Shown: positions 1 through 64,000, counted from the stretch's first letter. The stretch is DNA of 64,000 nucleotides from Gordonibacter sp. Marseille-P4307 (GCF_900604965.1 NZ_UWPD01000001.1:698642-762641); one strand, 5' to 3'. A program made the numbers and translations. Notes: generated by a model not told the origin, from the letters alone.

Positions 1-2
1 CG

Positions 3-452
3 CTCGATCCGCACGATATTCCCGTCAACGCGATCTTCCAGTCGTACCATCTGATGGTGGCCTGCTTCGGCCTGATCGCGCTCGTGTTGATCCTGGTGTT
101 TTTGGGCCTCAAGAAGCCCTCTCTGCTTGAGAAGAAATGGCTGCAGCGCCTGATGCTGATCGGCCCCCTCTTCCCGTTCGTTGCGATCCAGGCCGGTTGG
201 ATGACCGCCGAGGTGGGACGTCAGCCCTGGGTCGTCTATCCTTCCACCACGGGTCCCGATGGGATCTCCCTGCTCACCGCCGATGCCATTTCGCCGTCGG
301 TGTCGGCTCCCGAGTTGCTGCTGACCATGGCGCTGTTCATCCTGGTGTACGTGTTCTTGTTCGTGGCCTGGGTTCGCGTCATCGGGCGCTTCCTGAAGGA
401 AGGCCCCCAGAACGTCGAGCTGCACGACGCTGTTGCAAAGGACGGTGAGTAA
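3..452 (+). CDS. cydA: Cytochrome bd ubiquinol oxidase subunit I, C-terminal part (5' end outside window)
   Basis: Subunit I of the cytochrome bd quinol:O2 oxidoreductase, an integral membrane terminal oxidase. The window opens inside the gene; the frame is open from base 3. The visible part has the SYHLMVACFG segment of the late helices and the signature GRQPWVVYP, the conserved GRQPW stretch of CydA, followed by a last hydrophobic helix and a charged cytoplasmic tail. The stop is 2 nt before cydB, so the two are co-transcribed. The N-terminal quinol loop and heme ligands are not in the window. Confidence 0.95.
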   Translation, partial: LDPHDIPVNAIFQSYHLMVACFGLIALVLILVFLGLKKPSLLEKKWLQRLMLIGPLFPFVAIQAGWMTAEVGRQPWVVYPSTTGPDGISLLTADAISPSVSAPELLLTMALFILVYVFLFVAWVRVIGRFLKEGPQNVELHDAVAKDGE

Positions 453-454
453 GC

Positions 455-1495
455 ATGGACTTCACTTTCTTGCAGGTACTCTGGTACTTCTTGATCTTCC
501 TGCTCATCGCTGGCTATTTCATTCTCGATGGCTTCGATCTGGGTATCGGCATCCTGGCTCCGTTCGTGGCTAAAAACGAGCACGAGATGGAGATCGCCCG
601 TCGTGCGATCGGACCGGTTTGGGACGGCAACGAGGTGTGGCTGCTCACCGCGGGCGGCGCTTTGTTCGCGGCGTTCGCGCCCGCATACGCCACCACGTTC
701 TCGGGTTTCTACCTCGCCATTATGCTGGTGCTGTTCGGCCTGATCCTGCGTGTGGTCGGCCTTGAGTTCGCCCACCGCGATCCTGCGTGGCTGAAGGTGT
801 GGAACGTGCTGTTTTTCGTAGGCTCCCTGTTCCCGGCCTTGCTTACGGGCGTTGCCGTCGGCAACATCTACGCGGGCATTCCCATGGATGCGGCCGGCAA
901 CTACATCGGCGTTCCGTTGCTGGGCCTGGTTACTCCGTTCACTCTGCTTTGCGGCCTGCTGGGTCTTGCCATGATGCTCGCTGCGGGGGCCTGCTGGCTT
1001 GCTCTCAAGGCGCCGATGGGCTCCGACCTGCGCAAGCGTTCGGTTTCGATCCGTCGCCCGCTGCAGATCGCGGCATGCGTGCTGTTCGTGCTGGTTTCCG
1101 TGTACGGGCACTTCGTGATCCAGCCCGCCATGGATCCGGCTCTGGGCGTTCTGCGCTGGGTGTTCGTCCTGCTGTTCGTGGCGGCGCTGGTGGGGTCGCT
1201 CGTGTTGGCCGCTCGCGATGAGGCCGATCTTCCCGTGTTCGTGCTGCAGTCTGCTGCCGCGTTCGCGCTTGTGTTCCTGCTGGCCACCTCGATGTTCCCG
1301 AATCTGGTGGTCGCTTCGGCCGACAGCATCGGTCCTGCGCTGACCATAGCGAACTCCGTGGCCGCCGATTCCACGCTGTTCTGGATGACCCTCATCACGT
1401 GCGTGGGCGTGCCTTTGGTGCTTGCCTATCACGTGGTCACGTACCGCCTGTTTGCGGGCCGCGTCACCGACGAGGATCTGGAGGGCGGCTACTAG
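455..1495 (+). CDS. cydB: Cytochrome bd ubiquinol oxidase subunit II
   Basis: Subunit II of cytochrome bd oxidase, 346 aa, close to the usual 335-380. The N-terminal region has the typical [17 protein letters not shown]-type first helix, followed by [23 protein letters not shown]-like sequence that is conserved in CydB. About eight or nine hydrophobic segments follow. It begins 2 nt after the cydA stop and shares its transcript; a strong hairpin with a T run follows 75 nt after its stop. It partners CydA in low-oxygen respiration, which fits a microaerobic or mostly anaerobic gut actinobacterium. cydDC is not in this window. Confidence 0.97.
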   Translation: [346 protein letters not shown]

Positions 1496-1568
1496 GCTGT
1501 TTTCCCGACCCGAGTGAGCGGTTTTGGCGCCCCTGAGCGTTTCGGAGAACCGATCTGGGGTATTCGAG

Positions 1569-1598
1569 GGCCCCGTCGCGTAAGCGGCGGGGCCTTTT
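1569..1598 (+). terminator. Rho-independent terminator after cydAB
   Basis: An 11-bp GC-rich stem, GGCCCCGTCGC pairing with GCGGCGGGGCC (one G-T wobble), with a 4-nt loop, is followed by CTTTT. It lies 74 nt past the cydB stop and closes the cydAB transcript. Confidence 0.85.
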
Positions 1599-1759
1599 GC
1601 ATGCGATGGGGGTTCGGGGGTCCTTCCCATCGGGGCGCTTGCGCGCTGGGTTCGCCTGTCGGCTCCGCGTACTTTTCCCGGTGGATTCCTCGTAGGGTTC
1701 GCCGAAAGGGGAGGGCGTCCAGCGCGATCGGGGAGGTTTGGTCTGGTAAAGTGGGGAAT

Positions 1760-2647
1760 ATGAATCCTTCAGCGAAATCAGAGCCCGATCCGGGCCTTCT
1801 CTCCCGTCTCAAGAGAGCATGGGGGATCGGACGCCGCGCGCAGGTCTCGGAAGAGGACATAAAAACCCTTGTTACCGGAACCGATAACATCATCGACGAC
1901 AAGAAGCGCATGATCGGGGAGATCCTCGATCTCGACTCACTGGTGGTAAGCGACGTTATGACGCCGCGCGTCGATATGATCTGCGTTGAAGACACCGAAA
2001 CCGCCAGAAACGCGCTGGACCGCATGCTCGGCACGGGGTACTCGCGCCTTCCGGTGTTCCACGAAGATCTCGACGACGTGGTGGGCATCGTTCATCTGAA
2101 AGACCTCATCCAGCCTTGCGTCGAAGGCCAGGGAGATGCGCTCGCCGCCGATTTCGCCACCGATCCCTACTTCGTTCCCGAATCGAAGGACATGTTTCCG
2201 CTGCTCAGGGAGATGCAAACGAATAGGCAACAGATAGCCGTGGTGGTTGATGAGTACGGCGGCACCGATGGTTTAATTACCATAGAAGATATCGTCGAAG
2301 AGATCGTAGGGGAGATCATCGACGAGACGGACGCGGAGGACCCGTACCTGGTGGCGGTCTCGGATACCGAGTGGATCGTCGATGGACGGTTCACGGTGGA
2401 GGAAGCCCGCGATCTGGGCTGGCCGGTGCGGGAGTCCGAGGGGTACGACACCATTGCCGGGTGGTTTATGGATATGATCGACGTGGTCCCCCAGGTAGGG
2501 CGCGAACTCACCATCGAGGGTTATCGCTTCAAGGTGGAGGGTATGCGTCGGCGCCGCATCCGCATGCTGCGCGTATCCAGGGATGCCGCATCGAAAGCGC
2601 AGGCGTTCGCCGATGACGGCGCTTCCGAGTCCGTTCGCGGCTGCTAG
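1760..2647 (+). CDS. CorC/YbeX-like CBS-domain protein
   Basis: A 295-aa soluble protein with two CBS domains and a C-terminal CorC/HlyC domain. CBS1 (about residues 63-130) opens with SDVMTPRVDMI, the conserved start of this family; CBS2 (about 137-195) ends in VVDEYGGTDGLITIEDI, the family signature. Residues 205-285 form the CorC_HlyC domain. There is no DUF21 membrane domain, so the size and layout match E. coli CorC (YbeX) rather than the membrane-bound MpfA/YtfL type. CorC was linked to Mg2+/Co2+ efflux; the exact role is uncertain. I chose the ATG at 1760, preceded by GTGGGGA; an upstream in-frame ATG at 1514 would place about 80 low-complexity residues over the cydB terminator. Confidence 0.85.
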   Translation: MNPSAKSEPDPGLLSRLKRAWGIGRRAQVSEEDIKTLVTGTDNIIDDKKRMIGEILDLDSLVVSDVMTPRVDMICVEDTETARNALDRMLGTGYSRLPVFHEDLDDVVGIVHLKDLIQPCVEGQGDALAADFATDPYFVPESKDMFPLLREMQTNRQQIAVVVDEYGGTDGLITIEDIVEEIVGEIIDETDAEDPYLVAVSDTEWIVDGRFTVEEARDLGWPVRESEGYDTIAGWFMDMIDVVPQVGRELTIEGYRFKVEGMRRRRIRMLRVSRDAASKAQAFADDGASESVRGC

Positions 2648-2691
2648 CATCCCCAAAGCGTGACGCGCCTCGGGCGCGTGGAAGGTTTGCG

Positions 2692-3570
2692 GTGGAGAAA
2701 AAGCTTTTCAGAAGCGAGGATGGCATCATAGCGGGCGTTTGCGGCGGATGCGCTGAGGCGCTGGGGGCAAGCGCTGCCGTGGTTCGCCTTATCGCTGTCG
2801 TGCTGATGGTGGTTAGCGTCGGCTTAGTCGGCGCGGTGTATCTCGCCCTGTGGTATTTCATACCCAAACGCCAAGATTCCTCATCGGTCCTCGACGTGGT
2901 GCCCGAGTTCGCTCATTCGGATCGATACGGCGAGATCGTCGGTTCGGGTTCCGACCATGAGGGCGGGTGCGGGCATTCCGGATCGCCTCGAAAGCTTATG
3001 GGGTGGGGGGATGTGCTCCGCCCGCGTTCTTTAGACGACGATCTGTTCGATCGCGATCGGAGGTCGTTGCCCACCGTGGCCCGCGCGGGGATCGCCATCG
3101 GGCTTCTGGCTATGTTTGCGGTCGTGGTATCGCTGGGCATGCCGTTTTTCCCCGGGGCGGCGTGGTGGCAGTTCTGGCCCCTTCTCCTGATCGCGTTCGG
3201 TGTGGTGCTGATCGTCTTGCCGCTGCGCGACTTTGCCAATCGCTCGGCCATGCACCTGTTCGGCGTGTCGATGGTTTTGCTGGGCGGCGGCCTTACCCCT
3301 ACAACCCTGGGTATGTTGTCGCTCATTACCTGGCTCAACGACATCATCGCGCTGTGGCCGGTGGTAATTGCTGCATTTTACCTGTTCGGAGCAGGGTATC
3401 GCCGACGGTCCACCCCGCTTATGCTGGCAGGGGTGGCGCTCCACGGCGTATTTGTGATCGCCGGCGTGTTTTTCTTCGCGGTGCCGGGAAGCCTCGAATG
3501 CATCGACTTCTCGCATATCGGCGGAGGCGTGGTCGCCGTCAATTCCGATGGCTCGGTCTGGCTGTTCTAA
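2692..3570 (+). CDS. PspC-domain membrane protein
   Basis: A 292-aa protein starting at a GTG preceded by GGAAGG. Residues 1-60 are a PspC domain: a KKLFRSEDGIIAGVCGG motif, then a hydrophobic helix ending in ALWYFIPKR. A polar linker of about 65 residues follows, then four or five hydrophobic segments (about 127-285) with a LiaF/DUF5668-like pattern. PspC proteins act in membrane-stress responses; in Gram-positive bacteria such two-part proteins often belong to the LiaF group. No liaRS-like genes are adjacent. It follows the CorC-like gene by 44 nt and may be co-transcribed. Confidence 0.8.
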   Translation: MEKKLFRSEDGIIAGVCGGCAEALGASAAVVRLIAVVLMVVSVGLVGAVYLALWYFIPKRQDSSSVLDVVPEFAHSDRYGEIVGSGSDHEGGCGHSGSPRKLMGWGDVLRPRSLDDDLFDRDRRSLPTVARAGIAIGLLAMFAVVVSLGMPFFPGAAWWQFWPLLLIAFGVVLIVLPLRDFANRSAMHLFGVSMVLLGGGLTPTTLGMLSLITWLNDIIALWPVVIAAFYLFGAGYRRRSTPLMLAGVALHGVFVIAGVFFFAVPGSLECIDFSHIGGGVVAVNSDGSVWLF

Positions 3571-3679
3571 GGCGAACAGAATCCGCAGGGTTTATGGAGA
3601 GGCGCCGCCGGAATTGTTGGCCGCGCCGTCCATCTACGGTAAAATATCGCTCTGCATACGCAATCGCTTCAGATGCGCA

Positions 3680-3716
3680 CTCAGCTGAAACACCTCCCAA
3701 ACAGACCCTCAGCTGA
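3680..3716. promoter_or_regulatory. Pair of TCAGCTGA palindromes upstream of the lysozyme-like gene
   Basis: The 9-mer CTCAGCTGA occurs twice, at 3680-3688 and 3708-3716, 28 bp apart; its core TCAGCTGA is a perfect 8-bp palindrome. Both copies lie 67-103 bp upstream of the start at 3783, within a 210-bp intergenic region that also has a TAAAAT at about 3651. This suggests an operator or a leader RNA, but nothing identifies a ligand or regulator. Confidence 0.35.
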
Positions 3717-3782
3717 CCCCGTGGTTCGCGCGGGAGGGCATTGTGCGCTCGGGTGCTTGCATACAGAGAGGAACAACGCCTA

Positions 3783-4571
3783 ATGGCTTCAACGACCAGG
3801 CAACGAAGGCGCGTTGCGGCAAGCTCCATCGCCGGCGCAGTCGCCGCTGTCGCCCTTGTAGGGGTGATCGGCCTTAACGTTGCATCCGCCAACAGCGGAA
3901 GTACCCAGGCGGATCGGTTCGGCATCGAGATGGCCGCGCTGAGCTCCGCCTCCCCTGCTCCTTTGGGCGATTTCGCGGCCGAGGCCGCCGACGCGTCGTA
4001 CGGAGCTTCTACGCTTTCCCAGTCGTCCCCGCGCAACATCGACGCCGGAGTTTTCGCCATCGAGGAAGAGGAGAACGCCGCGGCCGAAGCCGAGCGCCAG
4101 GCGAAGGCCGCCGAAGACGCCGCTGGTTTGAATCGCGCGCGCAGCGCCATGGCATCCCAAGGTTCTACCGGGGCGTCCATCGGCTTGTCCGAGGTGGACT
4201 GGACGGTGGGCCACGATGTGTTCGTCGAGGAATGGGCGAAGCGCATCGATGTGTTCCTTGCGGGATCTCCGCTGGCGGGCCAGGGCGATAACTTCGCGCA
4301 GGCCGCCTGGGATAACGGAGTCGACCCGCGCTGGTCGCCCGCTATTTCCAAAACCGAGAGCTCGCGCGGTGCGATCTGCTTCCTTCCCCATAACGCCTGG
4401 GGTTGGGGTGCGTCGAGCTGGATCAGCTTCGACGAGTCGGTAAGCGCCCACGTTGCCGGGTTGGCCAAGGGGTACGGCTACACGCTTTCCAAGGGGGCCG
4501 CCGCCAAATACTGTCCGCCCAACACCGATCACTGGTATGCCAGCACTTTGGCGTCGATGAAGAGCATCTAG
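3783..4571 (+). CDS. Secreted lysozyme-like cell wall hydrolase
   Basis: A 262-aa exported protein. It has a basic N-terminus, a hydrophobic segment at residues 13-36 (signal peptide or signal anchor), then an Ala/Glu-rich, probably coiled-coil stretch at about 95-120. The C-terminal 110 residues resemble the lysozyme-like fold: the putative catalytic Glu is in SKTESSRGAI and is followed by the N-x-WGWG motif typical of that superfamily (HNAWGWGASSW). I chose the ATG at 3783 because it is preceded by AGAGAGGAAC; an in-frame GTG at 3741 has no such site. A perfect terminator follows. Substrate is inferred to be peptidoglycan; muramidase versus glucosaminidase cannot be decided. Confidence 0.7.
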   Translation: MASTTRQRRRVAASSIAGAVAAVALVGVIGLNVASANSGSTQADRFGIEMAALSSASPAPLGDFAAEAADASYGASTLSQSSPRNIDAGVFAIEEEENAAAEAERQAKAAEDAAGLNRARSAMASQGSTGASIGLSEVDWTVGHDVFVEEWAKRIDVFLAGSPLAGQGDNFAQAAWDNGVDPRWSPAISKTESSRGAICFLPHNAWGWGASSWISFDESVSAHVAGLAKGYGYTLSKGAAAKYCPPNTDHWYASTLASMKSI

Positions 4572-4616
4572 GCTTTTTCGACTGCGGCTGACAAGGTAAC
4601 CCGATGTGCGACAATG

Positions 4617-4645
4617 GACCCGAGCGACCGCTCGGGTCTGTTTTC
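4617..4645 (+). terminator. Rho-independent terminator after the lysozyme-like gene
   Basis: A perfect 10-bp stem, GACCCGAGCG with CGCTCGGGTC, has a 2-nt loop and is followed by TGTTTT. It lies 46 nt after the upstream stop and just before the TrkA-type genes. Confidence 0.88.
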
Positions 4646-4670
4646 GTTCCCTCGTCTCGAAAGGGCTCGC

Positions 4671-5330
4671 ATGAGCAACATCATCGTGGTCGGCTGCGGA
4701 CGCGTGGGCTCGCAGCTTGCCAACATGCTTTCCGACAACGGGAGCAATGTGTGCGTCATCGACAAGAGCGCCGAGGCGTTCGCCAACCTGGGGCGCAACT
4801 TCAACGGATCAACCGTCCAGGGCATCGGCTTCGATGAAGACACCCTGGTGAAGGCGGGGATCGAAGACTGCGATGTGCTTGCCGCAGTTACCCAGTCCGA
4901 CACGGCCAACCTCATGGTCACCGAGGTCGCCACCCATCTGTACGGGGTGCCCCATGTCATCGCGCGCCTGTACAACTCCGATCACGAGCGCGCCTACATG
5001 CAGCTGGGAATCGATTACGTGTGCGGCACGTCTCTTGTGGCCGAAGAGGTGTTCGGCAAGACGGTATCGGGACATGGCGCCCATCTCGACACGTTCGGCG
5101 AATACGAGGTGCTGCGCTTCTCGCTGAACCTCAAGCATCTCGACCGCAAAACCATTCGCGTTTCCGAGATGGAGCGCGTGCACGATATTCGCATCGTGGC
5201 GTTCGAGCGCGCCGACGGATCGGCCTCGTCCATTCCGACGGGCGACTCGGTGCTGTATCACGGGGATACCGTTCTGGCATGCGTCCGCCACGAGCTTATC
5301 GATCAGTTTTCCATGTACATACAGGGGTAG
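4671..5330 (+). CDS. trkA: TrkA/KtrA-type K+ channel regulatory protein (first of pair)
   Basis: A 219-aa cytoplasmic RCK protein. The N-terminal Rossmann motif is IIVVGCGRVGSQLA (GxGxxG), with an acidic residue ending beta-2 (CVIDK), so it should bind NAD(H) or ATP. Residues about 135-219 form an RCK_C (TrkA_C) domain. It would gate a TrkH/KtrB potassium channel, which is not in this window. I chose the ATG at 4671 because it follows GAAAGG; the upstream in-frame ATG at 4614 lies in the preceding terminator. It is followed after 7 nt by a second RCK gene, so the pair resembles a TrkA split into its two halves. Confidence 0.88.
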   Translation: MSNIIVVGCGRVGSQLANMLSDNGSNVCVIDKSAEAFANLGRNFNGSTVQGIGFDEDTLVKAGIEDCDVLAAVTQSDTANLMVTEVATHLYGVPHVIARLYNSDHERAYMQLGIDYVCGTSLVAEEVFGKTVSGHGAHLDTFGEYEVLRFSLNLKHLDRKTIRVSEMERVHDIRIVAFERADGSASSIPTGDSVLYHGDTVLACVRHELIDQFSMYIQG

Positions 5331-5337
5331 GAATGCT

Positions 5338-6009
5338 ATGCGCGTAGTAATCTCGGGTGGCGGAAAAGTGGGCGAGTACCTTGCCACCGTGCTGCTTTCC
5401 AGCGGAAACGAAGTCATCATCATCGAACGCGATGCCGATGTGGCCGATCGCCTGTCCATGCTGCTTTCGGGCCGCTATCTCGTTATAGTGGGGGACGGCT
5501 GCGACTCGAAAAGCCAGGAGGATGCGGGTATCCGCCGCGCCGACGTGTTCGTCGCCACCACCGGCCAGGATGACAACAACCTGGTTGCCTGCGAGATCGC
5601 GCAGCGCGTGTTCAAGGTGCCGCGCGCCGTCGCGCGCGTGAACGCTCCGAAAAACCAGCGCATCTTCCGCACTTTGGGGATCGAGAGCGTCTCGTCCACC
5701 CAGCTTATCGCGAATCTCATCGAAGAAGAGACCCTGCTCGGTTCGATGAGCACCATCACGTCCCTTACGCACAGCAACGTGTTGCTCACTGAAATCGTTG
5801 TGCCGCGTTTCCGCAGCCATGCCGAAGACGAGGGCGTGCCGGTAGCCAACCTGGATATGCCGGACGGCAGCATCATCGCGGCGGTCGCGTTGTCCGATCG
5901 CATCGAGGTGGTTGGTCCCGAAACGGTGGTGCGCCCCGGTGATCGCGCGATCGTTATAGCCGACCAGGAAGCCGTTGACGACGTCCGCGATATGCTGAGG
6001 AGCCTGTAG
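5338..6009 (+). CDS. trkA: TrkA/KtrA-type K+ channel regulatory protein (second of pair)
   Basis: A 223-aa RCK protein. The Rossmann motif is VVISGGGKVGEYLA and the acidic end of beta-2 is IIIERD; the C-terminal 85 residues are an RCK_C domain with the PDGSIIAAV-type core. It lies 7 nt after the first RCK gene, with GGGGTAGGA as ribosome binding site. E. coli TrkA has two RCK_N/RCK_C units in one chain; here two single-unit proteins are encoded in tandem, so a heteromeric gating ring is plausible. No membrane channel subunit is adjacent. Confidence 0.88.
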   Translation: MRVVISGGGKVGEYLATVLLSSGNEVIIIERDADVADRLSMLLSGRYLVIVGDGCDSKSQEDAGIRRADVFVATTGQDDNNLVACEIAQRVFKVPRAVARVNAPKNQRIFRTLGIESVSSTQLIANLIEEETLLGSMSTITSLTHSNVLLTEIVVPRFRSHAEDEGVPVANLDMPDGSIIAAVALSDRIEVVGPETVVRPGDRAIVIADQEAVDDVRDMLRSL

Positions 6010-6046
6010 GTTTTCTCGTTCGCGAAAACCCGGCCGTGCGAACGAG
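6009..6046 (+). promoter_or_regulatory. Overlapping, mutually exclusive hairpins upstream of purB
   Basis: GGTTTTC (6009-6015) can pair with GAAAACC (6024-6030), and CTCGTTCGC (6015-6023) can pair with GCGAACGAG (6038-6046). The two stems share bases and cannot both form. No T run follows either. This could be a leader-type switch for purB, about 85 nt downstream, or simply the tail of the trkA transcript. Confidence 0.3.
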
Positions 6047-6131
6047 TCGGTGTTCGAGGTATTACGGGGCGCTTTGCGCGCCCGAAGCATGATTCAAGCC
6101 GCCAAGGTGAATTTCGACAGGAAGGAACAAC

Positions 6132-7481
6132 ATGATCGGCCGTTACACCCGTTCTGAGATGGGGGCTATCTGGGAGACCCAGAACAAGTTCGAGATCTGG
6201 AAGGAAATCGAGATTCTGGCGTGCGAAGCGCAGGCCGAGTTGGGAGCGGCGGGTATCACGAAGGAAGAAGCTGCCTGGATTCGCGATCACGCGAACTTCA
6301 CGGTCGAGCGCGTCGACGAGATCGAGAAGGTTACGAATCACGACGTCATCGCGTTTCTCACCAATATGGCCGAGTACATCGACGCGGACGTCCCCGAGGG
6401 GTCGGAGCCGCCCAGTCGCTGGGTTCACTACGGAATGACCTCGTCGGATCTGGGTGATACCGCCCTTTGCTACCAGATCGTGCAAGCGTGCGACATCATC
6501 CTTGCCGACATTCGCCGGCTGGGCGAGACGTGCCGCCGCCGGGCGTTCGAGTTCGAGGACACGCTGTGCGTCGGGCGCACGCACGGCATTCACGCCGAGC
6601 CGATGACCTTCGGTATGAAATTCGGAAGCTGGGCCTGGATGCTCAAGCGCGCCGAAGAGCGCATGCTGCAGGCTCGGGCCATGGTGGCCTGCGGTGCCAT
6701 TTCGGGCGCCGTGGGGTCGTACTCCAACATCGATCCGTTTGTCGAACGGTATGTGTGCGAGAAGCTGGGGCTGACCCCCGATCCCCTATCCACCCAGGTA
6801 ATCGCGCGCGATCGCCACGCTCAGACGATGTGCGCCCTGGCCGTGGTGGCCGCCGAGCTGGAGGCCATCGCCACCCAGATCCGCCTTTTGCAGCAGTCCG
6901 ACGTGATCGAGGCCGAAGAGCCGTTCAAGAAGGGTCAGAAGGGCTCGTCGGCCATGCCCCATAAGCGCAACCCCATCACGGTCGAGCGCGTGTGCGGCCT
7001 CTCGCGTATCGTGAAGGCCAACGCCCAGGTGGCGCTTGATAACGTGGCGCTGTGGTACGAGCGGGACATCAGCCATTCGGGTGCCGAGCGCGTGGCGCTG
7101 GCCGATAGCTTCATCGCGCTCGACTATATGTTCGGCAAGATGCAACCCCTTTTGGACGGTCTGTTCACCTACCCCGCCAAGATGGAGCACAACCTGTGGC
7201 GCACGCGCGGGCTCATCTTCTCGTCCAAAGTGCTGCTGGCCCTGGTTCAGACGGGCATCACGCGCGAGGACGCTTACGTTATCGTCCAACGAAACGCCAT
7301 GGCGGTGTGGGAGGATATCCAGAATGCGGTGGACGGCCCCACGTATCGTCAGCGCCTCGAGGCCGACCCCGATGCGCGCCTCACGTCTGACCAGCTGGAT
7401 GCCATTTTCGACCCTCGTGCATTCCTGACGCGCAAAGACGCCATCTTCGCCCGCCTGAACGATCTGAGCTTCGAGGCGTAG
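6132..7481 (+). CDS. purB: Adenylosuccinate lyase
   Basis: A 449-aa enzyme that cleaves fumarate from SAICAR in IMP synthesis and from adenylosuccinate in AMP synthesis. It has the fumarase/aspartase superfamily signature GSSAMPHKRNP near residue 275, with the flexible loop catalytic Ser in that motif, and the N-terminal MTSSDLGDT and RTHGIHAEP motifs carrying catalytic His. The start ATG follows GACAGGAAGGAAC. Length matches the short (about 430-480) bacterial PurB. purC lies 3.9 kb downstream with unrelated genes between, so purine genes are dispersed here. Confidence 0.97.
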   Translation: MIGRYTRSEMGAIWETQNKFEIWKEIEILACEAQAELGAAGITKEEAAWIRDHANFTVERVDEIEKVTNHDVIAFLTNMAEYIDADVPEGSEPPSRWVHYGMTSSDLGDTALCYQIVQACDIILADIRRLGETCRRRAFEFEDTLCVGRTHGIHAEPMTFGMKFGSWAWMLKRAEERMLQARAMVACGAISGAVGSYSNIDPFVERYVCEKLGLTPDPLSTQVIARDRHAQTMCALAVVAAELEAIATQIRLLQQSDVIEAEEPFKKGQKGSSAMPHKRNPITVERVCGLSRIVKANAQVALDNVALWYERDISHSGAERVALADSFIALDYMFGKMQPLLDGLFTYPAKMEHNLWRTRGLIFSSKVLLALVQTGITREDAYVIVQRNAMAVWEDIQNAVDGPTYRQRLEADPDARLTSDQLDAIFDPRAFLTRKDAIFARLNDLSFEA

Positions 7482-7495
7482 GGAAGGCCTTCCGA

Positions 7496-8884
7496 TCAGT
7501 TCGCCGGACTCCATATCTTCACGCGGCAGACCTGGGTTCTCTCTTCGTTTACGGGTTTGTAGTCAACGCTGGTAAATGTGACCAGCTTGGAATGTGCGCC
7601 CGTGGTGGCGGTGTACTCGCCGTAGGTATCCGCTCCGTCGTCAACGTCGATGGTGAAGTACGTTCCGCTTTCCAGGTCGACCAGCGCAACGGCGTAGGTA
7701 GACTTCACTACAAGCAGTTTGCCGCACCAGCACGGAGGAGCGGAGGGGGTTCGTCCGAATCGGAACCATAAAGCCGCATCGTAGTCGCCTTTGCGCGTAT
7801 CGCTCATTGGGCAGTAGGTTCCCATTTGGGATAGCCCTTCGCCCGAATTGTAGATTCGCTCGAGCGAGAACGAGAAGCCCTGGGGTCCGTAAGCCACGGA
7901 AAGGGGCGTCATGCCGGCGGGAAGGACGACGGAGTCTTCACGTTCGCGCGAGGCGGCCCCGAAGTACAGCAGCTCGAAGTGGGTCGGGTTTTCAGCCGAA
8001 CGGGCCGCAAACGATACGCCGTTCGCGGCTGCGTACAGAGGCGTGGCGGCGTTCTTGTGCGCGGTATGGATCTTCTCGGGGTCGTCAGACCCGAACGAGC
8101 AGGCGTACAGCGCGCAGGAGCCTTTCACGACCTTGTCCACGGCTTTGGGATTCACCAGCCAGAACGCGAACGATTCGGATGCAGCGAGCGTCGGGGTGTC
8201 GGTGGATGCGTCACCCGAGGCCGCCAAGACGGGCGATCCCGCCTTGGTTCCGGCAAGCGAAGCCGTGTAGATGCGCCAGGTGCCGTCGAGGATGTTCGCT
8301 TCGGTCCAGACGATTCCCGCAGAAGAGGCCCGCACATCGTATATCTCGAAATGCTCGGAGAGCCCCACCGGCTTCTCGATCACCGTAACCGGTCCACCCG
8401 CCTTGCCTATTTCGACGATGCCCACGCGCGCAAGGGGACTTCCCGTGTCGGAGGGAACGAGGCATGCGGCCACGGCATCGTCGCTGGCGAAGACGAGCGA
8501 TCCTAACGGCAGGTCGAACGAGCCGATTTGGCGCAGGTGAGCACTGTGGTCTTCGACCAGCTCGAAGTTGTCAAGCGTCTTCACGGAGCCTTCCGGCACG
8601 TTGAGCGACGCGATCTGCCGGCTCTTCTTCTCGGAATTGGACGTAGCGACTTTGATACCGCCTGCCACCAGGGCGATAGCCCCTACGCCGGCTGCTCCGT
8701 AGAGGAATTTCCTGCGCGATAGGAGCGTCTGCCCGTCGTCGGCTGCGGTGCCGCGCGGGCGGCGTGCGGCACCGGGGGGGTTCAGATGGTTTCCGCGTTG
8801 GCTGCGGACGCGCGCACGCGGCCGTCCCGCCGCACGGACGGAACGGTGGGTGTGCGTGCCGTTGTTTCTGCTGAAGCTGCTCAT
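7496..8884 (-). CDS. Tat-signal extracytoplasmic protein of unknown function
   Basis: A 462-aa protein I do not recognise. The first 50 residues are Arg/Asn-rich, then SRRKFLYGAAGVGA and a hydrophobic stretch form a twin-arginine-type signal or signal anchor (about residues 52-75). The remaining about 385 residues contain repeated short beta-strand-like segments with alternating hydrophobic and Ser/Thr/Gly residues, suggesting a beta-propeller-like fold; this is an inference from pattern only. I chose the ATG at 8884; the frame stays open upstream, but no better start has a ribosome site. It converges on purB with a 14-bp gap containing the palindrome GGAAGGCCTTCC, and diverges from the two-component genes. 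Confidence 0.7.
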   Translation of the reverse strand: MSSFSRNNGTHTHRSVRAAGRPRARVRSQRGNHLNPPGAARRPRGTAADDGQTLLSRRKFLYGAAGVGAIALVAGGIKVATSNSEKKSRQIASLNVPEGSVKTLDNFELVEDHSAHLRQIGSFDLPLGSLVFASDDAVAACLVPSDTGSPLARVGIVEIGKAGGPVTVIEKPVGLSEHFEIYDVRASSAGIVWTEANILDGTWRIYTASLAGTKAGSPVLAASGDASTDTPTLAASESFAFWLVNPKAVDKVVKGSCALYACSFGSDDPEKIHTAHKNAATPLYAAANGVSFAARSAENPTHFELLYFGAASREREDSVVLPAGMTPLSVAYGPQGFSFSLERIYNSGEGLSQMGTYCPMSDTRKGDYDAALWFRFGRTPSAPPCWCGKLLVVKSTYAVALVDLESGTYFTIDVDDGADTYGEYTATTGAHSKLVTFTSVDYKPVNEERTQVCRVKIWSPAN

Positions 8885-9031
8885 CGTATTGTTGATTTTG
8901 TCATTTAAAGCACGCTCTGCGCCGTTTAGCTGGGAATTGTTACAATAACCCCAAATGCAGCGCGTCGTTCGAGCTCGTTTCGGTGCGCTGCGCCGGCTTC
9001 TTTTCCTATATGAGGATGAGGTGATCTTGCT

Positions 9032-9748
9032 GTGAGCAACGAAACACGTCGCATTCTTCTGGTCGAAGATGAAAAAGCTATCCGCGATGCGGTGACCGCG
9101 TATCTCGAGCGCGAGAACTACTGGGTTACCGCGGTGGGCGATGGTCAGGAAGCCCTCGATGAGTTCGGAAAGCATCATTTCGACCTGGTTATTCTCGACC
9201 TCATGCTTCCCCGTGTTCCCGGTGAGCGCGTCTGCCGTGCCATTCGCGACAACTCCGACGTGCCTATCATCATGCTGACCGCAAAGGGCGAAGTCGAGGA
9301 TCGCATCATCGGCCTCGAACTTGGTGCGGATGACTACCTTATCAAGCCGTTCAGCCCCCGCGAGCTGGTTGCGCGCGCTCGTGCGCTGCTGCGCCGCGTT
9401 CATGCCGATTCCGAGCCCCAGCGCGAGGTTCTCGAGTTCGGCGACCTTACCATCGACGTATCGGGTCACAAGGTGCTGGTTCTGGGCAGCGAGGTCGATC
9501 TCACCGCCAGCGAGTTCAAGCTGCTCACCACGCTGTCCCGCTATCCGGGGCGCGTTTATTCGCGCATGGAGCTGGTTGAGAAGGTGCTGGGGTACGACTT
9601 CGAAGGGTACGAGCGCACCATCGACAGCCACGTGAAGAACCTGCGCGCCAAGATCGGCGACAACCCGCGCCATCCCAAGTGGCTGCACACCGTCCATGGG
9701 GTGGGCTACCGCTTTGAGGATCCTACGGCCGTCCCCTCAGACGAATAG
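9032..9748 (+). CDS. OmpR-family response regulator
   Basis: A 238-aa response regulator starting at GTG. The receiver domain (1-120) has the acidic pair EDE, the phosphoacceptor Asp in LVILDLMLPRVPGE, and the switch Thr and Lys in IIMLTAKG and DYLIKPF. The C-terminal winged helix (about 135-232) has the DLTASEFKLL and GYDFEGYERTIDSHVKNLR motifs of the OmpR/PhoB class. It is encoded 48 nt upstream of its presumed kinase. A TACAAT -10-like element lies near 8942. The stimulus cannot be read from sequence; MtrA-, WalR- and CseB-like roles are all possible. Confidence 0.93.
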   Translation: MSNETRRILLVEDEKAIRDAVTAYLERENYWVTAVGDGQEALDEFGKHHFDLVILDLMLPRVPGERVCRAIRDNSDVPIIMLTAKGEVEDRIIGLELGADDYLIKPFSPRELVARARALLRRVHADSEPQREVLEFGDLTIDVSGHKVLVLGSEVDLTASEFKLLTTLSRYPGRVYSRMELVEKVLGYDFEGYERTIDSHVKNLRAKIGDNPRHPKWLHTVHGVGYRFEDPTAVPSDE

Positions 9749-9796
9749 CGCCCGATTAGCAGGAGGTCCGCGCAGGGGGCCTCGTAAGGAATAGAC

Positions 9797-11281
9797 GTGT
9801 CCGATACCACCCAGCAACAGGAATCGCCGTCGCGCGAGCCGTCGAAGGGGAAGCGCTTCGCCACGCTGGCGCGCCTCACCTACACGACCCGCATGACGGT
9901 TTACTTCGCCTTGATCGCAGCGATGACGGCGCTCATCGCCATCGGGGTGGTGTCGTTTGTGTGGGAGCAGTACTTCCAGATGTACACGCGCGACAACATG
10001 CAGGCGCTGGCCGAGTCCACCGCCGAGCAGATCGCGTTGCGCTACGCCCAGTACGGGTCGTACAATTCCTCGTCGATAGCTCCGGCCGATTACGCGGCAA
10101 GCGTGTATCGGGGTATGGGCGTGCAGGTGGTCGATGCCGATGGCAAGGTGGTGTACGACTCCACCGTCATCCAGGCGGTTGACGGAGACGGCGGCAACGT
10201 CGAGCTGCCTTCGCTGGCCCCCAAGCACGGCACGGGCAACACCGCGCGTTCTCCTATCGTCGTTTCCAACCAGGCCATCGGATCGGTGCGCGTATGGGTC
10301 GAGGGGTCCGACACGCTGCTGCGCGAGGCCGACCGCGAATTCCGAGACCGGTCGTATCAGGCTATGATCTGGGCTACCGTTATCGCCATCATTCTCGCGT
10401 CGCTTATCGGGTACCTGTTCGCCCGCAACCTCGTGCGCCCCATCAAGCGCATGACCGATACCGCCATGGCCATGAAGGAAGGCAACCTGTCGGCTCGCAC
10501 GGGACTGACCGGCGACGACGAGGTTGCCGAGCTGGCCAAAACTTTTGACGCGATGGCCGAATCCGTCGAACGCGATAGGCAGCTCGAGTGCCGCCTGACC
10601 ACCGATGTGGCGCATGAGTTGCGCACGCCGCTCATGGCGATTCAGTCTACGGTCGAGGCGATGGTCGATGGCGTGTATCCCGCCGATGAAGAGCATCTCG
10701 ACATCGTGAACTCCGAGGTTCAGCGGTTAAGCCGCCTGGTCGATTCCCTGCTTAAGCTCTCGCGTCTCGAGAACCGCTCGATGCCGCTGAAAGAAGAGCT
10801 GGTCGATGTGGGCGAGCTGATCGCCGCGATCGTGACTACACACGATTCGTACGTGCGCGAGTCCGGCTTGACGTTGGTATACGATGCCGATCCGGGCGTG
10901 TGCGTTATGGGGGATCCCGATATGATCCGCCAGGCCACGGCGAACCTCGTTTCCAATGCCGTGCGCTACACCCCTGAGGGCACCATCACCGTGAGCGTCA
11001 AACGCGAAGGGGGCATGGCCGCCATTTCCGTATCCGATACGGGCGTGGGTTTGTCTCCCGAGGAAGCGAAGATGGTGTTCGATCGGTTCTGGCGCGCCGA
11101 CGAGCACCGCAACCGCGAAAGCGGGGGCTTGGGCATCGGGTTGTCGGTAGTCAAGGAGATCGTCGAGCGTCATCACGGTCGCGTGGGGGTCGAGGGCGAG
11201 AAGGGCGTCGGGGCTCGCTTCACCCTGTATCTTCCGCTGTACGACGAGCGATCCAAGCAGAGACAGGCGCGCAAGCGCTAG
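9797..11281 (+). CDS. Membrane sensor histidine kinase
   Basis: A 494-aa kinase with a GTG start preceded by TAAGGA. Two transmembrane helices (about 34-57 and 189-212) flank an extracellular sensor loop of about 130 residues. A HAMP domain follows (about 213-265), then HisKA with the H box DVAHELRTPLMAIQ (His near 273), and HATPase with N box NLVSNAVRYTPEG, G1 DTGVGL and G2 GLGIGLSV. It should phosphorylate the regulator encoded just upstream. All catalytic motifs look intact. Confidence 0.93.
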   Translation: MSDTTQQQESPSREPSKGKRFATLARLTYTTRMTVYFALIAAMTALIAIGVVSFVWEQYFQMYTRDNMQALAESTAEQIALRYAQYGSYNSSSIAPADYAASVYRGMGVQVVDADGKVVYDSTVIQAVDGDGGNVELPSLAPKHGTGNTARSPIVVSNQAIGSVRVWVEGSDTLLREADREFRDRSYQAMIWATVIAIILASLIGYLFARNLVRPIKRMTDTAMAMKEGNLSARTGLTGDDEVAELAKTFDAMAESVERDRQLECRLTTDVAHELRTPLMAIQSTVEAMVDGVYPADEEHLDIVNSEVQRLSRLVDSLLKLSRLENRSMPLKEELVDVGELIAAIVTTHDSYVRESGLTLVYDADPGVCVMGDPDMIRQATANLVSNAVRYTPEGTITVSVKREGGMAAISVSDTGVGLSPEEAKMVFDRFWRADEHRNRESGGLGIGLSVVKEIVERHHGRVGVEGEKGVGARFTLYLPLYDERSKQRQARKR

Positions 11282-11392
11282 CTTCCTCGCTTTTTGACGG
11301 GAAAAGATGCCGATGACGTGACTGCGCCGCGGATCATGCGGGATAATGGCGCTTGTCTGTTGGTGGGCAAGCGCGAAGGGAAGCGAGCGACT

Positions 11393-12265
11393 GTGAGCGT
11401 AATCGACATCAAGCCCGATGCTCAGGGCAAAGTGAGGGATCTGTACGATCTGGGCGACAAGCTGCTATTGGTGGCAACCGACCGCATCTCGGCGTTCGAC
11501 TACATCCTTCCCGACGAGATTCCCGGCAAGGGCATCGTGCTCACGCAGCTGTCGTGCTTTTGGTTCGAGCTGCTTGCCGGCGTGGTGGAGAATCATCTCA
11601 TATCGTCTGACGTGGCCGATCTGCCCGAGCGCTTCAAACCCTATGCCGACTACCTGCGTGGACGCTTCATGTTGGTGAAAAAGGCCGAGATGTTTCCCGT
11701 CGAGTGCATCGTGCGCGGATACTTGGCCGGCAGCGGATTGAAAGAGTACGACGACCGGGGGACCGTGTGCGGGATATCGCTGCCTGCGGGCCTGGTGAAT
11801 TCGTCCAAGCTGGTCGAACCCATCTACACGCCCTCGACCAAGGCCGAAGTGGGGGGCCACGACGAGAACATTAGCTTCGAGCGCACCGCCCAGCTGATGG
11901 GCGAGCAGGATGCGGCTGCTCTGCGCGATCTGTCGCTTGAGGTGTATACCGCCGCCCGCGACCACGCGGCTGAAAACGGCATCATCATTGCGGATACCAA
12001 GTTCGAGTTCGGACGCGTCGGCGGCAAGATCGTTCTGGCCGACGAGGTGCTCACTCCCGATTCCTCTCGTTTCTGGCCCGGCGATGCGTACGAAGAGGGC
12101 AAAGACCAGCCCAGTTTCGACAAGCAGTTCGTGCGCGATTGGCTGAGCGCTCATTGGGACCGTCAGGGCACCCCTCCCCATCTTCCGCAGGACGTCATCG
12201 AGAAAACCGCCGAGAAGTACGTGCAGGCCTACGAGAAGATCACCGGTCGTCCGTTTACGTACTAA
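11393..12265 (+). CDS. purC: Phosphoribosylaminoimidazole-succinocarboxamide synthase
   Basis: SAICAR synthetase, 290 aa, joins CAIR and aspartate using ATP in IMP biosynthesis. Recognisable parts are the N-terminal GKVRDLYDLGDKLLLVATDRISAFD, the VECIVRGYLAGSG motif and IADTKFEFG near residue 205. The start is taken as GTG at 11393, giving the usual N-terminus and preceded by GAAGGGA. An in-frame upstream start at 11294 would add 33 poorly conserved residues. A GATAAT element lies at about 11342. It is downstream of the histidine kinase but probably has its own promoter. Confidence 0.96.
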   Translation: MSVIDIKPDAQGKVRDLYDLGDKLLLVATDRISAFDYILPDEIPGKGIVLTQLSCFWFELLAGVVENHLISSDVADLPERFKPYADYLRGRFMLVKKAEMFPVECIVRGYLAGSGLKEYDDRGTVCGISLPAGLVNSSKLVEPIYTPSTKAEVGGHDENISFERTAQLMGEQDAAALRDLSLEVYTAARDHAAENGIIIADTKFEFGRVGGKIVLADEVLTPDSSRFWPGDAYEEGKDQPSFDKQFVRDWLSAHWDRQGTPPHLPQDVIEKTAEKYVQAYEKITGRPFTY

Positions 12266-12295
12266 GCACGCAGCAATTCAAGGAGCAGTTCGAGC

Positions 12296-12883
12296 ATGAG
12301 TCAGCGCAACCCTCTCAACGAGCGTTACACCACTGAAGACAGGATGGGAAAAACGCGCAAAAGCGCCGCATCGGCCAAGCCGGCGGCCAAACGCGCAGCG
12401 ACGGTGCGTTCGGCACCCCAGAAAACGAAGAAGGAGAAGCGCGCCGAGCAGCGCGAACGCGAACGCAAGGCCGATGAGAAGCGCTATCGGGCCCAGCGGG
12501 ATCTGTACAACGTGCCCACCGAAGAGTACAGGCGGCTCCGTCGCACCTGGTGGATCGTGCTGGTGGCGGCCGTTGCCTGCACGGTTCTGTCGTTCGCCCT
12601 TTCTGCCGTTTCGGGCCTCGAGACCGTCTCGACGGTGTTTTTGGTCGTGGGATACGCCCTGATCCTGTTCGCTCTCTACATCGATTTCGGGAAAACCCGC
12701 AAGCTGCGCAAACAGTACGCCGCCCAGGTTGCGAAGAACAAGTCGAAGGCCGTCCGAGCTGAGCAGAAACGCGCCCGCGCTGAACAGCGCGCCCTCGAAT
12801 CGGAGGCGAAAGAGAATCCCGAGGGTGCGGCAGGCGAGGAGCCCCGGGGAAAGGGCGTGTTTTCAAAGCTGTTCAAACGATAG
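12296..12883 (+). CDS. Small membrane protein with basic tails
   Basis: A 195-aa protein I cannot assign. The first 75 residues are very rich in Lys, Arg, Ala and Glu, then two hydrophobic helices (about 84-105 and 112-130) separated by a short loop, then another Lys/Ala/Glu-rich, coiled-coil-like tail. Both tails would sit in the cytoplasm with a hairpin in the membrane. The ATG follows AAGGAGCAG, 30 nt after purC, so it is likely in the purC transcript. A terminator follows. Similar short proteins sit beside housekeeping genes in actinobacteria; function unknown. Confidence 0.7.
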   Translation: MSQRNPLNERYTTEDRMGKTRKSAASAKPAAKRAATVRSAPQKTKKEKRAEQRERERKADEKRYRAQRDLYNVPTEEYRRLRRTWWIVLVAAVACTVLSFALSAVSGLETVSTVFLVVGYALILFALYIDFGKTRKLRKQYAAQVAKNKSKAVRAEQKRARAEQRALESEAKENPEGAAGEEPRGKGVFSKLFKR

Positions 12884-12910
12884 CGAAAAAACGCGGACAA
12901 GGTTGCGAAG

Positions 12911-12951
12911 AGTCCCGGTTGCCTTTGGTCGAGGCGGCCCGGACTTTTTTC
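12911..12951 (+). terminator. Terminator after the purC transcript
   Basis: A 12-bp imperfect stem, AGTCCCGGTTGCC with GGCGGCCCGGACT, has a loop of about 10 nt and is followed by six Ts. It abuts the stop codon of the convergent queuosine transporter gene. Confidence 0.75.
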
Positions 12952-13665
12952 CTAGGCGGCGTCGAAGGCCGACGCCTCGTTTCCGATCTGGGCCTTCGCG
13001 TGGCTTTTCCGCGTGAGGAAGTAGAAGAGGGGCGTATCGAGCGCGGCCATCGCGAACTTGAGGATATACTGGCCCACCATCATGGCTCCCAGCGTGGGGA
13101 GCATGGAGGAATCGAACAGCCATCCGAAACCGAATCCGAAGCTGATTCCGATGAACACCACCGTATCGATGATCTGCGAAGTCATTGTCGAAGCATTGTT
13201 CCAGATCCAGCGCTTTTTAGGAGCTGTGGCTTCGTCTTTGGTCATGAAACGGTTGCGTAGTCGGTGGAACACTTGAACATCCCATGACTGGGATAGCAGA
13301 TACGCGGTCATGCTGCCGACGACGAACACGGCGTTTTGACCCAGCAGCATGTCGTAGGCCGACTGCATATCGGGGTTCACGGCGGGGAGGGCTTGCGTGA
13401 TAAGTATGAGAACGAGGGCGATCAGCTGGCAGGCGAAGCCGCCCCATACGATCGTCTGGGCCTCCTTGCGGCCCCAGATCTCTCCGATCACGTCGGTCAT
13501 GAGGTAGGTGATGGCGTAGCACAGCGCGGCGCCGGGGACGGCGATGGTGCTTCCGAACAGGGGAATACCGGTTTGGACGGTTTTGGCGGTCACCATGTTC
13601 GAGACCACCAGCGACACGGCGAACACCATGGCGCACAGCATGAGGTTGCGATTCGTTCTCTTCAT
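12952..13665 (-). CDS. yhhQ: Queuosine precursor transporter, YhhQ/VUT family
   Basis: A 237-aa inner-membrane protein with about six hydrophobic helices, of the VUT_1/YhhQ family, which imports queuosine precursors such as preQ0 or preQ1. Family features are the N-terminal VVSNMVTAKTVQ segment, the acidic helix motif TYLMTDVIGEIWGRKEA, and the WNNAST motif in the C-terminal half. It lies downstream of queF-queC on the same strand, but a 110-bp gap with a probable preQ1 riboswitch separates them, so it has its own ligand control. The start ATG is 5 nt beyond the riboswitch-embedded AAGGA. Confidence 0.9.
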   Translation of the reverse strand: MKRTNRNLMLCAMVFAVSLVVSNMVTAKTVQTGIPLFGSTIAVPGAALCYAITYLMTDVIGEIWGRKEAQTIVWGGFACQLIALVLILITQALPAVNPDMQSAYDMLLGQNAVFVVGSMTAYLLSQSWDVQVFHRLRNRFMTKDEATAPKKRWIWNNASTMTSQIIDTVVFIGISFGFGFGWLFDSSMLPTLGAMMVGQYILKFAMAALDTPLFYFLTRKSHAKAQIGNEASAFDAA

Positions 13666-13671
13666 GTGTCA

Positions 13672-13707
13672 TCCTTAGTTTTTTATGGTTGGATTTCGCG
13701 AACAACC
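13672..13707 (-). ncRNA. Probable preQ1-I riboswitch controlling the queuosine transporter
   Basis: Read on the minus strand, GGTTG pairs with CAACC (P1) around an 11-nt loop TTCGCGAAATC, followed by ATAAAAAACTAAGGA. The A-rich tail matches the conserved 3' part of class I preQ1 riboswitches (B. subtilis queC ends in ATAAAAAACTAA), and it carries the Shine-Dalgarno AAGGA, so ligand-induced pseudoknot folding would hide the ribosome site. The L1 loop starts with TTC as in the family, but the bases expected to pair with CTAAGG are only a partial match. Position directly before a preQ1-pathway gene supports the call. Confidence 0.72.
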
Positions 13708-13750
13708 CCCGTCGAAGCGGGAACGCGCCATTCGGGCGCGGGTGCCTATT

Positions 13751-14470
13751 CTAGGCGTATTCCAGCGGATCGTCTATACCGTTGGCTCGAAAAGCCGCGA
13801 TGCGGTCAATGCAGGTTCCGCATGTTCCACAGGGCTTCGAGCTTCCCTCGTAGCACGACCAGGTGAGATGGTAGGGCACTTGCATATCGAGGCCGCACTT
13901 GACCACGGCTGCCTTGTTGACGTGGACAAACGGCGCCTCGAGCGAGACAAGCCCGTAGGTTCCCAGCTCGATCGCGCGACCCATGGTGCCGACGAATTCG
14001 GCGGAGCAGTCCGGGTAGGCGCTTCCGGCCGCATCGTCGGCGTGGGCTCCCAGATAGAGGAGCACGCGTCGATCGGGATAGATGGACAGGGCGAATGCCG
14101 CGGCGGCAGAGAGCATGAGCCCGTTGCGGAACGGAACGTACGTGCTGACGGGTCCCTCTTCGCGCCCTTGGATCTGTTGGCCGTAGCTTTCGTGCTCGAT
14201 GGGATGGGAGCTGCGGGCCATAAGCGCGTTGGTTGACGCCGCAAGTGCGTTGGAGAGATCCAGCATATGCTGCGCAACCTGGTAATGCTTGGCAACCGCT
14301 TGTGCGCTCTCGAGCTCCCGGACGTGTTTTTGCCCGTAGCTTACACCCAGCGCCGTCACGTTTTCGGCGCCGAAGCGCTTTACGGCCAACGCCAGGCAGG
14401 TTGTGGAGTCGATGCCCCCGCTCGAGAGGATGACGGCGCATGAGGCTACGGGCAAAGCGGGACTATCCAT
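13751..14470 (-). CDS. queC: 7-cyano-7-deazaguanine synthase
   Basis: A 239-aa ATP-dependent enzyme that turns 7-carboxy-7-deazaguanine into preQ0. The PP-loop is VILSSGGIDSTT (SGGIDS rather than the commoner SGGLDS), and the C-terminal zinc site has the Cys cluster WSCYEGSSKPCGTCGTC. GVSYGQKHVRELESA and YVPFRNGLML are further QueC motifs. Its ATG overlaps the queF stop by 1 nt (TAATG), so the two are translationally coupled. queD and queE are not in this window. Confidence 0.96.
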   Translation of the reverse strand: MDSPALPVASCAVILSSGGIDSTTCLALAVKRFGAENVTALGVSYGQKHVRELESAQAVAKHYQVAQHMLDLSNALAASTNALMARSSHPIEHESYGQQIQGREEGPVSTYVPFRNGLMLSAAAAFALSIYPDRRVLLYLGAHADDAAGSAYPDCSAEFVGTMGRAIELGTYGLVSLEAPFVHVNKAAVVKCGLDMQVPYHLTWSCYEGSSKPCGTCGTCIDRIAAFRANGIDDPLEYA

Positions 14471-14967
14471 TAGCGCGCACCATCTCCCGCATCGAGGTCG
14501 GAAAGCTGCTCGAACATGCGGGCCTTCGCCGTACGCTCGTATCCAAAATCAGGATTTGCCCAGTTTGCAAAGGGATAGATTGAAATTCCCCCGCGTGGGT
14601 AGAACATCCCGCGCACTTCGATGTACTTGGGTTCCATCAGCTTTGCCAAGTCGTTCAGAATGACGTTGGTGACGTCTTCGTGGAAGTCGCCGTGGTTGCG
14701 AAACGAGAACAGGTACAGTTTTAGCGACTTGCTTTCGACCATTTTCACGTGGGGGATGTAGTTGATGTAGAGCGTGGCGAAGTCGGGCTGTCCGGTGATG
14801 GGGCACAGCGTGGTGAACTCGGGACAGCGGAACGTGACCATGTAGTCGCGGTCGGTATGCTTGTTCTCGAACGTTTCCAAGACGGTGGGGTCGTAGTCGG
14901 GCGAATAGACGGTGCCCTGGTTTCCCAGCAGGGTAAGGCCTTCGCTTTTTCGGTTCTCTGAAGCCAC
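14470..14967 (-). CDS. queF: NADPH-dependent 7-cyano-7-deazaguanine reductase
   Basis: A 165-aa type I (YkvM-like) QueF that reduces preQ0 to preQ1. The catalytic Cys lies in [12 protein letters not shown], and the QueF substrate motif [20 protein letters not shown] follows. Length is typical for the unimodular type. It starts with GTG after AAGGAGAAAGG; on the minus strand a TATAGT element lies near 15005-15010, about 40 nt upstream of the start, as a candidate -10. It leads the queF-queC operon. Confidence 0.96.
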
Positions 14968-15109
14968 GTGGCTGCCTTTCTCCTTGGGTGTTGTGCGCTA
15001 CGACTATAGCAATACTGTGTGGGGTCTGGGTGGGCGGCGGAGCTCGTCTTTATAATGAAACCTTTGCAGGCGGCGTTTTACGCTGGCTGTGCCGACTGAA
15101 AGGAGCCTG

Positions 15110-15976
15110 ATGCCGGCGCGTGATTCACGCAACATGCGTCCGAGGCGCCGCCGAACGGCGCCCGTGGGGCCTGTCGTTGCGGCCGTCATGGCGATCGCGG
15201 TTCTGCTTGCCCTGTTCGGTCCCGCGCGCTGCTTGTCGAGTTCGCCTTCTGCAGCGCAGGGGGGTTCCGGAGGACTCTCCGAGCTTCCGCGCAACCAGTA
15301 TCGCTGGACCGGCCTCGAACGCACTAACGACAGGCTGGCTTATACGGTAGACGGTCGGGTCCTCTCCCGTGTGGGTGTCGATGTTTCCAGCAACCAGGGC
15401 GCGGTGGATTGGAACGCGGTTGCCAACGACGGTATCGAGTTCGCCTACATTCGCCTGGGGTATCGCGGAACGGCTACGGGCGTCATGATGATCGACGAGA
15501 ACTTCGAAGCGAACCTACAAGGAGCCCGTGCTGCCGGCTTGGATTGCGGTGCGTACTATTTCTCCCAGGCCGTCAGCGTCGAAGAGGCGCGGGAAGAGGC
15601 CCAGGCGGTTATCGACCAACTGGGGGGTCGCCCGCTGCAGCTTCCCGTGGTGTTCGACTCCGAAACCAGTGCGGCGGGGACGGGCGTATCGCGCACGGCC
15701 GATCTGGACAGTCAGCAGATAAGCGATATCGCGCTGGCTTTCTGCGAGCGCATCGAGGCGGCGGGGTACCGTCCGATGGTGTACGGCAACGCTTCTGATT
15801 TGGGGCGCTACGACTTGCTTAGAGTGATGGAGCATCCTCTGTGGTGGGCCGAGTACGATGCGGGGGTTCCCACCACCATTCTCGACTTCAAAGTTTGGCA
15901 GTACACCAACAAGGGAAGCGTCAAGGGGATTTCCGGATCGGTGGATTTGAACATCGAGATGTCGAGGGTTTTCTAG
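15110..15976 (+). CDS. GH25 family lysozyme, signal-anchored
   Basis: A 288-aa glycoside hydrolase family 25 (1,4-beta-N-acetylmuramidase). A basic N-terminus and hydrophobic segment at residues 20-42 form a signal anchor or signal peptide. The GH25 domain spans about 88-288: the first catalytic Asp region is VGVDVSSNQGAVDW, then FAYIRLGYRG, and VVFDSE carries the catalytic Glu; the family more often has DxE here. WQYTNKGSVKGISGSVDLN is the usual end. The ATG at 15110 follows AAAGGAG. A TATAAT at 15051-15056 lies upstream. It may act in wall turnover. Confidence 0.92.
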   Translation: MPARDSRNMRPRRRRTAPVGPVVAAVMAIAVLLALFGPARCLSSSPSAAQGGSGGLSELPRNQYRWTGLERTNDRLAYTVDGRVLSRVGVDVSSNQGAVDWNAVANDGIEFAYIRLGYRGTATGVMMIDENFEANLQGARAAGLDCGAYYFSQAVSVEEAREEAQAVIDQLGGRPLQLPVVFDSETSAAGTGVSRTADLDSQQISDIALAFCERIEAAGYRPMVYGNASDLGRYDLLRVMEHPLWWAEYDAGVPTTILDFKVWQYTNKGSVKGISGSVDLNIEMSRVF

Positions 15977-15981
15977 CCTGT

Positions 15982-16623
15982 TTATCGCGGGAGGGGCAGC
16001 CGCTCGGAAACGTCCAGCTCCCAGTGGTTGATATCCAGCCAGCGTCCGAACTTGCAACCGACCTCGTGCAGCGTTCCGCGGTACTCGAAGCCGAAACGCC
16101 GATGAAGCTGTTCGCTGGCATCGTTTCCGCCGGTTATCACCGACACGATGCGGTGGGTGCGCCCGTCTGATTGCGCTGCCCGTATCAAATGCCCCATAAG
16201 CTTCGCACCGATTCCGCGACCGCGCCCGTCGGGGTGCACGTACACGGATAGCTCGACGGTGGGGCTGAAAGCGTCTTTGTCCCGATAGGGCGACAGGCAT
16301 GCGAACCCGAGCACATCCCCGCCGTATTCGGCAACGACGAGGGGGTGGTTGTTGCGGTTGTGGCGCAGGGCGAATGCCCGCCATGCGGCGGCGTCGACCG
16401 GTTCGATATCGAAGGTGGCCACACCGTGTTCAACTTCATGGTTGTAGATGCTTCGCGTCGATTCCAGATCAGACGGGATATCGGGCGACAGGGGGCGAAT
16501 CGTCAGGCTGCGGGCGGCGGCACGGCGCTTGATGGCGGAGGCATCTGCCCGGCAGGCTTGAGGATAGGCGGCGTGCGGATTATCGGCGCTCGGCAAAAGG
16601 GATCGTCTCCAGCGACTCTTCAT
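15982..16623 (-). CDS. GNAT-family N-acetyltransferase
   Basis: An acetyltransferase of the phosphinothricin/methionine-sulfoximine (PatA/MnaT-like) subgroup. The core begins LTIRPLSPDIP and has the acetyl-CoA motif A VHPDGRGRGIGAKLM; the NHEVEHGVATFDIEP segment is typical of this subgroup. The start is uncertain: the only ATG near the domain (16623) lies 44 nt inside the upstream symporter gene, has no ribosome site, and would give a 40-residue tail before the domain. A CTG just before ACG ATT CGC is another possibility. It converges with the GH25 gene, only 5 nt apart. Confidence 0.8.
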   Translation of the reverse strand: MKSRWRRSLLPSADNPHAAYPQACRADASAIKRRAAARSLTIRPLSPDIPSDLESTRSIYNHEVEHGVATFDIEPVDAAAWRAFALRHNRNNHPLVVAEYGGDVLGFACLSPYRDKDAFSPTVELSVYVHPDGRGRGIGAKLMGHLIRAAQSDGRTHRIVSVITGGNDASEQLHRRFGFEYRGTLHEVGCKFGRWLDINHWELDVSERLPLPR

Positions 16624-17992
16624 CCAGATTGCCGTCGAACACGTAGTGCTTGGTTTCTCGGGCAACGATGCCGGACAGCGCCAACGTGATGATGATATTG
16701 GGGACTGCCATCAGGGCGTTGGTGATGTCGGATATGGTCCACACGACGTTTCCGAGGCCGACCGCCCCCAAAAACGTTGCGAAAACGTACATGATCTGGT
16801 AGACCTTGATGCCCTTTTGCCCGAACAGGTAGGCAACGGCGCGGTTTCCGTAGTAGTACCAGCCGATGATGGTGGAAAACGAGAACGCGATGATGCCAAG
16901 CGCGAGGATGGGCGCGCCGATGTAGGGGATCTTCTCGAACACGAGGCTGGCAAGCTGGGTGCCGGTGATGTGTTCGATCGAGGAGACCGCACCGACCAGC
17001 TCGGGGTTGGCTAGCAGGGTCGACACGATGACGATGCCCGTCAGGGCACAGATCACCACCGTGCTCCAGAACGCGCCGGTCATGGCGACCAGGGATTGCT
17101 GCGCGGGGTTCTTGCTCTGCGCAGCCGCCGCGATGATGGGTGCGGAGCCGAGGCCGCTTTCGTTCGAGAACAGGCCGCGCGCGCAACCGTATTGAAGCGC
17201 AACCATGACGCCGCTGCCGACGGCGCCGCCGAACGCGGCTCGGGGGGTGAAGGCGCACAGGACGATCTCTTGGAGGGCGGGAATGATGAAGGCGCTGTTC
17301 ATTATCAGAATGGCGATGCATCCTCCCGCGTAGCCGACGGCCATGACGGGGACGAGGAATTCGCAGACCCGTGCGATGGACTGCACGCCGCCGATGATGA
17401 CGATCGCGGCAAGCACGGCGATGACGATGCCGACGGCGAAGGCCGGGGTCGCGGTGTGCGAGGTGATGATGCCGGTCATGGCGTTGGACTGGACGGCGTT
17501 GCCGATGCCCAGCGCGGCGATGGCGGCAAACACGGCGAACAGCACGGCGAACGCGCGCGCGATCGGGGGCGTCTTCCCGTTTTTGCGGAAGGCCCGCTCC
17601 CAGGCGTACATGGCGCCGCCCAGCATGCTCCCGTCGGCGTCTTTCACACGGTATCTGATGGAGATGAACACCTCGGAATATTTAGTGGCGATGCCGAAGA
17701 TGCCCGTGATCCACATCCAGAAAATGGCACCGGGGCCACCGGCGAGAATGGCGGTTGCGACGCCGACGATCGATCCGGTGCCGACCGTGGCCGCCAGCGC
17801 CGTCGCCAGCGCCCCGAAGTGGCTGATGTCGCCCTCGCCCTCGCCGTGGCTGTCAAGCGACATCCTCACGGCCAGGGGAAGCTTGCGCTGGATGAAGCCG
17901 GTGCGCACGGTGAGGAACAGATGCGATCCCAAAAGCAGAAGGATCATGGCGGGCCCCCATACGAGGGCGTCGATCGACTCCAGAATTTCCAT
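16580..17992 (-). CDS. Sodium:alanine/glycine symporter, AgcS family
   Basis: A 470-aa secondary transporter of the alanine/glycine:cation symporter family, with about 11 hydrophobic helices. The N-terminal GTGSIVGVATAILAGGPGAIFWMW and the ARGLFSNESGLGSAPI stretch are diagnostic of the family. It imports D/L-alanine or glycine with Na+. I chose the ATG at 17992 (protein starts MEILESIDALVWGP); the frame runs 25 codons further upstream without a better start. The downstream acetyltransferase gene overlaps its 3' end. No glycine riboswitch was seen in its leader. Confidence 0.92.
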   Translation of the reverse strand: MEILESIDALVWGPAMILLLLGSHLFLTVRTGFIQRKLPLAVRMSLDSHGEGEGDISHFGALATALAATVGTGSIVGVATAILAGGPGAIFWMWITGIFGIATKYSEVFISIRYRVKDADGSMLGGAMYAWERAFRKNGKTPPIARAFAVLFAVFAAIAALGIGNAVQSNAMTGIITSHTATPAFAVGIVIAVLAAIVIIGGVQSIARVCEFLVPVMAVGYAGGCIAILIMNSAFIIPALQEIVLCAFTPRAAFGGAVGSGVMVALQYGCARGLFSNESGLGSAPIIAAAAQSKNPAQQSLVAMTGAFWSTVVICALTGIVIVSTLLANPELVGAVSSIEHITGTQLASLVFEKIPYIGAPILALGIIAFSFSTIIGWYYYGNRAVAYLFGQKGIKVYQIMYVFATFLGAVGLGNVVWTISDITNALMAVPNIIITLALSGIVARETKHYVFDGNLDEESLETIPFAERR

Positions 17993-18171
17993 ACGGCTCT
18001 TTCGTGTTCCTGCTGCGCCCGACGGGCGGTGTCGACGCGGCGGTTGAATGTGGTGACGAGGGAACATACTAGCACTGCCCCCGCCGTGCCCTTGGTGCTG
18101 ATGCGTGCCGAAAGCGGTCAGCGGTGCCCGCTGCTCACAATCACCATAGAATGCTTTCGCTCGATCAGGCG

Positions 18172-18349
18172 ATGAAGAGAGAAATCGAGAAATTCGTCCA
18201 AGATGTCGGCAACCCGTTCGGGATCCCCGTCTCGTTCAGCCTTCTAGATGCCCGTCTGCACGGCCTCTCGATTCTTCGTGGACAGCGATCCGCACCTGAA
18301 CACCCCCGCTAACTGCGAATACATCGTTTCATATCGGAGAGGCGACTAG
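18172..18349 (+). pseudogene. Unrecognised gene remnant with an apparent frameshift
   Basis: Two adjoining reading frames look coding but neither is complete. The first runs from ATG 18172 (begins MKREIEKFVQDVG) to a stop near 18312; the second reads on from about 18250 to TAG 18347 and contains TPANCEYIVSYRRGD. Allowing one frameshift at about 18250-18280 they merge into one product of about 58 residues that ends abruptly. There is no clear ribosome site. I cannot name the family; the combined piece might be the end of a ligand-binding domain of a regulator, which is a guess. Confidence 0.4.
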
Positions 18350-18371
18350 ATTGCGAACGTCTGGCCCTCTC

Positions 18372-18458
18372 ATGCAGGGCGGCGTGTTCCTTGTCGTGAT
18401 GGGCGTTTTGATGATAACGGGTCGGCTGACGGCGCTCATGTCGTTTTTGAATTTCTAA
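18372..18458 (+). pseudogene. C-terminal remnant of a CcdA-type thiol-disulfide transporter
   Basis: The 28 codons from ATG 18372 to TAA 18458 encode a helix, GGVFLVVMGVLMITGRL, ending in TALMSFLNF. This matches the way CcdA/DsbD-family membrane proteins end (a last helix with a G-V-x-L-x-x-x-G-x-L-M-x-T-G pattern). The frame can be read upstream to about 18312, but that part is unlike CcdA, and no start with a ribosome site exists. It sits 50 nt before a TlpA-like thioredoxin gene, the usual partner of ccdA, so the rest of ccdA has probably been deleted. Confidence 0.6.
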
Positions 18459-18508
18459 CGTTCACTTGAACTGGGGCGATCATTCGCCGCGGGAAAGGAG
18501 CTTGCTTT

Positions 18509-19135
18509 ATGGAGAAGCAGATGAATCGGGGTTTGAGGGCTACTGTGCTTGTCGTTGCGCTGGCGGTGTTACTGGGCGGGGCTGCTTTCGCCTACAATGC
18601 CCTGTTCGCTTCGTCGAAAGCGGGAGACGTGCAGAGCGCACGGACCTCACCCGACACCGCGGGTATCGGCCAGGGATCCGCCTTAACTCCGTCGCATCCT
18701 TTGGGTGGAACCAGGGTGGGCGAGGCGGCTGCGGACTTTTCGCTTTTCGATGCCGAGGGAAGAAAGGCCAGCCTATCGGCCATCCGAAACGGAAAACCTA
18801 CCGTTGTGAACTTTTGGGCCACCTGGTGTCCGTACTGCCTGAGGGAAATGGAGGCCTTCCAGTCGATGTACGAGCGCTACGGCGATCGGGTGAACTTCGT
18901 GATGTTGAACGTGGCCGACACGTCGGGAGAGACGGATTCGGCGCAAGCCTACGTGAAAGAGGAGGGCTATACGCTCCCGATCTATTACGATCTCGAGCAT
19001 GCGGGCAGCAAGACGTACAACGTAAGCGGACTTCCCGCGACGCTTGTTATCGGTGCCGACGCAACGATTCGGTACAAAGGGGCCCGCGAGATGAGTCGGG
19101 ACGATCTTGCCAAGCAGATCGAGGCGGCGCTGTAG
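18509..19135 (+). CDS. TlpA/ResA-like extracytoplasmic thioredoxin
   Basis: A 208-aa membrane-anchored thioredoxin-fold protein. Residues 10-32 form a signal anchor, a Ser/Thr-rich linker follows, and the thioredoxin domain spans about 72-205. The active site is NFWATWCPYCLREME (CxxC = CPYC) and the cis-Pro loop is SGLPATLVI. It should reduce or oxidise disulfides outside the membrane, for example for heme attachment or protein folding. A strong site, GGAAAGGAG, precedes the ATG. Directly upstream lies a remnant of ccdA, the membrane electron donor it would normally use. Confidence 0.9.
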   Translation: MEKQMNRGLRATVLVVALAVLLGGAAFAYNALFASSKAGDVQSARTSPDTAGIGQGSALTPSHPLGGTRVGEAAADFSLFDAEGRKASLSAIRNGKPTVVNFWATWCPYCLREMEAFQSMYERYGDRVNFVMLNVADTSGETDSAQAYVKEEGYTLPIYYDLEHAGSKTYNVSGLPATLVIGADATIRYKGAREMSRDDLAKQIEAAL

Positions 19136-19141
19136 GGAGCA

Positions 19142-20710
19142 TCAGGCTCGACCCTTCTTCCTTTCTTCGAGGGCGCGCTGCTTCTCCCGGTGTTTGAGGT
19201 ACTTGCGGTGTGCCTTCTTGCGGGCCTCTCGGATGCGGCGGATCTCTTCGTGATGAAGGCGGCTTCGGTCCGTGAGGCTGAGGCCGCGCACCTCGTCTCC
19301 GCGCAAGCGACGGATGCTTTCGATACGAGCGGCTATCGCATCGATGCGCGGGTCGTCTTCGGCGAACCCGAGGGATTCCGCCATGATGATCGCCACGTCG
19401 CGAGCGGGCGCGTCCGAGTACACCATGCGTTCGACCTTGAATCGCGTTCCCAGATCGACGAGCCTGCGTTTCTCGTCGGCAGACCGACCCGATTCGCCCC
19501 CGGCCGCCTCGCGGCTGATCTTGTGGACGGTTTGGGCGTCAACCACCTGGTAGGCCAACTGTCCCACCAGCGGCATGAGGAACACGGTTATGGCTCCTGC
19601 GGCAACGAAGGTGGAGGCGAAGTCCTGCGGCATGGCTCCGGCGCGTACGGCGATTGAGGTGACGGCTACGATTAAGGGCAGCGCCGTCGCGCAGTAGATG
19701 GCGACCGACGCGCGGTTCTGCGCGGGCATGTCGCGCGTCTCCCTGTGAATGCTGGTAGCGACAAAGATAGGAATCGCCCTGATCACGACAAGCGCCACGA
19801 TAAGGGCGATCAGGAGGGCCGGCTGGGCGAACACGCTTGCAACGTCGATTTTCCCGCCTGAGACCACGAAGAACACCGGGATGAAGAATCCGAATCCGAT
19901 CGCATCCAGTTTGTGCTCGAGCGCGTGGTCGCCATCGGGCATGATCGAGCGCAGGGTGAATCCGGCCGCGAACGCCCCCAGCACGATATCGAGGTCGAAG
20001 ACATCCGAAATGGTGACCAGCAGCATAAGCAGCCAGATGGTGAGGCGGACGAACGTTTGGGACGTGGTGTCGGCCTTTGCCTCGATCGATCGGTAGAAGC
20101 GGCTGCCGCGTTCGCGTACGCCGGCGGCGTGCCGTGCGATGAGCACGCACAGGATGGCCAGCCCCAGCAAGATGATGGCGCTTTTCCAGGCGCTGCGGGC
20201 CGACAGCAGCATGACGATGGCGATGATGGGCGCCACTTCTCCCCAGGTTCCGTAACTGATGATGCTGTCTCCCACCGCAGTTCCCAAAACCCCGCGCTCT
20301 TTGAGGATCGGCATGAGCGTGCCGATGGCCGTGGTCGTAAGCGCGATCGCTAGGGCGACGTTGGCAAGCGATCCGAACCCGACGGCGGGTAGGGCGGCTC
20401 CGAACACCAGCGCGAACGCGAAGCTCGCGGCCCAGGTGGCAAGTCCCGCCCGTCCTTGGGAGCCGGTGAGCGAATCGGGGTTGATCTCGTATCCGGCCAG
20501 CAGGAACAAAAACGCCATGCCTAGCTCGGACAAGAGCGACACCGGTTCATCGATGGTGAACAAATCGAGGCCGTAGGGCCCCAAGAGCGCACCGATCACC
20601 AGGAGAAACACCGTTTCGGGGATGATCTTTCCCGGAATGCGGTCGGCGAATGCGGGGCAGAGCGCTCCGATGGTCACGATGACGAGCAGCGATGCGAAGT
20701 CGAATTCCAT
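19142..20710 (-). CDS. Cation:proton antiporter, KefB/CPA2-type
   Basis: A 522-aa membrane protein. The first about 400 residues are hydrophobic, with 12 or so helices of the Na+/H+ exchanger (CPA2) fold; LSELGMAFLFLLAGYEINP and the later VLGAFAAGFTLRS are family motifs. The last about 120 residues are hydrophilic and very rich in Arg, Lys and Glu, probably a coiled-coil cytoplasmic tail; no RCK (TrkA_N) motif is visible there. I chose the ATG at 20710 (MEFDFASLLVIVT), preceded by GAGGATC. It may move Na+ or K+ against H+; the ion cannot be told from sequence. It converges with the thioredoxin gene. Confidence 0.87.
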   Translation of the reverse strand: MEFDFASLLVIVTIGALCPAFADRIPGKIIPETVFLLVIGALLGPYGLDLFTIDEPVSLLSELGMAFLFLLAGYEINPDSLTGSQGRAGLATWAASFAFALVFGAALPAVGFGSLANVALAIALTTTAIGTLMPILKERGVLGTAVGDSIISYGTWGEVAPIIAIVMLLSARSAWKSAIILLGLAILCVLIARHAAGVRERGSRFYRSIEAKADTTSQTFVRLTIWLLMLLVTISDVFDLDIVLGAFAAGFTLRSIMPDGDHALEHKLDAIGFGFFIPVFFVVSGGKIDVASVFAQPALLIALIVALVVIRAIPIFVATSIHRETRDMPAQNRASVAIYCATALPLIVAVTSIAVRAGAMPQDFASTFVAAGAITVFLMPLVGQLAYQVVDAQTVHKISREAAGGESGRSADEKRRLVDLGTRFKVERMVYSDAPARDVAIIMAESLGFAEDDPRIDAIAARIESIRRLRGDEVRGLSLTDRSRLHHEEIRRIREARKKAHRKYLKHREKQRALEERKKGRA

Positions 20711-20762
20711 GAGAGATCCTCGGTTGTTTTCGGCGTGCGGAGGGTGCGGTCGGTGCGGAAGG

Positions 20763-22403
20763 CTACGACTCGTTTTCCCGTGCGACGAGGCGCGCGGCCC
20801 CGTAGCGATCGCGCAGAACGGGCTTTTCGATCTTACCCGTGGGATTGCGCGGCACATCGGCGAATATATAGGCGCGCGGGCGCTTGTACCGAGGCAGCCT
20901 GATGCAGAATTTTCGCAGGTCGTCCTCGGTGAGATAGGAATCGGGCTTCGCTTCCACCACCGCGCACGAGATTTCTCCCAGGCGCGCGTCGGGAAGCCCG
21001 ATGACGGCGACGTCCTTGACGGCGGCGTGCCCGCGCAGGAAGTCTTCGATCTGGACGGGATAGATGTTCTCGCCGCCCGAGATGATGACGTCCTTCTTTC
21101 GATCGACCAGGTAGATGAAGCCGTCTTCGTCCACTTCGGCCATGTCTCCTGTGTACAGCCATCCGTCGCGCAGCGTCTCGGCGGTTGCTTCGGGGTTCTT
21201 GTAGTAGCACACCATCACGCCGTCGCCGCGCAGGCACAGCTCGCCTGCTTCGTGAGCGCCGGCGGCGACGGGCGTGCCGTCCTCTCGACGCACCTCGGCT
21301 TCCCAGCCGTATCCCGGCACGCCGATGGCACCCAGGTGGTCGAGGTTTTTCACCCCCAGATGAACGCTGCCGGGACCCATGCCTTCGGACAGACCGTAGT
21401 TCGTGTCGTACTGATGGGAGGGGAAATACTCGGTCCAGCGGCGGATGAGGCTGCGGGGCACGGGCTGCGCCCCGATGTGCATGAGGCGCCACTGATCCAG
21501 GGAAAGCTCGTCGATATCGACGTCTCCGCAGTCCAAAGCGTCCAGGATGTCTTGCGCCCAGGGAACCAGCAGCCATACGATGGTGCAGCGCTCTTCCGAG
21601 ACGGTCTGCAGAATCCAATCGGGCCGCACGCCGCGCAAAAGCACCGCGCGCGAACCCGAGGCCAGGCTTCCGAACCAGTGCATCTTGGCGCCCGTGTGGT
21701 ACAGAGGGGGGATGCAGAGGAACACGTCGTCGGGCGTCTGGGCGTGATGACGCCGCTCGACCTTAGCGGCGTGGACGAGCCCCCGGTGAAGGTGGAGTAT
21801 CGCTTTGGGAAACCCGGTGGTTCCGCTGGAGAAGTAGATGGCCGCCTCGTCCTCGTCCGATACGCTTACGTCCGGCTCGGAGGCGGGTTGGCTCCAGATG
21901 CAGCTGAAGTAGCTTTCAGCCCACGAGGGGCAGGCTTCGCCGACGTAGAAGAAGCGCTCGACAAGGGGGGTATCGCCCACGATCCCCTCGACGCGCTCGA
22001 GGAACTCGGGGCCCAGGATAAGGGTCGAGACGTCGGCCAGATCAAGGCAGTACTTTATCTCGTCGGCGGTGTAGCGGAAGTTCATGGGGACCACGATGGC
22101 CCCGGCCTTCAGGATGCCGAAGTATATGGGAAGCCATTCCAGGCAGTTCATCAGGAGAATGCCCACTTTGTCGCCGCGCTTCACTCCCGAATCGACAAGC
22201 AGGTTCGCGAAGCGGTTCGCGTTTTGGTTGAACTCGCACCACGAGATCTCGCGTCGGTAGCGCTTGGAAGGATTCGCCTCGACCAGTTCGTACTCGCGCC
22301 ACGTCACCCCTCGGCTTTCGCGTCGTTCGGGATTCACCTCGACCAGCGCGATATCGCTCGGCTTCGTGCGGGCGTTGTCGATGAGGTACTGGGTGATGGG
22401 CAT
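20763..22403 (-). CDS. AMP-dependent acyl-CoA synthetase/ligase (ANL family)
   Basis: A 546-aa adenylate-forming enzyme that activates a carboxylic acid through an acyl-AMP and normally transfers it to CoA. Motifs in order: the P-loop IYFSSGTTGFPKA (about 208-220), YGLSEGMG (A5), and the A7-A8 region GWLYTGDMAEVDEDG and DRKKDVIISGGENIYP, with the catalytic Lys in NPTGKIEKP. The substrate is unknown. Residues 20-39 and 40-59 are an imperfect tandem repeat absent from typical relatives. The ATG at 22403 follows GGAAGGA. No acyl-CoA pathway genes are adjacent. Confidence 0.9.
   Translation of the reverse strand: MPITQYLIDNARTKPSDIALVEVNPERRESRGVTWREYELVEANPSKRYRREISWCEFNQNANRFANLLVDSGVKRGDKVGILLMNCLEWLPIYFGILKAGAIVVPMNFRYTADEIKYCLDLADVSTLILGPEFLERVEGIVGDTPLVERFFYVGEACPSWAESYFSCIWSQPASEPDVSVSDEDEAAIYFSSGTTGFPKAILHLHRGLVHAAKVERRHHAQTPDDVFLCIPPLYHTGAKMHWFGSLASGSRAVLLRGVRPDWILQTVSEERCTIVWLLVPWAQDILDALDCGDVDIDELSLDQWRLMHIGAQPVPRSLIRRWTEYFPSHQYDTNYGLSEGMGPGSVHLGVKNLDHLGAIGVPGYGWEAEVRREDGTPVAAGAHEAGELCLRGDGVMVCYYKNPEATAETLRDGWLYTGDMAEVDEDGFIYLVDRKKDVIISGGENIYPVQIEDFLRGHAAVKDVAVIGLPDARLGEISCAVVEAKPDSYLTEDDLRKFCIRLPRYKRPRAYIFADVPRNPTGKIEKPVLRDRYGAARLVARENES
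22227..22346 (-). repeat. 60-bp tandem duplication inside the acyl-CoA synthetase gene
   Basis: Codons 20-39 (LVEVNPERRESRGVTWREYE) and 40-59 (LVEANPSKRYRREISWCEFN) are related in protein and DNA. The two 60-nt units keep frame. Members of the family normally have one such segment before the conserved N-R-x-A-x-x-L helix. Confidence 0.75.
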
Positions 22404-22510
22404 GCTCGGTCCTTCCGGCGCGCGAAGACACCTCCGGCTTTCCTTTCCGCTACGGCGATCAAGTATAGCGCGGCATCCCCCGAAGAGAGCAGATGCGTGG
22501 GTGCGGACGT

Positions 22511-22550
22511 AAAAAGAGCCCACCGCATCTGCCGGATCGATGCGGTGGGC
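22511..22550 (-). terminator. Terminator after the molbindin gene
   Basis: A perfect 12-bp stem, GCCCACCGCATC with GATGCGGTGGGC and a 9-nt loop, is followed on the minus strand by TCTTTTT. It lies 17 nt past the stop of the molbindin gene. Confidence 0.9.
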
Positions 22551-22567
22551 AAGAGGTTTGCGATGCG

Positions 22568-22993
22568 CTATTCGACGCCGACGATGACATCGGTCGATTT
22601 GATCAGGGCGACGGCATCGGAACCGACGGCGAATCCGAGCGACTCGACGGCTTCGTTGGTTATGGATCCGCAGATTCGCAGGCCGTCGACGGTTTCAAGG
22701 ACGACATGGCTGTTGACGGCGCCCTCGGTGACGGATACTACCTTTCCGGCGATCTGGTTGCGGGCCGAGATGCCTGCGATCTTCGCGGAACCGGAGGCGA
22801 ATACGACGTTGGTGGCCTTTACGATGGCGACGGCCTTGCCGCCGGTCGCCAATCCGAGATCCTTGACGGCTTCGGAGGTGATGTTCGCCTTGATGACGCT
22901 GCTTCCTACCTCGATGGCGACGATGCTGTTCACTGCCCCGTCGGTGACGGATTTAACGGTCCCTTCGAATTGGTTTCGTGCGGATATCCTCAT
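22568..22993 (-). CDS. Molbindin: tandem TOBE-domain molybdate-binding protein
   Basis: A 141-aa cytoplasmic protein made of two Mop/TOBE domains of about 67 residues each. Each starts with ISARNQ (residues 3 and about 73) and contains an AVNSxV motif and an ITxEAVxxLGxA segment, the usual oxyanion-binding parts. Molbindins store or buffer molybdate or tungstate. The ATG at 22993 follows GGAAAGGAAGC; an in-frame start 11 codons upstream lacks one. A terminator follows directly. A ModE-type regulator gene lies 37 kb downstream and may control it. Mo supply fits the many molybdoenzymes of Eggerthellaceae. Confidence 0.92.
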   Translation of the reverse strand: MRISARNQFEGTVKSVTDGAVNSIVAIEVGSSVIKANITSEAVKDLGLATGGKAVAIVKATNVVFASGSAKIAGISARNQIAGKVVSVTEGAVNSHVVLETVDGLRICGSITNEAVESLGFAVGSDAVALIKSTDVIVGVE

Positions 22994-23224
22994 GGCTGCT
23001 TCCTTTCCCTGGGTGTTGGCGGGCACCGGGTGGTGCTGTGGCGCCCCGCCCCGCCGTTCGTACGGAGGGGATACGGGCTGTCTTTGCCATCATGCCGCAA
23101 TCGATCCGGTGCGGGCGCTTTTGTCAGGCAATGTTGACCACCTGTTTTGTTTTGTGGAGGAAATATGATGCCGATGAGTTATATAATCCATTAGGTATTG
23201 CTTATTTTGACGGGAGCGTTGCGC

Positions 23225-23713
23225 ATGTTCGACAAGATGGGGGCGGTCTCTCATAGAGTTTCGTCTTCTATTGCGGTCCTTCTCTGGGCGGCATCGGCCC
23301 TCCCATTCGTTTGGAGGGAAGGTTACCTTTATGCCGCTGTGATCCAGGCCGTGTTCATGGTGGTTCTGTCGGCTTTGAACTTCAAGGTGGGTCTTCCTCA
23401 GCGCAATGAGATCGTTGCGTTCTGCCTCGCTTGGGCTGCCCTCTACCTCGTGTGGGTCGCTGCTCAGATACGGCTTGCCCTCATCGTCGCCCAACTGGTC
23501 GTTGCCGGCATGTGCCTGTTCGTGGTCTTCCTCTCTTTGCCCAAGCGCTACCGCGATCGCTCGCGTTCGAGCAAGGCTGCGTTCTCAGCGGCGCTTCTGT
23601 GCTGCGCGGCGATGCAGGCGGGTATCGTTTTCCTCATGATCTTGTGGCTTCAGTCCGCATCCCCGCTGGAGGTGCAGTCGATCGGAAGGGCGATCCCTCC
23701 CGATATGCTTTGA
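23225..23713 (+). CDS. Small polytopic membrane protein of unknown function
   Basis: A 162-aa protein with four hydrophobic helices (about 13-28, 36-52, 60-88 and 118-140) and short polar loops; a basic loop, LPKRYRDRSRSSK, separates the last two. I do not recognise the family. The ATG at 23225 follows GGGAGC at 8-9 nt; a TTG at 23219 is another option. Upstream is a TATAAT at 23182-23187 and a possible 9-codon leader ORF. It stands alone between the molbindin gene on the other strand and the surface-protein region. Confidence 0.6.
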   Translation: MFDKMGAVSHRVSSSIAVLLWAASALPFVWREGYLYAAVIQAVFMVVLSALNFKVGLPQRNEIVAFCLAWAALYLVWVAAQIRLALIVAQLVVAGMCLFVVFLSLPKRYRDRSRSSKAAFSAALLCCAAMQAGIVFLMILWLQSASPLEVQSIGRAIPPDML

Positions 23714-23882
23714 TGGGGATCCGCCTCGCTTGTCGCTGTTCGATAGGGACTCCCGATTGATCGCGCGGATTCGGACTCTTTTCTGCGTCCGTCTGCTGCG
23801 CAGAGACCCGCGATTCCGCTTCGTTTTTGCATGCGGTCACGACCTGTCGGCCTTCCGTGCATCGTGAAATACTATTGTTTCT

Positions 23883-23911
23883 TTGTAAAAATATTCTAAA
23901 AGTAGTATAAA
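23883..23911 (+). promoter_or_regulatory. Sigma-70-type promoter of the surface-protein region
   Basis: TTGTAA (23883-23888), a 17-bp spacer, and TATAAA (23906-23911) lie in a short AT-rich block, the best promoter-like sequence in the window. It is 49 nt upstream of the first surface-protein gene. Just after the -10, TAGGGCTAAC (23914-23923) weakly resembles half of a DtxR/IdeR box, which would fit iron control, but the match is poor. Confidence 0.65.
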
Positions 23912-23959
23912 TATAGGGCTAACGGTCAGATCGTTTCGCGGCTGAAGGAGAGAGGTGCG

Positions 23960-25843
23960 ATGCGCTGTTGCGCTCAAGAAGGCTCGTCGGCCCATATCGC
24001 GCTTCGACGTGCCGTTTCCCTTGTCATCGCCTGGGCGCTTGCCTTTTCTTCGATCTCCCTTTCCTTTGCCGAACAAGGCACGCTTTCGCCCGGATCCGGC
24101 GAAAGCGGGCAACCGGTTGAGGATCCGGCTCCCAAGGTTGCCAACGTCGTCATAGTTTTGCGCAATACCAATACCGATCTTGGATCCGCGCTCAACCCGA
24201 ACCATACCGTGAAGGAGATCACCGCTAAGGGCGGAACGCTCGAGCTGGACAGCCTTATGTACTGGACGACGGGCGATGAGTCGCGCAACCACCCTTCGGT
24301 CGAGTGGTTTACAAGCGATCCATCCATAGCCACCGTGTACGGGGGCGTGGTGAGCGCCAAGAAGAACGGCACGGTATACGTCTGCGCGCGCGTGAGCGCG
24401 AACACCGATGGAGGGCAGCCTATAACGGCATCCGCTCAGATCGAGGTCAAGGGCCAAGACGATGCCCGTTACGTGACCGCGCTGCGCATCATATCCCCCG
24501 ACGGGCGAGATGTGACGAACGAAAACTACGAGTGGGAAGAATCGTACTCTACAGCAAAAGCGCAGTTCAATGCCGAAATAGATGTATTCGATCCGTCTTC
24601 TGGCTCTTCGACCACTTACTCGACCGTCCAGGGTTCTCTCTCATCTCAGGCACCTGACCTGGGAGATCTTTCGTGGTCGCTTACCGACGCGAGCCTTGGG
24701 GCAGTTGATCCGACGACAGGTTTGTTCCGTCCGCGATCCTCGACGGTCGTGGGGCTTCAGGTGCTCTCCCTCGCTGGGTTTTCGGGCTCTGTCGTCTCGG
24801 CTGTGACTTCGGTGCGCTGCAAAGAGCCGGGGGAGATTCAGCGCAACGGGTTCAATCCCCAGGAAACGTTCACCATCAAGGCGTATTACGAGGAGCATCC
24901 CTACGATGTCTACGGAGACGAGGCTCTCGCTGTAGACAAGACCTACTCGCTTGCCGACATGGAGGGGCTGGCCACGATGCGCGCCACCTACACCGCGTTC
25001 AACTCGTCTGATTACTACACGATGACGGGTCGGGGCGTCCCCCTTGAAAGCCTGCTTGTGAACGCGGGGATCAAACCGAGCGATATCAAAACGTTCGCAT
25101 TCGGAACCGGGGATTGGCCGGTGGGAGAGAACCGCCCGGTCACCGCCGATTTCGTTTTGGGAACGCGCTACTACTACCCCAACATCGATCTCGGTTCGGA
25201 TGTGAGGTTTTCCGGGGCGATCCCCGTCGAGCCGATGATCGCAGTCGAGAGCAACGAGCGCAAAGGCGGCAGCACCGACCCCGATTCCAAGATCGACATC
25301 GGAACGCGCTTTCGCCTGCTGTTTGGCTCGACTCCTGCAGGCGGCAGTACGTCTTACCAGATCAAATGGATAAATACGCTGTACGTCGTGTTGAAAGGCG
25401 CTCCTCCTTCGGAGCCGGGTAAGGGTCCCGGCATAGGCGGCGGCTCCCAAAACCCTGGCGGCGAAACGTCTGGGTCCGGATCGCCTGACGGACGATCAGG
25501 GTCTGACCTCGGTTCGGGTGTGCGGGGTATAGGCGGATCGTCTTCGCTCACCACGGTCGAGTCCGCCGGAGGCGATGAGCTTGCCAAGCAGGCTGCCGAG
25601 GGGTCTTTCGATGCGCAAGGGGACGTCGCCGGATCGGCTGCACCGCAAGGTGGGTCCGTCTCCCGCGTCTACCAGGTGAGCCTTGAGGATGCCGACGCTT
25701 CAACGGTGAGCGATGTGGTGGCTGCGCATCCCTTGAGGGCCTGGATCGCGCCGTCTGCCTCTTTGTTTCTCGTGATTGGATGCACCCGCATGGGTTGGTG
25801 GTATCGGCGTCAAACCCCGCGCTTCCGGGCGCGGGCGGTTTAG
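23960..25843 (+). CDS. Secreted surface protein with Ig-like domain and C-terminal membrane anchor
   Basis: A 627-aa exported protein. A signal peptide (residues 1-38, ending near SFAEQG) is followed by a Big_2-like Ig domain (about 65-165, core VEWFTSDPSIATVYGGVVSA), a second beta-rich region (170-290), a module of about 180 residues (303-480) with the motif GRGVPLESLLVNAGI, and a Gly/Ser/Pro linker (481-565). A hydrophobic helix at about 594-612 and an Arg-rich tail (WYRRQTPRFRARAV) would anchor it in the membrane. The 303-480 module resembles the C-terminus of the CWB2 protein two genes downstream. The next gene starts 17 nt later. I infer a ligand-capture role from the neighbouring importer genes. 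Confidence 0.75.
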   Translation: MRCCAQEGSSAHIALRRAVSLVIAWALAFSSISLSFAEQGTLSPGSGESGQPVEDPAPKVANVVIVLRNTNTDLGSALNPNHTVKEITAKGGTLELDSLMYWTTGDESRNHPSVEWFTSDPSIATVYGGVVSAKKNGTVYVCARVSANTDGGQPITASAQIEVKGQDDARYVTALRIISPDGRDVTNENYEWEESYSTAKAQFNAEIDVFDPSSGSSTTYSTVQGSLSSQAPDLGDLSWSLTDASLGAVDPTTGLFRPRSSTVVGLQVLSLAGFSGSVVSAVTSVRCKEPGEIQRNGFNPQETFTIKAYYEEHPYDVYGDEALAVDKTYSLADMEGLATMRATYTAFNSSDYYTMTGRGVPLESLLVNAGIKPSDIKTFAFGTGDWPVGENRPVTADFVLGTRYYYPNIDLGSDVRFSGAIPVEPMIAVESNERKGGSTDPDSKIDIGTRFRLLFGSTPAGGSTSYQIKWINTLYVVLKGAPPSEPGKGPGIGGGSQNPGGETSGSGSPDGRSGSDLGSGVRGIGGSSSLTTVESAGGDELAKQAAEGSFDAQGDVAGSAAPQGGSVSRVYQVSLEDADASTVSDVVAAHPLRAWIAPSASLFLVIGCTRMGWWYRRQTPRFRARAV

Positions 25844-25859
25844 TGAGGAGTTGAGGGAG

Positions 25860-28800
25860 ATGAGGGAATCCCGAGGTCGGCATGCGCGTCAGGACGAGCG
25901 CGTCCCGAAAAGCTTGCGGAAAGGCAAGCGCGCTGCGGCGACTGTCGCGGCCGCGGTTGCCCTCGCCGTTTGCATCCCGGCAGTGTGGGGATTCGCCGCG
26001 AACGTGATCCCTCAGTACGGATGGTACACTTCCGACCCCTCGGCAGACACGTTCGTTATCACGAATGCGGGGGAATGGAAGGCGCTTTCGGCGCTAGTGA
26101 ACGGTAAGGCCGATACCAATGGAGACGGGCGCCACGATTCTGCGGATGCGCCTGCCCAAACGTTCGAGGGCAAAACGGTGCGCCTCGCCGCCAATCTGAA
26201 CTTTCTCGGCGCGCCCGTCGAGCCTCTCGGAGGCCGCGATGGTACGCGGTTCGACGGTGCGCTTGACGGCGACGGCCACACCGTGATGGACGCGACTATC
26301 GACGCCGGCTCTTCAACCGAGAACATTGGCTTGATCGGCGAAGCGGGCCCCGCTTCTTCGATTGCCAACCTTGCCGTTTCGTCGAGCGTGTCCGTGAAGG
26401 TGTCGGTGGGCAAGGACGGCTCCCTCATCCGCAATGTGGGAGCGATCGTCGGCAAGACCGCAGGGTCGGTATCGAAGTGCTCGAGCAGCGCTTCGATCGA
26501 AGTCGCAAGCGGCGTCTCTCCTACCGCTCTGATGAAATTCCCTATCATGAACGTGGGCGGTCTCGTCGGCCAGGGGCTGGGCGACGTCGTTTCATGCGTG
26601 CATGCCGGTTCGCTTTCGGTGTCCGAAACCGGTTCCCCTTTGGCCGAGCTCGATCAGGCATCCATTGCGCTTAACATCGGCGGTGTGATCGGCAGTGCCG
26701 GTGAGGTGGACACTTCGGTGGACAGCGCTGCCGCCTCGATGCACGGAGAGGTGCGCGGCTGTTCCAACGCGGGCTCGATGCGGGTTCATACGCCCAGCCA
26801 GAACGGGCTCGATCGGTTCGGTCAGGTAAGTTATGCGCAGTCGTCGAACGTCGGCGGCATTGCCGGGTACAGTCGCGCGAGCATCTATGGTTGCTCCAAC
26901 GAGGGCGATATCGACGCCGAGCGCGCAGCGGGTGTGGCGGGAATCGTCGGATCCGAGCGCGCGCGCATTACCTCTCTGTCGTTTAACGGCAACTACTCCG
27001 AGGTGTCAAGCGACGATGGGAGGCAAGCCGACCCCATCGTCGTGGACGGGTGTTCGAACGCAGGTTCGGTGAAGGGTTTCGCCTTTGCGGCCGGCATCGC
27101 CGGACGGGCCGGATCCTACACCGCCATAAACGGCTGCGTGAATCGGGAAGATGCCTGGATCGCGGCGGTTCGCTGGAACAAGCCCTTCCCTGCGGGCATC
27201 GTCGGATCATCGAGCGGGAAAGTTACCTACTGCGCGAACGCGGGCAAAGTCGTGTCTGCCCGTATATTCGAATTCGGGGAGAACGGGGCGGCTCCGAAGT
27301 ATACGACGAGCGGGGGGTACTTTGCTTCGGGAATCGCGGGCAACCTCACGCATTTCATGGACAAGGAGGGCGTTCGCACGTCCCCGCTTCCCGAGATGTA
27401 CGGCTGCTATAACGTGGGCAGCGTTATGGCTCAGCAGAATATGCGCCAACGTGCGCTTGTGGGGGATAATTCGGGTATCGTCCATGATTGCCTAGCCCTT
27501 CAGGGTTGCGTGTCCACGGGAAGACTCGTATACGGCGACGGTCCGGGTGATACCGAGACCTCGGGCGGTACATCGTGGAACTGCCGCTTTGCAACGTCCG
27601 ACGAGTTGAAGGGCGTCGTCGAGCTGTCCGATTCGCAGGGAGCGAACAGCGTTTCGTGGCTCAACGAGAACATGGACGCGTCTGGCGGGACGACCTTCTG
27701 GGTGAAGGCACCCTCCTGGTATCCGGTTCTGAACTCCGCCGTAGACTGGGATCCGCTTGACATCTCGACGGCGACGGCTTCGCTCGAATCGAATGCCAGC
27801 TATACGGGCATCGAGTCGGTCCCGCGTGTGAAGGTGGTTTCTGCAAATGGTTCCGTCTTGCGGCAAAACGTCGACTATCTGGTAGTTCCTCAGGATGGGG
27901 CCGTCGAGGTATCTGGCGGTTCCGCTCCCTACGAAGCGACGGTTCAGGGTATCGGGAACTACTCCGGCACGCTGGCGAACAAGGTTTCCTACGGTATCGA
28001 TGCGGGCGATCTTGCCGTTTGCACGGTAACAGTCGATTCCAAGGTGTTCAATGCCGCTTGGCAGAAACCGGCCGATAACGGCGTGCGCGTGCTCAACGCG
28101 GCGGGCGGGGTGGTCGACCCGTCCGAGTACACCTTCAGGCTCGATCCCGACGACCAGCATGTCAAGGACGGGCAGGCGCAGCGAGCCGGGAAGTACAAGG
28201 TCATCGTCAGCGCCTCTGCCACATCAACCCATTTCGTCGGCACCAATAAAGAGGGGGTCTTCCCCATCAAGGTTGCCCAGATCTCGTGTCCCAAAGATGA
28301 TAAGGGAGGTAATTTCGCGCGGCCGACCAAGGTTTCGGCGGGCGGTGTCACCTACGATTGGTTCAGTTCCACCCTCAATCCGAATACCGAACCACAAAAG
28401 CTCAAAACTTTCGAGTATACGGGGCATCCCATCCTTCCGAAGGTCGAAGGCGTCGTTTTGACGGGTTCCACGGTCGAGGGTTCGGTCGATTTGGTCGAGG
28501 GGACCGATTACAGGGTGCTGTACGGTGCTCAGGTAGGCGACGACCCTACGCAGACCAACGCTACGACGAACAGCGGCGTTAAGGGAGGCTCGTCTGTGGG
28601 CTACGTCACCGTGCGCTACGTTGCGGGAGGGAATTACGGAAACTACGAGGTTATGCGCTTCCGCGTGGTGGACACGCCTGCGAAAAACGATCTCTCTCAG
28701 GCCGATGTTGCGGGCGACGGGGACGTTGTGTTCGAAGAGGGCGTCGATCAGTACCGCCCCATCAGCCTCAGCTTCGCCGGCTCCAAGCTCGAAGAGGGAG

Positions 28801-30485
28801 CCGACTATTCGATCGAGTACCGCAACAACGACAAGCCCGGCACGGCGTCGTTCACGGTAACCGCGCTTCCCGACAGCGAGTTCACCGGGTCTCTATCCGG
28901 GGAGTTCAAAATCCTAGCCGAAGATCCCTACGTTTTGGATTACTCCTTCGACGAGGCGAGCAAGACAGCCTCGGTCACTGGCTTGCGGTACCGGGGCACC
29001 AAGGATTCGTTCGATCTGGTTATCCCCGACAAGGTCGAACGAGGGGGCACCGTCTATGCGGTGACGTCTATCGCCGAGGGGGCTTTCGGGTCGTCTAACG
29101 TGAACAAAGTTCCCGAAGATGCGGGCAAGATCGCGTCGGTTTCGATTCCGGCATCCGTAGAGTCCGTCGGCGCGTATGCGTTTTGCTCGGCCAACCTTGC
29201 CGGCGGGCCGGTATCCGGTCTGTCGAAGGTGACGTTTGCCGAAGGTTCTCGCCTCAAGGTGATCGGGAAGGGGGCGTTCGAGAAAACCTCGATCGAAAAC
29301 CTTACCATTCCCGCTTCGGTTGCCTCGATCGAGGAAGCGGCGTTTGCGAAGAACGAGAAGCTCTCGTCGGTCACGTTCTTGTCGGTCGACCCGGTCGCGC
29401 CGACGTTTTCAACCAAGGCCTTTGCGGGTACGACCGGGGTTAAAGCCCGGGTGAGCGTCAAGGCGACAGGGCTCATCAGAGCTCTCGAGCCGCTGGTTGC
29501 GAATCAATCGTGGAAGATCGACGTAATCGATGGCCCCCAGGACCAGGGCTGGAAGCGCTTGGCGGGAGCTACCGCGCTCGACACGATGAACGAGATCGCG
29601 ACCGAGGCGTTCGATTCGGCCGATACCGTGATTATTGCACGGGCAGATGGGTTTCATGATGCGCTGTCCGCAAGTGCGCTTGCGGGTGTCTTCAAGGCCC
29701 CCATCCTCATGACCGATACCTATGATCTATCAGAGCAGACTGCGTCCGTCATCAGGCGGTTGCGTCCGAATCGTGCCATCATCTGCGGTGGTGAGGCGGC
29801 TGTTTCCGATCGGGTGGGGTCTCGGATCACGGCACTGGGGGTCGATCGCGTCGATCGCGTGGCTGGATCTGACGCCGTCGAGACCGCCAATGCCATTTCG
29901 CGCGAAGTTCGTGCGAGCGCCCAGGGAGCGTCTTCGTCTCGCACGTTCGTGGTCGCCACGAGCAGCGGCTTTCACGATGCTCTATCCTCGGCTCCCTATG
30001 CCTATGCCACGGGTTCGCCTATTTTTCTAGCGAACCCGTGGAACGGGGCTCTCGATGACACGACGCTGGCGGCAATCAAGGAGGGCGGGTTCACGCGCGC
30101 GGTGATCGCGGGCGGTACCGCCGCTGTTGATGGGCGGGTCGAGGACCAGATCAGGGTCCTGGGCATTTCCGACGTCGTGCGAAAAGCCGGGCCGTCGGCT
30201 TACGAGACCTCGGTCGAGCTTGCTGCCTGGGCCTGCTCCGAGGGCCTGTCGGCCAACAGGATGGGCGTCGCTACGGCCAAGGGATACTACGACGCGCTAA
30301 CCGGGGCCGCTTTATGCGGAAAGTTCGGATCCGTTCTGATCCTGGCCGACGAGGGGTATGATTCCTATGCCATCGAGCGCTTCGTCGCCTTGCACAGCGC
30401 TGAAATATCGCGCGGATACATCTTTGGCGGTACGGCCGCCGTTGCTTCGTCGGTTCAGTCCGATCTTGAGGCGGCGACGAGCTGA
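25860..30485 (+). CDS. Giant CWB2-anchored surface protein with GLUG-like and BspA-like repeats
   Basis: A 1541-aa exported protein. A basic signal peptide (about 1-48) leads to a region (about 80-550) with at least five GLUG-like repeats of the form GGIxGxxxxxxxxCxNxGxV. Residues about 640-1045 hold tandem beta-sandwich domains with G-x-G-N-Y-x-G-T motifs. Residues about 1067-1180 are BspA-like leucine-rich repeats (SIPASVESVGAYAF, TIPASVASIEEAAF). The last 312 residues are three CWB2 repeats, recognisable by WKRLAGATALDTM, RAIICGGEAAVSD and RAVIAGGTAAVDG. CWB2 repeats bind anionic wall polymers. I chose the ATG at 25860, after GAGGAG; an upstream in-frame ATG overlaps the previous gene. Adhesin or ligand-display roles are possible. 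Confidence 0.83.
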   Translation: MRESRGRHARQDERVPKSLRKGKRAAATVAAAVALAVCIPAVWGFAANVIPQYGWYTSDPSADTFVITNAGEWKALSALVNGKADTNGDGRHDSADAPAQTFEGKTVRLAANLNFLGAPVEPLGGRDGTRFDGALDGDGHTVMDATIDAGSSTENIGLIGEAGPASSIANLAVSSSVSVKVSVGKDGSLIRNVGAIVGKTAGSVSKCSSSASIEVASGVSPTALMKFPIMNVGGLVGQGLGDVVSCVHAGSLSVSETGSPLAELDQASIALNIGGVIGSAGEVDTSVDSAAASMHGEVRGCSNAGSMRVHTPSQNGLDRFGQVSYAQSSNVGGIAGYSRASIYGCSNEGDIDAERAAGVAGIVGSERARITSLSFNGNYSEVSSDDGRQADPIVVDGCSNAGSVKGFAFAAGIAGRAGSYTAINGCVNREDAWIAAVRWNKPFPAGIVGSSSGKVTYCANAGKVVSARIFEFGENGAAPKYTTSGGYFASGIAGNLTHFMDKEGVRTSPLPEMYGCYNVGSVMAQQNMRQRALVGDNSGIVHDCLALQGCVSTGRLVYGDGPGDTETSGGTSWNCRFATSDELKGVVELSDSQGANSVSWLNENMDASGGTTFWVKAPSWYPVLNSAVDWDPLDISTATASLESNASYTGIESVPRVKVVSANGSVLRQNVDYLVVPQDGAVEVSGGSAPYEATVQGIGNYSGTLANKVSYGIDAGDLAVCTVTVDSKVFNAAWQKPADNGVRVLNAAGGVVDPSEYTFRLDPDDQHVKDGQAQRAGKYKVIVSASATSTHFVGTNKEGVFPIKVAQISCPKDDKGGNFARPTKVSAGGVTYDWFSSTLNPNTEPQKLKTFEYTGHPILPKVEGVVLTGSTVEGSVDLVEGTDYRVLYGAQVGDDPTQTNATTNSGVKGGSSVGYVTVRYVAGGNYGNYEVMRFRVVDTPAKNDLSQADVAGDGDVVFEEGVDQYRPISLSFAGSKLEEGADYSIEYRNNDKPGTASFTVTALPDSEFTGSLSGEFKILAEDPYVLDYSFDEASKTASVTGLRYRGTKDSFDLVIPDKVERGGTVYAVTSIAEGAFGSSNVNKVPEDAGKIASVSIPASVESVGAYAFCSANLAGGPVSGLSKVTFAEGSRLKVIGKGAFEKTSIENLTIPASVASIEEAAFAKNEKLSSVTFLSVDPVAPTFSTKAFAGTTGVKARVSVKATGLIRALEPLVANQSWKIDVIDGPQDQGWKRLAGATALDTMNEIATEAFDSADTVIIARADGFHDALSASALAGVFKAPILMTDTYDLSEQTASVIRRLRPNRAIICGGEAAVSDRVGSRITALGVDRVDRVAGSDAVETANAISREVRASAQGASSSRTFVVATSSGFHDALSSAPYAYATGSPIFLANPWNGALDDTTLAAIKEGGFTRAVIAGGTAAVDGRVEDQIRVLGISDVVRKAGPSAYETSVELAAWACSEGLSANRMGVATAKGYYDALTGAALCGKFGSVLILADEGYDSYAIERFVALHSAEISRGYIFGGTAAVASSVQSDLEAATS

Positions 30486-30500
30486 CACTCAGCTGTTTTT
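30480..30500 (+). terminator. Weak terminator after the giant surface protein
   Basis: AGCTGA, including the stop codon, pairs with TCAGCT around a CAC loop and is followed by GTTTTT. The stem is only 6 bp, so read-through into the next gene is likely. Confidence 0.5.
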
Positions 30501-30552
30501 CCTGCGATGTGCAGGTTATGCAGATAATGGAAGCTTTACGGAAGGAGAAGGA

Positions 30553-32160
30553 ATGTACAAGAAGGCAACATCGTTGCGCGGCCGCATAGCAGGTGCGGTC
30601 TGTGCGCTGGCGATGGGTGCGTGCGTTTGGGGCGTTGCGTCGCCTGCGCAGGCATACGCAGATGACGAGGTGTTCTCTGACACCTGGGAGCGCCTTGCGG
30701 GTCCCATCGCGTTGGATACGATGAAAGAGATCGCCAACGAGGGATGGAGCGAGGGTTCGGAGTACGCCGTGGTCGCTACGGCCGACGGGTACTGGGATGC
30801 GCTTTCTGCGAGTGCTGTGGCGGGGCTTCACAACGCTCCGATCCTCATGACCTCGACCAAGTCTCTGTCCGATCAGACGAAGGCGGCGCTTGCCGATCTC
30901 AAGGTCAAGAAGGTTATCCTGTGCGGCGGCGAGGCGGCTGTCTCCGATGACGTGAAAAAGCAGATCGAGGCGATGAACATCTCGGTCGAACGCGTGTCGG
31001 GAGCCGATGCGATCGAAACTTCCGTCAAGTTGGCGGACAAGCTGGGAGACGAGCACGGCGAGACCTGTCTGATAGCTACGAACGCCACGTTCCAGGATGC
31101 GCTGGCATGCGCTCCGTGCGCCTACACGCACACGGGTGCGGTGTATCTGGCAGACGGTTCGACTTTGAAGCTCACCGACCAGGCGCTTGAGTCTATCAAG
31201 GCAGCGGGTTACAAAAAGGCGGTCATCGCAGGCGGCACCGCAGCTTTGTCCGATGAGGTGGAAAAGCAGCTCAAGGGCATCGGCGTCACTCCGGTGCGCA
31301 AAGGCGGGGCGACGTGCTACGAGACCGCGACCGAGCTTGCTTTGGGCTTCGAGCTTGAGTACGACATGGGTCTTTCGAATATGGGGGTTGCCACCGGCCA
31401 GGGTTTCCATGACGCTCTTGCCGGTGCGGCCCTGTGCGGCAAGAAGGGCTCCGTGCTTGTTCTGGCTGACGAGCGCAACTCCGAGGCGGCTTTGAAGTAC
31501 CTGGGTAAGGACGCTCAGTCCGTCGTCATTCACGGGTACATCTTCGGCGGCGAGGCTGCTGTTGAGAAAGAAGTCAAGGACGAGATCAATAAAAAGGCTC
31601 CGTTCTTCAAGGTGTACCGCACCACCCGCGCCGGCGAGTTCACTTCTGCCCTTTTGAACAAGGCTGATTTCATGGGGCTCAAGTCGGACAGCACGGCTCC
31701 CCAGTCCGGTATGTATTACAAGAACGGCGGTTGGAACGTGACGACGGCAGCGACCTATGTCACGCTGGACGATCTGTTCAAGGCGGCCGGCGAGGCCTTC
31801 GCCACTGCGTGGAAACCCGGTGCCACACTTGTCTATGAAGGAAAGGGAAGTACCCGCACTCAGAGACACACGTTCGAGGAGGTGACGGGTGGTAAGTTCT
31901 TCCCTAAAACCGTGAAGGGCGAAGGTGTCGTTGATGGCGCGGTCGGCGTGGTTCCGTGTCTTTCGCTGACGTTTGCCAAGGGAGCGGTTGCCGAGGGTTC
32001 GACTGCGGGAGACGCCCAGGCGGCCAACGTGGCCAAGGCGAACGACAAGGCAAGCCCCACGATCCTGTTCGGCATTTCCGATCAGGAGGCGACGTCTAAC
32101 GATGCTGCAGGCATGAAATACTGGAACAACGTGCGTGAGCTGACCATCGAGGTAGCGTAA
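30553..32160 (+). CDS. CWB2-anchored surface protein with a C-terminal module
   Basis: A 535-aa exported protein. The signal peptide (1-36) ends in SPAQAYA. Three CWB2 repeats (about 38-355) follow, with WERLAGPIALDTMKEIA, KVILCGGEAAVSDD and KAVIAGGTAALSDE. The C-terminal module (about 356-535) shares with the first surface protein a buried-Ser/Thr then D/E-x-L-L/F-x-x-AG motif and an ending of the form LLFG...KWINTLYV (here ILFG...KYWNNVREL). The ATG at 30553 follows GAAGGAGAAGG, a strong site. The N-terminal wall anchor and C-terminal module suggest it presents that module to a ligand. It is followed by two large hairpins and the importer genes. Confidence 0.82.
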   Translation: MYKKATSLRGRIAGAVCALAMGACVWGVASPAQAYADDEVFSDTWERLAGPIALDTMKEIANEGWSEGSEYAVVATADGYWDALSASAVAGLHNAPILMTSTKSLSDQTKAALADLKVKKVILCGGEAAVSDDVKKQIEAMNISVERVSGADAIETSVKLADKLGDEHGETCLIATNATFQDALACAPCAYTHTGAVYLADGSTLKLTDQALESIKAAGYKKAVIAGGTAALSDEVEKQLKGIGVTPVRKGGATCYETATELALGFELEYDMGLSNMGVATGQGFHDALAGAALCGKKGSVLVLADERNSEAALKYLGKDAQSVVIHGYIFGGEAAVEKEVKDEINKKAPFFKVYRTTRAGEFTSALLNKADFMGLKSDSTAPQSGMYYKNGGWNVTTAATYVTLDDLFKAAGEAFATAWKPGATLVYEGKGSTRTQRHTFEEVTGGKFFPKTVKGEGVVDGAVGVVPCLSLTFAKGAVAEGSTAGDAQAANVAKANDKASPTILFGISDQEATSNDAAGMKYWNNVRELTIEVA

Positions 32161-32176
32161 CGAGCGCATGAGGTCA

Positions 32177-32256
32177 AAGGCCCGCGCCGTTTTTCGGCGC
32201 GGGCCCGCTTGAGACAAAGCTCGCGAGTGCCGTCTTTACAAGACGCCGCTCGCGAA
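32177..32256 (+). promoter_or_regulatory. Two tandem strong hairpins before the importer genes
   Basis: GGCCCGCGCCG and CGGCGCGGGCC (32177-32203) form a perfect 11-bp stem with a TTTTT loop. Then TCGCGAGTGCCGTCTT and AAGACGCCGCTCGCGA (about 32220-32255) form a 16-bp imperfect stem with a 3-nt loop. Neither is followed by a clear T run on the + strand. They may mark a 3' end, an RNA processing site or differential expression between surface protein and importer genes. Confidence 0.5.
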
Positions 32257-32289
32257 CCTTGTCGAGGGAACGGATGTGAGAGGGGAGCT

Positions 32290-33465
32290 ATGAGCCTGAT
32301 TGAGCGACGTTTCGTCGGAGGGGCGCCGTCCGTTTTCGGCGCGCAGATGACCCGACGCGGCTTCATTCGGGTTGCCGGGGCGGCAACGCTGGCGGGAGCA
32401 GCGGCTCTGACGACGACGGGTTGTCGATCGAAGGAGGGCGATGCGTTTTTCCGCGGCGAGCGCGAGATCGTGGACGACGCGGGCAGGAAAGTGGTCATCC
32501 CCGTTCCCGACAAGCTCCAGCGGATCTATTACACGAGTGCTTTGGCTCAGGTGTGGGTGTTCACGCTCGACCCCTCGAAGCAGGGCGGTGTGAGCTTCCG
32601 CTTCACACCCGAGGAACTGCGCTACCTTCCCGAAGGAACCGATAAGCTTATGTACATGGGATCGCTTTCGGGCGGCGGCGAGCTTGATCGTGAGCAGCTT
32701 CTCGCCCAGGATATCCAGCTGATCTTCTCCATAAGCGGCATCGCTCTTACGGCTTCCGACATATCCACCGCCAACGATCTCCAGAAATCGACCGGCATCC
32801 CCGTGGTGTGCGTGGACGGGTCGTTCGAAAACGTTGCGAACGCATACCGCTTCGTCGGGGATATCATGGGGGCGGGCGATCGCGCCGAGGAGATTGCAAG
32901 CTATCTCGAAGGAATCTACAAAGATGTGACCGGTGCGCTATCGGGCGTGCGCGACGAAGACCGGGTGAGTCTGTACTACGCAGAAGGCCCGTTCGGCCTG
33001 GCCACCGAACCCGATGTATCGCAGCATGCCCTCACGTTCGAGGTCGCGAGGGCGCGCAACGTAGCGGCGGTCGAGGCGGTTTCCGGTATCGGCATGTCGT
33101 CGGTCTCGCTCGAGTCGGTGATCGCGTGGGATCCCGAAGTGATCGTGGCTTGGGATGACGTGATCAGGGGTGGAGCCGATGAGATCATCCGCACCGATCC
33201 CGCCTGGGCTACCATCCGAGCCGTCCGCGAAGGGCGCGTGTACACGATGCCCAATGCGCCCTTCGCGTGGTGCGACCGCCCTCCTGGGGTCAACCGCTTT
33301 TTGGGAATACAGTGGGTGGCGAACATGCTGTACCCCGATCTGTACCCGGTCGACATGCTCGAAGAGACCAAGGAGTTCTACCGCAGGCTCTACTGGGTCG
33401 ATATTGGCGATGACGATGCCCGCGCCCTCCTGGGAAACAGCTATCCTCCGTACCGAAAGGCGTAA
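32290..33465 (+). CDS. Metallophore/heme/corrinoid ABC transporter binding lipoprotein (BtuF/FepB-like)
   Basis: A 391-aa class III substrate-binding protein. The N-terminus has a twin-arginine motif TRRGFIRVAG (22-31) and a lipobox ending in TTGC (Cys45), so it should be exported by Tat and lipidated. The mature part has the two-lobed fold: DDAGRKVVIP (start of lobe 1), YMGSLSGGGELDREQLLAQDIQLIF, and lobe 2 with LESVIAWDPEVIVAW and the WCDRPPGVNRFLGIQW region. These are typical of iron-siderophore, heme or cobalamin binders. The ligand cannot be decided. The ATG at 32290 follows AGGGGAG. It leads a tight operon with channel, permease and ATPase genes. Confidence 0.88.
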   Translation: MSLIERRFVGGAPSVFGAQMTRRGFIRVAGAATLAGAAALTTTGCRSKEGDAFFRGEREIVDDAGRKVVIPVPDKLQRIYYTSALAQVWVFTLDPSKQGGVSFRFTPEELRYLPEGTDKLMYMGSLSGGGELDREQLLAQDIQLIFSISGIALTASDISTANDLQKSTGIPVVCVDGSFENVANAYRFVGDIMGAGDRAEEIASYLEGIYKDVTGALSGVRDEDRVSLYYAEGPFGLATEPDVSQHALTFEVARARNVAAVEAVSGIGMSSVSLESVIAWDPEVIVAWDDVIRGGADEIIRTDPAWATIRAVREGRVYTMPNAPFAWCDRPPGVNRFLGIQWVANMLYPDLYPVDMLEETKEFYRRLYWVDIGDDDARALLGNSYPPYRKA

Positions 33466-33471
33466 CCACCG

Positions 33472-34269
33472 ATGAACTCCCTGTACGATTCAACCTACCT
33501 TCCCGACATCCTGCACGATATCGCGCAGGGCCTTTTGCTCCCGACTATGATCATCATCGTCGTGCTTCTCGCGACGACCCTGATCGTTTTAGGCGAACTG
33601 GTTGTCGAGACGCTTTCCGAGCGTCGGCACTACCGTCGCAACATGCCTCTGATCGTGAACGAGATCAACAATGCGCCTTTCGACAGGGTCGATTCGGTGG
33701 TGGAGGGAAGCGGCCTTTTGATCAAGCAGAAGGCGGCCTTGCTCACGATCTCTCGCAACATGGGCCTTCCCGAGGATGCGCTGTTTTCCTTAGCTCAGAC
33801 CCAGGTGAATAAAGTCGATCATTTCTACAAGCGGCGCATTGCCGTAAGCGACGTGATTTCCAAGATCGGTCCCATGCTGGGTCTGATGGGAACGCTTATC
33901 CCCCTCGGTCCGGGCATCGTGTCCCTGAAAGACGGAAACACCGCCCTTCTGGCCCAGTCCCTCAACATCGCTTTCGATGCGACGGTATGCGGTCTGGTCT
34001 GTGCGGTGGCTTCCCTGATCGTATCTAAGATCCGTGCGGGATGGTACGCCGACTACGTCGAGTCGGTCGAATCGATTGCCACGTGCATTCTGGAGAAAGC
34101 GTCCCAAGCGCGCGCGGAAGGAGAGGTTTTACCCTCGAACTACACCGGCGATGCCGAGAAGGAGCTGCAACGCGCCGCCGGCTCTCGGGACATTCGGGCT
34201 TCCGAGCCGGATCTTGTCGATACGCCCCGGTCTTCGAAGGATTCAGAGGAGGTTTCATATGGCGCGTAG
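33472..34269 (+). CDS. MotA/TolQ/ExbB-family proton channel protein
   Basis: A 265-aa inner-membrane protein with three hydrophobic helices (about 20-45, 127-150 and 157-185), the ExbB/TolQ layout. The family signature is KIGPMLGLMGTLIPLGPGIVSL, followed by LNIAFDATVCGLVCAV in the third helix; a cytoplasmic domain lies between helices 1 and 2. The C-terminal 50 residues are polar. ExbB/TolQ proteins form the stator pore that uses the proton gradient. It starts 6 nt after the binding lipoprotein gene and overlaps the next gene by 11 nt, so it is part of the importer operon. In a monoderm there is no outer-membrane TonB receptor to serve, so its target is unknown. Confidence 0.88.
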   Translation: MNSLYDSTYLPDILHDIAQGLLLPTMIIIVVLLATTLIVLGELVVETLSERRHYRRNMPLIVNEINNAPFDRVDSVVEGSGLLIKQKAALLTISRNMGLPEDALFSLAQTQVNKVDHFYKRRIAVSDVISKIGPMLGLMGTLIPLGPGIVSLKDGNTALLAQSLNIAFDATVCGLVCAVASLIVSKIRAGWYADYVESVESIATCILEKASQARAEGEVLPSNYTGDAEKELQRAAGSRDIRASEPDLVDTPRSSKDSEEVSYGA

Positions 34270-34687
34270 TTTTCGCACAAGCGGGTTTCGTCGCTCGTTT
34301 GCGATGGACGAGGATGTGAACCCTTCGGCCTATATCGTCAACCTTGCCGACTGCATGCTCGTTTTGGCCTGCGGTTTCCTTGTCGCTTTGGTAGCGCGCT
34401 TCAATCTCGATGTAAGCGCTCCCGAAAAAATCGATACTTCGGAGATGACCGAGGTAGCTCCGGAGACGATCGAAGAGGAGATCGTGTCGGGAGATGGATC
34501 GTACTACATAGATGCAGGGCGCGTGTACCAGGATCCCGAGACGGGCAACTTGTATCTGGTCCAGTCCGACTCGCAGACCGGATCGACGGGCGGGACAAGC
34601 GGCTCGAGATCGTCGGCCAATGCAGCCGATTCATCTTCGCGCTCTTCGTCTTCGGCGATCGATGCCCGTGCGAATGGGGCTGATTGA
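34259..34687 (+). CDS. DUF2149-type, ExbD/TolR-like small membrane protein
   Basis: A 142-aa protein with one transmembrane helix at about 26-46 and an external domain. The helix begins IVNLADCMLVLACGFL, in which Asp31 sits in a D-x-M-L-V-L context just like the proton-relay Asp of ExbD/TolR (IDVMLVLL). The external part (about 60-105) has YQDPETGNLYLV; the last 35 residues are Ser/Ala-rich and probably disordered. I assign DUF2149 from memory of the family; genes of that family pair with ExbB-like genes in archaea and actinobacteria. It has a strong site, AGAGGAGG, and overlaps the ExbB-like gene by 11 nt and the permease gene by 1 nt. Confidence 0.72.
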   Translation: MARSFRTSGFRRSFAMDEDVNPSAYIVNLADCMLVLACGFLVALVARFNLDVSAPEKIDTSEMTEVAPETIEEEIVSGDGSYYIDAGRVYQDPETGNLYLVQSDSQTGSTGGTSGSRSSANAADSSSRSSSSAIDARANGAD

Positions 34688-35805
34688 TGGGTTTTCGCAA
34701 TCGTGCCACCCGCATCGAGGCGGCGTTTCCTGCAGGTCTTCCATCCGATGAAGAACAGGGGCCGTCCGAGGTTTCGGTTCGAGAAGCGTTCTGTTCTCGC
34801 GTTTCGTTAACGGCGCGGATCGCCATACCCGTTGCAGTGGTCGTGGCTTTCTTCCTGTCGTTTATGATCGGGAAGTTCCCGTTGACTCCGGTGGAGGTGG
34901 TGCAGGGTGTCATCAACAACCTCCAGGGAAACGTCGAGGACCTCGAGGCGGTGAAGGTCGATAACGTCTTGTTCTCGATCCGTTTCCCGCGCATCCTCGT
35001 AGTCATGCTTGTCGGGGCTGCTTTGGCGGTGGCGGGTGCGAGCTATCAGGGGATGTTTCGCAATCCGCTCACGTCGCCCGATCTTTTGGGGGCCTCGGCA
35101 GGCGCGTCGTTCGGAGCTTGTCTCGCGCTCCTGTTCAACCTATCGGGCGAGTACGTGCAGCTGTTCGCGTTTTTCGGTGGGATGGTGGCGGTCGGGCTGG
35201 CGGTAACGTTCAACCGCGCGGTCGATTACGATCCGACCCTCAGTTTGGTTCTTGCGGGCATCTTGGTGTCCACCCTTTTTCAGGCGGGTACGTCGCTTGT
35301 GAAGTTCATGGCCGATGCCAACGATAAGCTTCCCACCATCACCTTTTGGCTTATGGGATCGTTCGCCCAGATCAATAGCGGCGATCTTATTGCTTGCCTC
35401 GCACCGATGGCGCTTGGTTTCGCGATTCTGCTGACCCAGGCATGGAAGCTCAATGTGCTGTCGTTTGGCGAAGAGGAGGCTCGCTCCATGGGGGTGAACA
35501 CGCGACGTACGCGTCTTCTGGTCATCTTCGCCGCGACGCTCGTTACGAGCACGGCCGTTTCGGTGGCGGGTATCATCGGGTGGATCGGACTTGTCATACC
35601 CCATTTGGCGCGCGCTCTCGTGGGTCCGAACTACAAGATCCTCCTTCCTGTATCGATGGTCGTGGGGGCGACGTACCTGCTGTTGGTCGACGACATCGCG
35701 CGCATGCTTGCGACGGTGGAGATCCCCATCGGGATCCTCACGGCGATTCTGGGTGTTCCCTTCTTCGTTCTTATATTCAAGAACAGCATGGGCGGATGGA
35801 GGTAG
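34687..35805 (+). CDS. FecCD/BtuC-family ABC transporter permease
   Basis: A 372-aa permease with about ten helices after a polar N-terminal stretch of about 35 residues. Family motifs are FPRILVVMLVGAALAVAGASYQGMFRNPLTSPDLLGASAGAS-like sequence (residues about 100-140), GEEEARSMGVNTRRTR (coupling loop to the ATPase), GIIGWIGLVIPHLAR and GVPFFVLIFKN at the end. It would move an iron-siderophore, heme or cobalamin across the membrane. The ATG overlaps the stop of the DUF2149-type gene by 1 nt (TGATG). Confidence 0.94.
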   Translation: MGFRNRATRIEAAFPAGLPSDEEQGPSEVSVREAFCSRVSLTARIAIPVAVVVAFFLSFMIGKFPLTPVEVVQGVINNLQGNVEDLEAVKVDNVLFSIRFPRILVVMLVGAALAVAGASYQGMFRNPLTSPDLLGASAGASFGACLALLFNLSGEYVQLFAFFGGMVAVGLAVTFNRAVDYDPTLSLVLAGILVSTLFQAGTSLVKFMADANDKLPTITFWLMGSFAQINSGDLIACLAPMALGFAILLTQAWKLNVLSFGEEEARSMGVNTRRTRLLVIFAATLVTSTAVSVAGIIGWIGLVIPHLARALVGPNYKILLPVSMVVGATYLLLVDDIARMLATVEIPIGILTAILGVPFFVLIFKNSMGGWR

Positions 35806-35806
35806 C

Positions 35807-36610
35807 ATGGCGGCTTTGGTCGAAGTGCGCGATCTGCGCTGCGGGTACGGCAGGGGAGTCAGGCGCGTGGAGGTGGTTCATGGCGTGTCGTTCGATCTGG
35901 ATCCGGGTGAGTTCGCGTGCATCATCGGAGCAAACGGATGCGGAAAGACCACCACGCTTAAAACCATGATGGGGCTTCAGGACAAGCTGGGGGGAGATGT
36001 GCTCGTGGCGGGAGAGGACGTGTTCTCGCTTTCCGACCGCCAGCGTGCGCAGAGGTTCGCCTACATACCTCAGGCCCATACGCCCCCGTTTCCCTTCTCG
36101 GTGTCGGATGTGGTGATGATGGGGCGCACCCCCCATCTAAACCGTTTGGCCCGACCGGCCGATCGGGATCGAGAGGCAAGCGCGCGCGCCCTCGAGGTGC
36201 TGGGGATCGAGAACCTGGCTTCGCGCATATACACGCAGCTTTCGGGAGGGCAGCGCCAGATGGTGCTCATAGCTCGCGCCCTGGCCCAGGAAGCCGAGGT
36301 TTTGGTTATGGACGAACCCACCGCATCGTTGGACTTCGGCAATCAGCAGCTCGTGCTTTCCTGCATGCGCATGCTTTCGGATATGGGCAAGGCGGTTGTC
36401 ATGGTCACCCATGATCCCGACCATGCCCTGTATTGCGCCGACCGAGTGATGGTTATGGAAGAGGGTCGCTGCATCCGCACGGGGACGGCGCAGGAGTGCA
36501 TCACGACCGATATGCTCGCACGGATATACCGCACCGACGCCCGCGTCATCGATATCGAAGTGGAGCCGGGCCGCATCGAGCGCGCCTGCATCCCCGTTCT
36601 TCCGCGTTGA
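35807..36610 (+). CDS. FecE/BtuD-family ABC transporter ATP-binding protein
   Basis: A 267-aa ATPase. Walker A is GANGCGKTT (about 43-51), the Q loop is YIPQAH, the signature is LSGGQRQ, Walker B is VLVMDEPTASLD and the H loop is VMVTHDPDHA. It is the energy subunit of the FecCD permease encoded 1 nt upstream; GGATGGAGG precedes its ATG at 35807. The combination with a BtuF-like lipoprotein gives a complete importer of the type II fold. It is the last gene of the operon before convergent dlt genes. Confidence 0.95.
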   Translation: MAALVEVRDLRCGYGRGVRRVEVVHGVSFDLDPGEFACIIGANGCGKTTTLKTMMGLQDKLGGDVLVAGEDVFSLSDRQRAQRFAYIPQAHTPPFPFSVSDVVMMGRTPHLNRLARPADRDREASARALEVLGIENLASRIYTQLSGGQRQMVLIARALAQEAEVLVMDEPTASLDFGNQQLVLSCMRMLSDMGKAVVMVTHDPDHALYCADRVMVMEEGRCIRTGTAQECITTDMLARIYRTDARVIDIEVEPGRIERACIPVLPR

Positions 36611-36744
36611 CGGGTTTGGTTTTTGTATCATTCTAACAGTTAAGGAGACGGGTGCTTTCTAGCACGCTCCTTCGATGATGCCTTCCGCTAGCTGCCATGA
36701 TGGTTCCAGCCAACGAAGAACGCGCCGATGCGGGTCCCTTCGGC

Positions 36745-36933
36745 TTAGAAGTTATCGTAGACGAACTGCACCGGGGCATTGAGGCCCGAGAACACCAGCA
36801 GCCACACGATGAGAAGAGTCCCGGCTGCGACGAACGCCCCGGCACCCAGCGCTACGACGAGGGGATGGGTGTTCGCAAACCCCTCAACGATCTGACGGAC
36901 TCGCGCAATGGGGTGGGTGGGTTTTCTAATCAT
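36745..36933 (-). CDS. dltX: DltX-like small membrane protein
   Basis: A 62-aa protein with one transmembrane helix (about 27-50) and the C-terminus QFVYDNF. Small Dlt-operon proteins of the DltX family end in a conserved F-I-Y-N-E-F-type motif whose Tyr has been proposed as an acyl carrier between DltB and teichoic acid. The Tyr and both Phe are present here, and the last four residues are replaced conservatively (V for I, D for N, N for E). Its ATG overlaps the dltD stop by 8 nt. In Firmicutes dltX is usually first, before dltA; here it is last. It is the last gene of the operon. Confidence 0.72.
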   Translation of the reverse strand: MIRKPTHPIARVRQIVEGFANTHPLVVALGAGAFVAAGTLLIVWLLVFSGLNAPVQFVYDNF

Positions 36934-38209
36934 CTCCGTTGATCGCTTTCAGATCGGCTTCGGAAAGCCCCTCGGCTTCTCCGAAGGAACCGCCGCCGAG
37001 GAACGCATCGTCGCGGTCGTTGATGAAGCTGTAGATGGCCTTCTCGATGCGAACCCATCCCACCCAGCCCGGATGGGTCATGTCGCACAGGAAGTACTTC
37101 TCGTATTCGCAGCTCGAGAAGTCGGCATAGGGGTATCCGGCTTCGTTGCAGATGGCGCGGACGCGCGCGTAGTAGCCTTGGCGCTCTTCTGTCGTCACGT
37201 TTTGTCGGTCGTACCACGAGCCATGCACGGGAAGCATCACGACGAGCGGCTCCCATCCGCATTCTCTGCATACCCGCATGAAGGAGCGCAGATCCTCGTA
37301 CTCGCGATCGGCTTGGCTGAATGTTTCGTCCTTCTCGCTGTTCAAAGGTGCTTTCTGGGTGAAATAGCTGTTGTAGACGCCGTACTCGTTGTTAGTGCAT
37401 TTCGCTTTTCCGGCAGTGCGGCCCTGTTCCATCAGTGCGTTCCAATCGGGCTCGACCGGGGTCGTGGACTCCCGACGTTCGGCCGTCTTGTAGGGCGCAT
37501 CGGCGTTCAGCCATCTGATCTGCCTGCGCGCATTCAGCTCGTTGCCGAAGGTGAAGATCCGGTCATTCAGCTCGTCGATGAACGTGTCTTTGTTCGCCGC
37601 TGCGAGCGAGGTTTTGTCGATGCCCAGTTCCCCCAGCCTTTTGCGCACGTAGGCCTTCGTTTCCTCCGAGATGTTGGGGTTGTCGCAGAATTGGCGGTAC
37701 AGCTCGTAGGAGAAGATGCGCTTGAAGGCCCACTGGGCCCCGTTGCCCTTGAAGAACCACTGGGGCGACAGGATCAGCGTGATCTTCTTCTTCGGCGTGG
37801 TTCCGTCGTAGGCTCCCGCAGCGATCGCCTGCCACAGGCTCTGGTCGAAGGCGGTTCCCACAAACGTCATGTCAACGCCAGTGTTGTGTTCGCCGAACAC
37901 GGCGGCCGGTACGGTGGGTACGAGGCTTTTCGGCGTGGAGAACTCCGACGATCCGAAGGCAAGATAGGAGTTCGGCGACATGTTCTGCGTGACGAAGGAC
38001 GGGTAGCGAGACCGGATATCCGAATAGAGGTAATCGTACAGCTTCCGATCGTCGGCCTTTCCCAGACCGGGCAGGATTGCGCACAGCCCCCCGACCGCCA
38101 GCGCGGCGGCAAGCAATCCGCCCAGCACCGCGCGTAGGAGCCTCGTTCCGCTTTTTGCCTTCTTTTTGTCGCAAGCGGCTTCGTTGGTGGGATCGATGTG
38201 CGCTCGCAT
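36926..38209 (-). CDS. dltD: D-alanine transfer protein DltD
   Basis: A 427-aa protein with an N-terminal signal anchor (about 24-46) and an extracellular SGNH-hydrolase-like domain. The catalytic Ser lies in LAFGSSEFS, and the C-terminal Asp/His pair in LCDMTHPGWVGW. DltD passes D-alanine to lipoteichoic acid outside the cell. The ATG at 38209 follows the dltC stop by 2 nt. About 427 residues is typical. The N-terminus starts MRAHIDPTNEAACDKKKAK, a polar cytoplasmic tail longer than usual. Confidence 0.9.
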   Translation of the reverse strand: MRAHIDPTNEAACDKKKAKSGTRLLRAVLGGLLAAALAVGGLCAILPGLGKADDRKLYDYLYSDIRSRYPSFVTQNMSPNSYLAFGSSEFSTPKSLVPTVPAAVFGEHNTGVDMTFVGTAFDQSLWQAIAAGAYDGTTPKKKITLILSPQWFFKGNGAQWAFKRIFSYELYRQFCDNPNISEETKAYVRKRLGELGIDKTSLAAANKDTFIDELNDRIFTFGNELNARRQIRWLNADAPYKTAERRESTTPVEPDWNALMEQGRTAGKAKCTNNEYGVYNSYFTQKAPLNSEKDETFSQADREYEDLRSFMRVCRECGWEPLVVMLPVHGSWYDRQNVTTEERQGYYARVRAICNEAGYPYADFSSCEYEKYFLCDMTHPGWVGWVRIEKAIYSFINDRDDAFLGGGSFGEAEGLSEADLKAINGDD

Positions 38210-38211
38210 TG

Positions 38212-38466
38212 CTACAACCGCGCTTCTACCTGGGAGATGATCAGATTGACCGTGTTCATTTCCGTGCGCGCCACCTCGGTGGGGGCGATGGATACGCCGA
38301 AATCGTCCTCGATGCGCACCAAAAGCTCTACCGCGGCCATCGAGTCCAGCAGTCCGAGTGCGAACAGGTCCTCGTCGCGATGGGAAAGCACCGCATCGCT
38401 CTCGCATACCTCCTCAAGCAAATCGAGCATGCGGGATTCGAGTTTTTCACGAGAGATGTCGGCCAT
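38212..38466 (-). CDS. dltC: D-alanine carrier protein DltC
   Basis: An 84-aa acyl-carrier-like protein. The phosphopantetheine Ser is in LGLLDSMAAVELL (about residue 42), the DltC/ACP site. Flanking helices match the four-helix carrier fold (EEVCESDAVLSHRDEDLF and ISQVEARL). It accepts D-Ala from DltA and hands it to DltB. It is 2 nt from dltB and dltD, so the operon is tightly coupled. Site is DSM, as in many DltC proteins. Confidence 0.93.
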   Translation of the reverse strand: MADISREKLESRMLDLLEEVCESDAVLSHRDEDLFALGLLDSMAAVELLVRIEDDFGVSIAPTEVARTEMNTVNLIISQVEARL

Positions 38467-38468
38467 GG

Positions 38469-39632
38469 TTACCGTCCTTTCAAAAGTACTGATATCTGTC
38501 CGGAGAACAGGGCGAACCCGAGCATCACCAACTGGATGGTGACGATCCACGAGAGGACCTTGTACCAGGTTCTGTCCTTGTTCTTCTTGTAAAACGACGA
38601 TTTCTTCTGGTAGAGCTCGCACAGCGCCAGAAGCGCGCCATGATACGCCCCGTACGCGAGGTAGTTCGGCGTCAGCCCGTGCCAAGCGCCCATCAGCGTC
38701 ATGTTCACCAGGTAGCCGCACAGCGACGTATGCAGCCTCTTCTTGAACAGCTTGCGCTTCATGGATGCGCGGGCGAACCGCATGAACACGAAGTCGCGCA
38801 ACCAGAAGGAAAGCGTCATGTGCCAGCGGTTCCAGAAGTCCTTGATGTCAACGGCGATGAAGGGCGCGCGGAAGTTGCGGGGGGTTTTGATGCCGAAGCA
38901 CCAGCTGGCTCCGATGGCCATAAGGCTGTATCCGGCGAAGTCGAAGAACAGGTAGAACCCGTATACGTAAGCCGTTTTCACCTGCAAGAACAGCTCCCAG
39001 AAAAAATCTGCGGTTCCCCAGGGGGCAAGCGAGTAGCTCTTGTACATCAATCCTGCGATGAACAGCTTGTACACCAGACCGGCGACGATAAGCAAGATGC
39101 CGCGGGCAAGCATGCCGGCGTATTCGTCTTTCGGGCGCACCGCGTGGGCGTCTTCGAGGAATCGGCGGCTGCGGTCGATGGGACCCGAGGTGAACGTGGG
39201 GAAGAACACGAGGAAGGCGAATGTGTCGAGCGGGGCCATCCGATCGATGATGCCGTCGTGTATCTCAAGCACCATCTGGACGGATTTGAACGTCAGGTAC
39301 GAGATGCCCAGAAAGCCCAGAAGGCTTTGGTCGAAGACGGCGCTTACCTTGTATACGATCAGCGGAGCCAATGCAAGGGAAAGCGAAACCCAGAAACGCT
39401 TCTTCGATGCGGGGCTGCGCAGGAGCCACTGGATGCTTGCGCACGACAGGGTCAGATAGCAGGCAGCGTAGAACCCTTCGAGCGGGGTCTTGCAGAACAG
39501 GCAGGCTATCAGAATCACCGACGCGACAGCGCCGTAGCGTCCGAGCGGCTTTTCGGCCAAGCCCAAGACGGCGGCTGGGATCACGGCTGCAATCAGCAGG
39601 ATGAAGAAACTGGGATCCGCGTAAAACGACAT
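38469..39632 (-). CDS. dltB: MBOAT-family D-alanyl transfer protein DltB
   Basis: A 387-aa membrane-bound O-acyltransferase with about ten helices. The catalytic His is in MTLMGAWHGLTPNYL, and the second conserved His is in DFWNRWHMTLSFWLRDFVF. SGPIDRSRRF and FFDFAGYSLMAIG are further MBOAT marks. It channels D-Ala from DltC across the membrane. Length matches DltB. It lies 9 nt from dltA. Confidence 0.95.
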   Translation of the reverse strand: MSFYADPSFFILLIAAVIPAAVLGLAEKPLGRYGAVASVILIACLFCKTPLEGFYAACYLTLSCASIQWLLRSPASKKRFWVSLSLALAPLIVYKVSAVFDQSLLGFLGISYLTFKSVQMVLEIHDGIIDRMAPLDTFAFLVFFPTFTSGPIDRSRRFLEDAHAVRPKDEYAGMLARGILLIVAGLVYKLFIAGLMYKSYSLAPWGTADFFWELFLQVKTAYVYGFYLFFDFAGYSLMAIGASWCFGIKTPRNFRAPFIAVDIKDFWNRWHMTLSFWLRDFVFMRFARASMKRKLFKKRLHTSLCGYLVNMTLMGAWHGLTPNYLAYGAYHGALLALCELYQKKSSFYKKNKDRTWYKVLSWIVTIQLVMLGFALFSGQISVLLKGR

Positions 39633-39641
39633 GCGCCGGTC

Positions 39642-41189
39642 CTATCGTCCCATCGAGGCCAGTGCACGGCGATCGATCTTGGCGTTGGGGGTGAGGGGCA
39701 TGGCTTCCAAGCGGGAGAACGCGCGGGGTATCATGTAGGCGGGGATGCGCTCGGTCAACCGGGCTTTGAGGTTTTGCGCGAGCTCGAGTCCGTCGAGTTC
39801 GCAGGCATCATCCATGACAACGAATGCTTTCAAGGTTCTGATCTGGCTGTTTCTGACGACGGGAATAACCGCGGCCTGTTTGACGCCTTCGAGGGACATC
39901 AGGTTGCATTCGATATCGCCCAGCTCGATGCGAAATCCGTTCATCTTGACCAGGTGATCGAGACGGCCCTCGAAGCGCAGGTTTCCCCGTTGGTCGAGGG
40001 ATCCCTGATCGCCGGTACGGTATCCGCGTGCGGGGGTTCCGTCGGCGAGAGACGCGAAGAAGAAAGAGGCCTGGGTTTTCTCGGGATTGCGGTAGTAGCC
40101 CTTGGCCACCGTATCGCCCACGATAACGATCTCGCCCGATTCGCCGACGGCCTTCTGTCTGCCCGTTTCGGGATCGATGATGCGCAGCTCGGTTCCGGGG
40201 CGCGGCGAACCCACCGTGAGCGGATCGGGGCTTTCCAGGTCGGCCGCTTTTATTTCGGCGTAGGTTACCGCCACGGTCGATTCGGTGGGGCCGTAGGTGT
40301 TCACGACCAGCGCGCCTTCGAAGCGCTGTCTTAGAGCGCGTGCCGTTCGGCTATGGAGGGTTTCCCCGCAGAACAGGAACAGGCTCGCCTTCGGGAGAAC
40401 GTCGCGGGAAAACGAGGGGTCGACCAGACAGAGATCGGCGAACGATGGGGTGGAGATCCATACGTCGATCTGCGATTCTCGCAGGTCGGAGAAGAGCAAC
40501 CCGTAATCGTGGGTGGTTTCGGCCGATACGGCATGCAGGCACCCGCCGGTAACCAGCGCTCCCACCACCTGGTATTCGGAGAGGTCGAACGAATAGGGGG
40601 CCTGGTCGAGAAAGACCGCCCTCCCGTCGCGCACGACCGGGAAGGTTTTCATCCAGGCGGCGAATCGATCGATGTTGTTCGCGGTGATCTCGATTCCCTT
40701 GGGCATGCCGGTGGAGCCCGAGGTGAAGATGATGTAGTGGGTTTCCTCTCCGGAGACCCAAAGGCTTTCGGGCTCGTCCTCGAAGGGGCCGGATTCGGCG
40801 ACGATGCGCTGGGCGTCGAGGATCTGATCGGCGCAAACGGATTCCAGCAGATCGTACGGTGCCTGCTCGGCGCAGATGATCGGAGGGAGATCCAGCTGTC
40901 GGGCTATATCGATCACGCGCGATACGGGAAGCTCGGAATCGATGGGGACGAACGCGTGTCCCGAGCGGAGGCAGGCGAGAAAGGATGCGATCATGAGCGA
41001 CGATTTATGGCCGTAGACCATGACGGGTTCGCGCCCGCCGGTTTCCTCGCGCAGTTTCGCCGCAAGACGGCCGGCCATGTTCCAAGCCTGTTCATACGTG
41101 ACCTCCTGCGCGCCCGCCATGCGATGGATCGGAGCGTCGGGGTGTTCGAGCGCCGTTTTTCGTACGCTGCTGAGAATCACGTTGGTCAT
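39642..41189 (-). CDS. dltA: D-alanine--D-alanyl carrier protein ligase
   Basis: A 515-aa adenylating enzyme that activates D-alanine and loads DltC. Motifs: P-loop YIIFTSGSTGMPKG (about 150-165), NTYGPTESTVAV, GYYRNPEKTQ, RTGDQG and the catalytic Lys in TPNAKIDRRAL. Length and pattern match DltA. The ATG follows AGGACG. On the minus strand TATTAT (41241-41236) is a candidate -10, close to 11-bp direct repeats shared with the divergent two-component genes. This is the first gene of dltABCDX. Confidence 0.96.
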   Translation of the reverse strand: MTNVILSSVRKTALEHPDAPIHRMAGAQEVTYEQAWNMAGRLAAKLREETGGREPVMVYGHKSSLMIASFLACLRSGHAFVPIDSELPVSRVIDIARQLDLPPIICAEQAPYDLLESVCADQILDAQRIVAESGPFEDEPESLWVSGEETHYIIFTSGSTGMPKGIEITANNIDRFAAWMKTFPVVRDGRAVFLDQAPYSFDLSEYQVVGALVTGGCLHAVSAETTHDYGLLFSDLRESQIDVWISTPSFADLCLVDPSFSRDVLPKASLFLFCGETLHSRTARALRQRFEGALVVNTYGPTESTVAVTYAEIKAADLESPDPLTVGSPRPGTELRIIDPETGRQKAVGESGEIVIVGDTVAKGYYRNPEKTQASFFFASLADGTPARGYRTGDQGSLDQRGNLRFEGRLDHLVKMNGFRIELGDIECNLMSLEGVKQAAVIPVVRNSQIRTLKAFVVMDDACELDGLELAQNLKARLTERIPAYMIPRAFSRLEAMPLTPNAKIDRRALASMGR

Positions 41190-41261
41190 CGGTTCGTCCT
41201 GCGTCTCGTGCCGTTTTGCCGGCGTTGCCTACGGGATAATATCGGCATTCTAGAATCGTAA

Positions 41262-41324
41262 CCTTAAGCGGACTTTAAGGCAGGCGCTCTTCAAGGATTC
41301 TTGACATATTTGGGCTGTTAGAAT
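41262..41324 (+). promoter_or_regulatory. Candidate response-regulator-activated promoter between dltA and the two-component genes
   Basis: Related half-sites of 7 nt occur at 41263 (CTTAAGC), 41274 (TTTAAGG), 41289 (CTTCAAG) and 41300 (CTTGACA). The first two and the last two are each 11 bp apart, the spacing used by OmpR/PhoB-type regulators. A TAGAAT -10-like hexamer follows at 41319-41324, 12 nt after the last half-site, without a correctly spaced -35, as at PhoB-activated promoters. The first pair lies close to the dltA -10 on the other strand. Confidence 0.5.
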
Positions 41325-41417
41325 GCGCGCAGCAGGGGCGGGTTGTCCTGCGCTGCTAGAATGGGCAAAGGCGCGATCGGAAACCGTGTGAGCGCTTTGC
41401 GAAAGGAGGGCTTCCCC

Positions 41418-42107
41418 GTGAGGCTTCTGGTTGCCGATGACGAGAGAGATCTGGCGCTTTCTTTGCGCGTCATCTTGACCCATGCGGGTTACGAGGTTGA
41501 TGTGGCGCACGATGGAGCCCAGGCGCTGGCTCGTCTTGCGCAGGGCCGCTACGATGCGGTTGTTCTGGACGTGATGATGCCCGAGGTTTCGGGTCTGGAC
41601 GTGGTGTCTAAGATGCGCGGCGCGGGCGATGGCACTCCTGTCATCTTGCTTACGGCCCGCTCGACGGTGGACGATCGGGTGGAGGGGCTTGACAGGGGCG
41701 CCAACGACTATCTGGTTAAGCCCTTTGCGGCGAAGGAATTGCTTGCGCGTATTCGTGCGGTGACACGCGATCGGGCGAAGGTGACGTCTTCGACGATATA
41801 CTGCGGCGACTTCGTTATCGACCGCGAGGCGTTCTGTTTGAGATGCGGTGATCGCTCGATCGACCTTACGGCTCTCGAATGCAAGCTGCTGACGTTTCTT
41901 GTCGAAAACTCCCATCGGAAGGTTTCGGGCGAAGAGCTGAAGCTGAAGGTGTGGGGTGTCGATTGCGGCTCCGACATGGGAAGCGTGTGGGTCAACATGT
42001 CGAATCTGCGCAGGAAGCTGCGCGATGCGGGGTCTTGCATGGTGGTCTGCACGGTGCGCGGAGTTGGTTACCGTTTGGAGTCGTCGCATGAGCATTCTGG
42101 TGAATAA
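41418..42107 (+). CDS. OmpR-family response regulator, divergent from dlt
   Basis: A 229-aa response regulator starting at GTG after the strong site GAAAGGAGGG. The receiver has DDE (residues 7-9), the phosphoacceptor in VVLDVMMPEVSG (about Asp51), and the Thr and Lys in ILLTARST and DYLVKPFA. The winged helix has DLTALECKLL and the recognition-loop region WVNMSNLRRKL. It is divergent from dltA over a 228-bp gap with 11-bp repeats, so it probably regulates the dlt operon and itself, as similar systems do in other Gram-positives. Confidence 0.92.
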   Translation: MRLLVADDERDLALSLRVILTHAGYEVDVAHDGAQALARLAQGRYDAVVLDVMMPEVSGLDVVSKMRGAGDGTPVILLTARSTVDDRVEGLDRGANDYLVKPFAAKELLARIRAVTRDRAKVTSSTIYCGDFVIDREAFCLRCGDRSIDLTALECKLLTFLVENSHRKVSGEELKLKVWGVDCGSDMGSVWVNMSNLRRKLRDAGSCMVVCTVRGVGYRLESSHEHSGE

Positions 42108-43398
42108 AAAGCCGGGCAGCGGGGCCAAGTCCGCCGCGTCGCCCGAGATCTGCCGACTGCGCGGTCAGTACATCGCGGTGGCCTTTGCCTCATCGGCGCT
42201 GGTTCTTACCATGGTTTTGGTTTTCACCAACGTGATGAACTGGCAGAGCATGTGCGTGGGCCTTGACGGATTGGTGGACTATATCGTCTTGGAGATCGAG
42301 GATCTCGAAGATCCGATGCAGATCGAGGGGATTTCCCGGGCGGTCGAAGAAGACGGGGATCCGGTAGCAGACCTTCTGCTCCTCGAGACGTCCGAGTTGC
42401 CATACGAAACGTGGTACTTCGCGGTGACGCTGGACGAATCGGGCGACGCCGTTGCAGCGAACACCGCACATGTCGTGACGATCGACGAGGCGACGGCTCT
42501 CGCCATGGGGGAGGAAGCGGGTCGCAGCAGGGCACGGCGGGGCTTTGCGGGAGACTTCCGCTATGCGGTTACGCGCATGAACGGCGAGCGCACGGTGGTG
42601 TTCCTCAACGTTCGTGCCGAACTGATGTCGTTTTGGTCGTTCGTCTCGGCCAGCATCACGGCGGGCGTTGCGGGCGTACTGATGGTGCTTCTCGTATCCA
42701 TTCCGCTTTCAGCTCGCGCGGTAAGGCCCGTAGTCGAGAGCCAGGCGGCGCAAAAAAAGTTCGTGACCGATGCAAGTCACGAGATCAAGACGCCGCTTGC
42801 GGTCATTCTCTCGTCGGCCGACGTTCTTGAGATCGAGCACGGGCAAAGCGAGTGGATCGACGCGATCAGGAAGCAGGTCGATCGGCTTGACGGCCTTGCG
42901 GGCAAGCTGGTTCTCCTGTCTTTGGTCGACGAGGGGCGCGGTGGGCTGAGAAAGGCTCCGTTCGACTTTGCCGATCTGGTACGCGACAAAGCCGACGAGT
43001 TCAAGGCGATCGCCCTTACCCAGGGTCGCCGCATCGCTTTGAGCGTCCCGCCGTCGCTTCCGTATACGGGTGACCGCAATCGCATCGATCAGATGATCGG
43101 CATTTTGCTGGACAATGCGCTTAAGTACTCCGTTCCCGGATCCGATGTGCGCGTCTCGCTGTTCGAGTCCGAAGACGGATCGGTTTCTCTGCGCGTATCC
43201 AACCAGGTTGAGGGTATCGAGCCGGGCACTCACGACGAGTTTTTCCGCCGATTCTACCGTGCGGACGGAGCGCGCAGTTCGACGGGTGGCCATGGCATTG
43301 GTTTGGCGGTCGCGCGCGCCATCGTCGAGTCTCACGGAGGGTACGTGTCTGCGAACAGCCCCGATGGCGAATCGTTCGAGATCGAAGCGGTTCTGTAG
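42088..43398 (+). CDS. Sensor histidine kinase of the dlt-linked pair
   Basis: A 436-aa kinase overlapping its regulator gene by 20 nt. Helices at about 28-50 and 185-213 flank an extracellular sensor of about 130 residues rich in Asp and Glu, which might sense cationic peptides or metals. HisKA has VTDASHEIKTPLAVI (His about 234), and HATPase has NALKYSVPGSD (N box) and GGHGIGLAVA (G2). The usual DxGxG of G1 is replaced by SNQVEGIEPG, a variant seen in some Gram-positive kinases. HAMP is not obvious. Confidence 0.92.
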   Translation: MSILVNKKPGSGAKSAASPEICRLRGQYIAVAFASSALVLTMVLVFTNVMNWQSMCVGLDGLVDYIVLEIEDLEDPMQIEGISRAVEEDGDPVADLLLLETSELPYETWYFAVTLDESGDAVAANTAHVVTIDEATALAMGEEAGRSRARRGFAGDFRYAVTRMNGERTVVFLNVRAELMSFWSFVSASITAGVAGVLMVLLVSIPLSARAVRPVVESQAAQKKFVTDASHEIKTPLAVILSSADVLEIEHGQSEWIDAIRKQVDRLDGLAGKLVLLSLVDEGRGGLRKAPFDFADLVRDKADEFKAIALTQGRRIALSVPPSLPYTGDRNRIDQMIGILLDNALKYSVPGSDVRVSLFESEDGSVSLRVSNQVEGIEPGTHDEFFRRFYRADGARSSTGGHGIGLAVARAIVESHGGYVSANSPDGESFEIEAVL

Positions 43399-43467
43399 GC
43401 ATAGCAGCTGCTCAGCGCTGTTCTTATGATGTGATGGACGAAGGGGCCCCAGGTTCGGGCAAAGCTC

Positions 43468-43473
43468 TATAAT
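43468..43473 (+). promoter_or_regulatory. -10 element (TATAAT) upstream of leuS
   Basis: A perfect TATAAT lies 68 nt before the leuS ATG. No convincing -35 is present 16-18 bp upstream. No T-box leader motif was found between it and the gene. Confidence 0.45.
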
Positions 43474-43540
43474 GGACGCATTTGTTGCATGACGAGAGAC
43501 GGGTGCCGATGCGCCCCGATCGAGTGAGGAAAGACAGACC

Positions 43541-46117
43541 ATGAAGCCTTACAACCCGCATGAACTCGAACCGCGCTGGCAGAAGACCTGGGAGGAAACC
43601 GGTCTTGACTCGGTGGGCGAACGCACCGACAAGCCCAAGAAGTACGTTCTCGAGATGTTCCCGTATCCTTCGGGCGACATCCACATGGGTCATGTGCGCA
43701 ACTACACCATCGGGGACGTGGCCGCTCGCTATGCCCGCATGCGCGGGTTCGACGTGCTGCACCCGATGGGCTGGGACGCGTTCGGCCTTCCTGCGGAAAA
43801 CGCGGCCATCAAGCGAAACAGCCATCCCGCGACATGGACGTATGCGAACATCGAAACGCAGAGGGCCAGCTTCAAGCGTATGGGTTTCTCGTACGATTGG
43901 AATCGTTCGGTTGTGGCGTGCGATCCCGAATACTATCGCTGGGGTCAGTGGATCTTCCAGAAGTTCTGGGAGCGCGGACTTGTCGAACGTCGCGCCTCTC
44001 CGGTGAACTGGTGTCCCAGCTGCGAGACGGTGCTTGCAAACGAGCAGGTCATCGATGGGAAATGCTGGCGCTGCAGCAGCGAGGTCGAAAAACGCAACCT
44101 CACCCAGTGGTATTTCAAGATCACCGACTACGCCCAGCAGCTTCTCGACGATCTTGACAAGCTTCCCGGCTGGCCCGAGCGCGTCAAGCAACAGCAAGCC
44201 AACTGGATCGGGCGCTCCGAGGGCGCCGAGGTCGATTTCATCCTGTGCGACCGCGAGGGCAACGTTCCCGACCAGCCTGTCGAAGACGATATCGTGACGG
44301 TGTTCACCACGCGCGCCGACACGCTGTTCGGCTGCAGCTTCTTCGTCCTCGCGCCCGAGTACGCCGGTTTGAAGGACCTTGTGGCCGGCATGGAGCAGGA
44401 GCGCGCGGTCCTCGATCTGGTGGAGGCGGCCAAGAAGGTGTCCGCCGTCGAGCGCGCCCAGGGCAACCACGAGAAACACGGCGCTTTCACCGGCCGCTAC
44501 GTGGTGAATCCCGTCAACGGAGAGAAGGTTCCGGTGTGGGTGGCCGACTATGTGGTGGCCGACTACGGAACCGGTGCGGTCATGGCCGTTCCCTGCGGCG
44601 ATCGCCGCGACTTCGAGTTCGCGCGCAAGTACGATCTTCCCATCATCCCCATCATCCTCGATCGGGACGACCCTCTGTATCCACAGCTGAAGGATCAGCC
44701 GCGTCGTGTTGTCACGCAGGTTGATTGGGACGAGGCGTATGCCGCCGAGGGCATGCTGGTCCAATCGGGCGAATTTACCGGCATGGTGGGCGGCAAGCAT
44801 TCAGAAGGCGAACAGGCCGTGGTGGCGCGGCTGGAAGAGCTGGGGCGCGGTCGCCGCAAGGTCGAGTTCCGCCTGCGTGACTGGCTGATCAGCCGTCAGC
44901 GCTACTGGGGAAACCCCATCCCCGCCATACACTGTCCCGACTGCGGCGTTGTTGCCGTGCCCGAAGAGGACCTGCCGGTTCGCCTTCCCGAGGACATCGA
45001 CCTGGCTGCAGGCGAGACGCTGGCGCAGCATGAGGGGTTCGTGAACTGCGTCTGCCCGAAATGCGGCAAGCCTGCGCGTCGCGAGACGGACACGATGGAC
45101 ACGTTCACGTGCTCCAGCTGGTACTACCTGCGCTACGCCGATCCGCATAATCAGGAGCTTCCGTTCGATGCGGATATAGCGAACAGCTGGCTTCCGGTCG
45201 ATCAGTACATCGGCGGCATCGAGCACGCGATCCTGCATCTGCTGTACAGCCGCTTCTTCACGAAGGTGCTGCGCGATATGGGCATGCTCGATTTCGACGA
45301 GCCGTTCACCAATCTGCTGACGCAGGGGATGGTGCTCGATGGAAACGGCGAGGTCATGTCCAAGTCGAAGGGCAACGTGATCGCTCCCGAGGATATGATC
45401 GCATCGTACGGCGCGGATGCGGTGCGCGCCTACATCCTGTTCATGGCGCCTCCTGACAAAGAGCTGCTGTGGAACGAAGACGGGCTTGCCGGCCTGTTCA
45501 AGTTTTTGAACCGCGCATGGCGCCAGGTGTTCGATCTGGTTGGCGAGGCTGGCGAGGATACGCTGTTTGCAGGGGGGGACTTCGATGTCGATCGGGTTTC
45601 CAGGCTGCGTGCGAAGCTGAATCGCGAGCGTCATCGCGTGGTCGGTAAGGTGGTTGACGACTTCGATCGCAACAACTTCAACACGGCCATCGCCGCCATC
45701 ATGGAATTGGTGAATGCGACGGGCGATTACCTGCGCGCCGCTTCGTCGGAAGTGCGCGCTTCAAGCGACGAGACTCGTGCGTTCGACCGCGATATCGCCG
45801 AAACCATCACGAAGATCCTCGCTCCCATCGCGCCGCATTTGTGCGAAGAGCTGTGGGCTTCGGCTCTGTCCGGAACCGGATCCATCCACCAGCAGCCATG
45901 GCCTGCCTTCGATGCGACTCAGGCTGCGCACGACGAGGTCGAACTCGCCGTGCAGGTGAACGGAAAGGTTAAGGCGAAGGTTACCGTCGCAGCCGATGCG
46001 GCCGAAGACGACGTGAAGGCCCTCGCCCTCGAGGCCGCATCTGCCGCCGTCTTCGGCAAGGACGTGAAGAAGGTCATCGTGGTCAAGGGCCGTCTCGTCA
46101 GCATCGTGGCAAGCTAG
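43541..46117 (+). CDS. leuS: Leucyl-tRNA synthetase
   Basis: An 858-aa class I aminoacyl-tRNA synthetase. The HIGH motif is [12 protein letters not shown] (about residues 46-57) and KMSKS is VMSKSKGNV (about 605). The CP1 editing domain with its [12 protein letters not shown] and [11 protein letters not shown] motifs is present, as are the zinc-binding Cys pairs WCPSCETV and CWRCSS and a further pair near 465. Length matches bacterial LeuRS. The ATG follows GAGGAAAGACAG. It stands between the dlt-linked kinase and tatA as an independent gene. Confidence 0.98.
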
Positions 46118-46210
46118 AGCGCGCATCGTTCTTTGCGCTGTTCTTTCGGGGCTTTTTCAGCGATGCTCTTCATAACCGCATATCAGATGCGGTACTTAGT
46201 TTGCATGACA

Positions 46211-46245
46211 AGGGGATTTCTTCGGAGATCCCCTGTTTCATCATT
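46211..46245 (+). terminator. Hairpin with TTCG loop, probable leuS terminator
   Basis: AGGGGATTTC pairs with GAGATCCCCT (one wobble) around a stable TTCG tetraloop, followed by GTTTCATCATTTT. It lies 94 nt beyond leuS. Upstream, CCGCAT and ATGCGG (46168-46184) form a second small hairpin. The rest of the 46118-46404 gap shows no gene; a small RNA is possible. Confidence 0.5.
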
Positions 46246-46404
46246 TTGCACGATAGGAAAACGAGCCGTTTGCATCCATAGTTTCACGGCAGCGCATCGC
46301 CCGCATCGAATCGCCGCTGTGGTATTGGATCCCTCGGCTTTTCCGGGCGACGCCGAAGGCGGGCCGTCGTCCGCATCAACCATTGAGCCATGAAGGAGTC
46401 CTGC

Positions 46405-46662
46405 ATGAAGTTTCTCGGCCTCGGTGTTCCCGAACTCGTTATCATCCTCGTCGTCATCCTGCTGATCTTCGGCCCCAAGAACCTTCCAAAGCTTGGAAGC
46501 GCCGTGGGTAAGACCGTGAAGAACCTGCGTTCGGGAATGAAGGAGGCCGATGCGGCCGACGAGGCTATCGAAGGCGAAGTTGAGGGGACCGTCGAGGAAG
46601 TTGTCGAGGAGAAGCCCCGCAAGGTCGTGAAGAGGGTCGAAGCCGCGCAAGGCGATGAGTAG
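46405..46662 (+). CDS. tatA: Sec-independent twin-arginine translocase subunit TatA/E
   Basis: An 85-aa TatA-type protein: a short N-terminus, one transmembrane helix (GVPELVIILVVILLIFGPKNLPKLG), then an amphipathic helix (SAVGKTVKNLRSGMKEA) and an acidic tail. The FGPKNLPKLG hinge is the diagnostic motif. I chose ATG 46405, which follows AAGGAGTCC; the ATG at 46390 is 5 codons upstream. tatC is not in this window. It would export Tat substrates such as the binding lipoprotein at 32290 and the protein at 8884. A terminator follows. Confidence 0.94.
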   Translation: MKFLGLGVPELVIILVVILLIFGPKNLPKLGSAVGKTVKNLRSGMKEADAADEAIEGEVEGTVEEVVEEKPRKVVKRVEAAQGDE

Positions 46663-46695
46663 AAACGCGGTTGGCGCGTGCATATGGTGAGTGCG

Positions 46696-46727
46696 GGTGC
46701 GGGATCGGAAGGTCCCGCACCCTTTTT
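46696..46727 (+). terminator. Terminator after tatA
   Basis: GGTGCGGGA pairs with TCCCGCACC around an 8-nt loop and is followed by CTTTTT. It lies 34 nt past the tatA stop. Confidence 0.9.
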
Positions 46728-46780
46728 GCTACTATGAGGGACGAGGTTTCCCGTTATCGTCCCCAAGAGGAGTTCGTTGA

Positions 46781-48235
46781 ATGGCACAGCAGCCGGGTTT
46801 GTTCGAAGCGCTGTCCCCGCGCCGCACGGTGGGATTCGCTTGCAACCAGGCTTTCATGTTCTACGTTCTGTACATGGGCTTCAACCGTTCGTTTGAGATC
46901 GGGGGCCTGTCGTTCGAGAGAGCCGAGCTTTTCTTCATGCTCGCCTTTCTCGTTGTCGGCTTCTTTTCGTTTCGCCGTCTGGGGGCCGGTTTCCATCGGG
47001 TCGTTCTAGCGAAACCCGCTTTGTATGTTTGCGCGATCGTCGCCTCGGCAACATCGCTTGCCTCGGCTCTGTTTCCCGAATACTCGGTCGCCTGGGTGGT
47101 TCCCGAAGGTTTGCTTATCGGGGCTCCCGCTTCGTTTCTCCTATTAGCTTGGGGTTTGACGTTCGGTCGGGAGCGCACGTCTGTCACGGTGTCCGAGGTT
47201 TTCCTGGCTTCCCTTATCGGAGCGGCCGTGTGCCTTCTGTTCTCGGTGGCCGGATCCTCCTCGGTGTTTTCAGCCGCATTCGCCCTGCTTCCCCTCGCGA
47301 GCGTGTTCAATATCGATGTCCCTGCCTGGAAAGGGCGTGCGTCCGGACCCTTATCCGATCTGGCGGGAGGAGCCGGCGAGAAAGGGAAGCTGTCTGCCAA
47401 GATCATGGCTGGAACGTCTCTGTTCGGCTGTGCGGCGGGTTTGATGGAGACGTATGGAACCGATCCCGGATCGGCGACGATGCCGTTTCATACGGCGTCG
47501 TTCGTGGTGTTCTGCGCGTTTCTCATAGGAAGCCTCTCGTTGCTGCTGTCGCATGGGTTCGGTCGAGGAGCGGCTCTGAACAAGTCGTATCGCCTGTCGA
47601 TCCTGGTGGTCATGATGGGTATCCTGATAGTTGGATGGCCTGCGGCCGATCTGTCTCCCACGCCTGGGAAGGCATACGTCTTGGCGGGGTACCTGGGTCT
47701 CGAGGCTGTGCTTATCTCGCTGTTTCTCGTGCTTGCCGAAATTCTGGAGGTCGATTCCAGTTTGGCGTTCTCCCAGGGGTTCGGCGCTCTGTTTGCCGGA
47801 GAGCTGATCGGCTTGCTGCTGGGGAACCTGAATGACCTGGTGTCGGCATCTCTGATGCACGGCGTGCCGATGATTGCGACGACGCTTGATTCCGCTTCGC
47901 ATTTCGCGGTGGTCCTTTCGGGCGCCTTGGTGCTGATTGCGTATGTATTCCTGTTCACCGAGCGTGATTTCGACAACTTGTCTGAAATCGTGACGAAAGA
48001 AGATGCGTTCGAGCGGACCTGTCAGATCATGGCCGCTCGTTTCGAGCTGTCTCGCCGCGAATCAGAAATTCTTGCATTCGCGCTGCGTGGGCGCACCAGC
48101 GAACGCATTGCCCAGGAGCTGACGGTCAGCAAATCGACGGTGGATACGCATCTGCGCCGCATATACGCGAAGATGGAGATTCACAGCCGCCAGGAACTGC
48201 TCGATGTGGCTGAATCGATCGAGGAAGGCCTCTGA
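46781..48235 (+). CDS. LuxR-family regulator with polytopic membrane domain
   Basis: A 484-aa protein. The first about 395 residues have about 12 hydrophobic helices; the C-terminal 65 are a LuxR/GerE helix-turn-helix (RRESEILAFALRGRTSERIAQ and the recognition helix region SKSTVDTHLRRIYAKM). Such membrane LuxR proteins are a large, little-studied family expanded in Eggerthellaceae. They are thought to sense a signal through the membrane part and act locally. The ATG at 46781 follows AAGAGGAG. No receiver or kinase is present. Confidence 0.93.
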   Translation: MAQQPGLFEALSPRRTVGFACNQAFMFYVLYMGFNRSFEIGGLSFERAELFFMLAFLVVGFFSFRRLGAGFHRVVLAKPALYVCAIVASATSLASALFPEYSVAWVVPEGLLIGAPASFLLLAWGLTFGRERTSVTVSEVFLASLIGAAVCLLFSVAGSSSVFSAAFALLPLASVFNIDVPAWKGRASGPLSDLAGGAGEKGKLSAKIMAGTSLFGCAAGLMETYGTDPGSATMPFHTASFVVFCAFLIGSLSLLLSHGFGRGAALNKSYRLSILVVMMGILIVGWPAADLSPTPGKAYVLAGYLGLEAVLISLFLVLAEILEVDSSLAFSQGFGALFAGELIGLLLGNLNDLVSASLMHGVPMIATTLDSASHFAVVLSGALVLIAYVFLFTERDFDNLSEIVTKEDAFERTCQIMAARFELSRRESEILAFALRGRTSERIAQELTVSKSTVDTHLRRIYAKMEIHSRQELLDVAESIEEGL

Positions 48236-48267
48236 GATTCCGTCGGTTCGATCGGCGTCGTCGGCTG

Positions 48268-48909
48268 CTATGCGCGGCTTGGATCCATGCGCAGCGCGGC
48301 CTGAACGAGGTCTTTGGTGCGTGCGGGAATCTCGCGCGCTTCGTAGCTCAACTGATCTTCGTAGGCACCTCTATCGGCCGGAACGCCTACCGCGTTGCAT
48401 CCGAGCAGCCTTGCGGATGCGATTGCGCGCGGAAGGTGGTAGTTCTGGGTGACGATAACGACGGATTGGACGTCGTATGAGTAACGGGTTCGGTACATGC
48501 TTTCGTAGGTGGAGAACCCGGCGTTGTCGCATATGATGGCCGACTCGGGAATACCTAGATTTACCAGGTAGTTTTTCATGGTGTCGGGTTCGTTGTTGTA
48601 GACGGTGCTGCCGTCTCCGGACACGATGATCGTCGGCGCGACGCCCGAAGCGTAGAGCTGGGCCCCTGTTTCCAGGCGATCGCGCAGGATGTCGGAGGGG
48701 GTTCCGTCGGTGAATACGGATGCGCCCAGAACCACGATCGCATCGTATGCTGCTTCCGATCGAATCTGCTGAATCGATGATATAGATGGGGTGGCCGAGG
48801 TAACCACGTAGGCGTTGGTCCCGCCGATGACGATGGCGGCACCCAGCAGGAATGCGCATGCGGCCTTTGCGCAGAAAGCGAAGAAGCCGCCGGTATTCGA
48901 TCGTGCCAT
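48268..48909 (-). CDS. DUF218/YdcF-family (SanA/ElyC-like) membrane-anchored protein
   Basis: A 213-aa protein. An N-terminal helix (about 7-30) anchors it. The DUF218 domain follows: DAIVVLGASVFTDGTPSDILRDRL, TIIVSGDGS, NYLVNLGIP and VVIVTQNYHLPRAIASARLLG. E. coli SanA and ElyC belong to this family and affect envelope integrity; the enzymatic activity is unknown. I chose the ATG at 48909 with AGGTG upstream; an in-frame GTG at 48921 is 4 codons before. It lies just downstream of the tRNA gene on the same strand, separated by a terminator. Confidence 0.9.
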   Translation of the reverse strand: MARSNTGGFFAFCAKAACAFLLGAAIVIGGTNAYVVTSATPSISSIQQIRSEAAYDAIVVLGASVFTDGTPSDILRDRLETGAQLYASGVAPTIIVSGDGSTVYNNEPDTMKNYLVNLGIPESAIICDNAGFSTYESMYRTRYSYDVQSVVIVTQNYHLPRAIASARLLGCNAVGVPADRGAYEDQLSYEAREIPARTKDLVQAALRMDPSRA

Positions 48910-48944
48910 ATGCGCTATCACCTGGTTTTCCGCTGCGTTTCAAC

Positions 48945-48979
48945 TGAAAAGAGAAAGGCCATCGGTGATGGATGGCCTT
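48945..48979 (-). terminator. Terminator after tRNA-Val
   Basis: On the minus strand AAGGCCATC and GATGGCCTT form a perfect 9-bp stem with a 7-nt loop, followed by TCTCTTTTC. It lies just past the tRNA 3' end and before the DUF218 gene. Confidence 0.8.
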
Positions 48980-48987
48980 GTCGTTTG

Positions 48988-49062
48988 TGGTGGTCGATGC
49001 AGGATTTGAACCTGCGACCTTGTGCTTGTAAGGCACCTGCGCTCCCGCTGCGCCAATCGACC
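48988..49062 (-). tRNA. tRNA-Val (anticodon UAC)
   Basis: A 75-nt cloverleaf with encoded CCA. Acceptor GGTCGAT/ATCGACC pairs in full; the D arm is GCGC-loop-GCGC; the anticodon loop CTTACAA carries UAC (reads GUA and others, valine); the T arm is GCAGG-TTCAAAT-CCTGC. The top of the anticodon stem has a G27-A43 mismatch, which is unusual but tolerated. It is transcribed leftward with a terminator immediately after. Confidence 0.96.
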
Positions 49063-49365
49063 GAATCGCCTTTCGGCGGAGGTTGATTCTCTCACACAAA
49101 GTCCTTCGGTGCAACGACAGTTGACGTTTCCTTTGCGTTTATCGCCATTCCAAAGCGGTTATGACGGGTTTTTATCGGGTGGTTCGCCATTCGATGGATT
49201 GTCGTTGGGTTTTCGAGCTGCTTCGATTGAAATGCGGTTGACTCCGACGGATTCGACGGGGTGTCTCGGGGCAGAACCGATGCTCCGTGGGTGGGCATCG
49301 GATGGTTCGGGGTTCGGTTTCTTGATCATACTCCCCATCACGCACGATGCGCGATGGGAGGGTGT
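49063..49365 (+). other. Intergenic region upstream of the Tad pilus locus
   Basis: A 303-nt region between tRNA-Val and cpaB without a supported gene. It contains TTGACG at about 49121, TTGACT at about 49239 and the similar phrases ATTCGATGG and ATTCGACGG, but no matching -10 boxes. Its last 25 nt form a hairpin touching the ribosome binding site of cpaB. Confidence 0.5.
49334..49358 (+). promoter_or_regulatory. Hairpin overlapping the cpaB ribosome binding site
   Basis: CCCATCACGCA pairs with TGCGCGATGGG (one A-C mismatch) around a 3-nt loop. The 3' strand covers the first three bases of the GGGAGGG ribosome site before cpaB. It could restrict translation of the first Tad gene. Confidence 0.45.
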
Positions 49366-50115
49366 ATGTCGAAGCGGACGAATATGATGGCCGCGATTAT
49401 CTGCGCTGTTGTCGCAGCGGTTCTCTCGTTTGCCTATCTTTCGGGTTTGCGGGGGGAGGCAAAGGCCGCTCAAGACGAGGTGCTGGAGAAATACGGCGGA
49501 CAGCTCGTCGATGTGTACGTGGCGCGCGGCGATATCGAACCTGGTCACGTTATATCGGCTTCCGACCTCGAATTGAAAACCAGCGCCGCCCATCTGCTGC
49601 CCGATGGAGCGATCGTCGAACTCGACCGCGTCGTGGGGCGCAAGCCCACAAGCATCATATGCAAGGGAGAGGTGTGCGTCGAGCGACGGTTCGAGACGGC
49701 TCCTTCGACACTCGAGGTTCCTGCGGGAACGGCGGCCCTCAGCCTGCCGGCAAAGACGGTGCAGGCCTTGGGCGGTGCCTTGAAAGAGGGGATGAAGGTC
49801 GATGTGTACGCATCCGGCGGGTCGTCTACAACCGCTATTGCGCGCGACGTTTCGGTGCTCGCCACTTCTGTAAGCGACGAGAGCGAAGGAAAAGGTGCTC
49901 AGAGCTTGGAGTGGGTCACGCTCGCCGTTCCTCCCGAGTCGGTGCAGGAGTTGGTTGCCGCTTCCGAGAAGACCAAGCTCTGCTTCGTCCTTCCTTCGGA
50001 TACCGGGGGACAAAACGCTCGGAGCGAGAGTCGATCGAGCGCGGATGGAGAAAGGGGTGCGAAGCGCCCGCAAAGCGCAGCCCCTTCCGCTTCAGGTGAA
50101 AGGAGAGCCGCATGA
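49366..50115 (+). CDS. cpaB: Flp pilus assembly protein CpaB
   Basis: A 249-aa protein with an N-terminal helix (about 8-24) and a SAF domain (about 46-110: VDVYVARGDIEPGHVISASDL), as in CpaB/RcpC proteins, plus a second beta-rich part with the AALSLPAKTVQALGGALKEG motif. The last 45 residues are Ser/Arg-rich. CpaB helps assemble Tad pili at the envelope; in monoderms it would act outside the membrane. It opens the operon and overlaps the next gene by 4 nt (ATGA). Confidence 0.85.
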   Translation: MSKRTNMMAAIICAVVAAVLSFAYLSGLRGEAKAAQDEVLEKYGGQLVDVYVARGDIEPGHVISASDLELKTSAAHLLPDGAIVELDRVVGRKPTSIICKGEVCVERRFETAPSTLEVPAGTAALSLPAKTVQALGGALKEGMKVDVYASGGSSTTAIARDVSVLATSVSDESEGKGAQSLEWVTLAVPPESVQELVAASEKTKLCFVLPSDTGGQNARSESRSSADGERGAKRPQSAAPSASGERRAA

Positions 50116-51437
50116 GCGAGATCTTGCTGTGTGCATGTCGAGAGTCGCTTTCCAACCCCGCCGATTTGGGGTTGCCGGAAGAGGAGCTGCTCTGCATCCC
50201 CTGGCTTTCCAGTGCGGAGAGCGGCGAAGAAGCCCGTTCGCTGATGAAGCGACCCGGGATGCATGAAGCGTGGGTGATCGATCCGTCCGATATCGAGCCG
50301 ATCAACCTTGCCGCTTCGCTGAAAGCCGATCGCCCCGATGCCCGCATATGCCTGATCTCGTTTTCCGAAAGCGGATCGCTCAGAAGTCGTGCCCATGCTG
50401 CGAATATCGACGCTCTTTACAATCGCGCTCTGTTCGTGAAGCGCTATATGCAGGCTAAATGCGCAGCAGCTTCGTTGGGACGATCGTTGCTTCCGGCAAG
50501 GGTGAGCGGTGATGTCGTCGTTTCCGACCCTTCGTCTGACGGCACCGATGCGTCCGTTTCCTCCCCGACGATAGAATCCCGGCCCCATCCGGTGGATCCG
50601 GGGGTCGCTTGTCGGAATGAAAGAGAGGCTGAGGGAACGCCGGTCCGGGTCTCTTCGAGTCGCGGGTTCGTGTTATCCGTTGCCAGCGGAAGCGGCGGTG
50701 CGGGGAAGAGCACGATTGCGGTGTTGAGCGCTTTGCAGCTACGTTCTCAGGGACTGAGCGTAGCCTTGCTGGACGCGGACCTGCAGTTCGGTGATGCCTC
50801 CGGTTTGATGGGGGCCATCGAGGCGCTGTCGATCGAGGAGGTTGCCGAGCATCCCGAGGTGCTTGGAGGGGGCTGCGAGTCGAAGTCGGTCACCCTGGTG
50901 TCTGCGGGAAATCGACCCGAGCGTGCGGAAGAGATCGTCGGTCTTTTGCCCGCGGTTATCGAGGCTCTGGCCGATTGCTTCGACGTCGTGGTGGTGAATA
51001 CGGGGTCGTTTTGGGATGAATCCCATGCGGTGGTTCTCGAGCGATCGGAAAAAGCGCTGCTTCTCATCGATCAGAGATTTTCTTCCCTGAGGGCGGCCCA
51101 GCGCTGTCTCGATCTGTGCGCACGATGCGGGATTGCGACGGTTCCGTTCGTTCTGGTGGTGAACAGGGTTTCCCGCAATTCCAGAATATCGGCCGAAGAT
51201 GCTTCGGGTTTCTTCGACGATGCGCCCGTAAGCTCTTTGCGGGATGGAGGATGGGATGTTGAGGAAATGCTGGCGGCAGGGCTGTCCGACGAACTGCTGT
51301 CCTCCCGCAACGAACTATGCTCGTCGCTTGCAAATCTGCTTGACGGCGTCGTTCCTTTTGCGGGCAAAGCCGCAGACGGTTCTGATAAGGGACGGCGGTC
51401 CTCTCTGTTCTGCTGGGGATCGAGGAGGAAAGCATGA
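50112..51437 (+). CDS. tadZ: TadZ/CpaE-like ATPase
   Basis: A 441-aa protein with an N-terminal receiver-like or atypical domain (1-120) and a C-terminal MinD/ParA-type ATPase (about 185-405). The deviant Walker A is SGSGGAGKSTIAVL, followed by LLDADLQFGDASGL (switch). TadZ marks the site of pilus assembly at the pole or membrane. A site AAAGGAGAG precedes its ATG. It ends in a 4-nt overlap with tadA. Confidence 0.9.
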   Translation: MSEILLCACRESLSNPADLGLPEEELLCIPWLSSAESGEEARSLMKRPGMHEAWVIDPSDIEPINLAASLKADRPDARICLISFSESGSLRSRAHAANIDALYNRALFVKRYMQAKCAAASLGRSLLPARVSGDVVVSDPSSDGTDASVSSPTIESRPHPVDPGVACRNEREAEGTPVRVSSSRGFVLSVASGSGGAGKSTIAVLSALQLRSQGLSVALLDADLQFGDASGLMGAIEALSIEEVAEHPEVLGGGCESKSVTLVSAGNRPERAEEIVGLLPAVIEALADCFDVVVVNTGSFWDESHAVVLERSEKALLLIDQRFSSLRAAQRCLDLCARCGIATVPFVLVVNRVSRNSRISAEDASGFFDDAPVSSLRDGGWDVEEMLAAGLSDELLSSRNELCSSLANLLDGVVPFAGKAADGSDKGRRSSLFCWGSRRKA

Positions 51438-52729
51438 GTCTTCTCGAGAGAAGCCGGGCGTGTGAACGGGGAAGAGGGCCCGATGGGGTTTCCACTGTTC
51501 CTTCGACGGCCGACTTTCGGTCCGAGGTGGAACGCGTTCTGTCCGCCGAGAGGATGATCGCTTTGGTGACGCAGGATCCCGTTCGAGCCCGTGCCGAGGT
51601 AAAGAGCGCGTGCAGGCAGGTTTTCTCCGAGTTGAAATGGGCGCAGATCGAAGCTGAGGATCGGATCCTCCTTGAGAACTCTCTTCTCGATCAGATATTC
51701 GGGTTTGGATTGATCGAGGGGTACCTTTCCGATTCCTCGGTTACCGAGATCATGATCAATGGTACCGACGGGTTGTTCTACGAGCGGGAAGGGATGCTGT
51801 TCGCGGCGCCGATTCATTATTCGGACGAAGCCGACATCAGGGCGTTGATCGACAGGGTGCTCGGCCCTTTGGGCAGACGCGTCGACGAATCGTCTCCGTT
51901 GGTGGATGCGCGTCTGCCCCAGGGCTATCGCGTAAACGTCGCTATGCCGCCGGTTGCTCTGAGGGGCCCTCTAGTCACCGTGAGGAAATTTCCCGAACGG
52001 GTTATGACGCTTGCAGACATGGGCGAACGTGGCAGCGTGGATGCCGATCTTGCCGAGTTTTTGCGCAAGGCGGTCGGTGCCAAGAAGAGCATTGCGGTTA
52101 CCGGAGGCACGGGTTCGGGTAAAACCACCCTGCTCAATGCGCTTTCCTGTTGCATATCGCCGCGAGAGCGCATCGTGACGGTAGAAGATTCGGCGGAGCT
52201 TCGTTTCTTCAACCACCCTCATGTCGTCGGGCTCGAGGCGCGTCCTCGGAACACCGAGGGAACCGGTCTTGTGACCATTCGCGATCTGGTGGCGAATGCT
52301 CTGCGGATGCGTCCCGATCGGATTATCGTGGGCGAATGTCGCGGATCCGAAGCGCTCGATATGCTCCAGGCGATGAATACGGGACACGAGGGGTCTCTTA
52401 CCACTCTTCACGCCAATTCTCCCGAGGACTCCATCTCCCGACTGACCATGATGGTGAGGTTTGGCATCGATCTTCCCGTAGACGTCATCGAATCGAGCAT
52501 CGCAACGGCGCTCGATCTGATCGTTCACGTGAAACGCTCGTCGGACGGTCGGCGGTTCGTGTCCGATGTCGCCGCGTTGACGTTCGATCTTTCGGATAGG
52601 CGCTGCTTCGTCAAGCGCCTGTACAACCGGTCGTCATTTTCGCAGACCGGAACGTGGAGCGCTGGTGCGGCTGGCGCTGCGGGGCGCCGCGAATCCGAGT
52701 GCGATTCCATGAAGGGAGAGAGCTTATGA
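51434..52729 (+). CDS. tadA: Tad pilus secretion ATPase TadA/CpaF
   Basis: A 431-aa hexameric ATPase that drives pilin assembly and retraction. Walker A is [14 protein letters not shown], Walker B is [28 protein letters not shown], and the Asp-box/His-box signatures are typical of the GspE/VirB11-type CpaF family. The N-terminal domain is present (about 40-150). It overlaps both neighbours (4 nt each). Confidence 0.96.
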
Positions 52730-53676
52730 GCATATGGAACGCCGTAGGTGCGGGAGCGGTTCTCTCGAGTTCGCTGTTCGCCTTCTTCGCGATTCGCGCT
52801 TTCTTCCGAGGCCGTTTCCAGCGCGGGCTGGAAAGAGATGCGCGGCCTGGGGGGATTCTGGTGGAGGGGCTGCGCGGCCTGAAGAGGGCCTCGTTCGCTA
52901 TTCTTAGGTACCGTCAGGTAAAACGTCTGATCGATGTAGAATGCCGTTTCCTTGAAAGGAAAGACGTTGCGGCATCTCCTCAGGGGCTGGCGAGCGCGGG
53001 GATGCTTTCGCTAGCCATATCGTGCGGTTTCGGTCTGCTGGTCTCCGGATCGATTCTGTTTGCGTGTCTTGCCCCGATTCTGGTTTCGGCCATCGCGCTT
53101 ATCCACGCGAGAACCGAAGAAGACCGCGAGAGGCAGCGGGTTAGGGAGGCGGTGCCGGAGGTTCTCGAGTCTATGGCGGATTGCTTTGGTTCGGGGTACA
53201 GCATGATGCAGGTGTTCGGTCATCTGGCAGAGCGATCCGACGATGCGGTGTCCCCGGCGTTCAGGGAAGGCTACGGGATCCTGAAAACGGGAGGGACGGC
53301 GCAACGTGCGCTCCTGTGCCTGAGCAGCCTATCCGATTCCGCCGATCTAGGCTTCGTGTCGGTGGCGCTTGCGGTGCATCATCGGTCGGGAGGCTCTATT
53401 CAGGCTACGCTGAAGACGGCGGCCGACTCGTCCAAAAGCGAGCTGGCCTTGAAGCGGTCGCTGCGTTCGCAGACTGCCCAGGCTCGGCTGTCGGCGCGGA
53501 TCGTCTCGATCATGCCTCTCGTTCTCGTGTCGGCTTTCTCGTTTGCCAGTCCCGGTTTTCTGGTTCCGTTCATCTCAAGCCCTTCAGGGTGGGCTCTGTT
53601 CTCTTTAGCGGTCTCCATGCAGATAGCGGGTATATTTCTTGTTCGACGATCGCTGCGCGTGGGAGGCGGCCTATGA
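52726..53676 (+). CDS. tadB: Tad pilus inner-membrane protein TadB
   Basis: A 316-aa GspF/T2SF-type protein. Helices near 5-24 and 95-130 precede the T2SF domain (PEVLESMADCFGSGYSMMQVF, GGTAQRALLCLSSL), and two helices end the protein (about 262-310). TadB and TadC form the platform for pilin insertion. It has a ribosome site AAGGGAGAGAG and overlaps tadA and tadC by 4 nt each. Confidence 0.9.
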   Translation: MSIWNAVGAGAVLSSSLFAFFAIRAFFRGRFQRGLERDARPGGILVEGLRGLKRASFAILRYRQVKRLIDVECRFLERKDVAASPQGLASAGMLSLAISCGFGLLVSGSILFACLAPILVSAIALIHARTEEDRERQRVREAVPEVLESMADCFGSGYSMMQVFGHLAERSDDAVSPAFREGYGILKTGGTAQRALLCLSSLSDSADLGFVSVALAVHHRSGGSIQATLKTAADSSKSELALKRSLRSQTAQARLSARIVSIMPLVLVSAFSFASPGFLVPFISSPSGWALFSLAVSMQIAGIFLVRRSLRVGGGL

Positions 53677-54602
53677 GCGCTATGGCGTTTCTTCCCGCAA
53701 TTTCGGCATTGTTTCTATCGGCATCCGTCGGTATGGGGATCCACGGGGCGCTCGAGCGTCTGAGGAAAAGACGGGTTAAGCGGCTGATCTGGGGGTCGAA
53801 CGCTGCAATTAGAAAGGGCGCGCGCTCCTGTCCCGGATTGGGCTATGCTGCGCGCCTCAGCTCCCTTCCCCTCTGCGAGCTGGTGCTGCAAAAGGCCGTA
53901 CCCCCGATTCTATCAGGGTCGGAAAAGCGGTTTCACGAGACCGTCAAAAGAACGGGGTATTCGGATCGCGTGACGTTTTCGGGGTATCGCGAAGCTCGCA
54001 TTCGGCTCACGTTGGCGACGGCGTTGGCGGGACTTCTGTTCGGCATGGTTTGTTCGACGGAGCTGGGCATCGCCTTGGGCGCTCTTTCGGGTGCGGGCGG
54101 CGCATGCCTCATGCGTAGGGAGATGATGCGAGAGCGGAGGAAGCGTCAGCGCGAAGCGGCCGATCACCTTTCGGAAATGTTGGAAGTGGTTTCGTTGGGC
54201 ATGAGAAGCGGATTGACCTTCGATCTCAGCTTCGCCCTCTATGCCGAGCATTTCGATTCCCGTTTCGCTCGCGATTGCCGTTCGGCGCATCGACGGTGGA
54301 TCTCGGGTCTTGCGACGCGAAGCGATGCCCTGATCGATTTGGCCGACTACTACGACAGCGATCAGCTCGCCCGCACGATCGAGAGCATCAATCGCTCGCT
54401 TTCCCTCGGCACCGAATTGTCGGCTCGTCTGAGCGATATCGCCGCTGTCGCCCGCGAGAAGAGAAAATCCGAGTTGGAAGAAGAGGTATCGAAGGCGCCG
54501 GTGAAGATGATGATTCCCACAGGGACGCTTATTTTGCCGGCCATGTTGCTGCTGGTTATGGGGCCGGTTCTGCTGGAGCTTGCCCATGATGTCAGGTTTT
54601 AA
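53673..54602 (+). CDS. tadC: Tad pilus inner-membrane protein TadC
   Basis: A 309-aa T2SF-domain protein paired with TadB. It has hydrophobic helices near 6-24, 110-145 and 282-300, and a cytoplasmic T2SF segment (AADHLSEMLEVVSLGMRSGLTFDLSF, RTIESINRSLSLGTELSARL). It ends in the KMMIPTGTLILPAMLLLVMGP helix, which is highly conserved in TadC. Only ATG at 53673 gives this length. It is followed by the pilin gene. Confidence 0.92.
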   Translation: MSAMAFLPAISALFLSASVGMGIHGALERLRKRRVKRLIWGSNAAIRKGARSCPGLGYAARLSSLPLCELVLQKAVPPILSGSEKRFHETVKRTGYSDRVTFSGYREARIRLTLATALAGLLFGMVCSTELGIALGALSGAGGACLMRREMMRERRKRQREAADHLSEMLEVVSLGMRSGLTFDLSFALYAEHFDSRFARDCRSAHRRWISGLATRSDALIDLADYYDSDQLARTIESINRSLSLGTELSARLSDIAAVAREKRKSELEEEVSKAPVKMMIPTGTLILPAMLLLVMGPVLLELAHDVRF

Positions 54603-54627
54603 CGGTTGCGGAAGCGAAGGAGGAGCC

Positions 54628-54888
54628 ATGGAAGATATTGCGAGGGGGAGCACGGGTGAATCGGTTGCGTTGCGGGTTCGGCATGCAGCCCGGTCTCTTC
54701 GGGAAGAGCTTGTCCGCTTGCATGCGCGGATGACGCTGATCGGGAGAAACGATGCCGGGCAGGGGACGACGGAGTACGCGATCCTGGTTGGCGTGCTGGT
54801 CGTGATCGCCATCGTGGCCATTGTCGCCTTCAGACCGAAGCTCCAGGAGCTTTGGAATGCCATCGCCGATGGCATGGGGCAGCTATGA
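54628..54888 (+). CDS. flp: Flp-type pilin prepilin
   Basis: An 86-aa prepilin. The cleavage site is NDAG|QGTTEYAIL: Gly at -1 and Glu at +5, followed by a hydrophobic core (AILVGVLVVIAIVAIVAF). The mature pilin is about 42 residues. The leader from ATG 54628 is 44 residues, longer than usual (10-25); an internal ATG at 54730 would give a 10-residue leader. The 54628 start follows AAGGAGGAG, the better site. It lies between tadC and the pseudopilins. Confidence 0.88.
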   Translation: MEDIARGSTGESVALRVRHAARSLREELVRLHARMTLIGRNDAGQGTTEYAILVGVLVVIAIVAIVAFRPKLQELWNAIADGMGQL

Positions 54889-55100
54889 GGTGGAATGCGG
54901 GATCGGTTTCGTCTGATTCCGGGCAGTCGACTGTCGAGTTCTGTCTTGCGTCGGCTGTGATGCTTTGCATTGTTCTGGGGCTTTCTTTGGTTTGGAGGGC
55001 ATTCTCGTCCGGCGTGTTCGTTGAACATGCGGTGACGGCGGCCTCCCATCATGTGCAGGGCATTGCCCCCGGACTTATCGCCGACATCTTTCTGTATTGA
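54885..55100 (+). CDS. Small TadE-like pseudopilin
   Basis: A 71-aa protein with the prepilin-type site SSDSG|QSTVEF (Glu at +5), followed by a hydrophobic helix and a short tail. TadE-like minor pilins are thought to sit at the tip or prime assembly. It overlaps the pilin gene by 4 nt (ATGA). It lacks the beta-rich globular part of the larger pseudopilins. Confidence 0.78.
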   Translation: MRWNAGSVSSDSGQSTVEFCLASAVMLCIVLGLSLVWRAFSSGVFVEHAVTAASHHVQGIAPGLIADIFLY

Positions 55101-55129
55101 GGAAGCGTACGGGTGGGGAGGAAAAGTCG

Positions 55130-55654
55130 ATGGCTGCGCATAGATTCGGCTGGTTGAAAAGCGGGTGCGAGGGACAGGGTACCGTCGAGGCCTCGTTTGC
55201 CCTGCCCGTGCTATTGGCCCTGGTGGTTTTGGCGGTTCAGCCGGGAGTGTACCTCTACGACCGGATGGTAATGCAAAGCGCAGCGGAGGAAGGGTGCAGG
55301 TTGCTTGCTACAAGCGATGAGCAGGGCTGCGACGAGTCGTCGGTTCGATCGAGCGTGACCCATAGGTTGCTGGCGATCCCCTGCGAAGAGCACTTCCATG
55401 TGCGCGAGGCAGATGGGGGATGGATGGTCTCCCTTGAGGGATCGGCTGCATCGTCCGAGGTTGCGGTGGAGATTTCAACAAGAGTGAAGCCCCTTCCGCT
55501 GATCTATCTGGGAGGTAGGGCTCTCGGGGCGCTCGACGGCGACGGTTGCATGAGAGTGACGGCTCGAGCGAGCAGAGCGACCCAGCCATCATGGGCGGCC
55601 GGGTCGCCCGCAGGGCCCGATCCTCGATTATGGGTGGGGGCGTGGTTCAGGTGA
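55130..55654 (+). CDS. tadE: TadE-family pseudopilin
   Basis: A 174-aa protein with the site CEG|QGTVEASFALPVLL (Gly -1, Glu +5) and a hydrophobic helix at about 17-38. The remainder (about 40-170) is a globular part with Cys residues. I chose ATG 55130, after GGGAGGAAAAG; the TTG at 55097 overlapping the previous stop is possible but weaker. It is followed by a 4-nt GTGA overlap with the next gene. Confidence 0.83.
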   Translation: MAAHRFGWLKSGCEGQGTVEASFALPVLLALVVLAVQPGVYLYDRMVMQSAAEEGCRLLATSDEQGCDESSVRSSVTHRLLAIPCEEHFHVREADGGWMVSLEGSAASSEVAVEISTRVKPLPLIYLGGRALGALDGDGCMRVTARASRATQPSWAAGSPAGPDPRLWVGAWFR

Positions 55655-57783
55655 GGTTTTTTCCCTTGGGCGCGCGGAATACGGTGTTTTTCGACGATCG
55701 GGGATTCACGACTGCCGGGATGGCGGTTGCGCTTCTGCTTGCGCTCTCCCTGGTTTTCACGGCGAGTCAGGTTTATCGGGTGAACTCGGTTTCGGCGCGC
55801 GTGCAAGATGTCGCCGATGCCGCAGCGCTTGCCGCGGAAGGACAGGTTGCGGAGTACGTTTTAGCCGCACGTGTCTGCGATGCGGTCTTGTTCTCCCTTT
55901 CGGTTGCCGGGCTGACGTGCGCGGGCGCGGGTATCGTCTGCCTGTGCGTCCCCGGCGGCGCCGTGATCGGAGACCCGTTGATCGAGGCGAGCAGGTCCCT
56001 GTTCGATAGTCGATCGAAGTTCTGTCGGAGCGCGAAAGAGGGGCTGGAGTCGTATCAGAAGGCGCTCCCCTTTCTCGCCTCCTTGAGGGCAACGGCTATC
56101 GCGTCGTCGAACAATCAAGAAGGTCGGCATCGTTACCTGGCCATTGCCGTTTTGGTTCCCTGCTCCGGTGAGCCGATGGCATGGGATGACGATATAGGTT
56201 CGTCCGAGCTCTCAGACGATATCGATCGGAAATCCGATGGCCTCAAGCAGGCCGCCGAGCGTGCGGATGAGGAGGCCCGCAAAGCCAACGATGCGAAGAC
56301 GAGGGGTTTCATTGCGGACTGCGGTTCGGAAGGGTGCTCCAGCATGTTCGAGAGGGCTTCTGTTCTTGCGGGATTGGATGGCAACGAAAACCCCTTGTAC
56401 GCCAGCGTTGATACGTGGGATTTCGCAGCGGGTCTCTCGCGCGCGCGGGCGTACTACCGGAAGCGTCTGGCAAACGAGCATCCTGTGAGTTCGACCGACG
56501 AGGAGCGTATGAAATCGTACCTGCGCTCTTGTTTTTACCGCTATGCGGTTCGGAAGCTTTCGTCGGCATTCGTGAAGGATACCGACGAGGGGTTCGAGGT
56601 GTCGCTCCCGCATGTTCCACACAATACCGATGAGGTGCGCGCAACGTCTCTGTATACCGACGAGCTTTTTCTCGAGGGAATCTCTCCCGAGGGGCAGCGC
56701 GTTGTGTTCGCTTATCCCGAAGCCGCCGTCGGCTTACCGACGGCTCCGATCTCGCTCCAGCGTATGGAGGCCGAAGGGATTCCCTCGTATCCCGAAGGGC
56801 TGCTTTCAGTATCGGATATGGGTCGCGTAGCGGCGGCATCCACTTCGATCGACAACGGGTTCGAGCATTATTTCAGGGAGTTCGTAGAGGCAGCCGAAGA
56901 GTACGAACGGGCTAGAAAGAAGCTTGATCCTCTGGAAAGGGAGGCGAAGCAGACGGTCGACGGGGTGTTCTCAAAGATTCGCAACGCGCTGGAGCAGGTT
57001 GCTTCGGCTCGCATAACGCCGCTTCCCCCCGGACGCAACGGAGCGATCGCGATCGTGACGGATGTAGAGGCTACTTCGGTGTCCCGCTTGGCTCCCGCCC
57101 CGTTCGTGGGTTCGGATTCCTTCTTGGGGAATAGGACGGCCGTGGCGGCGTCGACGCTTCTCGAGGAGTCGTCGGATGAAGGAAAAACGGCTCTGAGCTC
57201 GCTTCTGGACGGAGTTGCGGAACGGTCCGGATCGTCCCTTCTCTCATCTGAGGCGCTTATGTGCTGGTCGGATATTCTGCGCGGGTACGCTAAGGGGAAG
57301 GAGGGGATGGCGTCTGCCGTGGAAGGCCTGCTGGCCTCCCTTCCTCTGGGCAGTGCAAGCGGGCTGGGCGATTGGGCGGCAAACGGGCTTTCGCTTTGCA
57401 TCGAGTCGGTGGGGCTCGATCCCCCGAAGCTCAATGCGGTCAAGCCGGTCGTTGTCAATTCGGGATCGGTCGCCGCGTCGTCGGATGATCCGGCCGCCGT
57501 TAACTATATCTCGATAAAGAAGGCTGCGATCGAGCATCCGGTTGCAGGTTCGAGGCCGTTTTCGTCGTTGATCTCCGCCATCGAGGGAGAAGCGAACCAC
57601 TGTTTGGACGGCGTTCCCGAAACGGTCGAGGTTGCTTCCATAGAGATCGCCGGAGCCGGTATTCCTATCGAGGTTCCCGTTCCCGATTCGGTGCGGGATT
57701 CGGCTTCGACGGTGTTTCGGGATGCCCTCGATCGCCTGAGGGGCCTCGAGGCAAGCGAATGCGGGGGCAGCGTATGGGACTGA
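55651..57783 (+). CDS. TadG-like large pilus-associated protein
   Basis: A 710-aa protein. The N-terminal helix (about 16-38) follows RGFTTAGMAV, and QDVADAAALAAEGQV is the TadG/Flp-pilus-assembly (PilX-like) hallmark. The rest is a long external domain with coiled-coil-like Glu/Lys/Arg-rich parts (about 200-270) and repeated beta segments. No VWA domain motif (DxSxS) is seen. The start is GTG at 55651, coupled to the TadE stop, with GGGTGGGGG upstream. It is probably a tip or regulatory component. Confidence 0.75.
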   Translation: MRFFPLGARNTVFFDDRGFTTAGMAVALLLALSLVFTASQVYRVNSVSARVQDVADAAALAAEGQVAEYVLAARVCDAVLFSLSVAGLTCAGAGIVCLCVPGGAVIGDPLIEASRSLFDSRSKFCRSAKEGLESYQKALPFLASLRATAIASSNNQEGRHRYLAIAVLVPCSGEPMAWDDDIGSSELSDDIDRKSDGLKQAAERADEEARKANDAKTRGFIADCGSEGCSSMFERASVLAGLDGNENPLYASVDTWDFAAGLSRARAYYRKRLANEHPVSSTDEERMKSYLRSCFYRYAVRKLSSAFVKDTDEGFEVSLPHVPHNTDEVRATSLYTDELFLEGISPEGQRVVFAYPEAAVGLPTAPISLQRMEAEGIPSYPEGLLSVSDMGRVAAASTSIDNGFEHYFREFVEAAEEYERARKKLDPLEREAKQTVDGVFSKIRNALEQVASARITPLPPGRNGAIAIVTDVEATSVSRLAPAPFVGSDSFLGNRTAVAASTLLEESSDEGKTALSSLLDGVAERSGSSLLSSEALMCWSDILRGYAKGKEGMASAVEGLLASLPLGSASGLGDWAANGLSLCIESVGLDPPKLNAVKPVVVNSGSVAASSDDPAAVNYISIKKAAIEHPVAGSRPFSSLISAIEGEANHCLDGVPETVEVASIEIAGAGIPIEVPVPDSVRDSASTVFRDALDRLRGLEASECGGSVWD

Positions 57784-58223
57784 TCAAGGGAGCGATTCGA
57801 GGGTTAGCCGATGAGAAGGGTCAGATGACCGTGGAGCTGGCCGTGGTGTTTCCCGCCGTCTTGGTCGTTTCGCTCGTTGTTTTCAACGCGGTGAAGTATT
57901 TGGGAGATTGCGCTTCTTTCGATAGGGCTTTTCATCAGGAGGTTCGCATTGCGGGAACTGCTCCTGCCTACGGTCAGACGGCGGAGGGCGGATGCCGTCT
58001 TATAGAGGATGCTTTGAGGATAAGAGACGTTGATGTCGGAGAATGCTCCGTTACGGTCGAGCGCGACGAGTGGGGCTTCGTTCGGTTTTGCGGCCGTATG
58101 GAATTCACCCCTTCGCTTTTTGGAATCCCCCTGCGATCCGAGGTTTTCGGGATCGGTCTTCAGCCCGCGGTGCACGAGGTCTCGTTTTCCGTCGATCCGT
58201 ACAAACCGGGGGTGATCCTGTGA
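57774..58223 (+). CDS. TadE-family pseudopilin (third)
   Basis: A 149-aa protein with the prepilin-type site DEKG|QMTVELAVVFPAVL (Glu +5) and a hydrophobic helix. The C-terminal domain (about 45-149) has two or three Cys residues and beta segments. It overlaps the preceding gene by 10 nt and the following gene by 4 nt (GTGA). Confidence 0.82.
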   Translation: MGLIKGAIRGLADEKGQMTVELAVVFPAVLVVSLVVFNAVKYLGDCASFDRAFHQEVRIAGTAPAYGQTAEGGCRLIEDALRIRDVDVGECSVTVERDEWGFVRFCGRMEFTPSLFGIPLRSEVFGIGLQPAVHEVSFSVDPYKPGVIL

Positions 58224-58684
58224 GACGGCGCTTTCTCAAGGCGGGTTCGTGCGTTGCGCTGGGTCTGGCTGTGATAGCCGCTTCGGGGTGGATGGGGCGT
58301 TTGGCGGCGGGGATTTCGACTCTTTCCCCCGATGATCTGCAGAGAAGCTCCCTCAATGCCGATCAGGTGCTATTGGGTGGGTTTCCCGTTCATGGCGGGA
58401 CCGGGTTGCAAAACCCCATTCCCGACGCTTTTGGGTTTATAGAGGGAGAGCGCGATGTGATGAGTGCCGACGGGCTTGTTGGGTATAGCACCGATTTACC
58501 GGTCGAAGATGCGCGAAGATCGTTTGCCCAGGCAGCGGACAGATCGGGATGGAGGTGCCGTGAGTGCGAACCGGCGGGTTTGGTATGCGAGGGAAGCGAG
58601 GGAGAGGCGCGGTGGGCGTATGCCGTGTTTTCCGCGATCGGAGAGACGACCAGCGTGGTGGTGAGCTACCAGATAGGAGACTGA
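58220..58684 (+). CDS. Exported protein of unknown function in the Tad locus
   Basis: A 154-aa protein starting at GTG overlapping the previous stop. The N-terminus is RRRFLKAGSCVALGLAVIAASGW, a signal peptide or anchor. The rest (about 45-154) has Cys in CRECEPAGLVCEG and an ending of VVVSYQIGD. I do not recognise the family. Position suggests pilus assembly. Confidence 0.65.
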   Translation: MRRRFLKAGSCVALGLAVIAASGWMGRLAAGISTLSPDDLQRSSLNADQVLLGGFPVHGGTGLQNPIPDAFGFIEGERDVMSADGLVGYSTDLPVEDARRSFAQAADRSGWRCRECEPAGLVCEGSEGEARWAYAVFSAIGETTSVVVSYQIGD

Positions 58685-58685
58685 T

Positions 58686-59171
58686 ATGAGCAATGTGGAC
58701 GAACGGGGGTTTCCCGTCGAGACCATCTCGATCGCCAGCGGCCTGGCCGAGCGAATGAAGGGGCTGATAGGGCAGTCCGAGAAAGGGGGAGTGGTGATGC
58801 TCAGCCCTTGCTGCGATATCCACACGTTCGGAATGCGTGCAGATCTCGATGTGGCCTTCGTGTCGAAAAGCGGGGTGATCCTCGAATCGCGCCGATCGGT
58901 CAAACCGCGGACGAGGATCAGATGTCGCGGGGCGCGGGCCGTTCTGGAACGCTTCTCGGATAGGAGGCGTCCTTGGTTTATGAACGGAGATACGTTATGC
59001 ATCACCTGCGGAAATGTATGTATCGGTCGAAGATTTGACGAGTTGCCGGCAAAGGGCGATGCGCGGGAGCGGCCTAGGGAGGACAGTCGTATCTCCTTTC
59101 GAGAACGGCGCAAGATAGAAAGGAGGCAACATGAAGCAGTGTCCGATTTGCGGGGCGATGTCGTTCGATGA
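58686..59171 (+). CDS. DUF192 family protein in the Tad locus
   Basis: A 161-aa protein. Residues 15-110 fit DUF192: AERMKGLIGQS (usual GLMxR), DIHTFGMRADLDVAFVSKSGVIL, then RGARAVLERF and FMNGDTL. DUF192 proteins are small, mostly extracytoplasmic and of unknown function. No signal peptide is evident here. The last 40 residues are Arg/Glu-rich and overlap the next gene by 41 nt. The start follows the previous stop by 1 nt. Confidence 0.72.
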   Translation: MSNVDERGFPVETISIASGLAERMKGLIGQSEKGGVVMLSPCCDIHTFGMRADLDVAFVSKSGVILESRRSVKPRTRIRCRGARAVLERFSDRRRPWFMNGDTLCITCGNVCIGRRFDELPAKGDARERPREDSRISFRERRKIERRQHEAVSDLRGDVVR

Positions 59172-59460
59172 TGCTCCTGTGTGCTACGGGTGCCTGTTTG
59201 ATTATGCGAAGCAGAGGCGGGGTGTTTTGAAGGAGATCGATGCCGATCAGAAAGTCGGTGTCGTTTCGGCTCCCTCTGTTTCGCAGCCTGGCAGCGGGCT
59301 TTTCGCAGAGGGCGATCATGCGTGGGGAGAGGCCTTGGTGTTCCGAATGTCCGCTTCCGCCCCGCGATCGTATTCCGTCGAAGCCTGTTCCGATGGCTCC
59401 CTGCGTCTGACGTTCGCACCGGGATGGTCGTGTTCGGTTATCGAGGGGGAGAATGTTTGA
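59131..59460 (+). CDS. Small zinc-ribbon protein in the Tad locus
   Basis: A 109-aa protein. An N-terminal zinc ribbon is formed by CPICG and CYGC (Cys 4, 7, 18 and 21). The remaining 85 residues are beta-rich with no recognised domain. The ATG follows a very strong site, AGAAAGGAGG, and lies within the end of the DUF192 gene. It overlaps the prepilin peptidase gene by 8 nt. Confidence 0.7.
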   Translation: MKQCPICGAMSFDDAPVCYGCLFDYAKQRRGVLKEIDADQKVGVVSAPSVSQPGSGLFAEGDHAWGEALVFRMSASAPRSYSVEACSDGSLRLTFAPGWSCSVIEGENV

Positions 59461-59932
59461 GCCGTCCGTCGTGGGCATCTTCATGTGCGGACTTGCGGTT
59501 TTTCTTTCGATGGTCCTCTGCGTTGCAGTCGATGTGAGGGAGCGACGCATTCCGCGTGCATACTGCTATGCGATCGCGCTTGCCGGGTCGGCTTTGCAGT
59601 TCGTCTCGTTCGGGATGCGCAGTTTTCTCGACGGAGCGGTTTTCGGCGTCCTTTCGGTTGCATCGGCGCTCGTTTTGAACCGCCTGCTGTCGCGCGGGGA
59701 TTCCGTCGATGCCATCGGAGGAGGGGATATTCGCTGCATGTTTGCCTTGAGCCTCGCTACGGGGTCGTACGCTCCGGTGGGGTTTTCGGCCTGCTTTCTA
59801 TGCGCGGCTGTATTCGGGCTGTTGGCGGGAAGGAGGAGCCGGGATGGGGGAAAACGGACGATGCCGCTGGCACCGTATCTTTCTCTGTGGTTGGTCTGCG
59901 GATGGCTGTGCCCCTACGCTTTGAACTTCTGA
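59453..59932 (+). CDS. tadV: Prepilin peptidase, A24 family (TadV/CpaA-like)
   Basis: A 159-aa aspartic protease with about five helices. The two catalytic Asp are in VAVDVRERRIPRAY and AIGGGDIRCMF (GxGD; the usual Lys is Arg). It cleaves the Flp and pseudopilin leaders after Gly. It lacks the N-terminal methylase domain, as usual for TadV. It ends the Tad operon, overlapping the convergent ModE-type gene by 19 nt. Confidence 0.9.
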   Translation: MFEPSVVGIFMCGLAVFLSMVLCVAVDVRERRIPRAYCYAIALAGSALQFVSFGMRSFLDGAVFGVLSVASALVLNRLLSRGDSVDAIGGGDIRCMFALSLATGSYAPVGFSACFLCAAVFGLLAGRRSRDGGKRTMPLAPYLSLWLVCGWLCPYALNF

Positions 59933-60261
59933 TCAAACAGCTTCAGGGCATATTCGTTCAGATCTCGGTTGATTTCGAGGTAGGCATCAAGCAGCGCTTC
60001 TCCCTCGGGCGTGAGTGTGGAGCCGTGGGCTCCGTCGCGGTCGAGGATGTGGATGCCAAGGGTGCTCTCGGTGTCCTTCATGATGCGCCATGCTTTGCTG
60101 TAGGCCATGCGCATATCCTTGGCGGCGGCGTTCAGCGAGCCTTTCTCCCTCACGCCCAGGCAGAGATCGGCAACGCCGCGCCCGAACATCGACCCGCGGG
60201 AACCGCCCTCGACGGAGATGGCGATGCGTACAAGCGGAGATAGATGGGTGTTCTCAAACAT
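59914..60261 (-). CDS. ModE-type winged-helix transcriptional regulator
   Basis: A 115-aa DNA-binding protein matching the N-terminal part of ModE: a winged helix-turn-helix with VREKGSLNAAAKDMRMAYSKAWRIMKDTE (the ModE recognition helix pattern) and LTPEGEALLDAY. No TOBE domain follows, so it does not bind molybdate itself unless with a partner such as the molbindin encoded at 22568. The ATG follows GAGGAG. It is convergent with the prepilin peptidase gene. Confidence 0.88.
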   Translation of the reverse strand: MFENTHLSPLVRIAISVEGGSRGSMFGRGVADLCLGVREKGSLNAAAKDMRMAYSKAWRIMKDTESTLGIHILDRDGAHGSTLTPEGEALLDAYLEINRDLNEYALKLFDQKFKA

Positions 60262-60345
60262 GTTCTCCTCGATCCTTCGGTTTCGTTAGCTCGGCTTCGG
60301 TGCGTCTGATCAGAATATAGCCTATCCGATCGGTCAGACGCACCT

Positions 60346-61896
60346 TTATCGTCCCGACAGATAATCGACGATTGCCGTCTCGATGCACGCGGTGCTTCCC
60401 TCGATCACTTCGGTGAAGCGGATGGGAAGTTCGTCGAGTTCGGCGAGGCCCGTCGGAACGTCGGATCCGCCCGTCTCGGAGGAGATGAGGGAATTCAGCT
60501 CGCATCCGGTGAGTGCCGCAACGTCGGCGGGAAGCGGATCGGTCGATCTGATGCCATGAAGCGCCCGGTACACATTGTCGCCGAACTTGGCCCAGTGGGC
60601 GGTACTTGCGATGATTACGGGAACGTCGTCGGTGCGCAGGTTGCAAGCCGCTTTGTAGGCGACCGCCGTATGGGGGTCCATCAGGTATCCGTGGCGCTCG
60701 TATACGCCTCGGATGGTTTCAAGGCAGGTTTCGTTGTCAACCGAATCGGCGGCGAGATGCGCGCGCACCGCTTGGAAGGTCTCGCGGTCGATGCGGAAGC
60801 GTCTTTCGGCGGCGAGGTCTTCCATCCAGCCGCGGATCGCCTCTCCCTTGCGGCCGGTGAGTTCGAACAGCTGCCGTTCGAGGTTCGAGGACACCAAGAT
60901 ATCCATCGACGGCGTCGGGGTCTTCACGAAGGGGCGGTTCGAGATATCGTACGTGCCCGTGTTGATGAAGTCGGTGAGCACGCGGTTCTCGTTGCTGGCG
61001 CAGTACAGCATGCGGATGGGGCAGCCCATGCGTTTGGCATAATACGCTGCGAGGATGTTTCCGAAGTTTCCGGTTGGCACGCAGACGTCCACTTCGTTGC
61101 CGGAAGTCAGCGCCCCCTTGGCAACAAGCTCGGCGTATGCCGATAGGTAGTAGACGATCTGGGGCATCAGCCGCCCCCAGTTGATGGAGTTGGCGCTTGA
61201 CAGGGCGATTCCGTAGTCGGTTCCGAGCTGTTCGGCGAACGCGTCGTCTTTGAAGACGTTTTTGGCCCCGGTTTGGCAGTCGTCGAAGTTGCCCGCAACG
61301 CCCCAAACGACGACGTTGTTTCCTTTTTGGGTTGCCATCTGCTTGAATTGAATGTCGCTCACGCCCCCGTCGGGGTACATGACGCCGATGCTCACGCCTT
61401 CGACCCCGTCGAATCCGGCAAGTGCGGCTTTTCCGGTGTCGCCCGACGTTGCGACCAGGATCATATGCTCGACGTCCAACTTGCCCTCGGCGCGCAGCTT
61501 TCGGGAGCTGGCGCTGAAGAACAGGGGCAGGCATTGGAGGGCCATATCTTTGAACGCGCTGGTGGGACCATGCCACAATTCGAGGACATGGGTGGAGTCG
61601 TCCAGCGACACCACCGGGGCGATGCGTTCGTCGTCGAAGTTCTCGCCGTAGGCGCGCTCGCACAGACCGTCGATTTCGGCTTCTGGCAGATCGATGCCGA
61701 AGGCGCGATAGATCCGGCTTGCGCGCAGAGCGTAGGGAATATGGGCCAGGGCGCAGATCTCGTCGACGCCGAGTTCGGGAACAACGGCGGGGACGTAGAG
61801 TCCTCCGCCTTGTGCAAGGCCGTTTACAACGGCTTCGGTGAACGCAACGCCTTCTGCGCAGGCACCGCGCGTATCGATGAAAAGGTTCTCGGCCAT
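60346..61896 (-). CDS. thrC: Threonine synthase
   Basis: A 516-aa PLP enzyme that converts O-phosphohomoserine to threonine. The PLP Lys lies in TSAFKDMALQCLPLF (about residue 113), with GDTGKAALAGF and FKQMATQKGNNV further on; CVPTGNFGNILAAYYAKRMG is the cofactor phosphate loop. Length matches the longer E. coli-type ThrC. The ATG at 61896 follows GAAGGGAAC. It is divergent from the feo genes. Confidence 0.96.
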   Translation of the reverse strand: MAENLFIDTRGACAEGVAFTEAVVNGLAQGGGLYVPAVVPELGVDEICALAHIPYALRASRIYRAFGIDLPEAEIDGLCERAYGENFDDERIAPVVSLDDSTHVLELWHGPTSAFKDMALQCLPLFFSASSRKLRAEGKLDVEHMILVATSGDTGKAALAGFDGVEGVSIGVMYPDGGVSDIQFKQMATQKGNNVVVWGVAGNFDDCQTGAKNVFKDDAFAEQLGTDYGIALSSANSINWGRLMPQIVYYLSAYAELVAKGALTSGNEVDVCVPTGNFGNILAAYYAKRMGCPIRMLYCASNENRVLTDFINTGTYDISNRPFVKTPTPSMDILVSSNLERQLFELTGRKGEAIRGWMEDLAAERRFRIDRETFQAVRAHLAADSVDNETCLETIRGVYERHGYLMDPHTAVAYKAACNLRTDDVPVIIASTAHWAKFGDNVYRALHGIRSTDPLPADVAALTGCELNSLISSETGGSDVPTGLAELDELPIRFTEVIEGSTACIETAIVDYLSGR

Positions 61897-62377
61897 GTTC
61901 GTTCCCTTCGCTTCGGCCTATCGATCAGGGGAATGGAAAACGTGCTTCGTACTTTACCCGACTATCGGGAAAAACGAACCCGGTGCCCCGCAGCGCCGGC
62001 AGAATCGGATAAATCTTCTATCAACGGTTTCGCGCGGGAACATCGGCGGTTTGGTTCTGCGGATTGATGGGGAGAGATGCCTCGCCGATGCCGAAGCATG
62101 ATAGAATCCCCGTCTAACCATCTCATTCATCGGTCTTTATGTTGAATCAGAGGCAAGTTCTGTATTTATTTCCCAATTTGTTTGCCGTAGAATACTCAAC
62201 GGTGTTCGATTGATTTAACATCAGACGGTTTCATCGTGTGCGATCGCAGGATCGCGCGCGAATCGTCCGAAACGCCGGAAGTGATTCGTCTTGCATTCAA
62301 GTCGAGCCGCCTCCGACGGTCTTTGGGGCAACGGGACTGTTTGCTTATCGGATGAAGGGGAAGGGGGTGATCGGTCT
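61897..62377 (+). other. Intergenic region between thrC and feoA
   Basis: A 481-nt region without a supported gene. On the thrC side, CCCGACTATCGGG (61969-61981) is a small hairpin. On the feo side TAGAAT (about 62190) is a candidate -10 without a good -35, and GCGATC and GATCGC (62242-62257) form a small stem. No clear Fur, DtxR or IdeR box was found. Confidence 0.5.
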
Positions 62378-62611
62378 ATGGCCGAGACGATGGAGAGACC
62401 GCTTGCGTTCGCCGATCAAGGCTCGACGGTCCGTATCTCAAGAATCAGATTGGATAAACAGGATACGCTTCGCCATCTCGAGAGCCTTGGCTTCGTCGAA
62501 GGTGGAGAGGTTCGCGTCATCGCTGATCAGCTGGGTAACCTGATCGTCGAGATCAAGGGGTCCCGCGTTGCCGTCAATCGCGCTACAGCCATGAAGATCA
62601 TGGTCGGTTAG
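62378..62611 (+). CDS. feoA: FeoA domain protein (first)
   Basis: A 77-aa SH3-like FeoA protein, an accessory of ferrous iron uptake by FeoB. The fold markers are RISRIRLDKQDTLRHLESLGFVEGGEV and LVIEIKGSRVAVNRATAMKI. The ATG at 62378 follows AGGGGGTGATC. It is the first of two feoA genes before feoB. Confidence 0.9.
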   Translation: MAETMERPLAFADQGSTVRISRIRLDKQDTLRHLESLGFVEGGEVRVIADQLGNLIVEIKGSRVAVNRATAMKIMVG

Positions 62612-62709
62612 CACCGCGCGTCTTCAATGGTGGGAGCGCTCGTGCCGGGGGTTCCCCGTGGGGAATAGGTTTGCATGGTTTAAGCATCAACGAAAGGAGA
62701 GACGAGGAC

Positions 62710-62949
62710 ATGGTCGAAGAAGTTCGAGAGAGGACCCTTCGCGATGTCGCAATCGGGGACAAGGCGGTCGTGAAGCGCCTTGTGGGCTCGGGTGCGATCA
62801 AGCGCCACATCATGGATATGGGCATCACCAAGGGAACCGAGGTGTTCGTCCGCAAGGTAGCTCCTCTGGGGGATCCCTTGGAGCTGACGGTTCGCGGCTA
62901 CGAGCTGTCTTTGCGCAAAAGCGAAGCCGAGTGCGTGCTGGTTGACTAG
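62710..62949 (+). CDS. feoA: FeoA domain protein (second)
   Basis: A 79-aa FeoA protein: AIGDKAVVKRLVGSGAIKRHIMDMGITKGTEVFV and LELTVRGYELSLRKSEAECV. It lies 98 nt from the first copy and 144 nt before feoB. The ATG at 62710 follows AAAGGAG. Two FeoA copies beside FeoB are known in several anaerobes; the two differ clearly from each other, so they are not a recent duplication. Confidence 0.9.
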   Translation: MVEEVRERTLRDVAIGDKAVVKRLVGSGAIKRHIMDMGITKGTEVFVRKVAPLGDPLELTVRGYELSLRKSEAECVLVD

Positions 62950-62991
62950 AGTGATCGCGCACTCCGAAGCATTCGCGACGCGCTGATCCGA

Positions 62992-63031
62992 CATTGTTGA
63001 AAAGACCCCTTCACCAGGTGTTTTCTCAATG
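62992..63031 (+). promoter_or_regulatory. Hairpin between feoA and feoB
   Basis: CATTG, GAAAA and CC pair with GG, TTTTC and CAATG in an interrupted stem of about 12 bp. It has no T run, so it could slow or attenuate transcription, or protect the feoB mRNA, rather than end it. Confidence 0.4.
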
Positions 63032-63093
63032 CAGTCGGAGCGCTTTGCGAAATCGCTTCCAATTTCTATCCGTAAACGTGTGAAAGGACTGCT

Positions 63094-64000
63094 ATGTCGA
63101 TTCGCATAGCGCTTGCCGGCAATCCCAACTGCGGCAAGACCACGCTGTTCAACGCCCTTACCGGAGCGCGGCAGTACGTGGGCAACTGGCCCGGCGTTAC
63201 CGTCGAGAAGAAGGAGGGCCAGTACCGGGCGAACAGGGACGTGACCATCACCGACCTTCCCGGTGTTTATTCGCTTTCCCCGTATTCGCCCGAAGAGATC
63301 GTCACGCGCGACTACCTGCTTGACGGTCGTCCCGATGCGGTTATCAGCCTGGTTGACGCAACCAACCTCGAGCGCAACCTGTACCTCACCACGCAGGTGA
63401 TCGACCTGGGGCTTCCCGTGGTCATCGCCGTCAACATGATGGATCTGGTGGCGAAAAACGGCGACAAGATCGATCTGGATAAGCTTTCGAGCAAGTTCGG
63501 CTGCCCGGTCGTCCCGGTGTCGGCCTTGAAAAACGACGGCCTCGACAAGCTCCTTGATGCGGCGATCGACGCCGCCCGAAGCAAGCGCGTGCCCGCGCCC
63601 ACGGTGCGGTTCACCAACGACGCCGAGGACGCCATCGAGAAGGTCGGGGCGATCCTGGCCTCGCGCGTTCCCGCCGAGACCGTGCGCTGGCATGCCATCA
63701 AGCTTTTGGAAGGCGAAGAGCGCACGCTCGACTCGTTGAAGCTTCCCGCAACTGACGTCCAGGCGATCGATGCGATCCGCGAGGGCCTCGAGAATGCGCG
63801 GAACGACGATGCCGAGTCGATCATCACGTCCGAGCGCTACGGCATGATCGGGGACGTGGTGTCGGAGGCCTACACGCGCTCGATGCGGGGCATGTCCACG
63901 TCTGAAAAGGCCGATCGCATCATCACCAGCCGCATCTGGGGCCTGCCCATCTTCATCGCGATCATGTACCTCGTGTACTACATCGCGATCTCCACGGTGG
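63094..64000 (+). CDS. feoB: Ferrous iron transporter FeoB, N-terminal part (cut by window end)
   Basis: The first 302 residues of FeoB, a GTP-driven ferrous iron permease. The G domain has G1 AGNPNCGKTTLFN, G2 region YVGNWPGVTVEKKEG, G3 DLPGVYSLSPYSPEE and G4 NMMD; the GDI helical domain follows (about 170-270). The hydrophobic permease starts at about 286 (GLPIFIAIMYLVYYIAIS). The ATG follows GAAAGGACTGCT. The end lies outside the window. Confidence 0.97.
   Translation, partial: MSIRIALAGNPNCGKTTLFNALTGARQYVGNWPGVTVEKKEGQYRANRDVTITDLPGVYSLSPYSPEEIVTRDYLLDGRPDAVISLVDATNLERNLYLTTQVIDLGLPVVIAVNMMDLVAKNGDKIDLDKLSSKFGCPVVPVSALKNDGLDKLLDAAIDAARSKRVPAPTVRFTNDAEDAIEKVGAILASRVPAETVRWHAIKLLEGEERTLDSLKLPATDVQAIDAIREGLENARNDDAESIITSERYGMIGDVVSEAYTRSMRGMSTSEKADRIITSRIWGLPIFIAIMYLVYYIAISTV

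Follow-up and report, generated by a model that had tools for sequence, protein, structure and literature searches.

Why would a bacterium with a single membrane keep an ExbB-type proton motor beside an ABC importer? ExbB motors are usually explained by an unenergised outer membrane that needs energy. The question is raised by five adjoining genes (32290..36610) in the window, a 64,000-nucleotide stretch of Gordonibacter sp. Marseille-P4307 DNA. The original prediction read them as an importer of a metallophore, heme or a corrinoid. The reading that we favour, tentatively and with somewhat less than even confidence, is a pmf-driven system for capture and import of a pterin-type metal cofactor, likeliest molybdopterin/tungstopterin or a close relative. 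The host, of Eggerthellaceae type (the family includes Gordonibacter), is an actinobacterium with a 1.8-Mb genome, in agreement with the actinobacterial origin predicted from the genes, and a DltD gene (teichoic-acid D-alanylation) lies directly downstream of the importer genes, which fits a monoderm. The relevant features are the following:

23960..25843, + strand: candidate motor partner, 627 aa, with N-terminal signal, Big_2-like region and predicted SO/PruR-fold domain (aa 303-484); A3 profile 122 bits, E 5e-36; genome search 135.8 bits; ORF
23960..25843, tail, + strand: juxtamembrane strand "SRVYQVSL", C-terminal hydrophobic anchor and basic tail; tail score
25776..30485, + strand: large surface protein, ORF of 1569 aa with likely start near 25860, BspA-type LRR_5 and three CWB2 repeats; Pfam
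30358..32160, + strand: CWB2-anchored surface protein, likely start near 30553; CW_binding_2 2e-40
32290..33465, + strand: substrate-binding lipoprotein (SBP), Tat-type signal, lipobox TTGC; Peripla_BP_2 4e-14
33472..34269, + strand: ExbB/TolQ-family proton channel subunit; MotA_ExbB 1.5e-9
34259..34687, + strand: DUF2149 protein in an ExbD/MotB/HmuV-like position; PF09919 31.1 bits against a cut-off of 27.1
34684..35805, + strand: FecCD/BtuC-family permease; FecCD 5e-87
35807..36610, + strand: importer ABC ATPase; ABC_tran 5e-29

The five genes from SBP to ATPase lie where the original prediction had placed them, and Pfam and profile matches agree with the identities it gave. They are separated by gaps of -11 to +6 bases, and the SBP, the FecCD permease and the ATPase make up a complete FecCD ABC importer. 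The SBP signal (RRGF...TTGC) is of the Tat lipoprotein type if translation starts at 32347. Genes in the same direction extend the cluster some 8 kb further upstream, where three encode surface proteins (23960-32160); this upstream half was missed by the original prediction. By family clustering, the 25776..30485 protein is one of the c2 surface proteins, a group found beside the motor in relatives. Promoter and terminator scans of the window gave results at or below shuffled expectation, and operon boundaries were therefore left unset.

The channel subunit belongs to the MotA/TolQ/ExbB family: PF01618 scores above its cut-off, the GLMGT...AFDxT motif is conserved, the hallmark P-x-LGLMGTLIPLGPG is present with invariant columns that include T141 and T171, and a PDB search returned MotA chains at 7e-5. 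The DUF2149 protein has one TM segment. Asp31, correctly singled out before, stands there in the context N-L-A-D-C-M-L-V-L and is invariant (53/53 homologues); a C-terminal segment, G-x-VYxDPxTG-x-x-Y-x-V, is also conserved (alignment A4). Sequence homology between DUF2149 and ExbD could not be demonstrated, as Pfam and NCBIfam searches return DUF2149 only or nothing; the likeness in placement and TM aspartate is one of analogy. The predicted lack of a TonB-dependent outer-membrane receptor is borne out: the receptor domain PF00593 is absent from the window's genome and matches in 2/138 family genomes, one of the two below the family cut-off. The existence in a monoderm of an ExbB/DUF2149 motor beside a FecCD-type importer, "TonB-free" by the PF00593 search, is supported, as is its conservation across Coriobacteriia and Clostridia.

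What the motor is linked to was examined in 43 neighbourhoods of the family and in 80 named loci from a scan with at least 576 relative-encoding stretches, those kept being mostly from Coriobacteriia and Clostridia. DUF2149 adjoins this ExbB in 76/80 loci. An SO-like (sulfite-oxidase/PruR-fold) surface protein lies near the motor in 36/47 well-flanked loci, while FecCD is found within 8 kb in only 16/47. Among 138 Eggerthellaceae genomes, the SO-like domain was detected at E<=1e-10 in 21/30 with DUF2149 against 1/108 without it (p=9e-17); at the looser E<=1e-3 the counts are 26/30 and 16/108. A C-terminal anchor is present in 55/67 SO-like proteins encoded beside the motor, compared with 8/54 elsewhere (p=4e-14). 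The tails of some SO-like proteins away from the motor read as S-layer-type repeats.

As judged from these neighbourhoods, the SO/PruR fold is the usual partner of the motor and the importer is optional. The original prediction had let the motor act either on surface capture proteins or on the importer; surface proteins are probably right, and a tight importer link is not supported. Its warning that the motor link would fall if DUF2149 neighbours elsewhere were mostly unrelated to importers describes about half of the actual picture, the constant neighbour being a surface protein.

The partner varies. A frequent order in Clostridia is FecCD-ABC-SBP-[anchored SO-like protein]-ExbB-DUF2149-[small SO-like lipoprotein]. 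In other actinobacterial relatives, the partner is a secreted CobN-like protein with a signal and a C-terminal TM segment; locus L092 has an FmdE-domain protein in the partner position; in some relatives the module comes with an importer of ECF type; and the ExbB-DUF2149 pair is repeatedly found next to huge GLUG/Big_2/CWB2 surface proteins. What the partners seem to share is a single extracytoplasmic head of cofactor type on a C-terminal TM tether, adjoining the motor. A CobN/HmuS-type partner, which holds for those other actinobacteria, was rejected for the locus under study: PF02514 is found in 0/138 family genomes.

The nature of the SO-like domain was then considered. The window partner (23960..25843) matches profile A3, built from other species only and without the window sequence, at E 5e-36. 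Sequence searches of the PDB with SO-like domains found nothing at E<=1, so the fold call depends on predicted structure. An AlphaFold2 model of the domain from a relative (L157) reached a pLDDT of 95.8. With this domain, the top 16 Foldseek matches were all sulfite-oxidase-family chains, and VIA-align placed PruR first (Z 12.2/11.6/11.5) with sulfite oxidases level or just behind, Z differences under 1 counting as ties. A conserved Cys column (the Mo ligand) is absent among 109 non-redundant SO-like domains, and a pattern search found the Tat motif in 0/147 signal-bearing members; cofactor-loaded enzymes are therefore unlikely. Given this predicted fold together with the lack of both features, we read the domain as a receptor fold for pterin binding in preference to an enzyme. 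The CWB2 protein (30358..32160) was a candidate for a second SO-like protein, as an iterated SO HMM gave its C-terminal ~190 aa 54.5 bits. The independent A3 profile does not pick it up, however, and Foldseek gave no match for its predicted structure (pLDDT 80.7), so we treat it as no more than a possible divergent domain.

PruR of Proteobacteria resembles these proteins in having a secreted sulfite-oxidase fold that lacks the Mo-ligand cysteine, and is their best structural match (Z 12.2). It differs in being a free periplasmic signal protein of ~170 aa that is paired with DcpA, whereas the domain studied here is part of multi-domain proteins tethered at the surface, with a motor and an importer encoded alongside. 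PruR binds small reduced pterins, and its truncated pocket is reported to be probably too small for Moco (PMC13259868); hence, the ligand cannot be read from the fold alone.

Do the importer components name a ligand? The closest solved relatives of the SBP are 4pag (1.6e-38), 4ovk and HI_1472 (3psa, 2e-13), with BtuF at only 7e-4; we take HI_1472 to be MolA, the molybdate-binding protein of H. influenzae. The best named models for the FecCD permease (BtuC and F420-0 permease) and for the ATPase (a corrinoid ATPase) all score below cut-off. The BtuCDF equivalog cut-offs are missed widely: 218 against 461 bits for BtuC, and 16.6 against 234 for BtuF. Heme, iron or corrinoid as the likely ligand is not upheld by these scores, nor by the SBP, for which HI_1472 is a nearer relative than BtuF. 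MolABC (H. influenzae HI1470-72) and BtuCDF share the FecCD-type architecture, and an SBP related to HI_1472, with the system described here; unlike it, they are devoid of motor and surface proteins, and the present sequences fall well below the named model cut-offs.

More information on the ligand comes from relatives. The Moco/Tuco riboswitch RF01055 lies upstream of genes of six loci (L120, L141, L149, L150, L156 and L175). Exactly one RF01055 match over cut-off is found in 7/40 host genomes, and in five of the seven (G521, G523, G539, G542 and G553) the lone riboswitch stands directly before SO-like genes of this kind; the other two are G526 and C. ljungdahlii (G555). In G539 the contig stops within the SO-like gene, and in G523 the riboswitch is just 3' of the motor, before further SO-like genes. 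All five SO-linked riboswitches are devoid of the P3 stem, a type assigned to the tungsten cofactor by Regulski et al. (PMC2408646). The G553 riboswitch heads a series of three SO-like genes, then FecCD-ABC-SBP, one more SO-like gene with an anchor, and ExbB. DUF2149 was not detected in this copy of the motor; close by are encoded XdhC, MobB-FdhD, an aldehyde ferredoxin oxidoreductase and enzymes of the XDH family. Across riboswitch loci, neighbours include AOR, XDH-family enzymes, MobB-FdhD, XdhC and a ThiS-like protein. The SBPs of riboswitch loci are about 25-30% identical to that of the window.

Four genomes (G523, G537, G553 and G556) have Mo/W enzymes, the first three also the riboswitch, and neither MoaA nor MoaC was found in any of them; since they are mostly metagenome bins, this absence is suggestive only. 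Four other SO-type genomes (G527, G535, G557 and G558) yielded no MoaC, MoaA or DMSO-reductase-family enzyme in a search limited to these three. A different association is seen in Emergencia (L124), where two cobalamin riboswitches precede the pair and no SO-like protein accompanies it; the ExbB-DUF2149 module is thus probably re-used for different cofactors. RF01055 is absent from the 64-kb window, and a search there for a cobalamin or other riboswitch was also negative. The window host has MoaA-, MoaC- and ModABC-like genes. These results, like the low SBP identity, the small pocket of PruR, the four SO-type genomes without the genes sought and the cobalamin riboswitches of L124, weigh against the ligand that we favour. 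Moco auxotrophy was considered for the family and set aside: MoaC is found in 121/138 genomes, the window's own included, so that auxotrophy lends no support here. A possible role of the window system is salvage alongside cofactor biosynthesis.

A tentative model can be drawn. The large wall-bound surface proteins would bind the ligand, or a carrier of it, outside the cell. The secreted SO/PruR-fold protein, held by its C-terminal membrane anchor, would replace TonB. The ExbB-DUF2149 motor, with its proton path at Asp31 of DUF2149, would pull or rotate this tethered protein, and the mechanical work might release a ligand that is held tightly or by a protein; the binding lipoprotein would then take it over for import by the FecCD permease and the ATPase. 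Sequence shows the genes and that they are conserved, the partner with its anchor, the co-occurrence and, in relatives, the setting of riboswitches and Mo/W genes; we count the SO/PruR fold with them, the fold call itself coming from predicted structure. We infer the ligand and, by analogy with TonB, that the motor touches its partner and works on it mechanically. For this window the ligand is proposed by homology only, and a different pterin, or Mo/W itself, are possible alternatives.

Among other explanations, import of heme, a corrinoid or a metallophore, with the SO-like proteins as generic surface domains, is unlikely. The best permease and ATPase matches (corrinoid and F420-0 models), the use of the ExbB-DUF2149 pair for heme uptake in hmu operons of Bacteroidota (PMC12583661) and the cobalamin riboswitches of Emergencia L124 would fit it, but every named BtuCDF or heme model is far under cut-off, the SBP is nearer to HI_1472 than to BtuF, no CobN-like chelatase is found in the 138 family genomes, and the pterin fold and the Moco/Tuco riboswitches of relatives speak against it. 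The relationship with HI_1472 would fit a MolABC-type importer of inorganic molybdate or tungstate, in which the SO-like proteins and the motor would aid metal capture rather than cofactor uptake. The Moco riboswitch also governs molybdate/tungstate uptake (PMC2408646), and riboswitches without P3 are the proposed tungsten-cofactor type. We consider this quite unlikely, however: ModABC-like genes are already present in the window host, an oxyanion needs no pterin-binding fold, the ECF-type importer paired with the module in some relatives belongs to a vitamin/cofactor class, and bare metal would be of no use to genomes without MoaA and MoaC.

Equally improbable, in our judgement, is that the PruR-like domains take up or sense another pterin (of folate or biopterin/monapterin type) or an unrelated small molecule. 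PruR, the best structural match, does bind small reduced pterins (PMC13259868), and no Moco genes were seen in some SO-type genomes; the recurrence of the Moco/Tuco riboswitch and of Mo/W enzymes speaks against it. The huge GLUG/Big_2/CWB2 proteins beside the pair, and the many loci without FecCD, admit a motor that moves or displays surface adhesins (in gliding or cell-surface remodelling), the adjoining importer being coincidental. With cofactor riboswitches upstream and an operon-like FecCD-ABC-SBP-partner-ExbB-DUF2149 order in many Clostridia, such a coincidence is very unlikely. Finally, we give very little credence indeed to secreted Moco enzymes whose riboswitch merely controls a cofactor-using enzyme. 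Regulski et al. took the copies in S. wolfei for putative sulphite oxidases (PMC2408646), and PF00174 matches weakly, but the conserved Cys column is absent and no signal-bearing member (0/147) has the Tat motif, which makes export of a folded, cofactor-loaded protein unlikely.

How new is the system of pterin-cofactor capture that we favour? The layout of wall receptors, lipoprotein and FecCD-type importer is shared with the Isd NEAT relay of Gram-positive bacteria, in which wall-bound receptors hand heme to a lipoprotein and a FecCD-type importer; Isd has no proton motor, and its domains are NEAT, not SO-fold. TonB-ExbB-ExbD also combines a channel and a single-TM subunit with an essential-type Asp that act on a third, tethered protein; here, in contrast, there is no TonB-dependent receptor, and the tethered protein is C-terminally anchored and has its own binding domain. 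The ExbB-DUF2149 pair itself is HmuU/HmuV of the hmu heme operon of Bacteroidota (PMC12583661, PMC13227078, PMC10434189). Like the present cluster, hmuYRSTUV serves cofactor acquisition and has a C-anchored extracytoplasmic partner, HmuS, described with a C-terminal membrane helix (PMC13227078), whose step is removal of iron from heme in an operon with the same pair (PMC12583661). However, hmu is Gram-negative, with the TonB receptor HmuR, a CobN-type de-chelatase partner and no FecCD importer in the operon, while here outer membrane receptor and CobN are lacking, and a pterin-fold partner and an ABC importer are found.

The original remark that textbooks do not describe the arrangement needs qualifying: the pair is known, and what seems to be new is a TonB-free form of it in monoderms whose partners have a pterin fold. 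In the literature searched, we found neither a published description of the whole arrangement nor a described bacterial system that scavenges the Mo/W cofactor from outside. Nor did it show a monoderm system in which tethered receptors of pterin fold go with an importer, optional and of FecCD or ECF type, under control of Moco/Tuco riboswitches. A Desulfitobacterium genome note mentions a "molybdopterin import cluster", an annotation given without evidence (PMC4511579); Ton parts in monoderms have been set aside as likely non-functional (PMC12204202); and worms acquire Moco from bacteria (PMC9793310).

A broader proposal, which we advance with more reserve than the reading of this locus, is that monoderms import the Mo/W pterin cofactor by means of a TonB-free motor that acts on a tethered pterin-fold receptor and that, in general, ExbB-DUF2149 may be a motor for C-terminally tethered handlers of heme, corrinoids or molybdopterin, with or without an outer membrane. 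The role of HmuU/HmuV beside HmuS becomes directly testable. A widespread, conserved motor on a surface receptor in single-membrane Clostridia and Coriobacteriia would revise the outer-membrane-energising view of ExbB motors. Should Moco/Tuco prove to be the ligand, the system would be a first bacterial uptake route for that unstable cofactor, and would bear on cross-feeding in the gut.

The dlt-like cluster of the window, convergent with the motor-importer operon, fits a teichoic acid-containing, monoderm envelope, with which it is consistent:
36926-41189, minus strand: dlt-like cluster (DltD by Pfam, remaining genes by reading)

A TonB-dependent receptor match was detected in one Eggerthellaceae bin (G114:C107:7584-8435, 1e-16), possibly as a result of bin contamination.

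Neighbors of the motor at other loci include the following:
L155, L157, L159 and L180 (Syntrophomonas/Pelotomaculum/Desulfoscipio), ~10000-12800: ECF-type importer, 3' of ExbB-DUF2149
L162 (Clostridium ljungdahlii), 3875-6275: ExbB and two DUF2149 proteins, with a molybdate-binding protein read as ModA-like
L112, 7928-8938, and L114, 7930-8940 (Gordonibacter second copy): 336-aa 'IDDTD' protein, between the substrate-binding lipoprotein and ExbB
L092, 7288-11709: FmdE-domain (PF02663) protein of 1062 aa, secreted and C-anchored, next gene after ExbB-DUF2149
L124 (Emergencia timonensis): ExbB-DUF2149 locus with two adjoining cobalamin riboswitches, at 4228-4422 and 8409-8600

The ECF-type importer, made of an S component (PF09819, in L155), two ATPases and a T-like protein, replaces FecCD. 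In L162, the ModA-like gene lies immediately 5' of ExbB, and the DUF2149 genes are in tandem. The 'IDDTD' protein had no Pfam match.

The host of L092, actinobacterial genome G180, lacks CobN; its FmdE protein shares the juxtamembrane motif 'RAYEV' with CobN-type partners. L124 is possibly a corrinoid version of the same machine. Judged by eye, its surface proteins have a DUF4430/transcobalamin-like appearance, and the sulfite oxidase-like (SO-like) domain is absent from them.

In Syntrophomonas wolfei, 'putative sulphite oxidase enzymes' have been listed downstream of P3-lacking Moco RNAs (PMC2408646); the products so named are possibly not enzymes but the secreted SO-like proteins of this analysis.
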